A stretch of DNA of 64,000 nt from Sycon ciliatum. Lineage: Eukaryota; Porifera; Calcarea; Leucosolenida; Sycettidae. The position numbers were made by a program, and so were the translations under genes. Shown here piece by piece: positions 1-64,000 of the stretch (position 1 is its first letter; the number at the start of each line of letters is the position of its first letter). A model generated the notes under the pieces. That model was given only the letters and a program-made list of their open reading frames with translations. It was not told the origin of the DNA and made no database searches. The DNA is taken from contig NC_088654.1 in NCBI RefSeq assembly GCF_964019385.1, positions 5,043,597 to 5,107,596 of the forward strand, in the 5' to 3' direction.

Positions 1-193
1 ACCACAGTTGCGTCTGCAACCACCTCTACCATGCAGTATTCTGTTCTCGAGGTTCGTGGTTTCTCGTAAAAAAAAAATAATAAAAAAAACAGTGCTGCAG
101 TGAGTACTGTATGTGAGTAGCCTCCACTGGCCCTGCTTATGCATACATAACATACTCATTGAAGAGAGCATAGCACCTGCACACTGCACTAAC

Positions 194-826
194 CTTTGTC
201 ATTGGATCGATGCCATCTTTACAAATAGCTACGGTGGTATTTGCACTCCTGATGCACGTCTCAGGGTCATTGTCCGTGATGTTCAGGAACACGTCATACT
301 GGCTCGCGTTGTAGAAGTCGAGTCCCAGTGTCTCCGGCACCACGTACGGATAGCGCACTATCTCACATCCCTCTTGCGAATCATTCACTAGGGTGATGTT
401 CGGTGCTTCGCTCAACGTATTCAGTTCCGCTATCAGCTCTTCCACGTTGCTGTCGAGGATGCCCTCGATCACATCGTCAAGGAACATCACACAGTACGTG
501 TGGAGGCCGAAACCACTGCCGATGTTGTCCAGTTTGTCTCCTTGCGTACACAGCGACAGATCAAACGTGATCTGGCCCTCAGTCGTCGCCACCTCTTTCA
601 GAAGCGACTCGCCACTCTCCCGGCATGTATCGCACTTAGCATAGATCAGGGCCTGATTGCCGGACGATGCGGGACAGTAGATGTAGCGTCTGTTGGCGAA
701 GCTTTTCCAACCACTTGAACATACCTTCACCTGCGTGCTGGGGCACACGTGGCTGTGCCCCAGAGCCACCCCCAACAAGCTACACAAGGCTACGAACGCC
801 AGCACACACCAGCGTTCGGCATTCAT
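194..826 (-). CDS. First coding exon of a secreted, N-glycosylated protein
   Basis: An open frame reads from a Met at 826 toward lower coordinates. The protein opens with a clear signal peptide: about six polar residues, then a hydrophobic run (VLAFVALCSLLGVALG) and a likely cleavage near residue 23. The mature part is cysteine-rich and has several N-glycosylation sequons (NIT, NDS, NAS, NIT, NTT in the second half), so it should enter the secretory pathway. After 211 codons the sequence reads AAAG/GTTAGT (exon end at 194), a good splice donor in phase 0. The remaining codons to the in-frame stop at 137 are therefore probably intronic. Later exons would lie beyond the left edge. I do not recognise the family. 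It is the only ordinary host-like gene in the window. Confidence 0.6.
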
Positions 827-1267
827 GATTGATCGACGAGACAGGATTCCTCTATTCCACTCTTTGAAGTCTGACGTTGAGTCTCGTCAAGTTCACGCTC
901 ACTTCGGCAAACTCGCCGAGCACGCGGGCTGTTGCTTACAATTATTTGAAAGATGCAGGAAATCGTGACCACTAGCACGTCCAAGCCACTGCAATCAAGA
1001 GAGACGGGTGGAGGACATTCGTTCAAAACTACACGGGAGAGTGCATCTGGCATCAATACTCAACTAATGTTGACCTTCGCTTTCTCAACTATTAGTATTA
1101 CCTCAAACTGTGCTGGCCAGTAAATCAAGACAGTAGTTTGGACAGCTCCGGCACGTACGCAGCACTCAGCAGCGCTAGCTAGCTGGTGCTAGGGGTCGGC
1201 CCAGCTGCGTTTGCGCCGGAATGATCAAAAGTTGAGTACAATCGATCGAGCGGGCTGATCCTCCTAC

Positions 1268-2072
1268 TGAGTGCGTTCGATTACACACTTGAATAGATTC
1301 CTGAATCCATTCGCCTGGATTAAAGTCGTTCGTTTTTATGTCATGAGCCCTGGAATCGCTTCGGAATCGATTCCACCGATTCACATGGTGTGATGTAAAT
1401 AGCCAGGGGCGATTCTGATTCACCCGGGGCAATGCAGTGGCGGGAAAAGAAGCCACGTGTTAAGAAGTCATGACGGTAATAAAATGGTCCGACACATGAA
1501 CACAACTCCACAAAACCTATTCCAGAAACAAAATAGGGGAAAGGCAAGATAAAGGAGGGAGAAGAATATGCTAGCGAAAATCGTGCATAGCACAACTGGG
1601 CACAGTAGTGAGTTGCTTCAGCAAAATGTGTTGCTCTTGGCATTGCTGCGCTCCGGTAACAAGCAAGGAACATCATAAGCGGAGCAATATCGCACCGAGC
1701 AGGGAACAGCATTTCTTCTGTCTTGTCATCATCGAACAGCGTCCAGATCCAAGGGAATGCCTCGGCATAGTCCATTTTTCAGGCAACACCTAGCGTCAAT
1801 GGAAACATGGAATCTTCTGCATGCGAAAGGAACTATATCATATACAATTACATGTGAAAGAAAAGCGAAGAGAAGAAAGTCAGTTTCAAAAAGGATTTTT
1901 TTCGTGCAATCAACGACTTACGATCCTTTTGACCTTTTGTACAACGTGATGACCACGTAACCAAAACTCATTGTGATTCAACATGTTCACGCGGTTCGAT
2001 TACTTGGAAGAAATTACCCACTTGAATCGATTCATCGATGAATTGATTCAAGTGTCTAATCGAATGCACTCA
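1268..2072. mobile_element. Foldback/MITE-like element with ~45-bp terminal inverted repeats
   Basis: The left end (1268-1312) and right end (2030-2072) are inverted copies: each begins TGAGTGC(G/A)TTCGATTA and runs on through ACACTTGAAT. A short perfect palindrome around TTCATCGATGAA sits just inside the right end. The interior has no recognisable protein. I cannot define the target duplication, so the superfamily is open. The stretch 827-1267 before it shows no gene. Confidence 0.55.
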
Positions 2073-2294
2073 CTGTGACTGCCAGTCTTGCGACTTGCGC
2101 AGGTAGACCTAGCGGCTACATGTATGTGCTCGCGCTGCAAAGTCTGCATGCCCTCACCTGTCAGTTTGTTGCCATCGAGCTTCACGGACGCTCGCCATGA
2201 CGATAGAACGTGACGCTCGCACAAGACGGAGTACGGCCGGAATAGGAGCACCTGTTGTTGCTGTCTGTCAGCCAGTGCTCCAGTAGATAAAAGA

Positions 2295-3020
2295 GGCATG
2301 TACACCCTACTATAACCGATATGCACTGTACATTGTAATAAAGTTTGTCTTGTAGTTGTAACGGATGTGGCACTAAAGTCAAGAGGCTAGCGCTCGTACT
2401 GTGACATCACGTTTTTTCCGGAAGACATTGAAACTTGATTGAATGAAAGCACAAGCGATTTGTCATGACTCGCTTAACCCATTGAACGCTGATGACGTCT
2501 ATAGACGTCATTGAAAATGCCCCCCATGCGCGGGATGACGTCTATAGACGTCATGGGATATAGTGATTTCTGGCACTGTCTGGTGTGTAAAAGCACTGTT
2601 AGTCAGTTGGATCGTGATCCTGCCTCTTGTACGATAGGTCGTTGGTACGAATCCCGCTTGGAAACACTACGTGTCTTTTTTTTCTTCTTTTTTCAGCGAT
2701 CTTTCAGCTGCAATTTCACGCATTTGGCGTATTTCATGCAATTTGAGCAAACTTGCGTCCCCTATTGTGAGGCGCTATTCTTTTTGGGGACTGTATCGAT
2801 TCTGTCACCCTGTGGTTGATAGTCTTGGCAATCATTTCCAAAATATTTGAGGACCCCAGTGGCCAGAACCCTTGAGTTTTAGAACTTGCTATTGGCTCTG
2901 CTTTTAGCAATTTATATGCAGAGTACCATAGGCAAGGCCCAGTAGCGCTGAATGGGTTAAGTGGTGGGAACGGATGAGACGTTTCCGTTATTTTTGCCCA
3001 AAGATGCATTGCAGGGTTGT
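2295..3020 (+). repeat. Host repeat X, copy 1, split by a piggyBac-like MITE
   Basis: The run containing GAGGCATGTA, CCGATATGCACTG and AAGTCAAGAGGCTAG at 2295-2405, then TGACATCACG and AACTTGATTGAATGA to 2477, recurs at 6285-6400 plus 6915-6938 and 7805-7900. The right part GTGGTGGGAACGGATGAGA (2961 on) matches 7847 on. The two copies carry different insertions at different points, so each serves as the empty-site control for the other. Confidence 0.7.
2478..2956. mobile_element. piggyBac-like non-autonomous element (TTAA target duplication)
   Basis: The element is bounded by TTAA on both sides (2474-2477 and 2957-2960), and its ends are inverted: CCCATTGAACGCTG on the left and GCGCTGAATGGG on the right. 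TTAA duplications and CCC-starting termini are the hallmark of piggyBac. Just inside the left end GACGTCTATAGACGTC occurs twice (about 2497 and 2539), a palindromic subterminal motif. At 479 bp with no transposase it is a MITE. Repeat X at about 7840 lacks the insertion and shows a single TTTA-like site there. Confidence 0.8.
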
Positions 3021-3081
3021 AGCCACTCGCGCTCTTACGAAGTCATGTACGGTGACAACATACAGACACAGTAGTAATACA

Positions 3082-3227
3082 CAAGGCAGAACAACAGAGA
3101 CTAAATATTTCAAAAATCTTTCTCGTTACTCCGAGTTTCGCGTTCATATCAGATCGTCTGATGAGTGTTTATGAACGCGAAACTCGGAGTAACGAGAAAA
3201 CGTTTTAGTCTCTGTTGTTTTGCCTTG
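3082..3227. mobile_element. Palindromic element with a hammerhead ribozyme at its centre
   Basis: The left arm (CAAGGCAGAACAACAGAGACT, then CTCGTTACTCCGAGTTTCGC) is repeated in reverse complement in the right arm, ending TTGCCTTG at 3227. A 12-bp direct repeat GACACAGTAGTA flanks the palindrome at 3065-3076 and 3229-3240 and is a plausible target-site duplication. The turn of the hairpin encodes the ribozyme listed separately. There is no open frame of note. The layout matches the larger palindrome at 35101-35449. Confidence 0.7.
3154..3195 (+). ncRNA. Type-I hammerhead self-cleaving ribozyme (H1)
   Basis: All core positions are present. Stem I is TCGT (3154-3157) paired with ACGA (3192-3195). 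CTGATGA is at 3158-3164. Stem II is GTGTT/AACGC closing a TATG loop (3165-3178). GAAA is at 3179-3182. Stem III is a minimal ACTC-G-GAGT hairpin (3182-3190). The cleavage triplet is GTA, with the break predicted after 3191. G10.1-C11.1 is intact. The very short stem III resembles that of retrozyme and Penelope hammerheads, which often cleave best as dimers. The long arms of the surrounding palindrome compete with this fold. Confidence 0.75.
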
Positions 3228-3555
3228 CGACACAGTAGTACATGTTCTTTTACTAGTATCACTCTCTTATTATTGACCGCCACAGAAACTTGTGATCTCT
3301 AAGTTGCCAAATATCAGCATATATTGACCGCTTATATTAACCACTTATTATTGACCACTTAGCCCGAGGACTTACAAGTAAAACCTTTTCCTCTACTTGG
3401 AAAACAGTCAGAATTGAAAAAACACAATTGGCCATCTACTTAAGCGATGACTTTTGCTGAATATTAACCGCTTTTATTCACCACTTATCTTTTATTCACC
3501 ACTTTTCGATACCTACTGTAAGTGTAAAGAGAGCAGGACTCGGTGCTGCGCTTGA

Positions 3556-4191
3556 TTCCTATTGTTGTTGTTGTGTTTATTTTAATTCGCAAACCAAACG
3601 GGCAGATCTGCCCCATGAAAAGGTGGCGAATGCAGATAGAAAGCAGTAATAAATGAAATTGGGGAGGGATGTAATAAGGATAGAGGTGGAGAATAACTAA
3701 GCCAGCTGATCATCAAACAGGACGTTTGCTACTCTAGGTACTCTATGCACTAAGGGTGTGCGGAATCAAGCTGGCGCGGACCTGGCGGAGTCTGCAGATG
3801 GTACGTATATCGCTGGGTAAGGTGTTCCACAGGTGGGCCCCCCCGGAACGCGAGGCAACCCTTGCCGAACCTGGTGCAAACTGGCAGTTGGCGCAGACCC
3901 ATGGTGGAGTGTACCTAGTTGGGCCAGCTGACGAAGGAACTAGAAGAGGTTACAGGTCAGAACTTGCGTGCCCATTCCGAGACCTCCAGACAAGAATGAT
4001 GAACTTCTGCCTGAATATCTCGGATACGCTGTAGGTGTCCAATCTCGGCAGGAGGGTACGCGCGGAGGTGTGATGCGAGAGTCCGAAAACCCGGCCCTTG
4101 CCGCCCGATTCTGCATGACTTGTAGCCGATCTAATTGGTTGGCAGTAAGAAGTGGGGAAAACGCATTGGATCCGTACATCAGGTCAGACAT
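3556..4191 (-). pseudogene. Decayed CR1/L2-like LINE, C-terminal RT region and 3' end
   Basis: Read on the minus strand, the segment starting at 4191 contains LQVMQNRAARAGF, the conserved 'lQ.iQNRAAR' block found after the reverse transcriptase of CR1/L2/Jockey LINEs. Later, in another frame, come TRFGKGCLAF and a GxP-TLP-like 'pure fold' tail. Stops and frameshifts break the frame. At 3600-3613 a GGGCAGATCTGCCC hairpin precedes a TTTGCG...AAAATAAA end and a (CAA)n tail (3561-3573 on the plus strand). This is the usual LINE 3' hairpin-plus-microsatellite terminus, so the 3' end is intact and the 5' end lost. Confidence 0.65.
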
Positions 4192-4624
4192 GGTGATCGC
4201 TTTAAAGTAGAGAACTCTAGTGTTTGGTACTCATGGTGGTTGTAGTCCGTTGTGCACGTTATTGAAACGTCTTTGTCGCTTACAATGTGAGTCTTCTGGT
4301 AGCGAATACTCTGTTGTCATGAGTCCGCTGCGTGCCCGGCTCTTTTTCTACTACGATCTAGCATTCTTTGTGTCCGTGGTGCTCGTTCTCGTCGGGGTTT
4401 CCCCGTCCAACGTTTTGTGGATAGTTTGGTCGTGGTGGCTGAGTCTCGCCTTGTTACGTAATTTTCTGATCTTTTAAACTTTGTTTATTTTGTTTATCAA
4501 TTTTTTTATTTTCCTTGATGAAGTTATTGGTGTACTTATTAATTAGTACAATGTTGTTGTTCTTTGTTATTGTTTTCCCCTTTTGAATAGAGTTTCTTGA
4601 TTGAGTTTATTTCAATTATAAAAC

Positions 4625-5765
4625 TTGACTGAACTGGACTTCCTTAAGTCCGTTTTTCTAAAGAACGGGTACCCTGACGATCTATTGAAGGAACTCATGA
4701 GCGAAAGGCTAGATAAAAAGGAAAAACGTTTTAGCCCGGACAAATGTCCCACGTATCTTTCTCTCCCCTGGAAAGGTAACCTCTCATTATTCATGAGTCG
4801 CTTAGTACGGAAACCCCACTTGCATCTAAATTGGTATACCAATTTGAGTGACGACAATGCGGTAGTCGGTACGTTTGTAGGACTCTTCAACATCTGAACG
4901 CACGTATCAAGTAGCACGTCGCACTGCATATGCTGACTGGCTCGGCATGGGCACTGCGACCAAAACGCGGCAGGCCACTGAAGAACCCTCGGCCACAGCC
5001 ATCGTTAGCACAATTTCCGTCATCGGCAATAGTGCCTCCATTACCCGAATCGAGAGCGTTTGAGTCGGGTAATGGGCATATTGTCACCACAACACAATGC
5101 ACCATAACAACACAAGATAACAACACACCACAACAACATTCAGCTCAAGACCAAAGTTGACGCTGTGATGAGGTAATGCCCTCATCGCCGTCTTTGCCGT
5201 TGCCTCCCCCACAACCGCCACCTACATCGGCGGTGCTGGGGCTGGGTCTGTGGTGTCGGTGGCACGTGAATATATGGATGAGGCAAGCACTGATTGTGAA
5301 CAACGAGAAAGAAGGCTGAAGGGAACGGAATTCAACAAAGAAAGTAAAACAATCAACATTCAAAGACCTAGACGATCAACGGCTAATTATTCAATGAATT
5401 ATTACAGTACTGGAGATCAAGCACCGGCGAGGACACTGGGAACACAAGATTTAACAACAACAACAACAATGGTAACAATTCGCCATCTAGATCAAAGGAG
5501 GAGTCAACGAACAGAGGTTAAACAACATGAAGCAAGCCTGGGACCGATCAGTGTTGATGAGGAGAATGACACGGAGGATGACACTGAGGAGGAGGTGGGA
5601 GATGAGACGGAGGACGAGGTTGTGGTTGTTGATTTTAGTTTTTCTGTTCTTTGTCGTGGACGGTATGCTAGTCAATTGAAAGTACTTGAGGCTGTTTGTA
5701 TTCGTTTGCATAAGCCTGATCTTTGTAAGCAGAAGAAACATGTAGTTGCGTTAAAATTGTTTTAG
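4625..5765 (+). pseudogene. Penelope-like element fragment: RT linker, AT-hook insert and GIY-YIG C-terminus
   Basis: The frame at 4625-4897 (FLKSVFLKNGYPDDLL ... CPTYLSLPWKG) matches the region between reverse transcriptase and endonuclease in Penelope-like elements (NGYP, then CPxYLxLPWxG). It stops before the GIY-YIG start. From about 4895 a second frame has RTYQVARRTAYADWLG, resembling the '(G)RT..RE....WLG' part of GIY-YIG. A third frame (from 4930) has an AT-hook-like KRGRPLKNPRP. The frame 5250-5765 ends with FSVLCRGR...LKVLEAVCIRLHKPDLCKQK...LKLF, the C-terminal block that holds the catalytic Glu of these endonucleases, preceded by an acidic stretch (DEENDTEDDTEEEVGDETEDE). The frames are disrupted, so this is dead. 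Confidence 0.6.
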
Positions 5766-6280
5766 TAGGAGCACAGCATGATTGTTTGTCTCACTACACA
5801 GTTTTAGCGTTATAATTATTAGTTTTTCACCAACCGTTGCACTTAGCTCTCACTTCACTTCTATTGTCTCACCTTCCCTCATTCTATTTTGGCACTGTAT
5901 TTTGTTCTCGTAACACATCATTGAATGTATATTTAATCATTGTTCAGCATGGTTACTCTTCAGTCACGACTTCCCACTGAAGAATGTGACAAGAAAATTA
6001 ATTCTGGTAAACTTTCATGACTTCGTTGTAGTGTGGCGATGACTGCAGAATTTGTTCTATTTATTGCTATTGTTGAATTCGAAACAGGACAACTGACGAC
6101 ATGTCCAGACATTACAACGGGAACAGGTAGGTTGGGGGAACGACATTTATTATAGACGACGAGACAAGAGACCAAGACGAACGAAACGACTACATTGAAG
6201 ATTGAGAAAAGAGAGAGTGAGATCAAATCTGAACGGCAAGATAAAGGGCCTGGGTAGCTATGGCAAATATGGACGCGCAA
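5766..6280 (+). other. 3' untranslated tail of the Penelope-like fragment; no gene
   Basis: The sequence is AT-rich with no convincing coding region. CTGAAGAATG...GAAAA near 5972-5995 is a very weak echo of the hammerhead-like motif that follows other GIY-YIG fragments here. Beyond about 6000 I see nothing I can name before repeat X resumes. Confidence 0.35.
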
Positions 6281-6284
6281 GTGA

Positions 6285-8065
6285 AAGAGGCATGTATACT
6301 CCACTACAACCGATATGCACTGAACTTTGTAATAAGGTTTGTCTTGTAGTTGTAACCGATGTCGTACTAAAGTCAAGAGGCTAGGCCTAGTACTGTTGAG
6401 GACATGGAAATCCGGTCGCACGTCTAGCGGCCCCAGGGTACGCTCTGGCGGAATATGCTCGCGAAATAATGGAATTAAGCTTTTTAAAATGAATTCTCGC
6501 ATTATGCTCGCAAAATTCTCCTAACGCTTTGGCACGCGGGGATACATATTCACTTTGTTATACTTATGGAGCCTCAAAGCTCGGAAAATGTACTTTTTTA
6601 GTACCTGCTTGTGGCCTTAAGTACAACACAATGTTACATGAGTATCGCCATATCAATTTGTCCTCGCATTCTAGAGATCGACAGGGAAAAGAGAAAACAA
6701 TACTTCTTCTCAGTATTCATTAGTTTTTCAAAAGAGTTTTACACTATCAAATTCGTTTGAGTTACCTTCGAAAAATGTAATGTTCAAGTGTGTTCGTGAT
6801 TGCCATTATTTTTCCAACCGATGTCACCTCCAACTTGCGAATAATCAACTTATGTCCCCCGTAGCTGCACCTATCCTTCTATTCGGAAAAAGGCGCAATC
6901 ACAAAAAGATTGTTCCAACTCTGACATCACGGTTTGGCCGGAAGGGGAAATATACCCTAAAAATCAAATTTCGACCAGTTGTAGTCTTCGGGGTGCTGAG
7001 TCGAATGGTCTTGGTCCGAGGAAGCTGAGACGCTCCCTTCCTACTTGAATCCCAATCGAACTCGCGCACTTCCACCGAAACTGGGTGACTGCGCCCTAGG
7101 AGATGGGGATTTGTATGCAAAATGTCACTAAAAGCGCCATTTCGTTCTTATAAAGGCACGGATGACCGCGATTGGCCCATATGTTGTAGTCCTTTGGACG
7201 CTGCGTCGACTGGTTTTGGTCCGAAAAGATTGCGATGTAGCGTTCCTCCTTTATTCCCAATCGAACATGGTTGAACAAGCAGTCACGTGCTCCTGCGTAC
7301 ACCAGTCACCTGGTCACTGTGCCTGCAGGGTACAACTTACTAGTCTGTTTGACCTTTTTTTGGTGCACTCCTATCACCCGAGTTGAACTCGAGTTGAACC
7401 TTGGTGTGAAATTTGTCGCCTGCTGGCGTGGTGACCAAGTGATTTGGGCACCCAGGAGCATGTGACGTTGTTCAACCATGTTCGATTGGGAATAAAGGAG
7501 GAACGCTGCATCACAGCCTTTTCGGACAAAAAACAGTCGACTCAGCGTCCAAAAGAATACAACATATGGGCCAATCGCGGTCATCCGTGCTTTTATAAGA
7601 ACGAAATGGCGCTTTTAGTGACATTTTGCATACAAATCCCCATCTCGTAGGGCGCAGCCACCCAGTTTCGGTGGAAGCGCGCGAGTTCGATTGGGATTCA
7701 AGTAGGAAGGGAGCGTCTCAGCTTTCTCGGACCAAGACCATTCCACTCAGCACGCCGAAGACTACAACTGGTGAAGTTTTGATTTTTGCCTTAACTTCCC
7801 CTTTAAAACTTGATTGAATGAGAGCGCGAACGAGTTACTCACTTTAGTGGTGGGAACGGATGAGATGTTTCCGTTGGTTTTGCCCAAAGAGGCATACTAC
7901 CCTGGGGCGGCTAGACGTGCGACCGGATTTCCATGTCCATGACAGTACGAGGTCCAGGCTTATGACATAAGTACGACATCGGTTACAACTAAAAGAAAAA
8001 CCTTATTACAGTGAACAGTGCATATCGGTTGTAGTGGGGTAGACAGGCCTCTTTTACTGGAAAAT
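6285..8065. repeat. Repeat X copies in inverted orientation around nested elements
   Basis: The stretch 6285-6445 (GAGGCATGTATACTCC ... CGATATGCACTG ... CATGGAAATCCGGTCGCACG) returns as its reverse complement at 7895-8060 (CGTGCGACCGGATTTCCATG ... CAGTGCATATCGG ... AGGCCTC). The block is therefore a ~1.8-kb foldback with a second palindrome nested inside it at 6939-7804. 6530-6900 shows no feature I can name. Confidence 0.65.
6939..7804. mobile_element. Long palindromic foldback element inserted in repeat X
   Basis: The left arm 6939-7300 and right arm 7440-7804 are near-identical inverted copies: AAGGGGAA at the start, CCAGTTGTAGTCTTCGG, CTTGGTCCGAG, GGGATTTGTATGCAAAATG and AAGGCACGGATGACCGCG all recur in reverse. 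Because of this symmetry, mirrored frames appear on both strands, but neither codes for a recognisable protein. The uninterrupted version of the target is at about 2405-2440 (CCGGAAGACATTGAAACTTG), which brackets the insertion. The central 7300-7440 is a loop of unique sequence. A diverged relative lies at about 43440-43762. Confidence 0.7.
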
Positions 8066-8239
8066 TAACACAACGGTTTTAAATGCAATAAATCATACAT
8101 TGGAAACGAAATCAGAAAAAATGCATGTGTAAAATACAGAATTTCGGACCCAAACAAATAAAACTTCAAATCAATTTTATAATCAAATTAACTCAATCAA
8201 TAAACTCAATAAACTCAATTCAAAAGGAGGAAAATATTA

Positions 8240-10700
8240 CAAAAAACAACAACACTGTACTATAAGAACACCCAAAACTTCAAGAAGGAAAATAATGATT
8301 GGTGAAACTATTACCATAGTACACACTCCTGCAGTTAAACATTGAACTTCTCCTCCTCAAGTTTAAGACGTACAAGAGCAAAATATATTATAGTGGGTCC
8401 GAGCAGTAGACGAAACGGTAGGGAGGAACAAAACAACGAATACTTCAAAGTATGTGCAATTGGTTTCTACACATTAACAAAAAGTTGAGCAACACGATGA
8501 CGAAGTTATTATTTACACAAGCACAATACATGGAATTGTTGAGATTGTGAATAGATATGAAAAACTTGAAAGGGTCAACACGACTGTCTATTCAAGACTA
8601 CACAATACCCGCAATTTACTATGTACGAGCAATGTCTTCACGCAAGAAACTGAGATAAACAGCAAACGGATTTATAGCCTGATATGAAGACTGTATATGG
8701 AAATACCGCTGTAATGATAGCACCTGAGCACAAATTCCTATATCAATCGGTTCTTTTAAGAGCCCATTTAGTCTAGCATGGTGTGTGAACATTTCATCAA
8801 TGAAGCAGGCTATAGCTGCCTCGTGCTTTTCCTTGTACTTCACAAACGTCAATTGTGTGTGATCATCGACATCATTATAAAAGAAGTCTCGTGCACTGCT
8901 AGCTTGCTGAAAATGATTGATTGAGGAAGATTTGTAAATGATCTGGCTTCCTGGTTGTAACCATTTGCGTAAAAATGCGTGCATGCCAGAAAGGTCAACA
9001 GAACGGTCCAGCAGGGTCACAGCAAAGTTAGTGTTCATCTCTACCGCAATAATCATGCTAAATTCGGCATAGGGCTTGAAAACATCCAAATATACTAGAT
9101 TCAAAGGTCCAAACTTCAACTTCTTTTCAAGCACTTCGACGCTTTTGGAGATTATCCAATGATATGATCTAGCTTTCGACATAATCTGCACTTTGCAGGA
9201 GGTTGGTAGGTCAAACAATGTGAAGAAGCCTAGCACAATCTCCATGAGATTTCCTGGGGCACTGGAAAGATTTGATTTAGCTACGATCTGCCATGCAGAC
9301 CCGCAACGCTTGCAATCCCACAGATAGCCGCCTTTTGACGATTGATGAACATATATCCTGGCTGGTAATTCGCAGAGATTACATTGAATTTCATTACGAA
9401 TCACCTTCCTTCTCGCCAAGAAGCGTAGCAATGACTCGTTGTCCTGTATATGTGCCGAAATATCCTTCCAAGAGTACTCTTCCTCCTCGTCCTCCATTAT
9501 TGTTCTTGGTTGCACAATCTGGGTTCCCTCTAAACGTGCATAGGCTGCTCCACGAACAGAAGCCGAGTCTTCGAAACCGGAAATCATCTTGGCGTCCGAC
9601 AGTGTCACAATAAACGTTAACAGAGATCCAGTAAGTTGACCATAAAGGCGTTTAACCAGTTATTTTATATTGTTGAACTAGCAATGTCACCTGGAGCAGA
9701 GTAACATTAAGGCAGATAATACCGTTCGCGAACTTGATGGCATTTAACAACGGCTTCAAATCGGCGATGACAACCTTCCTGGATACTGTTGCTTCTACGA
9801 TTTCCACTATTTATTCTTGTCTGGACGTACCACGACTGATGGTGAAACAAAGGCGTGTTTACTCGTCCCATTAGCTCTTAGCCCGCCGGTGTTGTAAGTT
9901 TCACAGTAGAGCGCTATTTCCTCCGCCTCAGGTGAAAAGTCAGCTTCCAGTGACTGAAACCACTTGACAACGTCTCCCCGCGGAACTAATGCCAAGATTT
10001 CAAATATGATATATAGCGCTGGCATCAGCGAAATGTTTTCGATGAAACATTTATGCGGTGAAACTGTTATATTTGGAAGGATTCAAATGCAATAATTATA
10101 TTATCGATATCATCAGCGACATGTTTTCGCTGAAACTGCCATTAGGCAAAACTGCTATTCTGTGAATGGAAATTCTGTGAACATGCTCTTGAAGAACCTG
10201 TTTTCTTTGAACATGACTTTCGACGAAGTGTCCAGTCGCTAAATCTGACACTCTATGACATGTCTTTTAGTGGACCGTCGGTCTGTGAATGATCGTTCTT
10301 TGAACGCGTTTTCGGTGAACCGTCGGGATACCACTTGCGTAATTAATGAAAATCGACACATCGTTTTGAAGGCTACATTTCAATCTTTGCAATTTTGTAT
10401 CTTCCAAACTTTAATAGATTAGAGGTTCACGCGCACTTGCCATTTTCTATAATGTTTTATCCCCATTCCTACCGCACTGTGGTACTAGAAACTCTGTGTT
10501 GTGAAATATTCAATGAGAACCTTCGAGCATTGGTATAATTTGATAATAAGAAGAGTAGGAAGATTGAACACTGTTGAATCTCGTTGCCTGCTCCCAAAAT
10601 CTTCCCTACATATCACGCAGACCGCAAATCGTACTCATTTGGCGGGACTGTGTCGATAGTTATAATCTACGCAGTTGCTGGACGACTCGAAACACGGATG
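8240..10700 (-). repeat. Duplicated unit carrying ISXO2-derived gene, copy A
   Basis: The coding region and its flanks are homologous to 47030-49190 and 57540-59800. The 3' flank shares AGGAACAAAACAA...GGTTTCTACA and GAATAGATATGAAA. The 5' flank shares TTGTTGAACTAGCAATGTCACC and the more distant block CACGCGCACTTGCCATTTTC...TATCACGCAGACCGC...GTGTCGATAGTTAT (10430-10665). Homology that reaches well beyond the gene on both sides argues for segmental duplication rather than copying of an mRNA. 10020-10330 within it is a low-complexity run of GTGAA/TGAAAC phrases (e.g. CATGTTTTCGCTGAAAC), possibly a separate small insertion. Confidence 0.7.
8619..9587 (-). CDS. ISXO2/Merlin-transposase-derived protein, copy A
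   Basis: An intronless frame of about 322 residues from Met 9587 (an upstream in-frame Met at 9608 is not shared). Copies B and C start at the equivalent Met, which decides the start. Order: an acidic N-terminus (MEDEEEEYS), helix LLRFLARRKVI, a zinc ribbon (CNLC ... CKRC), then FFTLFDLPTS, which matches the ISXO2/IS1595 layout 'CxxC...WxCxxC...'. The DDE-like part follows: VYLDVFKP (first Asp), the family's LLDRS block, LQPGSQIIYKSSS where the active family has '(L)PGTIIxSD', and KHEAAIACF where it has 'HTxxVES.W'. The second catalytic Asp is therefore missing, although Glu may be kept. I infer a nuclear DNA-binding, non-transposing descendant. No terminal inverted repeats are evident. Confidence 0.65.
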   Translation of the reverse strand: MISGFEDSASVRGAAYARLEGTQIVQPRTIMEDEEEEYSWKDISAHIQDNESLLRFLARRKVIRNEIQCNLCELPARIYVHQSSKGGYLWDCKRCGSAWQIVAKSNLSSAPGNLMEIVLGFFTLFDLPTSCKVQIMSKARSYHWIISKSVEVLEKKLKFGPLNLVYLDVFKPYAEFSMIIAVEMNTNFAVTLLDRSVDLSGMHAFLRKWLQPGSQIIYKSSSINHFQQASSARDFFYNDVDDHTQLTFVKYKEKHEAAIACFIDEMFTHHARLNGLLKEPIDIGICAQVLSLQRYFHIQSSYQAINPFAVYLSFLREDIART

Positions 10701-11439
10701 CAGATTTCGAAGCTCTGCATGAATGTTTGTGACACGCCTGTCTAAGGCAAGGAAGCCTGAGTCAGAAGTGACCTGATTCCGCCCCCTCCTTGTCTCACCA
10801 TGCTGATCATGTGTCGTCCAAAGTATGCTGATCTGTCGGCATAATGTCAAGTCACTTGTCCCATTCGCCCCAAAATTTCCGGATCAATTTTTATAAATTA
10901 TAAATTCTTCCCCTCGTCACGTACTTCTCTGCCTGGTCCACCATTAACAAAACCCATATAGGCAAATTAGAAGTTCTCCGTCGCCCTATAATTCGTACTG
11001 ATCGTTATATCTCCAATCTAGACTTGTATGCTGCTGCATCCACTACCACTCTGCAACACTACCTTGATGCTTCCAAGTGCAACCTGGCACATTCAATTTT
11101 TCTTGACCAGCACCCTGCTCATTTACAGTCCGTTAATTGGTTCAATTCAGATGGTACCACGCGAAGCTGCACTCGTCTCCCCCTAGCTAGGCCTACCCTA
11201 TTTTGTAAATTCCCCTTTCTTTTCCTCCTACTCAACGTGGCTCCAACTGCCTCCCAGTGTTAGAAAAGCTCCAGATATGCCCAAATTCCGTACCCTCGTC
11301 AGACAGCACTTCAATATCTCCCAATAAACAAAGTCACAGTCCCCACTTCCGCTGCATAGCTCCCTGAGCATCCCATTGCTTTGTAACTTGCTAATCCCTT
11401 CCCACTTTTTGTACTTACTCTTCATTTTCTTTTTTCTCT

Positions 11440-11700
11440 TCTTCCGTGGGGAAAATTGGGCCTGAAAAGCACCCCTTATATACTGCTCTCCAGGCCAACC
11501 CATCACCAGGGATACAAACTTGCAGAGACGCTTTGTTTCCAACGCGACAAACACCTCGCGAAGCTCCAGGTAGCAGCGTGAGTCAGAGTCGCTCATGAAG
11601 TTGTGATAAACAGACGTTGAGAGCCAGTATAGCTATTCGCAACGCTGTCACCTCCAACAACTAGTCGCACGTCCGCGTGAGAGACAACAATGCGAACTTA
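11440..11700 (-). repeat. Relic related to the repeat at 53035-53160
   Basis: The run CAGCGTGAGTCAGAGTCGCTCATG followed by CACCTCCAACAACTAG and GACAACAATG matches 53038-53160, where the same block follows arm sequence of the 35-kb ribozyme palindrome. It carries no coding sequence. 10700-11440, before it, contains no gene I can support. Confidence 0.45.
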
Positions 11701-11940
11701 GAAGTAGCGACTTCGTCGGTAATAGTCATGAAATTCATTGTTCCAACTGTTTCGAAACACCGTGTATTTAGCAGGGAGTGGTGCTTTCTTGCAGGTTTGC
11801 CAAGTGGAACGTGCGACGTGCTCCTTGTGTGCTCTGGATGGCAGTCGTAAGTCAGTAAAGTGTCAAGTTCGGCAAGAAGCGTGTGTTCCTAGTTGGAACA
11901 ATCAACTTCACGACTATTACCGCCGAAGTCGCAATTTCTA
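11701..11940. mobile_element. Foldback element enclosing the 3' half of a hammerhead-family unit
   Basis: The outer ends are inverted repeats of about 47 bp: AGCGACTTCGTCGGTAATAG...TTGTTCCAACT (11706-11750), and its reverse complement AGTTGGAACAA...CTATTACCGCCGAAGTCGC (11890-11936). The interior (11752-11870) is homologous to the right arm of the palindrome at 35287-35400: CGAAACAC.GTGTATT.AGCAGGGAGTGG, TTGCAGGTTTGCC, TGTGCTCTGGATGGCAGTCG. Homology begins at the GAAA of the hammerhead core, so the ribozyme's 5' half is absent. Confidence 0.6.
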
Positions 11941-11964
11941 GATTCATAAATAAATAAGTAAAAA

Positions 11965-14850
11965 CAATACAGGTACATTTTCCATGGATACTTGTACTGA
12001 CACCTCCCATGACATGCAACGTATTACTTCAGAAGTGAGGCGGTTCACACGAAGAGAAGGTGGGAAACGTTTGAGAATCTCTACGTCCTATTCCCAATCC
12101 ACGCTTTAACGGTTACTGATAGTCCTCTGACTTCTATTCACAGTGCACGCGTTAAGTTAATGCCTAGAATTAGTCCTTGCAGTTTTATTCCCAGTCTCTC
12201 GTTGTAATGGTTTCTGGTAATTGTAGAAAGTGTATCATGAGAACCACATCAGCTCAAAAAACATGCATTCTCGTGTGTGTAAGTCCTAACATTTGATTGC
12301 GATGTGATGAAAAACACACGTCTTGCGACATGACTAGACGGTTGTACTTCCCGGCGCTACTCAAGTAAGACTTAGCAACTAAAATAAACTTTCGTAGTTT
12401 CCAAGAGTGAGATAACCACCCACCCTAAAAAGAATCAGATTCTTGCAAAAACCTCGTTTTATAACACCCAAACAGCGTAACAGAAGGCTGAAGATATCTC
12501 ACAAGCCACAGGTGGCAAAAGCTTTGGATTGAGGTGCTTTTAAAGTGGTCTCGACTGAAGTACTCAGAAAGCACCAGCACTTCTCGCTGAAGTATTTTTA
12601 AATATGGCTTCGAATATGGCTTCGAAACCGTCCATTGTTGAGCTGGAAAACTTCGTGAAGGTGTACTCAAAACGCCAGTTTCCGATTTCAGGTCGTGAAG
12701 AAGAAGTCATAGTGCTGAGCACTAATTCGGATGGAACAAGGAAAACAGTGTGGGGGCCGGTATTCTTCCGCCCAACAGGATCCGTAGTTAGCACCATTCA
12801 CCCTGATAAGCCTCGGCGACGTAACTCTAGAGAAGCGTATTATCCTCGAATTCCTCTTTCGGCTATTGATAGCAAGGAGTGGGTGAAAGACGAGAGGCGG
12901 CAAAATCCTGTAATCCGAATCAAGATGACTGTAGGATCCTATCTTGGAAAGTCAGGACACTACTTGACTGTCATTTGGGTATTTTGTTTTGACACGTACT
13001 ATGATAACGCAGGTGTATGTCACTGGATTATTGACACTTTATACCTGGATTTCATCGGTCTGGAGAATTTGGTCCTGCCCCATGAAGATAGCATATGGTG
13101 CTTAACACAAGAGGAAGCAACGCGTTGGGTGGAAGTGATGATCGAATTGCCACCATCCAACCAATTTGAGGCGATCCCGGTCGGCTTAAACCTGCTCACA
13201 TATTCTTCTAAACCACTCATGTGGGGACCTCCACTGATCAAACCTGGTAAATTTGCTTTCAATCATTTTGAGGACTTCCAGCGCGTTATTGTAGAAGTAA
13301 CAAAGGGTACGAGCTACACTGTAACCAAACCAAAGCGCTGGAACGACGTCATTTTCAAAATAAGTCTATGTATCGAGAAGGTTGTGAATGATCAAAGCCA
13401 CATCTTCGGGAAATCCTTCGAAATGGACATATTATTCCTTCTGGAAGTGAAGGGAAATGTACGGAAGGTAATTTTATACAGGATGCTTTCGTAAAAAGTC
13501 AATAGTTCCATGCTGTACTTTGGCAATGAAGACTTGTTGAGAATTCTGAATATTTCGGAAATGCTGCAAGGATTCTTCATGTCTCCATGTTCAAATTCGT
13601 AAAATATTTGACGTTCTGAACTTCAGATAAAACAAAAGGATTGTTCGTATTAGCCCACTGCAATCTTGCACATCGTGTTCGAAAGTGATTTGATGTCAGA
13701 GACCTCGTCCGTTTTTTGTGTGAATTAAAAACTCGAACATTGCCGCGAATTACAATCTGGTAATGAAAATTCTGAGTCGGCCAAAGCTTATAATGGCTTC
13801 CTATGTAGAAGCTTAGTAGTTTTTTGACGTGTTATGTTTTGTATGTATTTCTTTTCTTTTCAACCCTGATCCATTCTTGTTGTTGTTGTTTTGATGTTTG
13901 TTGAATGTTTTGCTTTGAATTTCCGTGGAAGCATGCTGGCTGAGTTTAATCCATGTTTGAGTGGGATATAATTATTTAGATCGCCTTTAGGTGGTCTCTG
14001 TTTCATACTTTTCAGCGTGTGAGACTTCTTTCACTCGCTTTCTTTTCTTCTCCTTTATTGGGTTTTTCTTGAATACATACCATTATTCGCTGTTAATTTA
14101 TGCCTTCTTTCAAGTGTTGATGTTGGTACAATTTGGTTTTGGACCAAAAATCAATCACCCAATTAATATTGGTGGAATTCGAGTGTTACATTAGATCATG
14201 AACTAAAGGACCTGTATGACAAAAAAGAAAACGTGAGCACGATCAAGCTTATATTATATGAATTTACGCACAGACGATGCCACCCATATGGCTATCGTAA
14301 GGCAGCGGTTGCTGATACCAATCTCTGACCTTCACTCACCTCTGGTATGGACATATTCATGTTATAGAAAAATGTTAATGAACTAACACCCGGTAGGCAA
14401 GAGTTAAGCCGAGCACGTGTCCAAGTTTTGGATATTTGAAAAATCACGCTTTCCTCCAACAGATGTGAGTACCTGTGATCACGTGTCGATAGTGATAACT
14501 GAGGGTTCCACGATATAATGTTAAAGATAATAAAATGTGACATGTCTGATAATCCCATCTCTGAGTTACAGTAAAATATTTTTTAAATCTCATTTTATTG
14601 TTACTGTAACCAGAAAAGCGGGTTACTTGACAAAGTTAATATTGGGGAATTTTCATTAAATTGTCTGAGCACGTACCTGACTCACTACCATCTAGATCAC
14701 ATGAGGTACATCGGACAGCCATGTTCTCAATCAACCTGCAAAATATGCAATACATCCTGCCCAATACATACTACTGCATTGCATTACATGTATATGATGC
14801 AGGTAGTTCTCTACAGAATTGTCAGGACAGCATGTAAGCCTCGCACTGCA
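11965..14850 (+). repeat. Repeat Y, copy 1 (full length, carries an open reading frame)
   Basis: A ~2.85-kb unit nearly identical to 26030-28840. It starts near AACAATACAG...CATGGATACTTGTACTGACACC, includes the frame at 12604, an AT-rich 3' region (13500-14250), the block CTGATACCAATCTCTGACC...CATGTCTGATAATCCCATC (14310-14560), and ends at TGTAAGCCTCGCACTGC (14850). A second partial unit follows directly (14855 on), so Y sits as a tandem pair here. I see no terminal inverted repeats. Confidence 0.8.
12604..13494 (+). CDS. Repeat-borne protein of unknown function (296 residues), copy 1
   Basis: An intronless frame beginning MASNMASKPSIVELENF; the second Met (residue 5) could also serve. No signal peptide or long hydrophobic segment is present, so the product is probably cytosolic or nuclear. 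It has aromatic-rich blocks (GHYLTVIWVFCFDTYYDN, LNLLTYSSKPLMWGPPLI) and ends KSFEMDILFLLEVKGNVRK. I do not recognise the family, and catalytic motifs are not obvious. After NVRK the DNA reads AAG/GTAATT, a possible splice donor, and the two Y copies diverge in frame just after it. The annotated C-terminal residues may therefore be intronic. The near-identical copy at 26693 also stays open. Confidence 0.5.
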   Translation: MASNMASKPSIVELENFVKVYSKRQFPISGREEEVIVLSTNSDGTRKTVWGPVFFRPTGSVVSTIHPDKPRRRNSREAYYPRIPLSAIDSKEWVKDERRQNPVIRIKMTVGSYLGKSGHYLTVIWVFCFDTYYDNAGVCHWIIDTLYLDFIGLENLVLPHEDSIWCLTQEEATRWVEVMIELPPSNQFEAIPVGLNLLTYSSKPLMWGPPLIKPGKFAFNHFEDFQRVIVEVTKGTSYTVTKPKRWNDVIFKISLCIEKVVNDQSHIFGKSFEMDILFLLEVKGNVRKVILYRMLS

Positions 14851-15364
14851 AGTGGTCGAAATTTCGATACCTTCCGCAACTATAAACAATACAGCTACAT
14901 TTTTCCATGCATACTTGTACTGACACCTCCCATGACATGCAACGTATTACTTCGGAAATGAGGTGGTTCACACGGAGAGACGGTGGGAACCGTCTCTGAA
15001 TCTCTAAGTCCTATTGCCAGTCTACGCTTTCCTGGTTACTTTTAGAACTTGGACTTTTAATCACAGTCTAGGTGTTAAGGTAATGGCTAGTATTAGTCCT
15101 TGGATTTTTATTGCCAGTCTTCGTGTTAATGGTTGATAAATATGGTGGTAAAGACCCACCTGGCAATATGGCGGTAAACACACGCCTGCCCACACACGCT
15201 CTCTAGGCTGCGAAGTTCTGGCACAGAGCTCTCCTTCTCACGACCACCACCATCAGTTCGCGCCTGGCGCCTGGTCGATGCATGGCTGGCGGTATTCGGC
15301 ATACCAGGCTGGTACATCAAGTAGCGCATGGCACATAGATGATGACACAGCAACGACATAGGTC

Positions 15365-15408
15365 GATTGCGACGTACGTTTCGTCCCCGCTGGACTCATC
15401 AGGCAATC
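15365..15408 (-). ncRNA. Type-I hammerhead self-cleaving ribozyme (H2)
   Basis: Read on the minus strand from 15408: stem I GATTGC pairs perfectly with GCAATC (15370-15365). CTGATGA occupies 15402-15396. Stem II is GTCC/GGAC with an AGCGG loop. GAAA is at 15382-15379. Stem III is the minimal ACG-TA-CGT. The cleavage triplet is GTC, with the break after position 15371. Every conserved core nucleotide is present. The 4-bp stem II and 2-nt-loop stem III are typical of metazoan retrozyme hammerheads. Confidence 0.85.
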
Positions 15409-15817
15409 TTCTTCTTGGATGTCTTCATACGGAGCTTGACTCGGGAGAATGAAGTTGAAGACACCACTGCAGCTGTACCTATGGTTGATAAATATGGTGG
15501 TAAAGACACACCTGGCAGTATAGCGGTAAACACACGCCTGCCCACACACGCTCTCTAGGCTGCAAGGTTCTGGCACAGAGCTCTCCTTCTCACCACCACC
15601 ACCATCAGTTCGCGCCAGGCGCCTGGTCGATGGGGATCGCGACAGTAGGGCGTCTAACAGTAGGTCGAAGTACACCTGGGCGCCAGACTTGACGGCGTCT
15701 GTGACAATAGGTCGTTGCACCGTAAGGCGCGAGAACATTTTGCCGCGCAGACAGTAAGGCGTATGGACCACACGTCCCCGAGACAGAATGTCACCACTAC
15801 CACAGGGCGTCCATTGC

Positions 15818-16219
15818 CTATTGATTACCGGCAGCAAGCCGTTCGCGCTGGATAGATTTCTTAAGGGATGATGCCTTAGGTAACGAGGATAGGCAATCAG
15901 CAGACATATCATTCGTTGCAGCTCTCAGAACGGCAATCGTTGGCTCAATTGTCGTTGCGGCCCTTGTCCGTAGCTCCTCCTTGGCTTTCTCGACTGTGAC
16001 ACGCGTCGCATCCGGTGGGTGGCAGTGGGGAACGGTCTTGAACACGTCATCCCTGACAGTTTTACAGCGTCCCTTGCATTCGCCTCGCCGCTCACACCTC
16101 CAGTAAGTCGTGTCCTGTAGTTCGTCCTTGTCCTTGGTGTACGAAAACCCCTCATGGATGAGGAGTCTCTTCTTCTTCTTCGTAGTAGATAAGTGAATAC
16201 CATCGGTTTGAGCTGCCAT
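15818..16219 (-). CDS. FLYWCH zinc-finger protein fragment (133 residues)
   Basis: Residues ~12-70 form a FLYWCH domain: LLIHEGFSYTKDK, then TTYWRCERR, C(K)GRCKTV, and the closing HCHPPD. The pattern F-Y-YWRC-C-H.H chelates zinc and binds DNA or protein. The following VEKAKEELRTRA...SLPKASSLKKSIQR resembles the helical region after FLYWCH in MULE-type proteins, where a transposase would normally follow. Here the frame stops, so it is a truncated transposase N-terminus or a stand-alone adaptor. Confidence 0.65.
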   Translation of the reverse strand: MAAQTDGIHLSTTKKKKRLLIHEGFSYTKDKDELQDTTYWRCERRGECKGRCKTVRDDVFKTVPHCHPPDATRVTVEKAKEELRTRAATTIEPTIAVLRAATNDMSADCLSSLPKASSLKKSIQRERLAAGNQ

Positions 16220-16339
16220 AGTCAGATTCGGTTATCGGTTATGACTAGAAAATCAGAACATTGCTTGGGATAATTGGGGGGGGGGGAACGTACCTGTGTT
16301 TTATTCCGAGGTGATTTGTTAAGTTATTCGACATGGGTC

Positions 16340-16515
16340 GACATTATACAGTTTAGCGCCGATTCGTCTCTCCCCCGACGTGTCTCACCGCCGTGATGTC
16401 TCAGCGCCCTCGTGTCTCAGCGCCGTGATGTCTCAGCGCCCTCGTGTCTCAGCGGCGTCTGAGGGCGCCGAAACGTCTTAGCGCCCTAAAATCTCGCGCC
16501 CTTTCGTCGTAAACC
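16340..16515. repeat. GC-rich minisatellite (about 31-bp unit)
   Basis: CGTGATGTCTCAGCGCCCTCGTGTCTCAGCGC is repeated with small changes at about 16392-16470, followed by degenerate GTCTTAGCGCC/ATCTCGCGCC units up to the presumed right end of the MULE-like insertion. Subterminal arrays of this kind are usual in MULE ends. Confidence 0.6.
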
Positions 16516-17149
16516 CACCATGCATGGCTGGCGGTATTCGGCATAGCAGGCTGGTAGCCTGGTACATCAAGTCGGTCGCAATCGAGTTACAGTGTATGTC
16601 GTTGCTGTGTCATCATCTATGTGCCATGCGCTACTTGATGCACCAGCCTGCTATGCCGAATACCGCCAGCCATGCATCGACCAGGCTCCAGGCGCGAACT
16701 GATGGTGGTGGTGGTGAGAAGGAGAGCTCTGTGCCAGAACTTTGCAGCCTAGAGAGCGTGTGTGGGCAGGCGTGTGTTTACCGCCATATTGCCAGGTGGG
16801 TCTTTACCACCATATTTATCAACCATAAGTACAGCTGCAGTGGTGTCTTCAACTTCATTCTTTCGTGTTAATGGTTTCTCTTAAAGTGGCTCCTACCCCT
16901 CGGGTCCACCAGCCGGTTTCACTCGGGGGAGGGGCCAAACATGGTATACACACAATTGCCAATTTAGGCAAAAAAATACCGGAAACCACTTTTTGGGCCG
17001 TAGCACTGGTAGTTACCCCCTTTTTCTTGATGTCCAACATCAGGACAGTAGTATACTTGCTAAATATCAGCATCAGCTGTAGAAATGGGTAGAATTCTGG
17101 TAGAAGGTGACCCTTTTTCTCTTTTCGGAATCATCCCATTTCAGCGCAC

Positions 17150-17775
17150 ACGTCCTACAAGTATTTGACACTGGACTTGCCCTGTATTCGATGGTTATGC
17201 TATCATAACCTAATAATGGTACTGTGTAGCACGTTTGAGCAGGTTCTACCGAAGGTAACTTGTGAAATAAAACTTTGAAGTTTCAAGTGATGCCATATTT
17301 CAAGAATCAGCACATTGCACTGGGACATTGTCCAACGCCTTAGGACCCCTGACTTCACCATATGACAGATACGTGTCTTACAATAATTGATTGCAACATC
17401 TTCCGAACATAGTAGTAGGGCTTTGGATCAAGTTTTAGCAGTTTCCACCCAAGCTAACTACCAAAATAGAACTTTGAAGTCGCCCACATACTAAAGGCCA
17501 TAGCTGAACATGTGCATTGAGTGTATGGTCCAAAGGTTTTCACAACTAGCTCCAATGCGGCAGATACGTGTCTGACATTACTTGATTGCAACATCTTCAG
17601 AACATAGTATTAGAGCTTTGGATCAAGTTTAGACAGTTTCTACCGAAGCAAACTACCAAAATAGAACTTTGAAGTCGCCCACATACTAAATGCCATACAT
17701 GTAGCTGAGCATGTGCATTATATTGAGTGTACATGTATGCTCTATTGTTTTTCACAACTTTCTCCAACATGAAGC
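17150..17775 (+). repeat. Tandem repeat of about 205 bp, three copies plus a diverged one
   Basis: GGCAGATACGTGTCTGACA, TTGATTGCAACATCTTC and ACCAAAATAGAACTTTGAAG recur at about 17365-17490 and 17570-17680, with an older copy at 17170-17385 (GACAGATACGTGTCTTACA ends it). A further trace lies at 18110-18230. There is no coding potential. The rest of 17775-19250 shows nothing I can name. Confidence 0.6.
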
Positions 17776-19255
17776 CGATAGTGATGTGGAATTTGTTGAC
17801 TGCTTTGTCGAAAAAATAGTGCTGAAGCAATGCACATTGGGCACTTTCTACTGGTAATTTAATTTACAATGGAAGCGGTCCTCACCAAGAAAACACAATC
17901 CGTTGCTACTCCGAGTTTCTTGAGTTTTTCAGTCGTCAGGCAACTTTTCAGGTAATTTAATTTATATATTATACAGTGTTTGCTGCCAACATAGCAAGAA
18001 ATATTTCTATACTAAATGCGTATTCCGTGGGGTACCGTCCAATGGCATTTCACTTTACATATAGCCACTGTTCTTCTTGCATTACTTGAATGCTTAGTCT
18101 CCGTGGTAATGAAGCTAAGAGCCACACTGGAGAAGTTTCTACTGAAGCTAACTATCAAAAATATATAATTTCCAAGATGCTACTATTACATCAAGTAGCT
18201 GTGTGCAATGCCACTCTGTTGAACACAGTAAGCAAAATCGAGTCACTAAAACCCTATTTGCCAGATACAAGCTGTTGAGACTGATAGCAGCTGTATGATC
18301 TGATATGGATGGCGGTTTCACACTGACCAGCACATGTACACGCGCACAGGCAGAAGAACACACAAGTAATACACCTAAAGTTACTTCGAAGTACACTGTG
18401 TACATCATGTAAATACAAGCGTATATACAAGCATCACTCCTGTTCTCCACAACTGGCAGTCCCGGGCCACTCCAGCTGTTCAGAGTGCAATAATTTCTGC
18501 AGCAGGCTTGACTTGGAAAGCTAATCACAACTGCCATGGCTTGAACATGAGTATTACCAGCGCTTTTACAGTGCTATTTGTATTATATTATTGTCAATCC
18601 ATTGTGGTGCATGGTACTCGTTTTCAACAACCGAGTTTATGTCATTAGTTGCATATCCAACGCCAGCAGAAAAAAGAGGGAGTGGGGGCTAATTACTTTA
18701 GGGTACCCTGTAAGAAGGCCTTAGGCCTGTGGGGATTGCCCTATCAAAAATTTGATAATAATAATAATAATTACAACGGTTCAACACTAGTCATATTGAA
18801 CGGCGTTACGCCATGCCAGGCGCGCACACAAAACGCCCGCGGGAGTGCGCATGCATGTACACACCCAGGTGACACACATTCATGCGACGTTACATAGCCT
18901 GCACTGTCGTTCTATGTCATAGGAGTGAGTGCACACACATAATTATAGATGTACCTTGCCTAATTTTGCATACGTAATAATATTTTATATGTACACTTCA
19001 TCCGTATACAAAAACTTCGTGACTTTTTTTGAACGGTGTTTTTGAGCAAGAACCTGCTCAACGAACGGCGCCAAAGGCTGTCATCGACAACCCACGTCCA
19101 TGTCGAGTTTAGTTCGGTTGATCCCGAACAGATTCTCCACGGACACCATGCGTGTGAGGACGTTGCCGACAGAAACTCAAAGAGTCAAATGAAAAAAAAC
19201 TAACACTTACTTGCTCGAAACTGACACAGTGACGAAGTGTAGCTCGTCTAACTGG

Positions 19256-20706
19256 CTAGGCTCGTACTTGCAGTGCGCGGCCCAATAGATCTACGCAGCG
19301 TGAGAACATAGATTTGTTTCGCTCGCACGGCAAGATGAAACTTTTCAGTCGTCGTGCAACCAGGGCAGACTCAGGATCAGAATGTCGATGGCCTGGCTTT
19401 CTTCGCCTCTCTCCAGTCAGACGTCTCCTTTGTCGCCAAGGGGAATTGCAGGGACCTCCTCGAAGCCATTGTAGAATGCTTGGGAGGATTATCCTGGTGA
19501 GAAAATGCGAAGCGTGTGGATGAGCTTGTACGACTCGTTTCACGGCATAATGGAGGTCGCGGGTTGGAACGACTGAATCTAGTCGACACCGGTTTGTACA
19601 GAGCTCTAGAGATGAAGAGGACGTAGCCAAAGTCCAGCGTCGGATCATCACTGCAGGTGACAAGAATCTGACCGAAATGCGAGCGGAAGCAGCGACTGTT
19701 GGCGATGCGGAGTCAGCGTCGTCAGGTGACAATGACATGAGCGACGAAGACTCTGAAAAAACTCAATCTCATTCGTCTGAGTTGCTTTTTTCTTTGTATA
19801 TAGCTTGTAAACAGGTTAGACAATGCCACAAGTGTTATTTCGAGTCCAACGGAACAATTCCAGAGCCGTGCGCAGCTTTCAAAAAAATGTCACGAAGTTT
19901 TTGTATACGGAAGAAGTACACACATGTGCGTGCACATATAGGTAAACTCAACGGCATAGGCATGAGAGTGTGCTGGTAGGGCCACATGCCAATCATCGGA
20001 TTAGTCTGTGAAAGTTGCACGGCACGACAAACCTTTGGAAAGTCTAAAGATATGACACAATGAATGTGGAATACCATCCAGTGTGTAAGACCATTTCATA
20101 TCTATTTCGCAGCGTTTGTGATTTTCGGAGCGTCCCTGTTGATATTTGATGGCCTCATTTGGTTGATGACCCAGTCACAAATTATCAAATTCACCTCCAA
20201 TGCCATCCAATCTGCGTTTTGCGATGCATGTACAGTGAACGGTGTTGAAGAAAGCCATGCAGCAATAAAACAGTTGAGACTCCCAAGCAGAGGACACAAT
20301 TCAACAGCGTATTGAAGTACGAATTGTTCTAAACAATTTTCAAGACACAATTACATAATTTGAAGGCTTGGTCCGGCTTATTGCAATTGTTGCTTATCTA
20401 TCGCCACTAAGAACTTGAGTTTTGTTACCGCTATGTGAAATTTCCAATAGCCACAGTGAGGAAGCATGATACATGAATACTCTCCGCCACAAGAAACAAA
20501 GTTCAGCAATGGAATCTGGTGAAGCGAGTCGAAGACGGGAAGCAAGGTTACAAGAAAAGGTACAAAATAAATCAGCGAGGAAGCGGAGTTCTTGCACTCA
20601 CGCTTTCACAGGTCCAGAGTTCATTCAACTCTGCATCACTCGAGAGCTGCCGGACCTCATGAACGTGTTTGAAGTGTTTCGATATATTTACCTTCGATCT
20701 CCCTGA
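19256..20706. other. Unassigned stretch with short open frames
   Basis: There are short frames on the plus strand: an acidic run near 19677-19790 (SASSGDNDMSDEDSEKTQ), and a basic, Lys/Arg-rich stretch at 20509-20600 (SGEASRRREARLQEKVQNK) that could be an exon. Neither has enough context, start or splice evidence to call a gene. 20700-21100 shows nothing further. Confidence 0.25.
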
Positions 20707-21219
20707 ATCGATCCATCCACAGCTACCTGGCGAATTTTCCAGTCAGTGCGGGAGATGATCGAGCAAGTTATAATCAGTGGCACTGACAGGAAATCTACAC
20801 AAGCGTGTTCTGAAATAATTTTCCAATACTCAGGCATGATTCAAGAGCGGACTCTGATTTCTCCCTTCTTATGGTACGAGCACAAGTCGACATTGCATTC
20901 TGGGAAAATCTTCTGCGAGTGCTGCCTTCCCCTTTCATAGAAAGAACGAGTGAAGAGGGACACTAGCAGCAGGTTATAGCTAGGTCGCCAGAATTGCAGA
21001 AAAGCGAGAAGACGTTTCCTACAACGATTGTTCACACGAAAATCATCGCTACCGAAAATTTTCCTGAAAATCGACACTTTTCAAACCATGCGCGCGCAGA
21101 GGGTGTGAGCCACCTTAATTGTAGAACTTTTATCTTGAGAGCCGCGTCAACTTAAACAACAGACATTTTCTCTTGTGGTAGTCGTAACATCTGAGAGCGA
21201 TGTCATGAAGTACCAGTCG

Positions 21220-21490
21220 CGAATATTTCACAAGCCACAGGTGGCGAAAGCGTTAGATTGAGGTGCTTTTAAAGTGGTCTCAATTGAAGTACTGAGAAGG
21301 AAACAGTGTATTCGTCACTTCTCGGCGACGTATTTTAAATATAGTTTCGAAACCTTCCATAGTAGAGTTTTTAAAACTTCGTGAATATACTGTGCTCCAA
21401 CTCCCAGTTACCAGCTTCTGGTAGTGATGAAGAAATTAAAGTTCTGAGTATTAATTCAGATGGAACAAGGAAAACAGTCTGGGGCCCGGA
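21220..21490 (+). pseudogene. 5' fragment of the repeat-Y gene
   Basis: TTCACAAGCCACAGGTGG...GAGGTGCTTTTAAAGTGGTCTC and then TTTCGAAACC...GATGGAACAAGGAAAACAGT match the upstream region and first ~50 codons of the frame at 12604. The two ATG codons are lost (the sequence reads TATAGTTTCG), there are small deletions, and homology ends at GGGGCCCGG. It is a non-coding remnant that travels with repeat D. Confidence 0.7.
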
Positions 21491-21722
21491 TAACCTCTAC
21501 CTTCTAACTCCCGCCTTCTAACGTGGCGTTTTCTTTCTTTGTGCGCCTTGCTGTGTGGCTGGGGATATCATGACTTTGTAGTGATCAGTACAGGATGGAG
21601 ACATCTGGTCTTTGGAAACTGTCCTAGCTAATTATGAATACAACATAATGATAAAAATTAAAACATTTTAAAAATAGTTTGAGGGAAAGACAGATACGGG
21701 AAACATCTGAAGAAAACATTGA

Positions 21723-21812
21723 CTGTCATCACCAGGATTCAAACTAGGGATCGTGGCTTGAGGCCAGCGATGCTCTAACCATTGAGCTAATGTGTAACCA
21801 CTATCCCAGAGG
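21723..21812 (-). repeat. tRNA-derived (SINE-like) block in repeat D, copy 1
   Basis: On the minus strand the A box TTAGCTCAATGGTTAGAGCA and the B box AGTTTGAATCCTGG have normal spacing for an internal Pol III promoter. The acceptor and anticodon stems do not close properly, so it is not a functional tRNA. The same block occurs at 32588-32677. Confidence 0.65.
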
Positions 21813-22539
21813 TGGCCGTTCAAAATTCTCTTCAGACTTCGTAACTCACACTTCCTGTGAATCCACACATGTGGGTGGTGCTCAGCCTTCACAATATCCC
21901 ACACCCCTTATGTACAAACTAGCACACGGAGAGCCCACAGTCATAAAATGATAGGGAAGTATTATTAACGAAAAACATTCAGGGAAAAAGAAAACAACAC
22001 CAGCGAGTCGACGCCACAAGCCAATTGTGAGTTTACAAAACGTTACACCTTTGTTTCGTTATGCAGAGCTCACTGGCTTGTCAGTTTGAGCGGTCTGGCA
22101 AGGTTCGAGTCTGGTGTAAATCTGGATTTGAAACATTTTTTAAAAATCACTATCAGGTTTTTTTGTCCGCATATTGAGTTAACTCACTCTTAAACACTGT
22201 TGCTCTCTAAATATAATGTTGATTTATCCATCTGCCCATTTCACACCACTGCTTGTGATCGCAACATGTCGAAAGAATAACCATCTGACAGTATGGATGA
22301 TCTGGCTCAGTGGACCACTTCTATCCATTGGGAAAAGTCCTTGTTCGTTATTCGTCAAGGGCACCGAATTTCGATGACATGCAGGAGCGGACGCCGGTGG
22401 AATGCATCAATATGTTTAAGCTGGCCTCAGTGAGAACCCAAGAGGTGATTTTGTAGGTGAGTATGGGTGTAATAAGCGCATTGCAAAGCCGGAACCTCAG
22501 CTTTTATTTATTCAGCTTCTATTTATTCAGGTTCTATGC

Positions 22540-22674
22540 GTAATCAGGGCAATGGGCCGATGGAGAAGCGACAGTGTCTTGCGCTACATCAGGACAACCG
22601 ACACAGACATGGGGCAGCTGACCCAAAAGCTGTCAGAGGTACAAGCGCATCTCAGAACGCATGGAGGTATGTAA
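22540..22674 (+). pseudogene. C-terminal tail of a tyrosine recombinase-like protein
   Basis: The frame starting at 22540 reads VIRAMGRWRSDSVLRYIRT and ends THGGM-stop. 'GRWxSDxVxRYIR' is the signature around the nucleophilic Tyr of eukaryotic tyrosine recombinases (DIRS/Crypton type). Only ~44 residues remain, and the upstream catalytic Arg/His residues are absent because repeat D abuts it exactly here. It is short but distinctive. Confidence 0.55.
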
Positions 22675-22849
22675 GAACCCGCCACGCGGGCACGCAACTC
22701 GCACCCATGCACGTTCCCACACGGCTGACCGTTTGGAACAGCACAGCAACTTGCTCTGCTAGGATTGTGCTGACAAACTGTGCTGATAGCAACAACAGTG
22801 TCATTCACGTGCATTGCAATGTGTCACAACTTAGCATGGAGGCTGGGCA

Positions 22850-23447
22850 ACCATGGGCCAGCTATCTCCTCTCATCTGGCAATTATCACGGCCTTCGGCC
22901 ATCACACTCATACTCCCACACTCCTGCCTCCTAACGGGCATTGCACATAAGGTAGGTTAACACATTGCACAAGCCACCACTTCACACGCGCTCCAGCGGC
23001 TTCCAAAGAGCCCGCAGATCCCACGCTATTCATTGATGCATGTCAAGTAACACGTACATGCACGCTGTGGTGGCATGTAACATGCGTAGATCTACGCCGG
23101 AACTCACCTGAACTCGCCAGCCAACCAGCCATATGCGGCTGCAGCACACATCGGAGCTTGAACCTGTAACGCATACACCATACTTCGCGCTGGCCGTATT
23201 GCTACTTCATATTTGCTTTGCTTGGGTTGTGAGAAGAACACCGGTTTGTTCCTTTCTCACCCACCCACCTCTTCCCATCTATGAATAATATTGATATCCT
23301 TGATTCAACACAGGTATCATAATTCATACAAGATGAAAATATATAGGAGTGCTGGGCCAGCTATCTCCTCTCATCTGGCAATTATCACGGCCTTCGGCCA
23401 TCACACTCATACTCCCACACTCCTGGCTCCTAACGGGCATTGCACTT
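22850..23447 (+). repeat. Pair of ~95-bp direct repeats
   Basis: GGGCCAGCTATCTCCTCTC through CCTAACGGGCATTGCAC occurs at about 22854-22947 and again at 23352-23445, almost unchanged. It contains the small hairpin GGCCTTCGGCC. The sequence between the copies shows no gene. Confidence 0.7.
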
Positions 23448-23448
23448 T

Positions 23449-23750
23449 GTGCGTGGGCCGTCCACACTCCGTCCATTTCATGGGCGCCCATCTCATGGGC
23501 TGCACTTTGTGCGTGGACATACATACACACTATCATACAGGCCGTCCACACTCCGCCCAGTTCATGGGTGCCCATTTCATGGGCTGCACCTCGTGTGCGT
23601 GGGCCGTCCACACTCCGTCCATTTCATGGGCGCCCATCTCATGGGCTGCACTTTGTGCGTGGACATACATACACACTATCATACAGGCCGTCCACACTCC
23701 GCCCAGTTCATGGGTGCCCATTTCATGGGCTGCACCTCGTGCGTGGACTA
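23449..23750 (+). repeat. 146-bp tandem repeat, two copies, with internal half-repeats
   Basis: GTGCGTGGGCCGTCCACACT starts at 23449 and again at 23595. Each unit is itself two related halves built on CGTCCACACTCCG, TTCATGGG.GCCCAT and CATGGGCTGCAC, separated by ACATACATACACACTATCATACAG. All six frames are open here because the period is not selected; I do not treat them as genes. Confidence 0.75.
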
Positions 23751-23886
23751 TCCTACATGATTATCACATGCCAGATTCGGTTGCCCAGCACTCCATGAAT
23801 CCTCCATATGATGTGTGCTCTCCACTGGTCTGCAATAGCGAGTGCATGCGTGTTAACGAACATTTTCGGAGCATTATCCGCTGGAC

Positions 23887-24195
23887 CCTAGTGGCTGATA
23901 CCAATCTCTGACCTTTACTCTCCTCGGGTATGGACATATTCATGCTAGAGAAATATTTAAATGAACTAAAAGCCAGTAGGCAACACTCAAGCCGAACACA
24001 ACGTCTCCAAAGTTTGGAAAATTGAAAAAGCACCCTTTCCTCAAACAGCTGTGAGTACCTGTTATCACGTAACGATAGTGATAACCAAGGATTCCACGAT
24101 ATAATGTTAGAGATAATAAAATGTGACATGTCTGATAATCCCATCTCTGAGTTACAGCAAAATATTTGTTGAATCTCCTTTTATTGTTACTGTGC
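23887..24195 (+). repeat. Repeat Y, partial copy (3' block)
   Basis: CTGATACCAATCTCTGACC through ATGTGACATGTCTGATAATCCCATC corresponds to 14310-14590 in copy 1 with about one change per ten bases. After TTTATTGTTACTGT the M repeat begins, and Y resumes at 25003 with AAAATATGCAATACATCC, so M replaced or interrupted Y here. Confidence 0.65.
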
Positions 24196-25002
24196 CCGTC
24201 TCAAAGCCCGTGATTTCACCGTGCCTCTTGAAGTAAAATTCAAAAACTGCGCTCATGCCTTCAGTGGCTTTTACATCAACAGTCGAACAAAAATTGTTAG
24301 TGGCGCAAGGAGAAATTTGTCGTTTGAAGTGACAAGTGATCACCGCGGCTTTTTCTTGTCAGAGCCAACAATGCACTTTGTTCTGCGGCCTTGGGAGTAA
24401 TATTGGAGTAGAAATTGCTGAGAAGACGTCGCGGAGTGGCGAGCTTTCCTGCGAGGGTATGACTTTGACCGTATTTCAGCATGGTCGAGAGGAAAAATTC
24501 AAAAAAGTTTATTTGAAGAAATCCCCAAAAGGAAGATGGGGGACATGTCCTCAGCGCTAGAAGAGGTGTTCTACTAGCTGCCGGTGAATAGTTCTGGCCA
24601 ATTGAGGACGTAGCTGGCTGTTTTGCCAGCGCTTGTAAATTTACTATTTTCAAGACGATCATTTGTGGCGTCAGGGGGGTGATGAACCTCGTCTTTTGGG
24701 ATCCTGGCGTGGCTAAGCGGTACTGCTCCAGGAACTCTTCTAAAGTGAGACAATGTTGGCTTGATGGAGTTTTGTTCATAGTTGTTCGTATACGCTATGG
24801 CGGGACTCGTTTCTTGAACCATAAATAATGTGATATTTCGGCCATTTTTGAGGGGTATGCAAATTGGAAGGTTCCCTTCTGACACTTTTACAAGGGCTGT
24901 GCACAATCGATCCACACTCCAAAGGCAACCTACCTGCAAATTTGGAGCGAAATCGGAGAGATCCACTTGCACACATACTTTGGTATTCTCAGACATGCTC
25001 TC
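24196..25002 (-). repeat. M repeat, copy 1, with a 140-residue open frame
   Basis: This ~0.8-kb unit recurs at 53230-54440 (plus) and 55360-56165 (minus). On the minus strand it begins at 24996 with MSENTKVCVQVDLSDF and stays open for 140 codons. In the other two copies the same start continues through CLWGVDRLCKALEKVSEGNLEI before frames shift. The distal end shares TTCACCGTGC...AAAACTGCGCTCA and the CGCAAGGAGAA block. I do not recognise the protein, and inconsistent frames between copies suggest it no longer codes. Confidence 0.6.
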
Positions 25003-25109
25003 TCAAAATATGCAATACATCCTGCCCAATACATACAAATGCATTGCATTATATGATGCAGGTAGTTCTCTACATAATTGTCTGGACAGCTTGTAAGCCT
25101 CGCACTGCG

Positions 25110-26019
25110 CAGTGTTGGATCCGGGGGGGGGGGGGCAGGGGGCCTGCCCCCCCCCCCGCTTTTAAAATTTCGACCTTGGTCTAGGATTACAGTAGACTGT
25201 AGAATGAGCGCTCGAAATGACTTGGCGGTGTCGCGCACTAGTCACCACGCTGTGTACAACTACTGTACGCACTGCGGCCTGAGGACACGGCCGCACTTCA
25301 AACATGTGAAAAACGTGCCAAAAATTCAGGGCCCGGCACAAAGTGCAGCTAGTGCAGCGATAGCGTTGGGCTGAAGTCCTGTACGGTGCACCGTGCTGTC
25401 GGCTTCGTCGTCCCTTTTTCTTTTTCACTTGTCAGAAACTAAACGCTCTCTCTCTCTACTTCGCGTGTAGCCAACGGGTCACTTTCAGATGTGCGATGAA
25501 GAGGAAAGGGTCTGACATCAGGTCGTTCTTCAGTGGACCGGTAGATAAGAGAGCTCGCGTTGAAGAGCCGTCCAAAGGTCCGTCGCAGCCTCTGCCGATT
25601 GGAAATGTTCTTGCACTTGCGACATTTCCTGAACCTGCTCCTGAATGTGAAGTCATTTCAAGTCATTCCTCCAGTGACAGTTCTCTGCTTGGATCTCCGG
25701 TTTCGCACGCCAAGCCCACTGAGAGTATTAGCACTGTTCCAGCGACGGAATATTACATGTATATTTGTGGTAACTTTGTAACATACAAATACCTGCTAGT
25801 AGTAGAGTAGTGTCGCCCTCATGCCTGAGTTACACCACAGCTTGACAACACTTCCAGTGCAGTTTGAAAATGTCGTGAGAATGGAATACAGCAGCTCTTC
25901 ACAACTTCAGAACTTTGTCGTGGTTGTTTTGGTTTGGTTGTTTTTGTTTTGTTTGGGGAGGGGGTGGGGGGACGGATACCTTGGGGCCCCTCTTCGGCCA
26001 AATCCTGGATCCGCCACTG
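25110..26019 (+). mobile_element. hAT-family element with short target duplication, inserted in repeat Y
   Basis: The ends are inverted: CAGTGTTGGATCC at 25110 and GGATCCGCCACTG at 26019. CAGTGGCGGATCCAG-type termini mark a common hAT lineage. CTGCG is duplicated on both sides (25105-25109 and 26020-26024). The uninterrupted site exists at 14846-14858 (TCGCACTGCAAGTGG). A G-run facing a C-run follows the left terminus. Inside lies the first exon of a transposase; the rest is deleted. Confidence 0.75.
25496..25810 (+). CDS. N-terminal exon of a TTF/ZMYM-type hAT transposase, truncated
   Basis: The frame begins MKRKGSDIRSFFSGPVDKRARVEEP, matching the basic 'MKRK..(D)IRSFF' start that precedes the TTF-type zinc finger in ZMYM/KIAA-like hAT transposases. 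A Ser/Pro-rich linker follows. No zinc finger or RNase-H-like catalytic core is present before the element ends at 26019, so the product cannot transpose. The identity is inferred from this short motif plus the flanking hAT termini. Confidence 0.5.
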   Translation: MKRKGSDIRSFFSGPVDKRARVEEPSKGPSQPLPIGNVLALATFPEPAPECEVISSHSSSDSSLLGSPVSHAKPTESISTVPATEYYMYICGNFVTYKYLLVVE

Positions 26020-26029
26020 CTGCGAGTGG

Positions 26030-28840
26030 CCGAACTTTAGATACCTTCAGCAACTATAAACAATACAGCTTCATTTTTCCATGGATATTTGTACTGACAC
26101 CTCCCATGACATGCAACGTATTACTTCAGAAGTGAGGTGGTTCACACGAAGAGAAGGTGGGAAACGTGGATTAATCTCTACGTCCTAATCCCAATCCACG
26201 CTTTACCGGTTACTGATAGTCCTCTGACTTCTATTCACAGTGCACGTGTTAAGTTAATGGCTAGGATTAGTCCTTGGATTTCTATTCTCAGTCTCTCGTG
26301 CTAATGGTTTCTGTTGTAGAACTTGTATCATGAGAACCACGTCAACTCAAAAAACATGCATTCTCGTGAGTGTAAGTCCTAACATCTGATTGCGATGTGA
26401 TGAAAAACACACGTGTTGCGACATGACTAGACAGCTGTATTTCCCGGCGCTGCTCAAGTAAGACTTAGCAACTAAAATAAACTTTCGTAGTTTCCAAGAG
26501 CGAGATAACCACCCAAAAAAGAATCAGATTCTTGCAAAAACCTCGTTTTATAACACCCAAACAGCGTAACAGAAGGCTGAAGATATCTCACAAGCCACAG
26601 GTGGCAAAAGTTTTGGATTGAGGTGCTTTTAAAGTGATCTCGACTGAAGTACTCAGAAAGCACCAGCACTTCTCGGTGAAGTATTTTTAAATATGGCTTC
26701 GAATATGGCTTCGAAACCGTCCATTGTTGAGCTGGAAAACTTCGTGAAGGTGTACTCCAAACGCCAGTTTCCGATTTCAGGTCGTGAAGAAGAAGTCATA
26801 GTGCTGAGCACTAATTCGGATGGAACAAGGAAAACAGTGTGGGGGCCGGTATTCTTCCGCCCAACAGGATCCGTAGTTAGCACCATTCACCCTGATAAGC
26901 CTCGGCGACGTAACTCTAGAGAAGCGTATTATCCTCGAATTCCTCTTTCGGCTATTGATAGCAAGGAGTGGGTGAAAGACGAGAGGCGGCAAAATCCTGT
27001 AATCCGAATCAAGATGACTCTAGGATCCTATCTTGGAAAGTCAGGACACTACCCGACTTGCATTTGTGTATTTTGTTTTGACACGTACTATGATAACGCA
27101 GGTGTATGTCACTGGATTATTGACACCTTATACTTGGATTTCATCGGTCTGGAGAATTTGGTCCTGCCCCGTGAAGATAGCATATGGTGCATAACACAAG
27201 AGGAAGCAACGCGTTGGGTGGAAGTGATGATCGAATTGCCACCATCCAACCAATTTGAGGCAATCCCGGTCGGCTTAAACCTGCTCACATATTCTTCTAA
27301 ACCACTCATGTGGGGACCTCCACTGATCAAACCTGGTAAATTTGCTTTCAATCATTTTGAGGACTTCCAGCGCGTTATTTTAGAAGTAACAAAGGGTACG
27401 AGCTACACTGTAACCAAACCAAAGCGCTGGAGCGACGTCATTTTCAAAATAAGTCTATGTATCGAGAAGGTTGTGAATGATCAAAGCCACATCTTCGGGA
27501 AATCCTTCGAAATGGACATATTATTCCTTCTGGAAGTGAAGGGAAATGTCCGGAAGGTAATTATGCGTGATGCTTTCGTAAAAAGTCAGTAGTTCCATGC
27601 TGTACTTTGGCAGTGAAGACTTGTTGAGAATTCTGAATATTTCGGAAATGCTGCAAGGATTCTTCATGTCTCCATGTTCAAATTCGTAAAATATTTGACG
27701 CTCTGAACTTCAGATAAAACAAAAAATTGTTCGTATTAGCCCACTGCAATCTTGCACATCGTGTTCGAAAGTGATTTGATGACACAGACCTCGTCCGTTT
27801 TTTGTGTGAATTAAAAACTCGAATATTGACGCGAATTCCAACCAGGTAATGAAAATTCTGAGTCGGCCAAAGCTTATAATGGCTTCCCATGTAGAAGCTA
27901 AGTAGTTTTTTTGACGTGTTACGTTTTGTATGTATTTCTTTTCTATTCAACTCTGATCCATTCTTGTTGTTGTTGTTTTGCTGTTTGTTGAATGTTTTGC
28001 TTTGATTTTCCGTGGAAGCATGCTGGCTGAGTTTCATCCATGTTTGAGTGGGATATATTAAGATCGCCTTTAGGTGGTCTCTGTTTCATACTTTTCAGCG
28101 TGTGAGACTTCTTTCACTCACGTTCTTTTCTTCTCATTTATTGGGTTTTTCTTGAATACATACCATTATTCGCTGTTGATTTATGCCTTCTTTCAAGTGT
28201 TGATGTTGGTGCAATATTTTGGTTTTGGACCAAAAAACCAATCGCCCAGTTAATATTGGTGGAATTCGAGTGTTACACTAGATCATGAACTACAGGACTT
28301 GTATGACAAAAAAGGAAACTTGAGCACGATCAAGCTTATATTATATGAATTTAAGCACAGACGGTGCCACCCATATGGCTATCGTAAGGCAGCGGTTGCT
28401 GATACCAATCTCTGACCTTTACTCTCCTCTGGTATGGACATATTCATGCTAGAGAAAAATGTAAATGAACTAACAGCCTGTAGGCAAGAGTTAAGCCGAG
28501 CACAACGTGTCCAAGTTTTGGAAATTTGAAAAAGCACGCTTTCCTCAAACAAATGTGAGTACCTGTGATCACGTGTCGATAGTGATAACTGAGTGTTCCA
28601 CGATATAATGTTAAAGATAATAAAATGTGACATGTCTGATAATCCCATCTCTGAGTTACAGTAAAATATTTTTTAAATCTCATTTTATTGTTACTGTAAC
28701 CAGAAATACGGGTTACTTGACAAAGTTAATATTGGCGAATTTTCATTAAATTGTCTGAGCACGTACCTGACTCACTACCATCTAGATCACATGAGGTACA
28801 TCGGACAGCCATGTTCTCAATCAACCTGCAAAATATGCAA
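26030..28840 (+). repeat. Repeat Y, copy 2 (full length)
   Basis: Collinear with 11965-14755 at very high identity, including the open frame, the 3' AT-rich region, and the CTGATACCAATCTCTGACC block at 28399. It is cut short within AAAATATGCAATA, where a LINE fragment joins. On its 5' side Y sequence continues across the hAT insertion to 25003. Confidence 0.8.
26693..27592 (+). CDS. Repeat-borne protein of unknown function (299 residues), copy 2
   Basis: Nearly identical to the frame at 12604, with a handful of substitutions clustered around GSYLGKSGHYPTCICVFCFD. After NVRKVI it ends MRDAFVKSQ instead of LYRMLS because of a small indel just past a potential splice donor (AAG/GTAATT). No domain is recognised. 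Neither copy has an internal stop, which indicates recent duplication or selection. Decayed 5' fragments ride on repeat D at 21220 and 32090. Confidence 0.5.
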   Translation: MASNMASKPSIVELENFVKVYSKRQFPISGREEEVIVLSTNSDGTRKTVWGPVFFRPTGSVVSTIHPDKPRRRNSREAYYPRIPLSAIDSKEWVKDERRQNPVIRIKMTLGSYLGKSGHYPTCICVFCFDTYYDNAGVCHWIIDTLYLDFIGLENLVLPREDSIWCITQEEATRWVEVMIELPPSNQFEAIPVGLNLLTYSSKPLMWGPPLIKPGKFAFNHFEDFQRVILEVTKGTSYTVTKPKRWSDVIFKISLCIEKVVNDQSHIFGKSFEMDILFLLEVKGNVRKVIMRDAFVKSQ

Positions 28841-28845
28841 TATGC

Positions 28846-29330
28846 ATTGGTCTGGATTGGCGCAGCAGATTGTCACTTGCAGCGACCTGACCAGACGCAG
28901 CGCTCAGCCCTCCACTTGATTGGCCCCGGCGCAATGCTGCAAAGCCTGTCTATCCGGTGCATGGTAGCTGCGTGTACCTACATTTACAAGCTACTGTGCT
29001 CCAATCCTACCAGCCCACTTCGTCAGCTCTTGCCTCCCTCTCAAGCCCCCCGACCAGCCCATGTTCGACCCACTCCTCTCTCTCTCGTCCATCTCGACAT
29101 GCATAACTACCAGCTTGAGACAGGGCTACCTGTCAATAGCCGGGAAAATTGCCGTAGAGCTTTCCCCGCCTGTGCTGTCCCTGTATGGAATGCCCTGCCA
29201 CCCGCCGTACTCAGCCAGCCACCTGACCGGAAACGGCTGCAAAGTTTCAAAGTGTCTGTCTTCCGGCACCTCCGTGCCCAGCAATGGCACTGGACCACTG
29301 ACACTTTGTAAGATGTTTGCACATCTGCCC
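28846..29330 (+). pseudogene. LINE (CR1/Jockey-like) C-terminal fragment
   Basis: The frame running to 29311 contains 'RCMVAACTYIYKLLCS', 'LRQLLPPSQAPRP', 'CRRAFPACAVPVWNALPPAV' and 'LQSFKVSVFRHL'. These are the ordered blocks of the domain that ends CR1/Jockey-type ORF2 proteins (the 'R.F.....PVWN.LP......' signature). The RT core is missing, so this is a 5'-truncated copy. A gypsy LTR begins just after it at 29359. Confidence 0.65.
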
Positions 29331-29358
29331 ACACACTGCTGCATATTGCCATACGGCT

Positions 29359-29523
29359 TGTAACAGTGTTACCTGCTGTTCCTACTCCTATCCCCTCTAT
29401 CCACGGCCCTTCGGCCTATCACCTACCATCCCGCCTATCTAGTTGACACCTTTACATCATATATAACCCTGTGCAGTACGAATAAAGATCATTCTTTTCC
29501 TCAACCCGCAGTAGCCGGTTACA
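29359..29523 (+). mobile_element. 5' LTR of a Ty3/gypsy element (165 bp)
   Basis: It starts TGTAAC and ends GTTACA, a perfect 6-bp inverted terminal pair. It holds a TATA box (ATATATAA, 29459-29466) and a polyadenylation signal (AATAAA, 29481-29486) in the right order, and is followed after one base by a tRNA primer site. It is unusually short. No matching 3' LTR exists in the window, so the element is incomplete and its target duplication cannot be read. Confidence 0.75.
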
Positions 29524-29524
29524 C

Positions 29525-29539
29525 TGGTAGCAGAGGATG
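29525..29539 (+). other. Primer-binding site for initiator tRNA-Met
   Basis: TGGTAGCAGAGGATG is the exact complement of the last 15 bases (with CCA) of the animal initiator-Met tRNA, and the resemblance continues imperfectly through TTTC and CATCGACC. It lies one base after the LTR, the normal position for minus-strand priming. Confidence 0.8.
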
Positions 29540-29612
29540 ATTTCCATCGACCTGACTAGTACTGGCCTTCCGCTCCTGCTGACCGTCATCGTCGTGACAG
29601 CGTACAGGAAGT

Positions 29613-30044
29613 GTGTATGGCCCGCATTTCAGCAATGAGCAAAATCGGTTGAATTTATTTAGTGCTCGTCAGAAGGACACCGTTGCATCATTTATCACTG
29701 ACTTTAATCGTCTCAGCCTGCAGGTACCTGAGTTAGACGAACACTCGCGCGCCCTGCTGTTTGTCAACGGACTCGGGGGCCATTTGAGGCGTGAAGTACT
29801 CAAGGAGCATCTGACAACACTGTCGAAGGCTATACAAGCAGCACTGACCGTAACGGCCGAGAATCGACACCAACCAGATGGCATAGCTGCAGGATCGCCA
29901 AATATCCGAAGACCAACCAGACTGTCGTCAGAAGACCGTAATCGCTTGATGAGTGCTGGCAGATGTTTCGCTTGCCGACAGCAGGGACATTTAGCCCAAG
30001 ATTGCCCGCGAGTTCACCACCACCCAAACGTTGGACGCCATTGA
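29613..30044 (+). pseudogene. Gypsy gag, N-terminally deleted, with zinc knuckle
   Basis: The frame begins inside the capsid-like retrotransposon-gag domain (FSARQKDTVASFITDFNRL...LLFVNGL), so the first half of gag is missing although the LTR and primer site are present; this implies an internal deletion near 29600. The C-terminus has one CCHC knuckle, CFACRQQGHLAQDC (CX2CX4HX4C), for RNA binding. The pol frame overlaps by ~80 nt in the -1 register. This could be programmed frameshifting, but a single-base indel is as likely because the pol frame continues the usual post-knuckle sequence. Confidence 0.7.
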
Positions 30045-31950
30045 CAGCGGTGCGATCACTGGCGCTGAGAAGAGCACCACCCTGTCCCACTGCCGCTCCA
30101 ATCGCCACGAAGAATCGCTTCAGTGACTTATTGGTTGACGAAGTCGATTGCGGAGAAGATGAGCCTGCCGCGGATGTAGCTGCTGCTACCGCTACTAGTT
30201 GTGTTGATTCCAAAAAACATGTTAAGAAGAGCCGCGAAGCGCACGTCGGAAGTGTCGTCGCTGAAAAAGAGAACGAGCTACTACGGGTGGAAGCCAAACT
30301 GTGCGGCCGTGCAGCGACAGTGTTGATCGACTGTGGATCAACCCACGACTTCATTTCTGAGGTGTTCGTCCGAAGACACAAGGTGCCAACAGAGTTGGGA
30401 TCGGAATTACTGAAAGTCACATTAGCGGATGGAAAAACGAGCTCACACGCTATGGAGACCACGAATGCCATAGATGTTGTTGTCAGCGACTCCAAGGAGA
30501 AACAGCAGTTTACCGTCTTTCCCCTCGCCCGCTACGACGCGATATAGGGCAAGCCCTGGTTGACTAGGAACAACCCACGAATCAATTTCCGGACCAACGA
30601 AATAATCGTGGACGGGAATGGTCTGCCAAGTGCACCTTCTCAGGACAAGGACGGAGACTCACAAATCGAAAACATGTTCATTTCTGGCTGTCAGGCTAGT
30701 CATGCGCTCAGAAACGGTGAACAAGGATTCCTAGCATGGGTCACAGCTGAGGACGACTCCGGTCTTGATCCACCTCTGAGTATCCCCAACTCTAACAAGC
30801 CCGAAGTTGCTGACTTGCTTCGTGAGTATTCCGATGTCTTTCCTGATGAACTGCCGGACGCACTTCCACCTGAAAGATCCGTAGATCATGAGATTCGGCT
30901 TGAAGAGGGTGCACCGCCGCCGTCACGACCAACCTATCGTCTCCCCAAGCCTGAAATGGACGAGTTGAAGTCGCAACTGGAGCAACTACTCGCAAAGGGT
31001 TTTGTTGAGCCAAGTAAGTCCCCGTATGGCGCACCCGTGTTCTTCGTAAAAAAGGCAGATGGCAGTTTGCGCATGGTATGCGACTGGAGGGATCTTAACA
31101 AAATTACTGTGAAGAATAAGGCTTGCCTGCCCAATGTGGATGAAATATTTGACACAGTCCAGGGGAACACGTATTTCACGAAGCTCGATTTAAGATCAGG
31201 GTACAATCAGATCCGTATTCAGAAGAACGATGTCGAGAAAACGGCCATCAATACACCGTTTGGGCACTATCAATTCCGGGTAATGGGTTTCGGCCTGACT
31301 AATGCACCGGCCACATTTCAGACTCTGATGAACAGCATCCTCCGCCCGTACTTACGAGATTTTGTAGTTGTGTTTCTGGATGACATTCTCATATTCAGCA
31401 GATCGTGGTCAGAGCATCTAAGCCATGTGCGGACGGTGCTGGACGTGCTCAGGAAGAACCAACTGCTCTGCAAGTTATCGAAGTGCGAATTCGGCGCTTC
31501 GGAAGTTCTGTTCTTGGGGCATTGCATCAACGGCTCTCATATTTCACCTGACCCGAAGAAGGTGAACGCTGTCCGGACGTGGCCCAGTCCATCGAGCATC
31601 ACTGAGGTGAGACAGTTCTTAGGCTTCACGAACTATTTTAGACGATTCATAGACCACTATTCGTCTATAGCTAAGCCCCTTGAAGAGATCACTGGAAAGC
31701 ACGCACGATTCGAATGGGACGATTCCAAGCAAGGGGCGTTTTTGGCCTTGAAGAATGCTTTACTGAATGCGCCAGTATTAAAACTTCCAGATGTAGACAA
31801 GCCATTCAGAGTGGTTACGGACGCAAGTGATTTTGCGGTAGCAGGCGTTCTCCTCCAAGAAGATGATAACGATGATTGGCACCCCGTAGCATACACTAGC
31901 CGCAAATTATCATCTGCAGAGAGAAACTACACAGCGGCAGAGAGAGAGAG
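29963..31950 (+). pseudogene. Gypsy pol: protease, reverse transcriptase, partial RNase H
   Basis: Order: an aspartic protease with LIDCGSTHDF (active-site D, here DCG where DSG/DTG is usual), then a TAG at 30545-30547 that cuts the frame just before GKPWL, then reverse transcriptase with YFTKLDLRSGY and the catalytic FLDD, then the start of RNase H (VVTDASDFAVAGVLLQ). The frame is broken at 31950, where repeat D begins inside the RNase H domain. The rest of RNase H, the integrase and the 3' LTR are gone. The single stop is the only lesion in the remaining protease-RT frame, which suggests fairly recent decay. Confidence 0.85.
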
Positions 31951-32089
31951 ACCCTGCGCGCGCAGAGGGTGTGAGCCATCTTAATTGTAGAACTTTTATC
32001 TTGAGAGCCGCGTCAACTCAAACAACAGACATTTTCTCGTGTGGTAGTCGTAACATCTGAGAGCGATGTCATGAAGTACCAGTCGCGAA

Positions 32090-32356
32090 TATTTCACAAG
32101 CCACAGGAGGCGAAAGCGTTAGATTGAGGTGCTTTTAAAGTGGTGTCAATTGAAGTACTGAGAAGGTAACAGTGTATTCGTCACTTCTCGCGAGGTATTT
32201 TAAATATAGTTTCGAAACCTTCCATAGTAGAGTTTTTAAAACTTCGTGAATGTACTGTGCTCCAACTCCCAGTTACCAGATTCTGGTAGTGATGAAGAAA
32301 TTAAAGTTCTGAGTATTAATTCAGATGGAACAAGGAAAACAGTCTTGGGCCCGGCT
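32090..32356 (+). pseudogene. 5' fragment of the repeat-Y gene, second remnant
   Basis: Same content and end point as the remnant at 21220: promoter-proximal AAGCCACAGGAGGCG, lost start codons, then GATGGAACAAGGAAAACAGT and an abrupt end near GGGCCCGG. The shared breakpoints show that the truncation predates duplication of repeat D. Confidence 0.7.
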
Positions 32357-33052
32357 AACCTCTAGCTTCTAACTCCCGCCTTCTAACGTGGCGTTTTCTT
32401 TCTTTGTGCGCCTCGCTGTGTGGCTGCAGATATCATGACTTTGTAGTGATCAGTACAGGATGGAGACATCTGGTCTTTGGAAACTGTCCTAGCTAATTAT
32501 GAATACAACATAATGATAACAATTAAAACATTTTAAAAATAGTTTGAGGGAAAGACAGATACGGGAAACATCTGAAGAAAACATTGACTGTCATCACCAG
32601 GATTCAAACTAGGGATCGTGGCTTGAGGCCAGCGATGCTCTAACCATTGAGCTAATGTGTAACCACTATCCCAGAGGTGGCCGTTCAAAATTCTCTTCAG
32701 ACTTCGTAACTCACACTTCCTGTGAATCCACACATGTGGGTGGTGCTCAGCCTTCACAATATCCCACACCCCTCATGTACAAACTCATGTACAAACTAGC
32801 ACATGGAAAGCCCACAGTCATAAAATGATAGCGAAGTATTATTAACGAAAAACATTCAGGAAAAAGAAAACAACACCAGCGAGTCGACGCCACAAGCAAA
32901 TTGTGAGTTTACAAAACGTTACACCTTTGTTTCGTTATGCAGAGCTCACTGACTTGTCAGTCTGAGCGGTCTGGCAATGTTCGAGTCTGGTGTAAATCTG
33001 GATTTGAAACATTTTTTTTAAAATCACTATCAGGTTTTGGCCTCATTTCCCC

Positions 33053-33101
33053 TATGCTCCGCCGATGAGTCCATATAGGACGAAACAGTTCTGTCCGCAT
33101 A
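33053..33101 (+). ncRNA. Hammerhead ribozyme with a core substitution (H3)
   Basis: Stem I: TATGC pairs with GCATA and G33061 with C33096, with a three-base TCC bulge on the 5' strand. The core reads CCGATGA (33062-33068), so the conserved U4 is C. Stem II is GTCC/GGAC with an ATATA loop. GAAA is at 33082-33085. Stem III is ACAG-TT-CTGT. The cleavage triplet is GTC, ending at 33095. Apart from U4C all elements are in place. U4 is normally invariant, so this copy should be weak or inactive. The stem-I bulge facing the stem-II loop resembles natural type-I ribozymes. Confidence 0.7.
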
Positions 33102-33453
33102 TTGAGTTAACTCACTCTTAAACACTGTTGCTCTCTAAAAATAATGTTGATTTATCCATCTGCCCATTTCACACCACTGCTTGTGATCGCAACATGTCAA
33201 AAGAATAACCATCTGACAGTATGGATGATCTGGCTCAGTGGACCACTTCTATCCATTGGGAAAAGGCCTTGTTCGTTATTCGTCAAGGGCACCGAATTTC
33301 GATGACATGCAGGAGCGGACGCCGGTGGAATGCATCAATATGTTTAAGCTGGCCTCAGTGAGAACCGAAGAGGTGATTTTGTAGGTGAGTATGGGTGTAA
33401 TAAGCGCATTGCAAAGCCGGAACCTCAGCTTCTATTTATTCAGGTTCTATGCG

Positions 33454-33900
33454 TTCGGTCTTAATTCTCGACCAGGATCCTCTAGCCGAAGAAAAAGATC
33501 GACACCCCCACGCTAGACATGTGGACTAGAAATAATTATAACTCTGCTAAACAGGTCAAAAGTGGCTAGCAAAACCAGGCAAACCGACTGGAAGACTCAC
33601 TCGTAGCCAGGTGAGGTAGCAGACGAGCAGATAGGGATACTTGTAGTAACAACGCACGTAAATGGGATGAAGGATGGAAGGCCCCCACGAAAGCCATTGA
33701 TCAGGACAAAGGAAGTGTCAGACACTGGACAAGTGACCAGACTGTGTGCTGGACGTGAAGAGTCTCGACCTGCATAATGGGAGGTGACGACAAGTTGACT
33801 GCACAGTGGAAAGCACGAGTGTTCGAACACCACATCCATTTTGCTTCTGATCAAAGACAGATACTAGGTCTGAATAGAGCCAAGTGGTAGTGCAGTCCAT
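33454..33900. repeat. Distal part of repeat D shared with 56700-57100
   Basis: CGGTCTTAATTCT, ACTGGAAGACTCACTCGTA, GGGATGAAGGATGGAAG and AAGAGTCTCGACCTGC all recur in order at 56712-57040 with moderate divergence. It is followed near 33845 by GACAGATACTAGGTCTGAATA, which resembles the far 5' flank of the ISXO2-gene unit (59790-59810). It is non-coding. Confidence 0.65.
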
Positions 33901-33942
33901 CTGCCAGCTGTAGGGAAAGAAAATAATAATTTACAGCGGACG

Positions 33943-34329
33943 GTGCTCATAGATGTTCCAACCAGTCGGTTTTGGATGGAAATCTTGCAGAAATGTCTGA
34001 CGAAGAATGTAGTCTATTGTATGTCATGTACATTGTGCGAAGAGCTCTACGTCGGGGAAACCGAGCGTCCAGTGAGGGAAAGATTCAAGGAACATTATCG
34101 AGAGGCAAGGGTGAGGGCAGTGAAGACTCCCTGGGGGGGGGGGGGGGGGCATTACAAGTCTGACCACCGAGAATTTGCAACATCATCGCCTAACTTTCAG
34201 CCTTTCCACCACGCCAAGATTCTCGGCAGGGAGTCTTCGCTGCCTTCCCGCAAGTACATGGAAGCAACCGAAATCAGAAGCAGAAAGCCAGCAATCAACT
34301 GTGACACTGGATGGAGACTATCGGCATAA
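33943..34329 (+). pseudogene. Penelope-like element GIY-YIG endonuclease domain
   Basis: The ordered motifs of the Penelope GIY-YIG nuclease are visible: NVVYCMSCTLC, then LYVGET (the GIY/YIG pair appears as VVY...YVG), RPVRERFKEH with the conserved Arg, a HY...DH segment, RKYMEATEIR with the catalytic Glu, and the terminal KPAINCDTGW. It is the C-terminal ~128 residues only; the reverse transcriptase is missing. A 16-17 base G-run at 34133-34149 encodes an implausible Gly run and may be slippage or a sequencing artefact. In the animal this nuclease nicks target DNA for priming. Confidence 0.75.
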
Positions 34330-34419
34330 ATTCATCAAGACAACAGGACCTTCATGGTTACTGTGGGCAAGACCATCTCATCGAATGGATGCAATTACCA
34401 CCCGTGAGGCTCGCACTCA

Positions 34420-34565
34420 CGCACACCCCCCCCCCCACACACACACACGCACGCTCACACACACACACGTACGCACACACACACGTGCACTCACACACAC
34501 AAACACATACATACACACACTATCTTTCTCTGCCTCTGTCTCTCTCTCTTTCTCTCTCTTTCTGG
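34420..34565 (+). repeat. Compound (CA)n / (TC)n microsatellite
   Basis: A C-run, then about 90 bp of CA/CG-CA dinucleotides, then a TCTCTT tract. The open frames across it are low-complexity artefacts. Confidence 0.8.
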
Positions 34566-34847
34566 CCTCGTCACCTTCACATCTAATTGGCGATCACACC
34601 AGTTGAGACATGCACTTCACGCTCACCCATCATCACCTGACTTGAGATCTTGCAAGTTGAGACATTTGTTTTAGGCTATTACCTGGCCTGCGATATTGTG
34701 GGTAGGTTCTGTTTTTGTTTCTGAATGTGTGACATTATCTTCAATGTTAGTCTCAATTCTTAGCACTAGTTATGATGTTCCTGGTATATTGCCACGTTAT
34801 TGTTATTACCCTTTTTTCTGTAGTTGTATTGTTGTTTTGTTCACAGG

Positions 34848-34880
34848 AGTCACATATCCCTGAAGATGCCCTCTTGGGCG
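34848..34880 (+). ncRNA. Hammerhead-like motif downstream of the GIY-YIG fragment
   Basis: CTGAAGA, a GCCC-TCTT-GGGC hairpin and GAAAA stand in hammerhead core order (CUGANGA, stem II, GAAA). The first stem-II position is T rather than G, and I cannot find convincing stems I and III with a cleavage triplet. Penelope-like elements are known to carry hammerhead motifs in their non-coding ends, so this is probably a relic. Confidence 0.35.
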
Positions 34881-35028
34881 AAAATTTGGAAAGGAGTTTG
34901 AAGTTTGGTTTTGAGAGATTTGGAGAGACTTTAATTTTTTTTTAGCCAAGGACTTTGTGCGGCCGTGGGCGGTGAAAGAAAATTAGAAATCATGACAAGG
35001 CTACATAGGATTTACGCCATCCTTCTTG

Positions 35029-35064
<36 letters not shown>

Positions 35065-35100
35065 GAAGTAGTGGTTGCGACTTCGGCGATGATTTTTGTA

Positions 35101-35449
35101 AGAAAGGTTCGCTCCCCACACCGGAGCTCGCGCTATTCCGCCGACTTTACTTGACACTTGACTGACTCACGACTGCCATCCAGAGCACACGAGAAGTCCA
35201 TCGAACCTTCGACTCGGCAAACCTGGAAGAAAGCACCACTCCCTGCTCAATACACTCAAGCTCAACTGATGAGGGGTGAATTCCCCGAAACACTGTGTAT
35301 TGAGCAGGGAGTGGTGCTTTCTTGCAGGTTTGCCGAGTCGAAGGTTCGATGGACTTCTCGTGTGCTCTGGATGGCAGTCGTGAGTCAGTCAAGTGTCAAG
35401 TAAAGTCGGCGGAATAGCGCGAGCTCCGGTGTGGGGAGCGAACCTTTCT
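35101..35449. mobile_element. 349-bp near-perfect palindrome with an apical hammerhead, flanked by (ATT)n
   Basis: The left arm 35101-35255 and right arm 35295-35449 are 155-nt inverted copies (AGAAAGGTTCGCTCCCC ... CTGCTCAATACAC / GTGTATTGAGCAG ... GGGGAGCGAACCTTTCT) with very few mismatches. The 39-nt turn holds most of the ribozyme. (TTA)n runs at 35031-35063 on the left, and (CTT)n then (ATT)n at 35450-35482 on the right. Parts of the arms occur at 11752-11870 and 52910-53010. The symmetry gives almost identical 81-codon frames on both strands, which I consider non-coding. Confidence 0.8.
35260..35305 (+). ncRNA. Type-I hammerhead self-cleaving ribozyme (H4)
   Basis: Stem I: GCTCAA (35260-35265) pairs perfectly with TTGAGC (35300-35305). 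CTGATGA is at 35266-35272. Stem II is GGGG/CCCC with a TGAATT loop. GAAA is at 35287-35290. Stem III is ACAC-T-GTGT (effectively three pairs). The triplet is GTA, with the break after 35299. The complete conserved core is intact. A second GCTCAA lies upstream (35245-35250) in the long palindrome arm, so the same 3' strand can pair either into the ribozyme or into the long hairpin, giving two exclusive folds. Confidence 0.85.
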
Positions 35450-35479
35450 TCTTCTTCTTCTTCTTATTATTATTATTAT

Positions 35480-35960
35480 TATTCCTACCGCACTACGTTA
35501 CTACAAACTTAGTGTTGTGAAGTATGCAATGGTAAACTTCGAACATTGGTCTAATTTGACAATAAAATATAAACATTTAGCACACATCGTGTAGAGGAGA
35601 GGATTGATCGCTGTTGAACCTCCTTGTCTGCTCCCAAAATACTCCCCACTTATCACGCAGACCACCAATCCTAATCACTTGGCGGAACTGTGTCGATAGT
35701 AATAACCTACACTGGTTTATCACCTTGATTATATTTATCTACCATTCGACGATGTCCTCTGACTGAAGACCATCACGAGAAAACGTTCTGAGAAAACAAA
35801 CAAACCATTCCAGTGATGATGTATGCATACTCAGAACCATGTATCTAGTGACTGCGCACTTTGTACGTGTACTTTTCACTGTGATCACAGATTATTGTCT
35901 CCTCGTCGACTTGTAAGGGTAGACAATTATTATTCCAACACAACATGGCAAGCTACAGTC
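35480..35960 (-). repeat. Orphan copy of the 5'-flank block of the ISXO2-gene unit
   Basis: ATTCCTACCGCACTACG, ACTTAGTGTTGTGAAGTAT, CTTATCACGCAGACC and GTGTCGATAGTAAT match 10453-10665 and 59310-59540 in the same order, and GATTATTGTCTCCT...AATTATTATTCC...ACACAACAT matches 59712-59770. No transposase-derived gene accompanies it here, so this is a fragment of a fourth unit. Confidence 0.65.
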
Positions 35961-36039
35961 TCCACCAGGGCGTTCATCAGCATACACGGTGTGCCTCTAA
36001 TTCCATATACACAACTTTGTATCTGTTCTTCAATACGTT

Positions 36040-36752
36040 TGACCAGGACAATGTGGCAACGATCCATCCCGTGGCTTCCAGCGACCATGCAGCAGTCTTA
36101 AAGAATTCTACCTCCACCCGACAAGGAGTCCCGAGACATCAATGGTGTGCCGCAACTACCAAAGGATAAATCATGAACGCTTCAAAGCTGACTTGATTCA
36201 GCAGCATTTTTGCAGCATCGAAGGCATCCCAAGAGACATGTGGACGGAGTGGAATAATCGCTTCCTGCAGGTGCTTGACACTCATGCCCCTCTTAGATCT
36301 AGTAAGCAACACAAGCGACGATCAGTACCGTGGATGGACAGCAAGCTCTTGCACATTTTGTGTAAGCGCACCTGGCTTCAAAGAAAGTGGCTGTCAGACA
36401 GATCTGAGCAAATGTACGCCATATTCAAAGCGGAGAGAAAAGAGGCCGCTATGTGTAACCGGAAGCTGAAAAATGGGTACTACGGTGCAAAATTTCAGTT
36501 TGCAACTTGTAATGTAAAACAAACCTGGCGAATCATCAACCAGCTGACGGGGAAACAAAGAACATCGGCACCGCTTCAGTGCTCAGCTGAAGCAATTCGA
36601 AGTGCTTTCGCCGAGATCGTGGGAGATCCCAGCCGGCCAGTTCATCTTCACCTACCCCAAGGGACACGAACGGCAACTAGTTTTGTGGAACTTGTTCCTG
36701 TATCTATTGCAAAAGTTCGGAAGCTTCTAGAGCAATCGAATCCGACGAAGGC
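36040..36752 (+). pseudogene. Non-LTR retrotransposon: endonuclease end and pre-RT linker
   Basis: ATIHPVASSDHAAVL (about 36055-36100) is the SDH motif that closes APE-type LINE endonucleases. After a frameshift the frame 36142-36756 continues with the linker typical of Jockey/CR1 elements: LDTHAPLRSSKQHKRRSVPWMDSKLL, RKLKNGYYGAKF, TWRIINQLTGKQR, and SIAKVRKLLEQSNPTKA, which is where reverse transcriptase begins. A MITE and a deletion interrupt it exactly there. RT pieces resume at 37413. Confidence 0.7.
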
Positions 36753-36754
36753 AT

Positions 36755-37144
36755 AAAAACTGCTTTATGGCAGTTTTCTAAAAAAAGTTATTGTGTTCTA
36801 GTCCATGGACCCCGTCTAAAAAGTAAGAAGTTAACGAAATGTGATTGCCGAAAATTCACACAAAACCTCACAATAATCACAACACTTGAAATGCTGCTTT
36901 CAACACTAAACTTGTACTGCACCAACAATTGGCAACATGCATGTCATGCTTGCATAGGAAAGAGGATCACGAGGGGAAAAGGTCTTCTACATGTAGCTTT
37001 TCATTCTGTGTGTAATTATTGTGAGGTTTTGTGTGAAATTTTAATTTTCGGCTATCACATTTCGTTAACTTCTTACTTTTTAGACGGGGTCCATGGACTA
37101 GAACACAATAACTTTTTTTAGAAAACTGCCATAAAGCAGTTTTT
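36755..37144. mobile_element. MITE with ~120-bp inverted repeats, TA target site
   Basis: AAAACTGCTTTATGGCAG...CATGGACCCCGTCTAAAAAG...ACAAAACCTCACAATAAT (left) is mirrored in the right half through CTGCCATAAAGCAGTTTT. TA flanks both ends, which fits a Tc1/mariner-type target. The loop (36890-37010) is non-coding. It sits directly after the NPTKA block of the LINE. Confidence 0.75.
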
Positions 37145-37412
37145 ATTGCTATAATTTCTTTTGTTTTTTCTGTCACCAATCAATGGAATGCCCTATATCA
37201 GTATGTAAATTTAAACTAAATGATGGCCTTCACATCATATCCAGAGATCAATACCGTATTATACGCATTGATGTGCAAGCCTTTTCTGGCAGAAAATGGC
37301 AAAATGCATGTTCTTCTGCGTGGAAACATGTGAGTACGTAGTGGTGGACCGTAGTGATACATTTTTTATACGGAGGCCCAGACAAAAAAAAAGTACCTCA
37401 CGGGGATTGCTT

Positions 37413-37905
37413 TCGTAGATATGTCAAAAGCATTTGATAAGGCGAAGCACCAAACCCATTCAAGACCTATTCGAGATCGGAATTGATGGAACGTTGGTGC
37501 AATGGCTTGCAGACTACCTCTCAGATCGGACACAGTATGTCAAAGTTGGTCAGGTAAAGAGCTCACCATACACCATCTTCTCCAGAGTACCACAGGGGTC
37601 AGTTCTCGGACCCTGTTGTTTGTTCTCTACGTCCGTGACATTGCGAAAGAGTTGTCCCCTCACCAAGTTGCGACCCTGCAATTTTCGGATGATATCTCAA
37701 TTAGATCCAGCAGCATGAGCATGGATGAGGTGTCCCAAAATCTCTCAAGTGCTCTCCCGCATCTCGCCGATTGGCTTAGGAGCCGCGGTCTCATCTTGAA
37801 TGAAAAGAAGACACAGAGAATACGGATATCGCCAGTACGGTCTCAAAAATTTGACTTGCAGGTGCAATGTAGCGCAAGGTTGACGGGCCCGTCTTCCCCC
37901 CAGAT
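37413..37905 (+). pseudogene. Non-LTR retrotransposon reverse-transcriptase core, frameshifted
   Basis: FVDMSKAFDKAKH starts the RT 'A' block; after a frameshift come DLFEIGIDGTLVQWLADYLSDR and VPQGSVLGP. In a second frame follow FSDDISI (the catalytic Y/FADD motif with Ser for Ala), LADWLRSRGLILNEKKTQ, and then decay. It probably belongs to the same element as 36040-36752, with the segment between them lost. Confidence 0.7.
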
Positions 37906-38125
37906 GAAACAGATGAAACAAGATGAAACGAGATGAAACGAGATGAAACAAGATGAAACGCCAAGTACGGGCGCAGATGAGGCCGAGATGAAACGAAATG
38001 AAACAAAATGAAACAAAATGAAACAACATGAAACAAGATGAAACCAAATGAAACTCGAAGTACGGGCCTAGATGGGCCGCGAATGAAACAAGATGAAACG
38101 AGATGAAACAATGTATGGGCGTAGA
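37905..38125 (+). repeat. GATGAAAC-type simple repeat
   Basis: Roughly 20 irregular repeats of (A)GATGAAAC(A/G)A fill 37910-38110, with islands such as AAGTACGGGC.CAGATG repeated two or three times. The antisense frames (Phe/His/Val/Ser repeats) are artefacts. Although GATGA and GAAAC occur, there are no paired stems, so these are not hammerheads. 38125-38975 holds no recognisable gene. Confidence 0.8.
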
Positions 38126-38978
38126 TGGGGCGCACGCGACCATGTACCACGCGTGCACGAGCGAAAAGAACTGAATGATCCAATCATTGAAATAATTTTG
38201 TTTGCAGAGGCAATTCGCGCAAGGGAGGGATAGCAATTTGATGGCTTGCGAGCGACAGCACGAGCCGCCCATGGAAGTACATGTACCCACGATAGGAATA
38301 CACTGTTGGGAACATGGTGGCGCCGCTGACGGTACCTATGTACTAGTAAGTGGAATTACTTTATTGGAAGTACCCACGACGGGGAAAATAGTCTCTCTAG
38401 TATTGTCGGTGAATGGTGATGGTGGTGGTGGCGATGGCTACTTTCCTCTGCTCAGAGAGAACCCCTGCATGTCCTTCGTCGTGATGCAAAAGAGCAGTGG
38501 ATGCAGGTAAAGGCCGTGTCAGAGAATTTCGCCTAGTGCTGTGGCCAGGGTGAAAATAAATTAGGGCTGAAACGATCATTCAATAACTCCTAGCCATCAA
38601 CCGATCTCTTTAGCGATGAATATAATTGTAACATAGAAAAATGTGGGCACAAGCTATGCAATCGAGTCCACCGACTAAACCGGATTCCGAATAGTCAGAC
38701 GTGCACAATCTAGCACAAAACTGGCAAGGAGTATGAGTACTGAGACATTGAGATCAATTATAACTGTTGGTTCATAATTATAGATTCTTTCCGGCTGTAG
38801 TCGCGCACCTCGAACACAAGACTATGAAGAAATTCCATGATGCCTTTGCTACATTAGCTGTGGCCACCAGTCAAACACTCTAAATATACCCAGGCTACCG
38901 CTCAGTGTTTGGTATTCTGTAAACATGGTAAACATTTCAGGCAATTGTGTCGACACCTGTGGACATCTGACTGGTCTA

Positions 38979-39709
38979 AAGCCTAGTTCTCATTCGACGT
39001 AACACTGACGGTACAGGACGTAAGGGCCTGTCGGGACGGCTGGGGTGAGCTGTAAAATCTTTTACAATTCGTACGACACGACATGCTGCAGTCGTTGCGA
39101 TGTTCTCCAGCGAACGGCGCGAGTCATAAGGCACAGTCCGTGACGGGGTGACTTTCGGACCTAATTTCTTGTTTGTCGGGACTTCTTTTCAATTATTTCT
39201 CCTTGAATGAAGGGAAATCAAGTTCGCAATACCAGTTTTTCATGGAGACAAAAAGTAGCCCTGAAAGTTGTGCCATTCGAATAGTAGCCCTAGGAAATGA
39301 TAAAACAGTTCATCTGTCATTCTCCTAAACCATCCCTAAAGACCATAAGTGACATGAGATCTTATCTTGCTAACATTCAACTCAAGTCGGGTTAGCCATT
39401 CTGCGAGTTATCATGGGAAGCGCAGTGTTCGAAATCCTAAACATTTCCTAGTACGAATCGGGAGTGGACGGCGCACGACGCCGCCTCCTGTTCACACTCA
39501 AAATGCAGCCGTTTTGTACGCTTGCGTCTCCGTCTATGCCCGTCTACGGTATGAAAAGTTGAACTGATCCAACACTTCCTGTCGCTTCCCGATCCGTAGG
39601 GTAGTATGGTTGCGTTCCCGTTCCTGGTGTTCTCATTGGAGTCGTCAGACCGTCCTGTCGCTTCCCATCGATCCTTACGCCGCGTCCCGTCGAATGTGAA
39701 CTAGGCTTT
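38979..39709. mobile_element. TIR element (AAGCCTAGTTC type) with internal insertion
   Basis: It starts AAGCCTAGTTCTCATTCGACG and ends CGTCGAATGTGAACTAGGCTT, which are inverted copies with TA outside. The left half (ACGGTACAGGACGTAAGGGCCTG, CAATTCGTACGACACGACATG) matches the compact 241-bp copy at 41667-41907. About 450 bp near 39175-39600 has no counterpart there and is an insertion or an alternative core. Confidence 0.65.
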
Positions 39710-40735
39710 ATCAATATGAACTAGAGGAGTTCATGTTGTTTCTAGAACGAAGAATCAGGCTTGTCGTCACCCTTTGGCTTGAAGCTCTTATCACCAACTT
39801 CTGCAACGAATCAATCGAAAAAATACCGTCTTGACTCCCGATCTCTTTCATAGCCACGCATCAATATTACTGCGCTTGAAAGTACACGATTGCACTCGTA
39901 TCCACAATTGGATGTAGAGGAAGGGCTAGAATACTGCCACTGGTATGCATGCATAAAAACGTCGTTTGCATTCGCTTTGAACACTAATGATTATCGATTG
40001 CGCTCTTAAAACGATCGGTTTGCGAGTTATCTGTATACTTGTTTCAGCCCTAAATGCATTGCCCTCGTAGAGGACATGGATGAGCAGTGATATGAGCAGG
40101 GATGTTAGTACTGATGTGCCTTTCGTCCTCATATTTTACAGAGAAGACGTCTGCCTCCAATAATAAAAATAATGTAGTAATGATAATGTGTTGCCCTTTT
40201 ATCTTCTCAGGAGCCCTATGCCTTTGCCTCTTCTCCCCTGGACTGGACGCTCTGTCCAGTAGTGTCCAGTAAATGATTTGTAGTTTAAGTTAGGGTGCAC
40301 TCTCTCTTGAGGATTTGCCCACCTTGATGATTGTGCTCTTCGTGTTATTAGAAAATGTCTCTACCTGCCAGGATGGTATAAGAGCACGAACTGAATCACC
40401 TGTTGGTGCAGAAGGCTTGGAGGACTGCTTTTGAAACAGTTGTTCAAATTTCCTGCACCTCTTCGTAGCCGTTGTCTGATTGCTGCATTCTGGGGAGACT
40501 GAAGTGAAGGTTAGTGAAGCTGCACAGTCCCCGTGGAAATGTTTATGCTGCAACTATTTACTGCTGACATGTATTTATGTATTTCAGGAATCTCCAGAGG
40601 GTGAAGGCTTGCTGCAAGCTCCGTCCCTTCAATGCCGTGATACATCCGTAGATCAGTCGTGTGCCTGTCCTGTGCTTTTGTGAGCATGCTCCTTTGCACA
40701 TGCCTTTGTCCTGTGCATGCGCGGGCATGGGCGCG

Positions 40736-40738
40736 CGC

Positions 40739-40771
<33 letters not shown>
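40736..40771. repeat. (TG)n microsatellite
   Basis: A GCGC run followed by about 17 TG dinucleotides. Frames through it are not coding. 39710-41660 otherwise shows nothing I can assign. Confidence 0.9.
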
Positions 40772-40773
<2 letters not shown>

Positions 40774-41666
40774 CCAACGACACCGTCCGTGCACATGTGC
40801 ATGGACGTGAGTTTGTGCGTTTGCCTTTGTTATATGCATACAGTATTATCAATTTATCATGCCTATACAAGCCTTGCCAGTGTCTCGTTAGGAGAAGCAG
40901 ATACATGATTACACCACTTGGGTTTTGACCTTCTTTGGCCGGGGCGAACGTCCAAGGAAAGACTCCCTCTGGGCCAAGGTGTTGGCGACAGTTGAGAGTT
41001 GTCCTCTATTTTGCAGCGGGGGACAGCATGGCATATTTGGTGCCGGAAAGAGTGCAGTTGCACCTTTCACGTTACTGTAAAATTTGCAGGTCACTCCCTT
41101 GAAGCTGGAGACTGCTGATACTGCTGCTCAAACGGCTGCTGCTGTTACTCTCTGCTGCTACCATGGTCGTTGCTTTGTATCAATGGCGAAAATTCTCAGA
41201 TGAGCTTTGGGTCCGGGCACTAGAACCCTGCTGCTGCCTCTGCAGCAGTTGTAGAAAGTTTTGTAATACCAGTGTCGATGGTGAACTTCTGCTCTTTTTT
41301 TATCCCAGACACTTTGTGGTCAAGAGACTATTACGTCTTTGTGGTGTTGTCGTTGCTGTTTGGTTATACTAGTTGGCGTCTGTTTGGAAATATATTGTGC
41401 TTTTCTGTGTGTTCATGTGAACGTAGAAGCCCTCACCGAAACCAACACTACGTTGCTGTGTTGTTTTCTTCCAAGGTCGGGCACAGTAAAGAAGACGACT
41501 CTGTGAGTATATTCGCAGATGAACTTTGGGTTAATAGAATGCAGGTGCTGCTGCTCTTGTGCCGGGCTGAAGGTGTCAATGATGGGGTGGATCATGCTTT
41601 CTCTTTATATACCTTTTGTATATTGGTGTGTAAGTAGGAGCACATACCAACACGTAATCTTTCTAA

Positions 41667-41907
41667 AGCCTAGTTCTCTTTCGACGCAACGCTGACGGTA
41701 CGGGACGTAAGGGCCTGTGACGGCTGGGGTGAGCTGTAAAATCTTGTACAATTCGTACGACACGACATGCTCCAGTCTTTGCGATGTTCAACAGCGAATG
41801 GTGCGAGTCATAAGGCACTGTCCGTGACGGGGTGACCGTCCCGGCGTTTCCCGTCGATCCTTATGTCGCGTCCCGTTGCGCCCCGTCGAATGTGAACTGG
41901 GCTTAAC
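41667..41907. mobile_element. MITE, 241 bp, AAGCCTAGTTC termini
   Basis: The termini AGCCTAGTTCTCTTTCGACG and CGTCGAATGTGAACTGGGCT are inverted, and TAA is present on both outer sides, compatible with a PIF/Harbinger- or mariner-like target. It is the compact relative of 38979-39709. Confidence 0.7.
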
Positions 41908-43439
41908 AATGGCATGGAGACAGTTTCAATTGCAGTTTAATGTTACTGCACTGCACTGCAGGTATCAAGGCACTACCCAGAGGGAGGATGTTGGCCTTCT
42001 CCTGATGGGAAAATGTCTTCTTTCTCATGGCGTAGTCAGGACTGCACTGACCCTACCATCCACTTTACCTCTCCGGAAAGGGACTTGACAACCAGTCAAG
42101 ATGGAAGTGCAGAGATATACCAGCGGTAAGTCACATGCTTAGGATATCCACTTGATGAAGGAAGGACAGGTGCTCAACTACTACACGAAAATGTGAGCAT
42201 AAGGAGATGGGCTGATGGGTCGGGTGGGTGACAGGTCTTTGCCCGGTTGCTGGAGTATAACAACCTGGGTCTTTGATTGGTTTAGAAGCGGTCCGATCTA
42301 TTCGGGGTGCCATCCTCAATTAGACGGGCAGTGAAGATCTTGCAGGATCAATCGCACATGTAGAATATGGATATGTGGATGCGGGCAGCAGATCTGTAAT
42401 TTCCAGTATCAAAGTTCAGTTGTATTTGCTTTTCTTTATTTTCTATTTGTGATGTTGTTCACTGCAGCTTCTAGCATTAACTGCCAATTTGCACTGACGC
42501 AGCAAGACTCCCAACAGTCAAGTATGTTTCATTGCATGCACTAGGATTACAGTAGAATGCCGATTATCCGAATGTCAACTGTCCAAACGGTCAATTATCC
42601 GAAATTCCTGTTTGCACTGAATTCAATTCAATAAGTCGACTTATACCGGTAAAATATGGTAACAGCGGGACTGTAGGGTGTGGCATTTCCATGATACAGT
42701 GGAAAATTTCACGATTTTTGGTGCAAACATAGCTCGGACCCTGCTCGATTGGATATACAATGCAGGTTCTTGGAACCACGGACACGACTATTTTCTTCGG
42801 GATCTGAACGTTTTAGGTCCGAGAGCTGTTCGCGGTTTTGTCGCTTGTCACGGTTGTGGACTCATCGTTGTAGCATAAATGAGGCTGGACTATTCCAAGC
42901 GGAAAACTAAAATATTTCTTTCTCAAAGCACAATCACTGGCCCGGAGGAGCACACCTTCTCTAACTACATACCGGGTGCAGTACATGACACGTCCGTGTA
43001 TTGACTAGTCTCTTGTACATTTAGATCTACCACACGACTCGCGTAGCGCTAGCACGACAGTGCGGGTGTAGTCATGTACTACTACTACTACAGTACTGCC
43101 GGGCGCCGAAGAACGGACCGCCGATGAACGGCCAGGCTATGATTTCGCTATTTTTTAAGAACGGTCTAAGTAGAAACGTAATGTACAATATGAATATGAT
43201 GTACACTCAGACGTATAACTCTGCATAAATGTACATGTAAGACTGTACCATCGAATATGAACGAAACTGCTGTGCTCGCCAAAAATAAGAACGGGCTAGG
43301 CTAGAACCCTGACCCCGTTCTTCGGTGCGCGGCAGTACTGTAGTGTAATGTTCCGTATGTTTGTTGACTATGGCATGCACGCAGAAGCCAGCGGATGTAA
43401 AAAGTCCAACTCGGAAACGGCTAAAAACGGGGTATCCTC

Positions 43440-43762
43440 AAATTTTGCCGAGCTGAAAATCACAGGGTACGTAGGGCTTGTAACAGTGAGTTGAATGCTC
43501 TTGGTCCGAAGAAGCTGCGACAGATGGTTCTCAAATCGAACGCGTTTCGAATATTGGCCATTTTGCACACAAATAGATGGCTGCACACTGTGACCTTATT
43601 ACCTGGATCAGGTAGACTGCGTGCTCGCTTTCGCTCATTTTCGATTGGGCGTATCTGACGAACCATGGACCGCAGCCTCCTCGGAAAAGAACATTCGACT
43701 CAGCGCCCCAAACTCTACGGGTCCTGAAATTAAAAAAATTCAGCAGACTTCCCCTCTAATAC
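43440..43762. mobile_element. Diverged foldback related to the one at 6939-7804
   Basis: GAGTTGAATGCTCTTGGTCCGAAGAAGCTGCG (43490 on) is mirrored by CGCAGCCTCCTCGGAAAAGAACATTCGACTCAGCGCC (to 43713), and the right end ACTTCCCCTCT matches the TTCCCC terminus of the 7-kb element. It is older and shorter, with no coding sequence. Confidence 0.55.
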
Positions 43763-44295
43763 GTAAGGCAGAACTCATTACAGTCCTTGATTAGAAGTTG
43801 ACATATTCTTGTACGAATCCGGTGGCAGCCACAACAATGTCTTTTGTGAAAAATGTATGCAATCCTTTTAAAAAGCATCTCCCACCAGGCATTCGATCGA
43901 ATTTTTCATGGCGTGGAGATTTGTTACGGCGTGAACCGATGCTTGGCGTGTAGAATTTGCTTTTTGATGTGTTCTTTGGAAGATGCAGTCTTAAAAATGG
44001 TGTGGATGTCTTTGTTTCTGTCCTTCTGCTGTCCTCGTAGAAAGAATAATATAGACATGCAGAAAATGTAGGAGAGCGATGACATCAGAAGGACACTCTC
44101 AGGTTCAGGGTACCTGTACTGCCCCAATAAATTGGGTCAGATCCCAAAACGAGGTTGGCCGAAGCAAAAAAAATAGAAGAGCCTGCCTTCAATTGAATAT
44201 GAGGAAGAAGAAGACAAAGAAAGAAAAAGAGTAGGAATTTGCTTGTGTAAACTTTGTTTCCTCTGTCTAGGCTGCCATCGCATTATAGCAGCCAA

Positions 44296-44337
<42 letters not shown>

Positions 44338-44475
44338 GCGTGTGCGTGTGCGTGTGCGTGTGCGTGTGTGTGCGTGCGTATGTGTGCATATGTGTGCATA
44401 TGTGTGTGTGTGTGTGTGTTTGCGTCTGTGTGCACACGCTTGTGTTTGTGTGTGTGTGTTTGCATGTGTGTATAT
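44296..44475. repeat. (TG)n / (TGCG)n microsatellite
   Basis: About 170 bp of TG, TGCG and TGTGCA dinucleotide repeats. Open frames on both strands are artefacts of composition. Confidence 0.9.
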
Positions 44476-44695
44476 TCTGCTAATCTTGACTTTTAAAATT
44501 CCCACATCTGGGCATATTGTGTTCTGTATGTGAATTTATCTTCATTAACTTGTGCACTACGTTCCTTTCTTCACGTTACGGCACTTTAGTATCGTTTTAC
44601 TTGAACATCATACTCTCGCCCAACTTTGTTTCACCAACAAAGGTTTATTCTCCAAAGTATTTCTAATTGATTGTGTATGAGTTTCATACTACTGT

Positions 44696-44887
44696 CAGGG
44701 GCGTCGGAAGGTATTTTAGTGTGGTACGGTCAGCCATCTGAAGTACAATTGACTCGTGGGGGAGTGGTGGCTGAGCCGAAAATTTTTGAATTTTAGATCC
44801 CCAGTGTATTTTGTTGACTCACGGGTATCTGGGGCAAAAAGTGGTACGGTCAATACCGTAGTGACCGTACCGTGTGCGACGCCCCTG
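44696..44887. mobile_element. hAT-type MITE, 192 bp
   Basis: The ends CAGGGGCGTCGGA and (G)TGCGACGCCCCTG are inverted, and ACTGT is duplicated on both sides (44691-44695, 44888-44892). The interior has the inverted motifs GTGGTACGGTCA and GACTC.TGGG. The 5-bp duplication parallels the CTGCG of the hAT element at 25110. Confidence 0.75.
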
Positions 44888-45524
44888 ACTGTTAGAATCG
44901 ACCAGCTGTGTTTCCTTGAGGGGCGTATCCTTACCTGGGATGTGTTTTCTCATTCCCGGCAGCAGAAAGAGCTCTACAATATGTATATAATTTAAGAATA
45001 GAATTTGATGTACAGGAGGAGAGTGCCAATTATCCCCACCCCTCGGGACGCGGGCTGTCTCCAGAGGGTTCAGATGAGAAGAATGTTCGGATAAGAGAGC
45101 AGTCACACATCTATCTAAATCATGCATATTCCAGCATGTTTTCATCATGTTCGTTCTCTTCAGCAGTGAAACAGGAACTAGGTGCACTCATGCTCCTCTA
45201 AATTAATGACACTATTATTACACATTTTGACTCAAACCTGTTTTAATACATCTTGTGAATCGCTTCAATGGTGCCCCGAGCGACGAAAATCACTAACTTT
45301 GAAACTCATCTTCTACCCCTCAATTAAATGCAAGCAATTATTTTGGATAATTAATCATTTGGATAGTTGACATTAGGATAATCGGCACATTGTGTGTGAT
45401 TTGGGGGGGGGGGGGAGGAAGAGGAGGAGGCTGCGAGAGGCCGTGGTGGACGTGTACCGGCTTGTGCACAGCCTGGAAATAGCCTCACTTTAGATGTATG
45501 CACATTCAAACGGTGGATGCTTCC

Positions 45525-45660
45525 CGCCATCCTTTTCCCCCTCTTTTTCCTTTTCCCGCCATTATTTACCCCCTCTTTTTCAATTTCCCGCTCTTCTTTT
45601 CCCCCTCTTTTTCCCCCTTTTTCTCCCCTTTTCCCCCTTTTCTGCGAGAAGATTAGCCCC
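45525..45660 (+). repeat. Polypyrimidine tract
   Basis: A CCCCCTCTTTTTC-type repeat of about 130 bp, almost without purines. A 14-16-base G-run lies just upstream at about 45403-45416. No coding function is visible. Confidence 0.75.
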
Positions 45661-45689
45661 CTCCTTGCGCAAAACTGGCTGTGCCAACT

Positions 45690-46540
45690 ACTCGCTCTGC
45701 GAAATATTTAGGTCTCCACTTTGATGTGAACATGAGCTGGAACACCATGTTGGATGGGGCGTCGCGTCAAAAGTTGGCGTGTTCAGACGATACACTACGT
45801 TCCTGCCTTTTCAATGTCGCATAGCCTACTCTCGTTCTTTCGTTTTATCACACTTTTTGTATGCCGCTTCTGCTTACTTACCATTTCTGACGGTGTATCA
45901 AAGTCGACGGCTTTATGAGCCCTACAAGTGTGCTCAACGCACAGTCTGTCGGGTACCTCCCGAAACACCCACAAGCAATATTCTCACACGCATGAACATC
46001 CAAACATTGACCACATACGCCAACATGCACCTTTTGTTTTTTATCTGGCGTTGTCTCCATGACTCCTCTAACATCAGCATGTTGTTCGCTATCTTTTTCA
46101 GCTGCAGAAATTCCACTCAAACTCGTGGTGGGCACAGCAATTTACTGATTGTCCCAGCCAGCCCAACTGCATATCTTGCCAAACCTGTTACCTATACTGG
46201 GACCCTATAATGGAACCAGCTCAACACTGCGGTCAGACAAGAAAGAAAACGCAATCGCTTTACGTCAATGGCTCTTGCCTTTTTGCTTACCAGATAAATA
46301 ATCCTCTTTCCAAATGCTGTATGTATTGCTCTTTACGTTATTTTCTTCCTATGAAAGTCGCGACTCCTTTTTTGAGTTGTTTTTCTTCTCTCGTTTTCTT
46401 TCCCTAATAGTTGCTGTTACACTCATTGATCCGTATGTACAGATATACAGCATTCCCTCACTGGTGGGACCATTGTTATTAGGCTAGGGAATGTTTTGTA
46501 CTTCTTACTATAAATAAAGAATACAAACAACAAACAAACA
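45690..46540 (+). pseudogene. LINE RT C-terminal domain with 3' tail
   Basis: A frame near 45697 gives SAKYLGLHFDVNMSW ('YLGv.lD..l.W' of LINE reverse transcriptases). The frame 45779-46210 continues with RSFVLSHFLYAASAYL, QRTVCRVPP, ANMHLLFFIWRCLHD and QTRGGHSNLLIVP, followed out of frame by WNQL. It is frameshifted and 5'-truncated. The 3' end is intact: ATAAATAAAGAATACAAACAACAAACAAACAA at 46511-46542 provides the polyadenylation signal and an (ACAA)n tail. Confidence 0.65.
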
Positions 46541-47389
46541 ATAGACGGTTTAGACGGGTGAACACAGCAATGTACAAACAATTATACAAGTAAAGTGACA
46601 AGTTCTCCCTGACACAAAGGCCATGTTTCACATGTAAGGTATCCGTTGGACTGGTATATGAACATCTAAACAGCTTTGTCATGATACATGTACTTGACAT
46701 GCACATGGTATCACGTGATAACTGTCACTGGCTGACCTAGTTCCCTGACCTATGCGTACAATACATACAGTAATCCTACAGATAGAATTTGGAGAAAAAT
46801 ATGGGAAGAAAAATTAGCAGATTCTGTTACTTTTTCTTATATGTTTCATGGATGTTTTTCAACGGGATAAAATATGGAACAGATTTCAATGAAGTGGGTG
46901 TGATAAGGTTTTTAGGGCTCTGCTACTTGTACTGGTCTTCAACGAGTATGTCCCACCCTTTGTAGCATAACCTGCGAAGGGCTAGTTGCACGTTACCTTC
47001 TATATATCACTGTGTCAAGGCTACAGTTGAGTTAGTTCCATAACAGATACACACATATACCATTAAATTTTAATTTACACCATAACAAATGAGCAACCAG
47101 ACGGAGACAGAAACAGAATGTTGGTGAAACTAAAAGCATAGTGTAAGACATGCAAGAGCAAGCTGTAATGTCCCAAGGACGATCTGACCACCAAACAGAA
47201 ACAAGGAACAAAACAATACGAACGTTCAAGTGGGTTTCTACAAACAAATACAGAGGTGTGCACTACGATCACAAGGTAAGATTTTTCACAAAGAAAATGC
47301 ATTGAACAGGCTGAGATTATGAATAGGTATGAAATCCTTTGAAGGGTAAACCCTATAGAATATTCATGACTACTCAAACCTGCAGTTTA

Positions 47390-48370
47390 CTATGCATGAG
47401 TAATGCCTTCACGCAAGAAACTAAGATAACATGCAAATGGATTTATAGCCCGAACTACAGACTCCATAGAGAAATACCGCTGTAATGATAGCACCTGAGC
47501 GCACTTTCCAATACTCATCGTTTCCTTTAACAATCCATCTAGTCTGGTGTAGCTCGCTTGCATTTCATCAATGAAGCAGGAAATCGCTGCCTCGTGTTTA
47601 TCCTTGTACTGTACTGACGTCACTTGCGTATGATCATCACCATCTATAAACGAGTATTCATGTGAACTGAGAGACTGCGGAGAAAGAACGACTGAGGAAG
47701 ATTTGTAAAGGATCTGGCTTCCTGGTCTTAAGCAATTGTGTAAAAATATCGGCACGTGAGAAAGGTTAACGGACCTGTCCGTCATTGTCGCTGCCAAGTT
47801 AGTGTTCATCTCTACGGCTATAAATATCGTACATTCGGCATGTGGCTTGAAAACATCAAAATACACTGGATGGTCAGGTCCAAACTGCATATTTCTTTCA
47901 AGACCTTGGGCGCTTTTGGAGAGTATCCACTTATAAGATTTGTATTTCGGTGAAATCTCCACTTTTGACGAGGTTGGCAGGTCAAATAATGTAAAGAAAC
48001 CCAGGACAATATCCATGAGATTTCCTGGGGCACTGGAAAGACTTGATTTAGCTACGGTAGGCCATGTAGACTTGCAACCATTGCAATGCCACCGGTACCC
48101 GCAGTTTGACCGGGGATAAGCAGATATCCTGGCTGGTCTTATGCATTGGTTACATTGTATTTCATTACGAATCACCTTCCTTCTCGCTAAGAAGCGTAGC
48201 AATGACTGGTTGTCCCGTGTATGCTCCAAAATGTCCTTCCGAGAGTACACCTCTGCCTCGTTGTCCATTATAGAACTTGGTTCCACAATCTGGGTTCCTT
48301 CTAGACTTGCATTTGCGGCTTCTCCTCCAGCCGCAATAGTAGAAGCCGAGTCACCGACATTGGAATCCAT
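47390..48370 (-). CDS. ISXO2/Merlin-transposase-derived protein, copy B
   Basis: Start chosen at Met 48370, which aligns with the starts of copies A and C; an upstream in-frame Met at 48406 would add 12 unshared residues. The order is as in copy A: LLRFLARRKVIRNEIQCNQC, a second CxxC (HCNGC) after a Trp, FFTLFDLPTS, VYFDVFKP (first Asp), the TDRS block, LRPGSQILYKSSS in place of the SD-containing second catalytic block, KDKHEAAISCF, and the C-terminal NPFACYLSFLRE. About 326 residues, no introns and no stops. It differs from A at many positions while keeping the same motif spacing. Confidence 0.65.
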   Translation of the reverse strand: MDSNVGDSASTIAAGGEAANASLEGTQIVEPSSIMDNEAEVYSRKDILEHTRDNQSLLRFLARRKVIRNEIQCNQCIRPARISAYPRSNCGYRWHCNGCKSTWPTVAKSSLSSAPGNLMDIVLGFFTLFDLPTSSKVEISPKYKSYKWILSKSAQGLERNMQFGPDHPVYFDVFKPHAECTIFIAVEMNTNLAATMTDRSVNLSHVPIFLHNCLRPGSQILYKSSSVVLSPQSLSSHEYSFIDGDDHTQVTSVQYKDKHEAAISCFIDEMQASYTRLDGLLKETMSIGKCAQVLSLQRYFSMESVVRAINPFACYLSFLREGITHA

Positions 48371-48556
48371 CTTGGCAGACGACGGCGTCACACTAAACGG
48401 TATCAAAGATGCAGTAAATCGGCGACAGAGACTTTGGACCAGTTATTGTGTCGCAGGCAGTTTATACAGGTCCCCTAGTGATGACATAATTATACAGTGT
48501 GATGATTTTGTCACTTACTCTTACCGTATTGTTGAACTTGCAATGTCACCTAGAGC

Positions 48557-49050
48557 TAGGCCTGGGCAGATAATACTAGCATTATAAGTAGCATTAGCGT
48601 GTGTGATTTACAAGGAGAATTATGCTAGCATTATTCATGTGACAGTACATGTCAACAAAAGTGGCATTATACTCAAATATGGAAGTTTGGTCACTTCAAA
48701 AAATTACCGTTACATGCCTTGTTCATCGAACTGCACAACCTGCATCGGATTGTCCAAACTAAGCCATTTTCAACGCATACTATTGCGGTTTTGTGGGCAT
48801 TCTGGAGCCACAGCAGCATAAAATTAGAAAAAAAGGATCATGATTTTCTAGCATTTTCCATGCCGTCCACGTAGAACTACGAAACGTGCACAATACTGCC
48901 GAAACCAAGCCATTTTTCCATACTTTCTACTGGTAAATTGCTGGAATTACAGAGGAACAGCAGCAATTATAAGTAGCATTATGGTACAGCATTTTTGGCA
49001 TTGCCATTAGCAATATCGAGCAAAAAAAAATTATTATCCTCCCAGGCCTA
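48557..49050. mobile_element. MITE with TAGGCCTGGG termini inside unit B
   Basis: It starts TAGGCCTGGGCAGATAATA and ends TTATTATCCTCCCAGGCCTA, inverted. Copy A at 9698-9725 lacks it, giving a paralogous empty site (CACCTGGAGCAGAGTAAC). Internal inverted repeats (TAGCATTAT / ATAAGTAGCATTAT) suggest a foldback core. It is non-coding. Confidence 0.75.
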
Positions 49051-49899
49051 TAAAGAGTAGAGTAATATTTGAGCAGATAATTCCGCTCGCGATCTTGGCG
49101 CTTGAATTTGCATGTTTGCAATGCATTATTGTATTTAGTGCGAATGGACAAGACACTATGAGGGTCCTGTGCTAATCCCTACTAGTATGTGTCTATGTGA
49201 GCAATCAAGGCACCTGTGGAAGCGGCCGAGCGACAGCCAGATGTATGCGCTGACCTGGTCAATCAGGTACCACGCCAGATCGTACAGTAGCGCAATAATG
49301 AGGTGTAACATCTGCATCTCCGTAAACAAGAAAGAAATATCACTGCTAACAGAGGCAAGCTGTTGAATACGTGAAGCCAGATCATGGGAACGTGTCGACA
49401 CTGTAACAATCACGGACGCGCTAACTTCACCGCCACAACGTAAAACGGTACGTAAAATTCTCAGTAAATTCTCCACGCCGACTTTTTATTTTTTTATTTT
49501 TAGGAATGAACGCCTTGAGCCTCTTGTACGGGCAAAATAACACATTTGCGAAAAAACAGCACAGTAACATAAAACGAATCATCAGGTACAGTAACAATTA
49601 AAAAAACGCTTTCACTCAATATGATCACTGCAGGTTCACTGGATTCGTGCCTCCGCCACCACTAGCACAGCACTGGACTCAGGCACGGCAGGAGCAAACA
49701 TGCTCCTTGAGCCACGCAGAGACATGGCACCACAACGCACCAGGGCAAAACCCAAGGCAGCAAGGAGATAATCCGTGCGTATGCAGCCTTGCTCTTCTCA
49801 GCCAGGAGAGAGGCCATCCGCGTGAAAAGAGCATTGGCATCCTTGCCTTTGTCTTGTTGTCCAGTGTCATTTCAGTTGTACTCTTCACATGATTATTAC

Positions 49900-50460
49900 A
49901 AGGGCTGTGTTTTCTAGTTAAAAAAGTAACAAAATGCTTGCCATAGCCACGATAAGAAGGAATCACAACGGGCACAAAGGAGGCATGCTCGATATCGCGT
50001 ACTCGCTCTTCGTACTTCGGGCGCTTTTTCTGTTCATGCCGTCTGTAGCTAGCAGCGATTCGAAGACGCAAAAGGGTTGATAATCCGTACATCAATAAAG
50101 ATGCGCTCGAAACGGCCATCGCACACACCACTAGCCACAAAGTCCAGCGGATCTTGCTTCTCCGTGACAGCTTTGCGATGGCGAAAGGACTCTCCCGTGA
50201 TGGGATGGAGGTGGGGTTCCACCGTCACGTTATGAAGGACCTGCCTTAGAGCTCTGGCGATGATGCTCCTCACCTCGTTATGTCGCAGGGTCGGGAAGCC
50301 ACAAAACGGGCACGACAGGGCGTGGCTCACATTCAGCGGCTTACTGCACACGCAGAGGCTTGTGAGCCGAGGTGGTGTCCAGACGTACCGGAGGCACAGG
50401 CCATCCCGTAAGTCTCCCTTTGTGAAGGTGAAGCCATTGCGGCTAAGGGGGCGGCATGTC
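49900..50460 (-). pseudogene. C-terminal PD-(D/E)XK-like endonuclease domain of a LINE-type ORF
   Basis: On the minus strand: NGFTFTKGDLRDGLCLRYVW, then (frame from 50351) VSHALSCPFCGFPTLRHNEVR, VEPHLHPITGESFRHRKA, LDFVASGVCDGRFERIFIDVRIINP, and in a third frame YRRHEQKKRPKYEERVRDIEHASFVPVV. These blocks, in this order, are a widespread C-terminal domain of animal retroelement polyproteins, with a Cys/His zinc motif (HALSCPFCGFPTLRHNE) and a PD-(D/E)XK-like 'D...G......DVR' core. At least two frameshifts inactivate it. 49160-49650 and 50460-50720 show only diffuse traces of the same element. Confidence 0.65.
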
Positions 50461-51044
50461 AGCCAGCTGGATGCACCTTTTTCTAAGACCAGGTCGATAG
50501 AAGGGGTCAGGCGAAGCAGGAACCGTCGCCTTGACCGTCCGGATATGAGTCAGAGAGTCGCCAAGAGACGACTCCTGCTCCAGCAGGCGAGACAAGAGGC
50601 TAGCCGTGAACCTTCTGGATGAGGTGTTCTGTTCAGGCAGTGAACTAGGGTCTGCCATACCCACTCCTCCAAGCCAAGTCCCCCAAAACGGTAAGGTGTG
50701 ACCGTTGACATGTGTGCCCAGGACTTGCATTCAGACTTCGTAACTCAGACTTCCTGTGAATCCACACAGGCAGGTGAGAAGCAGCCCTCACAATAACCCA
50801 CATACCTTACGTACAAATTAGCACGCGGGGAGCCCCTAGACATAACATATTAATGAATTATTATTAATGAAAAACTTTCAGAGAAAAGGAAGACAACCCC
50901 ATCGAATGGCACAAGCGAAAAATGAGTTTACAAACCGGTCAACATTTGTGCGTTATGTAGAGCTCACGGACGTGTCAGTTTGAGCACTCTGGCTAGGTAC
51001 GTTCGGGTCTGGTTTAAATCTGCCTTTCGAATAATTATTATTAC

Positions 51045-51116
<72 letters not shown>
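51045..51116. repeat. (TG)n microsatellite, 3' tail of the LINE
   Basis: About 36 TG repeats directly beyond the LINE 3' end, i.e. (CA)n on the LINE strand. Simple-repeat tails are usual for CR1/L2-type elements. Confidence 0.85.
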
Positions 51117-51119
<3 letters not shown>

Positions 51120-52530
51120 AGTTTATTTAACGTCGCACCACAAACAGGCGATTTCGCCTCCTTATACATGTGGACGACAGAAGGAATGAGAGAGAGAGAG
51201 GGGGGGGGACAGAAGTATGGAGAGAGGAAGGGTAGAAATAAATATGCAATCAACCTCAGGGCTACACCAAAGCAAAAACGGAATGGGAACATACTATAAT
51301 ACAAAATAGCTTCATACATATATTGCAAAACACGTTTACTATTCTTCAGTCCGCTATACCACAGAAACACACTAGCCGAAAAGCATTTAAACGGAGCCAT
51401 GATGCGCTTTTAGCAGGGCACAGAACTGAAGGTGGCTGGGCTCGGAACGGAGATCAGGCGGGAGCTGGTTCCACAGGACTGCGCCGATGAACTGCATGGT
51501 CGCTCGACCCGCAGGACCGGGCCAAAATGGTACTCGAACGAGGTGATGTGCTGCTCCCCGAGTGCGGTCACCAGTAACTCTCACGAAGAAGCTGGTGAAG
51601 AGGGAGCTTCCTCGGGAGAACAGACAACGACGGACAAAGATGAGGAGCTTAATGTTAAACATGTCCTCCAGGGTGGTGAGGCGGAGCTGTTCAAAGATCG
51701 GGCTCGTGCGCGACCACGGTGGCAGACCGAAGAAGCCGCGGATAGCGCACTTCGTTAGACGTGTGAGGGGCTCCATGTTGCCAATTTGAAGTGACGGATA
51801 AAAGGCGTTGGAAGCGTACGACAACCTACCCTGGATCATCGACCTGTAAAACAGGATCTTTGACGCCAGGGTGAGGCTTCGGCGGCTTCGCCACAGCGCA
51901 CCTACTGACTTCCGCACCTGCTGGATTGTGTGATTGACGTGAGGCTCCCAGGAGAGCTGCCCATCTACCATTACGCCCAGGTACCGCGCTTGTTCCACAA
52001 CTGCAAGGGCTGCATTCCCACAGCGAATTCGAATGTTATCTGTGTCAGGGGCTGGGCCTCTTGGGGTAATCAACAGAGCTTGCGTTTTCTTTTGGTTCAG
52101 CATTAGTCCACGGTCCTCCAACCACTGTGACAGGCCAGTGATGGCTGTGCTTAGAGAAGAGCACACTTGTTCGCAACTGCCCGAGGCTTCAATTCCAATA
52201 TCGTCTGCAAATTCCTGGTTTGTGACCTGCTGGGGCAAGCAGCATCGAAGGTTACGGATGTATAGTGTGAACAGGAGGGGGCCGAGGACGGATCCTGGCG
52301 GCACCCCTCGACTGCATGCGACGTATTCCGAGCAATTTCCGCCCACGACTACGCGTTGAAGCCGCTCACTCAGGTAACTAGTGAACCATAGCTGGACAGT
52401 ACCGCCGACCCCAATGTCGGATAGCTCCTGTGCCAAGATGGTGTGTTTGACACAGTCGAAAGCCTTCGACATATCCACGAATATCACACCTGTGAGTTTG
52501 CGCTCATACTTCGCTTTCAGCCAGCGATTG
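51117..52530 (-). mobile_element. 5'-truncated CR1/L2-like LINE with intact 3' end
   Basis: Bounded by repeat D on both sides. The 3' end (at 51117) has the AGGCGATTTCGCCT hairpin (51146-51159), the GTGCGACGTTAAATAAA end and the (CA)n tail. The 5' end lies near 52530, inside the RT domain. It is the best-preserved LINE in the window. Confidence 0.75.
51387..52487 (-). CDS. LINE reverse transcriptase, C-terminal 366 residues
   Basis: The open frame starts inside RT at FVDMSKAFDCVKH and runs unbroken to the stop. It holds GVPPGSVLGPLLF (with P for Q), the catalytic FADDIG, LSQWLEDRGLMLNQKKTQ, ARYLGVMVDGQLSW, the thumb, and the C-terminal PVWN-like block as VLWNQLPPDLR. The endonuclease and N-terminal RT are lost by 5' truncation, so no autonomous activity is expected. 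The absence of stops indicates a recent insertion. The Met shown is internal to the RT domain and is not a real start. Confidence 0.8.
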   Translation of the reverse strand: MIFVDMSKAFDCVKHTILAQELSDIGVGGTVQLWFTSYLSERLQRVVVGGNCSEYVACSRGVPPGSVLGPLLFTLYIRNLRCCLPQQVTNQEFADDIGIEASGSCEQVCSSLSTAITGLSQWLEDRGLMLNQKKTQALLITPRGPAPDTDNIRIRCGNAALAVVEQARYLGVMVDGQLSWEPHVNHTIQQVRKSVGALWRSRRSLTLASKILFYRSMIQGRLSYASNAFYPSLQIGNMEPLTRLTKCAIRGFFGLPPWSRTSPIFEQLRLTTLEDMFNIKLLIFVRRCLFSRGSSLFTSFFVRVTGDRTRGAAHHLVRVPFWPGPAGRATMQFIGAVLWNQLPPDLRSEPSHLQFCALLKAHHGSV

Positions 52531-52589
52531 ACAGCTTCTCATTGCTATCAGGTTCGACCTCATTTATTTTTATGATGCGCTTAGGAGTC

Positions 52590-52625
52590 CATGAAGGACG
52601 AAATAGTTTTGTCCCTGGTGGGAGT
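52590..52625 (+). ncRNA. Hammerhead relic in the diverged repeat D
   Basis: GTCC-ATGAA-GGAC followed by GAAAT, AG-TTTT and GTCC lines up with stem II, GAAA and the cleavage side of H3, but the CUGAUGA part has decayed (TTAGGA before GTCC). It is not expected to cleave. Confidence 0.5.
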
Positions 52626-52679
52626 ATACAAACTCTAAACACTGTTACGAAGTGGTTTGTGCAACTTCGGTAATAGTAT

Positions 52680-52760
52680 TGCTTTTATTTTACATCGCAA
52701 GTCAAACGGGCAATCATGCCCAATGTTATGATGACGATGGACAGGGAGAAAAGATTAAGA
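52680..52760 (-). repeat. LINE 3' end hairpin
   Basis: On the minus strand GGGCATGATTGCCC (52708-52721) is followed by GTTTGACTTGCGATGTAAAATAAA, closely matching the 3' end at 3575-3613. Only the last ~80 bp of the LINE are present. Confidence 0.55.
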
Positions 52761-52904
52761 ACAAGATTAGTTATCCTGGATTACGGGGAGTGAAGAACAC
52801 GGTGAGTCTAGGAATCTCTCCTTTGATCGTCAACATTGGTCATGTAGGGGAAGAGTGTGTTGCTCCCTACATCGGAGTTTGCGGTTTTCCTGCCGACTTT
52901 TAAT

Positions 52905-53160
52905 TCTCACTTGACTGACTCACGACTGCCATCCAGAGCACACGAGAAGTCCATTCAACCGTTCACTCGGCATACCTGCACGAAAGCACCACTCCCTGGT
53001 CCGTTTCCAGCACACCAAACACCTTGTGAACACCAGATTGCAGCGTGAGTCAGTGTCGCTCATGGAGGTGCTGACCAAGCGCTGAGGACCGTTGGCCGTT
53101 CACAACATTGTTGCCTCCAAACCATCTAATTCTCAAGCCCTCGCTGGGGACAACAATGTG
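52905..53160 (+). repeat. Arm fragment of the 35-kb ribozyme palindrome family
   Basis: CTTGACTGACTCACGACTGCCATCCAGAGCACACGAGAAGTCCAT and GAAAGCACCACTCCCTG match the left arm (35157-35244). Instead of the ribozyme apex the sequence then continues into CAGCGTGAGTCAGTGTCGCTCATG, shared with 11570 on. Confidence 0.65.
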
Positions 53161-53229
53161 AAGAAGAGGTTGGTGGGACCCTGGCGATAGTATGGGAAGA
53201 GTGTGTTGTTCTCTGCATGGGAGATCGCT

Positions 53230-54440
53230 GTTTCCTTAAGAGAGCATGTCTGAGAATACCAAAGTATGTGTGCAAGTGGATCTCTCCAATTTCGCTCAAA
53301 ATTTGCAGGTAGGTTGCCTTTGGGGTGTGGATCGACTGTGCAAAGCCCTTGAAAAAGTTTCTGAAGGGAACCTTGAAATTTGCATACCCCTCAAAAATGG
53401 CCGAAATATCACATTATTTATGGGTCTAGAAACGAGTCACGCCACAGCATATACGAACAAGCTAAGAACAAAACTCCATCAAGCCAACATTGCCTCACCT
53501 TAGAAGAGTTCCTGGAGCAGTACCACTTAGCCACGCCAGCATCCCAGAAGACGAGGTCCATCACCCCCTGACGCCACAAATGATCGTCTTGAAAATAGCC
53601 AATTTACAAGCGCTGGCAAAACAGCCAGCTACGTCCTCAATTGGCCAGAACTATACACCGGCAGATAGTAGAACACCTCTTCTAGCGCTGAGGACATGTC
53701 TCCCATCTTCCTTTTGGGGTTTTCTTGAAATAAACTTTTTTGAATTTTTCCACTCGACCATGCTGAAATACGGCCAAAGTCATACCTGCACAGGAAAGCT
53801 CGCCCCGTCGCGACGTCTCCTCAGCAATTTCTACTCCAACACTACTCCCAAGGCCGCAGAACAAAGTATAGTGTTGACTCTGACAAGGAAAAGCAGCGGT
53901 GATCACTTGTCACTCCAAACGACAAGCTTCTCCTTAAAATAAATAAATTTCACGGTTCGCGTGAGACTCGGCTGGAAGCCGAGTTTTCCGCATCCGCCGT
54001 GGGAACGCCACCACCCTCTAGGATCAAAGGCGCAGATGCAGCGCCTAAACGGTGGGAGGTGAGTAGATCAGACCCACCACCAAGTAGTCAAAGACCGAAA
54101 TCCCATTAGCTGCATCCATGTTACCCTCGTGCCAGGCCACGAGTTCCCAATTAACTGTGGGTCGCAGCACGGCTGGAAAAATTCCTTCCGCTTCCAAGCA
54201 GGACTTGAACTTGGTACCCTCTGTTTCTCAATCATGGTCTTAGACTCATGGTCTTAGACTATCCCACTATGCCTGCTTCTCCTTGCACCACCAATAATTT
54301 TTTGTGCGACTGTTGATGCAAAAGTGACTGAAGGCCTGAGCGCAGTTTTTGAATTTTATTGCAAGATGCACGGTGAGATCGCGTGCTCTGTGACGTAGGA
54401 TGACGCTTCCTGCATGCATCACGATACGCGGCCAACGATC
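53230..54440 (+). repeat. M repeat, copy 2, split by a SINE
   Basis: The unit starts at GAGAGCATGTCTGAGAATACC, runs collinear with copy 1 (in reverse) to GACAAGCTTCTCCTT (53935), and resumes at 54285 with GCACCACCAATAATTTTTTGTGCGAC to ~54400. The MSENTKVCVQVDL frame at 53246 stops after 85 codons; overlapping frames 53380 and 53490 show the frameshifts. Confidence 0.7.
53936..54274 (-). mobile_element. tRNA-derived SINE (339 bp) with 10-bp target duplication
   Basis: GCTTCTCCTT is duplicated at 53926-53935 and 54275-54284. Read on the minus strand the element starts GGCATAGTGGGATAGTCTAAGAC (A-box region), has the B box AGTTCAAGTCCTG, a non-tRNA core (CTGCGACCC, GGCACGAGGG), and ends with an ATTTATTTATTTT tail. 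The 14-bp TCATGGTCTTAGAC is duplicated within the tRNA head. It interrupts the M repeat, so the empty site is known from copies 1 and 3. Confidence 0.8.
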
Positions 54441-54447
54441 GTGAAAG

Positions 54448-54802
54448 TAGGGAGGTTCTGCTATACGTGAAACGTAGAGAAATCACGTAGAGAGCAGGTG
54501 TCTGGGCTATAGAGTCTACGGCTTCGCGTGTTTTGGCTCCAGATTTCTACGCGGAGATGGGGTTCTCTACGTTGTGGCACACGCAGAGAAAATCCGTACG
54601 GATTTGCTGGGTATCGATCAACTGCATGCAGAAAACTGCCAAATATGGACGGGGAAATTCCCAGTACACATTCCGCGTGACTTCTCTAGGTAAAACGTAG
54701 CTACGTAGAGCAGAACAGCATTTCTTTACGTTACGGGAACGCGAAGAAAGTTCGCGTGATTCTTTGCGTCGCGTTCCCAAAACGTAGAGCAGAACCTCCC
54801 TA
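54448..54802. mobile_element. MITE with TAGGGAGGTTCTGCT termini
   Basis: It starts TAGGGAGGTTCTGCTATACG and ends CGTAGAGCAGAACCTCCCTA, inverted. ACGTAGAG-type motifs recur several times inside. 355 bp, non-coding. 54803-55350 shows no gene. Confidence 0.7.
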
Positions 54803-55359
54803 GTGCCTGGAACGCTACTCGGAACAGACCATGATGGCAGAGGTAAGATGAGCTTCATTTCCTGCTTGAACTGCTGAGTACCCCAACAAACTGTCCTAGG
54901 AGTGTTGCAATAGCAGCAAGCCGTTGAAATATGCCCCGTACAGCATGGAGAGTTATTCGTCTTTCACACTTACCTCCTGCAATCCCGAACATAGTCCAAC
55001 AGTAAAAGTCCCTTGTTTTCATGTCGATGCTCGACAAAAGCGGCTAGCTCGGTCCCTGTGTTGACTGGCACGCGAGTAGCACTGACTGCACGCACTTGTC
55101 GCGTGAACTGCATGAGAGATTTCTTACGTCATAAAGAATGTGATTTCATCATCATTTCACTGGTCTTCGACCTACATGGTCAGGGAAAGTCCCGGCTCGT
55201 AGGCCTACAACACTCCCAGCGTGTTCTTGAGCGCAGTAACAACACAAGGGGGATCACTTCCAGACCAACGGGCGTTCAAGGCGAGTAACAAGCGCACTTG
55301 ACGAAGGTGACTCTGAAATCTCGTGAGCCGTGGGCCACGCGACTTGGCATTCTTGCGTC

Positions 55360-56165
55360 ACAAGGCACGTGATTTCACCGTGCATCTTGCAATAAAATTC
55401 AAAAACTGCGCTCAGGCCTTCAGTCACTTTTGCTTCAACAGTCGCACAAAAAATTATTGGTGGCGCAAGGAGAAGCTTGTCGTTTGGAGTGACAAGTGAT
55501 CACCGCTGCTTTTCCTTGTCAGAGTCAAAACTACACTTTGTTCTGCGGCCTTGGGAGTAGTGTTGGAGTAGAAATTGCTGAGGAGACGTCGCGACGGGGC
55601 GAGCTTTCCTGCGCAGGTATGACTTTGGCCGTATTTCAGCATGGTCGAGTGGAAAAATTCAAAAAAGTTTATTTCAAGAAAACCCCATAAGGAAGATGGG
55701 GGACATGTCCTCAGCGCTAGAAGAGGTGTTCTACTATCTGCCGGTGTATAGTTCTGGCCAATTGAGGACGTAGCTGGCTGTTTTGCCAGCGCTTGTAAAT
55801 GGGCTATTTTCAAGACGATCATTTGTGGCGTCAGGGGGTGATGGACCTCGTCTTCTGGGATGCTGGCGTGGCTAAGCGGTACTGCTCCAGGAACTCTTCT
55901 AAGGTGAGGCAATGTTGGCTTGATGGAGTTTTGTTCATAGCTTGTTCGTATACGCTGTGGCGTGACTCGTTTCTAGACCCATAAATAATGTGATATTTCG
56001 GCCAATTTTGAGGGGTATGCAAATTTCAAGGTTCCCTTCAGAAACTTTTTCAAGGGCTTTGCACAGTCGATCCACACCCCAAAGGGAACCTACCTGCAAA
56101 TTTTGAGCGAAATCGGAGAGATCCACTTGCACACATACTTTGGTATTCTCAGACATGCTCTCTTA
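55360..56165 (-). repeat. M repeat, copy 3
   Basis: Inverted relative to copy 2 and uninterrupted by the SINE. It begins (minus strand) at AGAGAGCATGTCTGAGAATACC (56165) and ends past AAAACTGCGCTCAGGCC (55412). The frame MSENTKVCVQVDLSDF stops after 73 codons, and the downstream frames are shifted as in copy 2. Confidence 0.7.
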
Positions 56166-57100
56166 AGCACTGTTGCTCTGGAAAATAATGTTGAATTATC
56201 CGTCCGCTCATTTCACACCACTGCTTGCGTTCGCCACATGTCCAAATAATAGCCACCTGACTGTTCTGATAGGGAACGGCAGATTCTGCTCGAAAAGGTG
56301 GCAGATTCTGCTCGAAGAGCTGTGAAATTGACAGAACCGTACAAACCTCATGGCGGGCAATTCCTGGAATTCTGCTCCATTTCTTTATCCAAATACCAAA
56401 CATGCATGGAACTTACCAGAAAAATACCGATTTGCTGCCAATTTGTCTGTCCGCAGAATCCGCCGGACCCTAAGTACAGATGATTTAGCTCAGTCTACCT
56501 CTGTGTGTCCGTTGGTATACGTCCTTGTCGGTCATTCTTTGAGAGTATCGAATTCCGATGACGGGTAGGAGCTGAGTCCGGCGGCATGCATCAATAAGTT
56601 TACCTGGGCTTCCGTGCGACCCGAAGTGGTAATTTGTTGGTGAGTACGGGTGATATAAGCGCATTGTAAATCAGGATGCTCTGCTTCTTTGTATCCAATT
56701 TTTCTGCGTTTGGTCTTAATTCTTGTCCAGGCTCCACTGGCCGAAGAACATGATCGACACACTCACGCTAGACGTGTGGACTAGAACTATAACTCTGCTG
56801 AACCGGTCAAAAAGTGGCAAGTAATGCCAGGCATACCGAATGGAAGACTCACTCGTATCCAGGTGAGATAACGTACTGGAGCAGACGAGCAGATCGGGGT
56901 ACTTGTAGTGACAATGTGGAGAAATGGGATGAAGGATGGAAGACCCCGCGAAAGCCATTGTTCAAGACAAAGGACGTGTCAGACACTGGACGAGTGACCG
57001 AACTGTGTTGTGGAAGAGAAGAGTCTCGACCTGCAAAATTGGATGTGACGACAAGTTGACTGCACAATGGAAAGCACGAGCTCGACATTGGAGGCGACGA
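56166..57100. repeat. Repeat D, diverged copy 4 (ribozyme side missing)
   Basis: AAGCACTGTTGCTCTGGAAAATAATGTTGA, CATTTCACACCACTGCTTG, AATTCCGATGACGGGTAGGAGC, TGCATCAATAAGTTTA, and GACTCACTCGTATCCAGGTGAG correspond in order to 33118-33840. A ~200-bp block (56280-56470) has no counterpart. Homology starts just downstream of the hammerhead position. 57100-57540 has a short AT-rich stretch with GTATACCGAATTACACACAAGT repeated twice. Confidence 0.65.
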
Positions 57101-57539
57101 AAACGACGAAAACGATATTCAAAAAATGATCAATCGACTACCAACGCTGCCATAAGATATCCGCTGTCTGACATCCGTTAACCGATGTCACTCTGTTCTG
57201 TTCCTGTGCGTAGACACTATCTTCACCACAAATATTCTGTGCCAGGTATACCGAATTACACACAAGTATTCTGTGCAAGGTATACTGAATTACACACAAG
57301 TACTTTCTGCTGTTCCTGTTTGCATTATTTCTATTTTTCGCCTTGTCACGTCCCTTCCTCCCTGTCTCATAAACGCCACCTTTACTTCATTCCCCCAAGT
57401 CACTCCCTTTGATAGGCATCCATTTGCCTCTGGCTAATCCTTGATAAAATATTATCAATGATATCAAGTGGTAGTACCCATATCTTGTCCGCACTACCTT
57501 ACAAGGTCTCCATTCATATCATATTCTTTCAATCGCTGT

Positions 57540-59810
57540 GACAAGGCAACAGTTTAATCACGTGACATATTCTTTTGCAAATACACATACATGAAACGTG
57601 CAAAACCAAAATTGGACAACTGACTCCAGGCAGAACATTTTCGTTCGTCAAACTGTTACAAACGAATAGCTTAGTGTACATTTCTGCAGTCAAATCATGA
57701 TTTTCTCGTTGCCATTGTTAAGACCTGCAAGTACAACATAAATTACACTGGGTATAGGATGACAATTACACCAAACAGAAACAAAACAAAAACAATACGA
57801 ACGTATGGTTGGGTTTCTACAAACAAACAATCACGTGTTCAACAAGATCACAAGGCAACACTTTTCACAAGCGTAATGCAATGAGCAGTCTGAAATTATG
57901 ATTGGGTAGTATGAAATACTTGGAACTGAAAGCACTCGGGTATATTCGAGAGTTCACAAATGCCCAAATTATTGTGAAGTGCCTTCACGGAATACATTGA
58001 GATAACATGCAAACGGATTCTGGTCCAGACGTACAGACTGGATGTTGAAAAAGCGACGCAACGACAACACCTCAGCGCACATTAGAAATTCCGGCTGCAG
58101 CTTTAGCAGGAGTTGTAGTCTACCATGGGTGTCTTGAACGTCTTTAACAAAGCTGGAAATGGCTGCTTCGTGATCTTTGAACTTCCCTGATGTCCGTTGT
58201 GTCTGACCATCAACATCAGTACACGAGTATCCACGTGCACTGCTCGTCAGCCGGGAATGATCGATTGAGGAAGATTTGTACATGATCTCTGTTTCTGGTT
58301 CTAACCATTTGTCTAAAAATGTCTGCACGCAAGAAAGGTCACCTACACTATCATCCATAGTCACTGCAAAGTTACTGTTCATCTCCACCGCAATAAGAAT
58401 CGTACTTCCGGAGTTTGGCTTGAAAACTTCAAAATACACTGGATGTCCTAACTTCAAATTCTTCTCAAGCAGCCCGAGGCATTTGGAGAGTATCCACTGA
58501 TATGATCTGTCCCCATATTGCGGTGTGAGCTCAACATTCGACGAGGTTGGTAGGCCAAACAATTTGAAGAAGCCTAGCACAATCTCCATAGGAGTTCCTG
58601 GGACACTGGAAAGATTCGATTCAGATACGATGGCCCTGGTCGAGTTGCAATAGGTGCACTGCCATTGATAACCACCTTTTGACCGTGGATTAGCATAAAT
58701 CCTGGCTGATCTTCCGCATCGGTTACATTGTCTTTCATTATGAATTACCTTCCTTCTCGCCAAAAAGCGTAGCAATGACTCTTTGTCCTGTATATCTTCC
58801 GCAAGGTCTTTCGAAGAGTACACTTCCTTCTTCCACTGCTCATCGTCCAGTATCATGCCTGGTTGCACAATCTGTTCTCCAGATAGACGTACATTGATTG
58901 CTACTCCTCCAGACGCACCGGCAGAAGCTGACTCGCCGACATGGGACTCCATCTCCGTCGACGACGGTGTATCACTGAACGTTAGTAGAGAACTAGTAAC
59001 TTGACGACAAAGGCTTTGGACTAATTATTGTGTCGCAGACAGTTTAAACAAGTCCCCGAGTCAGATGGCATACTTAGACACTGTGATGATTTTGTCACTT
59101 AATTTTACTAGATTGTTGAAAATATGGGCCGATAATGCCATTCGCCATCTAGGCGCTTGAATTCGCATGTCCGGTTTTCGCTTATGTATTTAGTGCGAAT
59201 CGACACGTCAACATGAGGGTCACGTTCGAAACCTATGGATTTGTGTATCTTCCGAACTGTGATGGATGAGAGTTTCACGCCTCACTTGCCATTTTCCCTA
59301 TCCATTTTTATTCCCCATTTCTAAACCGCCATGTTAGTACGAACTTAGTGTTGAGAGGTATTCAAGGAGTAACTGCTAACAATGGCCATAAATCAGAAAT
59401 TCCTGTAGCACACATCGTGTCCAGGAGAAGCTCAAACTCTGTTGAATCTCGTCATCTACTCCTCATCTTCTCACGAAAGATCACGCAGACGGCCAAGCCT
59501 ACTCACTCGATGGAAATGTGTCGATAGTTATCGCCTACATGTGTTTATCGCCTTTATTATTATTTTTTTACCTACCATTCAGTGATGTCCTCTAAACGAA
59601 GAAGGTCCTGAGAAAATGTTCCGAGAAAAAATACCAATATTGACGTATTCGTACTCAGATGCATGTACCTACTTTTAATGACTGCGCATTTTCTAGCCCT
59701 TGTTCCGGTCCTAGATTATTGCCTCCTTGTTGAATTGTAATAGTAGAAAATTACTATTCGGACACAACATCAATTTTGCGTATGCGCAATGACAGAGACT
59801 AGGTCCGAAT
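57540..59810 (-). repeat. Duplicated unit carrying ISXO2-derived gene, copy C
   Basis: The 3' flank shares AAACAGAAACAAAACAAAAACAATACGAACGT...GGTTTCTACAAACAAA with copy B. The 5' flank shares GGACTAATTATTGTGTCGCAG and, further out, TCACGCCTCACTTGCCATTTTCC and AGATCACGCAGACGG with copies A and the orphan at 35480. It is the most diverged copy. Confidence 0.7.
57969..58952 (-). CDS. ISXO2/Merlin-transposase-derived protein, copy C
   Basis: 327 residues from Met 58952, the Met shared by the family. The zinc ribbon is kept (RQCNRC ... CTYC), as are FFKLFGLPTS and NPFACYLNVFRE. The first acidic block reads VYFEVFKP (Glu for Asp), the DRS block has become DDSVGD, the second block is EIMYKSSS (no Asp), and the third is KDHEAAISSF. 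It has thus drifted furthest at the catalytic positions, yet has no stop or frameshift. No introns. The product is predicted to be nuclear and DNA-binding through the zinc ribbon. Confidence 0.65.
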   Translation of the reverse strand: MESHVGESASAGASGGVAINVRLSGEQIVQPGMILDDEQWKKEVYSSKDLAEDIQDKESLLRFLARRKVIHNERQCNRCGRSARIYANPRSKGGYQWQCTYCNSTRAIVSESNLSSVPGTPMEIVLGFFKLFGLPTSSNVELTPQYGDRSYQWILSKCLGLLEKNLKLGHPVYFEVFKPNSGSTILIAVEMNSNFAVTMDDSVGDLSCVQTFLDKWLEPETEIMYKSSSIDHSRLTSSARGYSCTDVDGQTQRTSGKFKDHEAAISSFVKDVQDTHGRLQLLLKLQPEFLMCAEVLSLRRFFNIQSVRLDQNPFACYLNVFREGTSQ

Positions 59811-60004
59811 ACAGCTTAGGTTTGGCAGCCGTCGCGAAAGAAAACATTGAACAGTGCAATTTATGAGCAAGTGGGTAAATGAAACGAGAGGAATACGTAA
59901 GAATCCAGACATTTGTGATCCCCTATTCCCACCGCACTAAAAGCGGACCAGGCATCATGACTTTGCACATCTATCGGTTTGCTGCTTCATTACGCGACCT
60001 GTTT

Positions 60005-61228
60005 TATTATTATTATTATTAGTATTATTATTAGGAATCAAAACGCACTAAACGTTAACTCATAATTGATGCAATAACACTACAAACATCATTGTATGAA
60101 TATAGGAAAAATCCACATGTACATCATTATTCAGAAAGATACTAATACAGAGAAATGGAGTGAGAAGAAACAACACCTATGAAAATGATAATCCTAGCAC
60201 TAAGGTAATAACAGGAAAAATTTCTAAACCACTTAAATTAACGAACTTGTAAGGACTACTAGTATACTGTGACACAAGATATGACACCATGGCCAATCAG
60301 GGCCAAACAGACAGAAGAAGCTGCTACTAAAACAATTTCAAACGAATAATGCTGTCCTTCTGGACACACAGATTAGGCTTATGAATACGTTGACAAACAG
60401 CTTCTAACACACTCAACTGCAACTTATAACCATGACGAGCACGGCACAAAACAGAAAAAGAAGAATCAGAATAAACCTTGCAGCAATCAAGACGAGATAC
60501 AAGATGCTTGTACACTGATGACACAATCATGCATGGTTTATTCTGATTCTTCTTTTTCTGTTTTGTGCCGTGCTCGTCATGGTTATAAGTTGCAGTTGAG
60601 TGTGTTAGAAGCTGTTTGTCAACGTATTCATAAGCCTAATCCGTGTGTCCAGAAGGACAGCATTATTCGTTTGAAATTGTTTTAGTAGCAGCTTCTTCTG
60701 TCTGTTTGGCCGTGGTTGGTCCTGGTGTCATATCTTGTGTCACAGTATACTGGTAGTCCTTACAAGTCCGTTAAGTGCTTTCGCAGTTTTTCCTGTTATT
60801 ACCTTAGTGCTCGGATTATCATTTTCATAGGTGTTGTTTCTTCTCACTCCATTTCTCTGTATTAGTATCTTTCTGAATAATGATGTACATGTGGATTTTT
60901 CCCATGTTCATACAATGATGTTTGTAGTCAGTAAAGGCCTCTTTCGCGCGCAAACAGAATACAATTGACAGTGGCATGGCGAATGATTAGAACACAACAC
61001 CAAAAAATGAAAACAATTGTATGTGTGAAAAAATGCAAAAAAACGAGAAACAAAAAACAAAAAACCAGGAAAATACAAGGGCGCTGTCCTGCCCACCATC
61101 GTCTCCACAACCTCACAGCCGGCCCTCCGAGATTGTCAACTCTCGCAATGCATTCACAGGACGGTGATATGACAATGATGTTTGTAGTGTGATTGCATCA
61201 ATTATTATTATTATTCTTATTTTTTAAA
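60005..61228. mobile_element. Head-to-head pair of 5'-truncated Penelope-like 3' ends (pair 1)
   Basis: The left half (60068-60515, minus) and right half (60540 on, plus) are inverted copies: both encode DSSFSVLCRARHGYKLQLSVLEAVCQRIHKPN.CVQKDSIIRLKLF-stop, the GIY-YIG C-terminal block with the catalytic-type Glu, and both continue through the same 3' untranslated region (TATGACACCA, TCATTTTCATAGGTG, TTCTGAATAATGATGTACATG). The 3' ends point outward, and ATT-rich runs lie outside (60005-60035; 61198-61225). The right half is split by a 243-bp insertion. The loop (60516-60539) is only ~25 bp. Confidence 0.7.
60929..61171. mobile_element. 243-bp insertion with perfect 17-bp target duplication
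   Basis: ACAATGATGTTTGTAGT lies at 60912-60928 and 61172-61188. The left arm of the inverted pair (60072-60088) has the same site once, so the insertion point is certain. The insert has an A-rich centre (CAAAAAAACGAGAAACAAAAAAC) and a GC-rich flank. I see no A or B box, open frame or hammerhead. A 17-bp duplication suggests LINE- or PLE-type target-primed insertion of an unknown short RNA. Confidence 0.7.
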
Positions 61229-61612
61229 AGAGGTCGGAGGCGGATAATACTTTAAAACGAAGGTAAGTTATGGGTCGCAAATATCCACGCAAACACACAT
61301 CCAGTCATAATATGGCACTTGTCATAAGTATCGGAACGTTTTCGGTCCCTTCTCATCAAGGATTATACAGGGAATGGCTCAGGTTGGAAAGACTAAAACT
61401 TATATAGCGTAAAGATAATTAGATAACAACACTCGTGACAAGGTGGAAAATTATCAAGTTTAGCACGACACAAAACTCGAAGGAAAATAATAATAGTGAC
61501 AAAAACATAGTGAGCAAATTAAGTTACATTGTTACCACCTCGACGAGGAGTAACACCAAACAATTGTAGCGACAACACATTTTCTTTCTGTACGCAAAGT
61601 TCAGGATCTAAC

Positions 61613-62320
61613 TTACGGATATACAAAGCTTCTAACACAGCCAAATGTAACGCACAATCTACCACGTGACAATATTGAGAAAACATTATCACTGTACAAC
61701 TCACGACAATTGGTACGGGCTGACAGATGTTGCTTGATTGACGAAGTGCGATTCTTAGCTCCATTGGGTGTTGTCTCCTCCAATGTCCCGTCATCTCGCC
61801 TCTTCGTGGCATCACCACTATCTGTCTCTTCGTGTTTCCGCGGCCTTCCTCGTTTCTTCACACTAACCGTTGGGTGCGCGATACCCGGTGTCCTTTCCGT
61901 GACGTCTCCTCCATTGCGGATTTCTATTGAGCTTCTTACTCCAACTTGTCCGGTGTCCGATATTGAGGTTAGTTTTCGCGGTCTACCACGTTTTCGAATA
62001 TTGACTGTTGTTGTCACTTCCCTTGTCGTTGTACGTTCGTCCTCATCAGTCCGTATTTTCACTTCGCTTCTCGTCACCCTTTCCGACGCCGACAGACCCT
62101 TTGTCAGTTTCGGTGGTTTACGTGTGGGTCTTTCACCATCTTTTATGCTGTTCTCAGCTGGCCCGTGTCCTACACACGCAGAGGAGGACGGGCATGCAGT
62201 CACATCTTCACGGGAAGAGGAAGATCCACCGATGGACTGGACAGCACATTTTGGAGGACGACCACGGCGAGGACGACAATCGCGCGCATCAAGCGGAACA
62301 CAATATCGGACACCGGACAA
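61613..62320 (-). pseudogene. Penelope-like GIY-YIG C-terminal region with three AT-hooks
   Basis: The 235-codon minus frame contains RRGRPPK, KRGRPRK and KKRGRPRK, three AT-hook cores that bind the minor groove of AT-rich DNA, within a charged linker. It continues SSIKQHLSARTNC (the H-containing GIY-YIG segment) and DNVFSILSRGR. It then loses frame relative to the plus copy, whose end reads LHLAVLEALYIRKLDPELCVQKENVLSLQLF (the EALYIR Glu block). The loss is a small deletion near 61645-61655. The reverse transcriptase and the GIY-YIG N-terminus are absent. Confidence 0.6.
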
Positions 62321-62746
62321 GTTGGAGTAAGAAGCTCAATAGAAATCCGCAATGGAGGAGACGTAACGGAAAGGACACCGGGTATCGCGCACCCAACGGT
62401 TAGTGTCAAGAAACGTGGAAGGCCGCGGAAACGCGAAGAGACAGATAGTGGTGATGCCACGAAGAGGCGTGATGACGGGACATTGGAGGAGACAACACCC
62501 AATGGAGCTAAGAATCGCACTTCGTCAATCAAGCAACATCTGTCAGCCCGTACCAATTGTCGTGAGTTGTACAATGATAATGTTTTCTCAATATTGTCAC
62601 GTGGTAGATGTGCGTTACATTTGGCTGTGTTAGAAGCTTTGTATATCCGTAAGTTAGATCCTGAACTTTGCGTACAGAAAGAAAATGTGTTGTCGCTACA
62701 ATTGTTTGGTTTTACTCCTCGTCGAGGTGGTAACAATGTAACATAA
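62304..62746 (+). pseudogene. Second copy of the AT-hook/GIY-YIG C-terminus, reading frame intact
   Basis: From ISDTGQVGVRSSIEIRN the frame holds one AT-hook (KKRGRPRKREE), SSIKQHLSARTNCRELYNDN, SILSRGR and the Glu block EALYIRKLDPELC, ending FTPRRGGNNVT. Unlike the minus copy the C-terminus is continuous. The 5' truncation point is within the sequence encoding ISDTGQ. Upstream codons in the same frame (62165-62303) are antisense to the minus copy and are not real coding sequence. Confidence 0.6.
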
Positions 62747-63059
62747 TTTGCTCACTATGTTGTTGTCACTATTATTATTATTATTTTCCTTCGAGTTTTG
62801 TGTCGTGCTAAACTTGATAATTTTCCACCTTGTCACGACTGTTGTTATGTAATTATCTTTACGCTATATAAGTTTTTTGTCTTTCCAGCTTGAGACATTC
62901 CCCGTATAATCCTTGATCAGAAGGGACCGGAAACGTTCGGATACTTATGACAAGTGCCTTATTATGACTGGATGTGTGTTTGCGTGGATATTTGCGACCC
63001 ATAAATTATTCTTATTATTATTATTTGGAAAGGACGGGAGAACTTCAAGGAGAACTTCA

Positions 63060-63218
63060 AATTCAAAGGATCAGTCGTCTTCTAGGTTCAGCCTGGTCCC
63101 ATAGCTCAGTGGTTAGAGCATTGCTCATGACAAGCAGGGTCCCAGGTTCGAGTCCTGGAGGGTCTGGCGTTTTTTTATATTTTCAGGCAGTTCACTTCCC
63201 CGACTGATCCTTTGAATT
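63060..63218 (+). mobile_element. tRNA-like element bounded by 18-bp inverted repeats
   Basis: AATTCAAAGGATCAGTCG (63060-63077) is perfectly mirrored at 63201-63218. Between them lies the tRNA-like sequence. ATT-rich sequence follows on the right (63217-63237). A partly matching second right end (TGTTCCTTTGAATTATTATT) occurs at 63279-63299. Confidence 0.6.
63095..63166 (+). repeat. tRNA-like sequence, pseudo-tRNA (A and B boxes intact)
   Basis: The D arm (GCTC...GAGC), an anticodon stem TTGCT/AGCAG with loop CATGACA (nominal anticodon TGA), and a perfect T arm (CCAGG-TTCGAGT-CCTGG) are present, and the A box (TAGCTCAGTGGTTAGAGCA) and B box (GGTTCGAGTCC) are good. However, position 33 is A instead of the invariant T, and the acceptor stem has mismatches at 3:70 and 7:66 and a G-T pair at 1:72. 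It is therefore a SINE-type promoter or a pseudogene rather than a working tRNA. Confidence 0.65.
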
Positions 63219-63634
63219 AATATTCTTATTATTATTTTTTATGAAAGGATTGGGAGAACTTCAAAGTTCACTTCCCCTACTGTTCCTTTGAATTATTATT
63301 TCTCCTTTATTCACTTCTTTCGAAGGCGATAAGCCAGACCCAACGGGAAATATTTCCATGGGTGGGACAGCAAAAAAGAAAGTGAAAAAAAAAACCAAAA
63401 TTAAATAAATAAATAAAACCTAAAAACCAAAGGGACAAGAACTAGTTGAAGGAAGAGGAAGAAAGGAAAGAAACTCAATCCGAACTCCAACATCAAAACA
63501 ATAATAAAGAATTTGCAGCGACAGGCAAAATACATCAACCAATGAAGGGAGTAGTAACAAAGGAAATATCAGTCTTTATCAGTCGTTATTCAAGTCTCTT
63601 AGCTATTGAACATGCAAACGCAGCAGAGGTGCAT

Positions 63635-64000
63635 CTACATGTTAAGGATAGTTCTCAGTATTTTAATCGAACCTTGTATAGCCTCCTGTTGCGCAATAGC
63701 CAGGTCTCCTCCCTGCACAGTCCGAAGGCATTGAGGAGTCTCCCCCACCAAGCCTCCCAGGGCACCGACAACCACAGGGACCACGTCAACCTGGTTGAGG
63801 GACCAAATCCTCGAAATCTCCCGCTTCAAATCATAATATTTCGAGCGCTTTTCAGACATTTTCTTATTGATGTTGTTCTCACCAGGAACGCTGATGTCTA
63901 TAATGTAGGCGATGCGCTCCTTGTCATCAACAAGGAGCAGATCGGGCCTGTTTGCTGATAGTTTCAGGTCAGTTGGGACCGAATACTCCCAATAGAGGCG
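63635..64000 (-). pseudogene. LINE-type C-terminal endonuclease-like domain, running off the right edge
   Basis: On the minus strand the sequence entering from the edge reads TDLKLSANRPDLLLVDDKE, IIDISVPGENNINKKMSEKRSKYYDLKREI, VVPVVVGALGGLVGETP and SIKILRTILNM-stop. These match the widespread 'NRPDi....k....liDva(i/v)P.d.n......eK..KY..L..Ei' and 'vvPvvvGalG' C-terminal domain (PD-(D/E)XK-like) linked to LINE reverse transcriptases in animals. The frame is open through the visible part. The rest lies outside the window. 63240-63630 has no other feature. Confidence 0.65.

Follow-up and report, generated by a model that had tools for sequence, protein, structure and literature searches.

Structure of the element and its insertion site

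The 64,000-nt stretch of Sycon ciliatum contig NC_088654.1 analysed here (the window) contains a compound element bounded by two copies of the 13-bp sequence TTCGTGTTAATGG, at positions 15120–15132 and 16862–16874, which is present nowhere else in the window on either strand. The anatomy of the element was established by repeat finding, alignment to a circularly read unit and exact breakpoints. The 352-nt unit was taken from positions 15129–15480, and its numbering starts with the base that directly follows the expected ribozyme cleavage site (15370 on the minus strand). Read along the minus strand, the first target copy is followed by an inverted unit running from position 276 to position 1 and 3 nt past the cleavage site (16575–16861, plus strand; GTC and unit positions 1–276 with about 8 extra nucleotides and a 34-nt tail at the outer end), a 2-nt head-to-head junction (16573–16574), unit positions 49–93 in direct orientation with a few extra bases (16520–16572), an 887-bp insert (15633–16519), unit positions 91–352 (15371–15632), the contiguous positions 1–242 of the next unit (15129–15370) and the second target copy.

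The direct arm, located on the minus strand, comprises one and a half consecutive units, as evidenced by its 504-nt alignment to the circularly read unit at 98.6% identity. Segments 15129–15280 and 15481–15632 are 95% identical with a start-to-start distance of 352, and the inverted arms show 98% complementarity over 232 nt and 94% over 197 nt. The outer ends lie 34 nt from each other on the unit, at positions 242 and 276. In the left target copy, the final four bases also match the end of the unit (microhomology), and thus its 3' end may be read as 238–242. These data agree with the original prediction of a ~352-bp period, an inverted third unit and ends at different phases of the unit, the latter matching the pair of 3' ends that prevails in the family described below, as with a Penelope-type tail. 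The predicted head-to-tail and head-to-head order is also present, but 887 bp of other DNA lie between the copies and one unit is split. An Rfam match to mir-31 (16517–16679; 34.6 against a cut-off of 51) was not taken as a microRNA; it represents the inverted repeat of the units.

When the two flanks are joined, they align through the joint to two host-repeat copies, ending at 26315 and 12215; these two paralogues thus show the site without the insertion. The presence of two exact copies and of this empty site confirms the proposed 13-bp target-site duplication (TSD). The host repeat is 2.8 kb long, its copies at 11956–14752 and 26052–28842 are 95% identical and carry ORFs of 296 and 299 aa, and the 296-aa ORF had no Pfam match. 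The left target flank (14846–15134) is a third copy of the start of this repeat, with 84–86% identity. The claim that the insertion lies inside a host repeat therefore stands on the left side but barely on the right, where just 8 bases past the duplication match the repeat (up to position 821 of the joined query).

The 887-bp insert was missed in the original prediction. The unit breaks off at position 93 on one side of it and resumes at position 91 on the other, with three bases (CAT) repeated on both sides, indicating that a single unit was split. The insert contains a 133-aa ORF on the minus strand (15818–16219) with a FLYWCH zinc finger (PF04500, E 1.4e-11) and two homologous protein clusters, 95% and 93% identical; P0001 continues in frame where the window copy stops. 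A 16/32-bp repeat array is located at 16355–16458. FLYWCH fingers are frequent in MULE-type DNA transposons. The segment is most likely a later nested insertion into one unit, and probably a DNA-transposon fragment that includes a FLYWCH exon. The open-access literature yielded no paper that mentions both FLYWCH and a hammerhead ribozyme.

Capture of the FLYWCH segment as cargo between units during reverse transcription, comparable to the NRPS gene that lies between the pseudo-LTRs (pLTRs) of Penelope in Adineta vaga, is a quite improbable alternative. In both cases, foreign coding sequence is enclosed by direct units and accompanied by an inverted unit and a TSD, and the segment in the window has an open frame. 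In contrast to the NRPS case, it interrupts one unit at just one point, in better agreement with nested insertion, and independent template jumps would bring the flanking pieces this close with a chance of about 2% (7/352). The ends of the insert also carry inverted similarity, which is weak, being equalled by 119 of 5000 random window pairs and 148 of 5000 letter shuffles.

Eight ORFs of at least 50 aa are present at 15000–17000; the two longest were searched in Pfam, and one contains the FLYWCH domain while the other had no match. No reverse transcriptase or endonuclease ORF was found in the element, nor an autonomous partner carrying the 352-nt unit.

The hammerhead ribozyme

The unit carries a type I hammerhead ribozyme on the minus strand (15408–15365). 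It was recognized by the Rfam model RF00163 with 35.4 bits, above the gathering score of 34, and an E-value of 3.7e-5 for the whole window, so the covariance model supports the type I assignment originally made for this site. In the cmscan alignment, which reaches outwards as far as helix I, helix III is loop-less and palindromic (ACGUACGU), and helix I is a plain helix of 6 bp. Cleavage is predicted after GTC, between 15371 and 15370. The same GTC (16575–16577) precedes position 1 in the inverted copy.

The bare core pattern CTGANGA...GAAA occurs at 13 places in the window and for this reason is no evidence by itself. Two places are left if all three helices are required, compared to none in 50 shuffles. 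A search of 14600–17400 against Rfam with lax filters revealed no second hammerhead at E up to 1, and the rest of the window contains a single sub-threshold match, at 33060–33097 (25 bits, E 0.11).

The second three-helix place, at 35266 on the plus strand, is without Rfam backing. The site (35260–35305) has full hammerhead geometry, comprising a 6-bp helix I, CTGATGAG, a 4-bp helix II, GAAA and a short helix III, with cleavage expected after GTA, and gave no Rfam hammerhead match even at E 10. It is located in the middle of a 350-bp palindromic repeat (35100–35450; 91% self-inverted), and its helix I comes free, since the palindrome supplies it. Partial copies of this repeat are present at 11753–11868 and 52862–53001.

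Folded alone, the 61-nt ribozyme stretch was not better than shuffles and did not adopt a hammerhead shape, and the 44-nt core was likewise no better (z −0.37). Of three stretches folded, the one ending at unit position 242 forms two hairpins and exceeded 198 of 200 shuffles (z −2.67), with z values of −0.37 and 0.16 for the other two. This predicted structure is a candidate entry site for reverse transcriptase.

The unit family in predicted proteins

The sense frame of the unit was searched against 5.8 billion proteins at E up to 0.01, giving 113 clusters, two of which comprise 86 and 56 members. With the antisense frame 28 clusters were found, 26 of them new, for a total of 139. The multi-copy nature of the unit, which had gone unnoticed in the original prediction, is evident from these matches. 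The family proteins are ENA entries that may or may not come from the genome of the window. The family was viewed at the level of predicted proteins, which covers the copies with open frames. Neither the hammerhead pattern nor a 26-mer of the unit had a match in viral contigs, and no relative of P0001 and no match to a 23-mer of the unit were found in prokaryote genomes; both collections may lack the genome of the window.

All 139 proteins were mapped on the unit. Ends could be scored in 96, in which a sense unit is the last block and is followed by at least four residues; the other 43 have no scorable end. The sense unit is left at positions 224–245 in 61 proteins, at 266–284 in 24 and elsewhere in 11, and thus 85 of 96 exits fall into two zones with medians of 239 and 275.5, the zones being drawn after the ends were seen and the end positions carrying an error of about 3–9 nt. 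At least 12 residues beyond the unit are present in 77 proteins, which have 76 distinct flanks.

All changes of orientation within proteins are head-to-head, with 15 antisense-to-sense and no sense-to-antisense transitions, some of the inverted blocks being short (8 residues in P0024). The inner ends are at most 20 nt apart in 3 of these 15 inverted pairs. One of the 30 inner ends lies within 6 nt of the cleavage site, where 1.1 are expected, and two lie within 10 nt; run-off at the cleavage site was accordingly dropped as the origin of the head-to-head junction. The observation that the inverted unit starts close to the cleavage site is correct for the window copy but does not describe the family. 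Its head-to-head order, originally noted as outside the usual retrozyme description, occurs in 15 of the 139 proteins and is known in Penelope-like elements (available text of PMC3846280).

The hammerhead core is translated as CLMSPAGTKRTS in 14 of 19 matched motifs. P0060 and P0096 have WW where the core of the window gives two stops in that frame, and their core is changed. The use of the tail appeared to differ between the direct and inverted arms (61:24 against 4:25, Fisher p 5e-8; 61:24 against 2:7, p 0.005, in the sense search only). This difference was dropped, since the antisense frame can also be an ordinary copy read from the other strand; tail-less copies are probably under-called there, because that frame has an ATG at position 242.

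Tandem and inverted repeats are difficult to assemble, and the locus could in principle be a rearranged satellite or an assembly artefact. This is extremely improbable in view of the 13-bp duplication with empty paralogues, and because many proteins whose flanks differ share the end zones and the head-to-head order.

Probable insertion by a Penelope-type mechanism

Two 3' ends spaced by 30–40 nt, a copy in head-to-head order and a short TSD are traits published for Penelope. Most likely, therefore, a Penelope-type enzyme inserted a non-autonomous hammerhead element of retrozyme size. We estimate a probability of about three in four that the locus represents one insertion of a non-autonomous hammerhead retroelement family using Penelope-type target-primed reverse transcription. 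We lean, more cautiously, towards a full Penelope footprint in this retrozyme-sized family, comprising two internal starts about 35 nt apart, priming on two strands that yields the head-to-head arms, and the TSD.

According to the accessible part of PMC11167929, the Penelope protein of the anole cuts and extends both target strands, cDNA synthesis starts at two internal sites whose spacing equals the 30–40 bp tail, and the ribozyme is dispensable for insertion in vitro. In the portion of PMC3846280 available, a typical Penelope copy of Adineta has direct pLTRs with an inverted one next to them, a tail of 31 bp and a TSD of 9 bp; head-to-head is the most frequent order, TSDs are of 8, 9 and 10 bp, and some copies lack them. 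Like Penelope and Poseidon, the element in the window has a minimal type I hammerhead whose helix III lacks a loop and a partial tandem with a head-to-head inverted copy, the arrangement of Penelope pLTRs. Other features shared with Penelope-like elements are an optional tail on one end (34 nt here, 30–40 published), a short TSD, although of 13 bp rather than the 8–10 bp of Adineta, and an AUG in the ribozyme core. It differs in the absence of a reverse transcriptase/GIY-YIG ORF and in that 352 nt are the whole repeating unit.

The insertion could have proceeded as follows. A Penelope-like endonuclease/reverse transcriptase would cut both target strands with a 13-bp stagger, and each target 3' end would prime cDNA on the element RNA at one of two internal starts, 242 and 276. 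The template would be longer than one unit, either multimeric or circular, since in the direct arm the sequence continues past the cleavage site into another unit. Processing of the multimeric transcript would fall to the ribozyme. The two cDNAs would grow toward each other and then be joined, producing a direct arm, an inverted arm and unlike outer ends. The 887-bp segment would have entered the direct arm later. Two-strand priming with joining of the cDNAs, as we infer it, would account by a single rule for the two different outer ends, for the head-to-head order and for the scatter of the inner ends. The near-symmetric junctions (3 of 15) suit fold-back self-priming, from which they are expected, rather than two-strand priming, and in the accessible text of PMC3846280 the authors of the Adineta study favour self-priming on an antisense template.

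The observed structures could also be remnant pLTRs of an autonomous Penelope-like element residing in the same genome, with no separate non-autonomous family; we regard this as unlikely. The end structure is the same as in pLTRs, and the AUG of the hammerhead core is located 29 nt before the cleavage site, compared to 26 nt for the start codon of the anole Penelope (PMC11167929, in the part available). However, adjacent units have no ORF between them, both in the direct arm and in P0003, the frame starting from this AUG in the window copy stops at 15253 (about unit position 118), and no copy joined to a reverse transcriptase was found in protein searches, which spanned short proteins only.

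Several other features of the window are reminiscent of mobile elements. An open frame at 33874–34323 (+) is GIY-YIG-like (PF01541, E 1.5e-4, 22.5 bits, just under the cut-off of 22.6); its single-sequence structure prediction was of too low quality to be interpreted (mean pLDDT 34.8). The sub-threshold hammerhead match at 33060–33097 (+) lies about 780 bp upstream, and together they are perhaps a Penelope-like relic with its own ribozyme. Four fragments, at 62522–62719 (+), 61653–61546 (−), 60521–60348 (−) and 5685–5762 (+), resemble the sequence of P0034 beyond the unit (tblastn E 2e-13 to 1e-5), and they may be Penelope endonuclease ends. Pfam revealed no such endonuclease domain in P0034 or at 5250–5765, 62165–62746 and 61613–62320, and a PDB search with P0034 gave four weak, unrelated matches. 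The GIY-YIG-like frame and these four fragments suggest the presence of Penelope-like elements in this genome.

Coding sequences of other kinds are also present. The region 29613–31984 (+) contains a gag-like ORF with a zinc knuckle and the reverse transcriptase/RNase H of an LTR-type retrotransposon. Reverse transcriptase fragments (RVT_1) at 51387–52487 (−) and 37502–37936 (+) are presumably LINE-like. A family of 327–338 aa ORFs without a Pfam match at E 0.01 is represented by three copies, at 8619–9608, 47390–48406 and 57969–58952, all on the minus strand.

The element has to be compared with retrozymes as well. Metazoan non-LTR retrozymes (coral, mussel, axolotl) share with it a 150–450 bp unit with a type I hammerhead, tandem units, a TSD above 4 bp, many copies and the lack of an encoded enzyme; in size, ribozyme type, tandem order, TSD and copy number the element fits the retrozymes described in the available text of PMC7229834. 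A canonical retrozyme, in which ribozyme-cut monomers are circularized by a host ligase and copied by non-LTR reverse transcription that is not necessarily Penelope-like, with the inverted copy being incidental, would agree with these traits. It would also agree with the tandem units in the window and at a second locus, P0003, with its two ribozyme motifs 117 codons apart, and with the sense blocks that cross the cleavage site unbroken in 29 of 139 proteins, which is expected if the template was circular or multimeric.

Other properties make this explanation improbable. The GC content of the unit is 53.4% against less than 50% in published retrozymes, the loop-less helix III is not the canonical motif with its loop 1–loop 2 contact, and the linear monomer, published as stable and 'highly self-paired', folds here like shuffles (z 0.29; 57 of 100 shuffles equal or better). 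Because of these disagreements the element was not assigned to canonical non-LTR retrozymes, which by themselves predict neither two preferred 3' ends nor head-to-head copies; both are absent from the retrozyme descriptions covered. Plant LTR retrozymes share the ~350-bp repeats with a hammerhead, but have type III ribozymes, 4-bp TSDs, PBS and PPT (PMC7761336 and PMC7229834, in the sections available), in contrast to the type I hammerhead and 13-bp TSD found here.

Overall, the element appears to work like a non-autonomous Penelope-type element of retrozyme size, being neither a canonical non-LTR retrozyme nor an autonomous Penelope. The original view of a hammerhead-bearing mobile element is retained as regards mobility, tandem units and target duplication. 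The unit is multi-copy, and an inner junction near the cleavage site does not characterize the family. The ends seem to be determined by internal start sites of reverse transcription, and no mark of the cleavage site is visible at the inner junctions (1 of 30).

The available text of a review states that animal retrozyme repeats offer no conserved motif from which an autonomous mobilizer could be inferred (PMC7761336). In the accessible portions of other papers, Penelope-like elements are put forward as a strong candidate (PMC7229834), retrozymes are proposed to be reduced Penelope elements (PMC11722881), and schistosome W-elements carry hammerheads (PMC8490949). No report of a Penelope tail or of head-to-head order in retrozyme-sized repeats was found in the parts of the literature covered. 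The full Penelope footprint, if true, would name the machinery that mobilizes animal hammerhead repeats and would mean that the ribozyme does not set the cDNA ends. Family 3' ends at two Penelope-spaced places would be physical evidence for this and would provide a simple test, namely to map where hammerhead repeats end in the genome of any animal. Two roles would then be separable, the setting of ends by internal start sites of reverse transcription and cleavage by the ribozyme.
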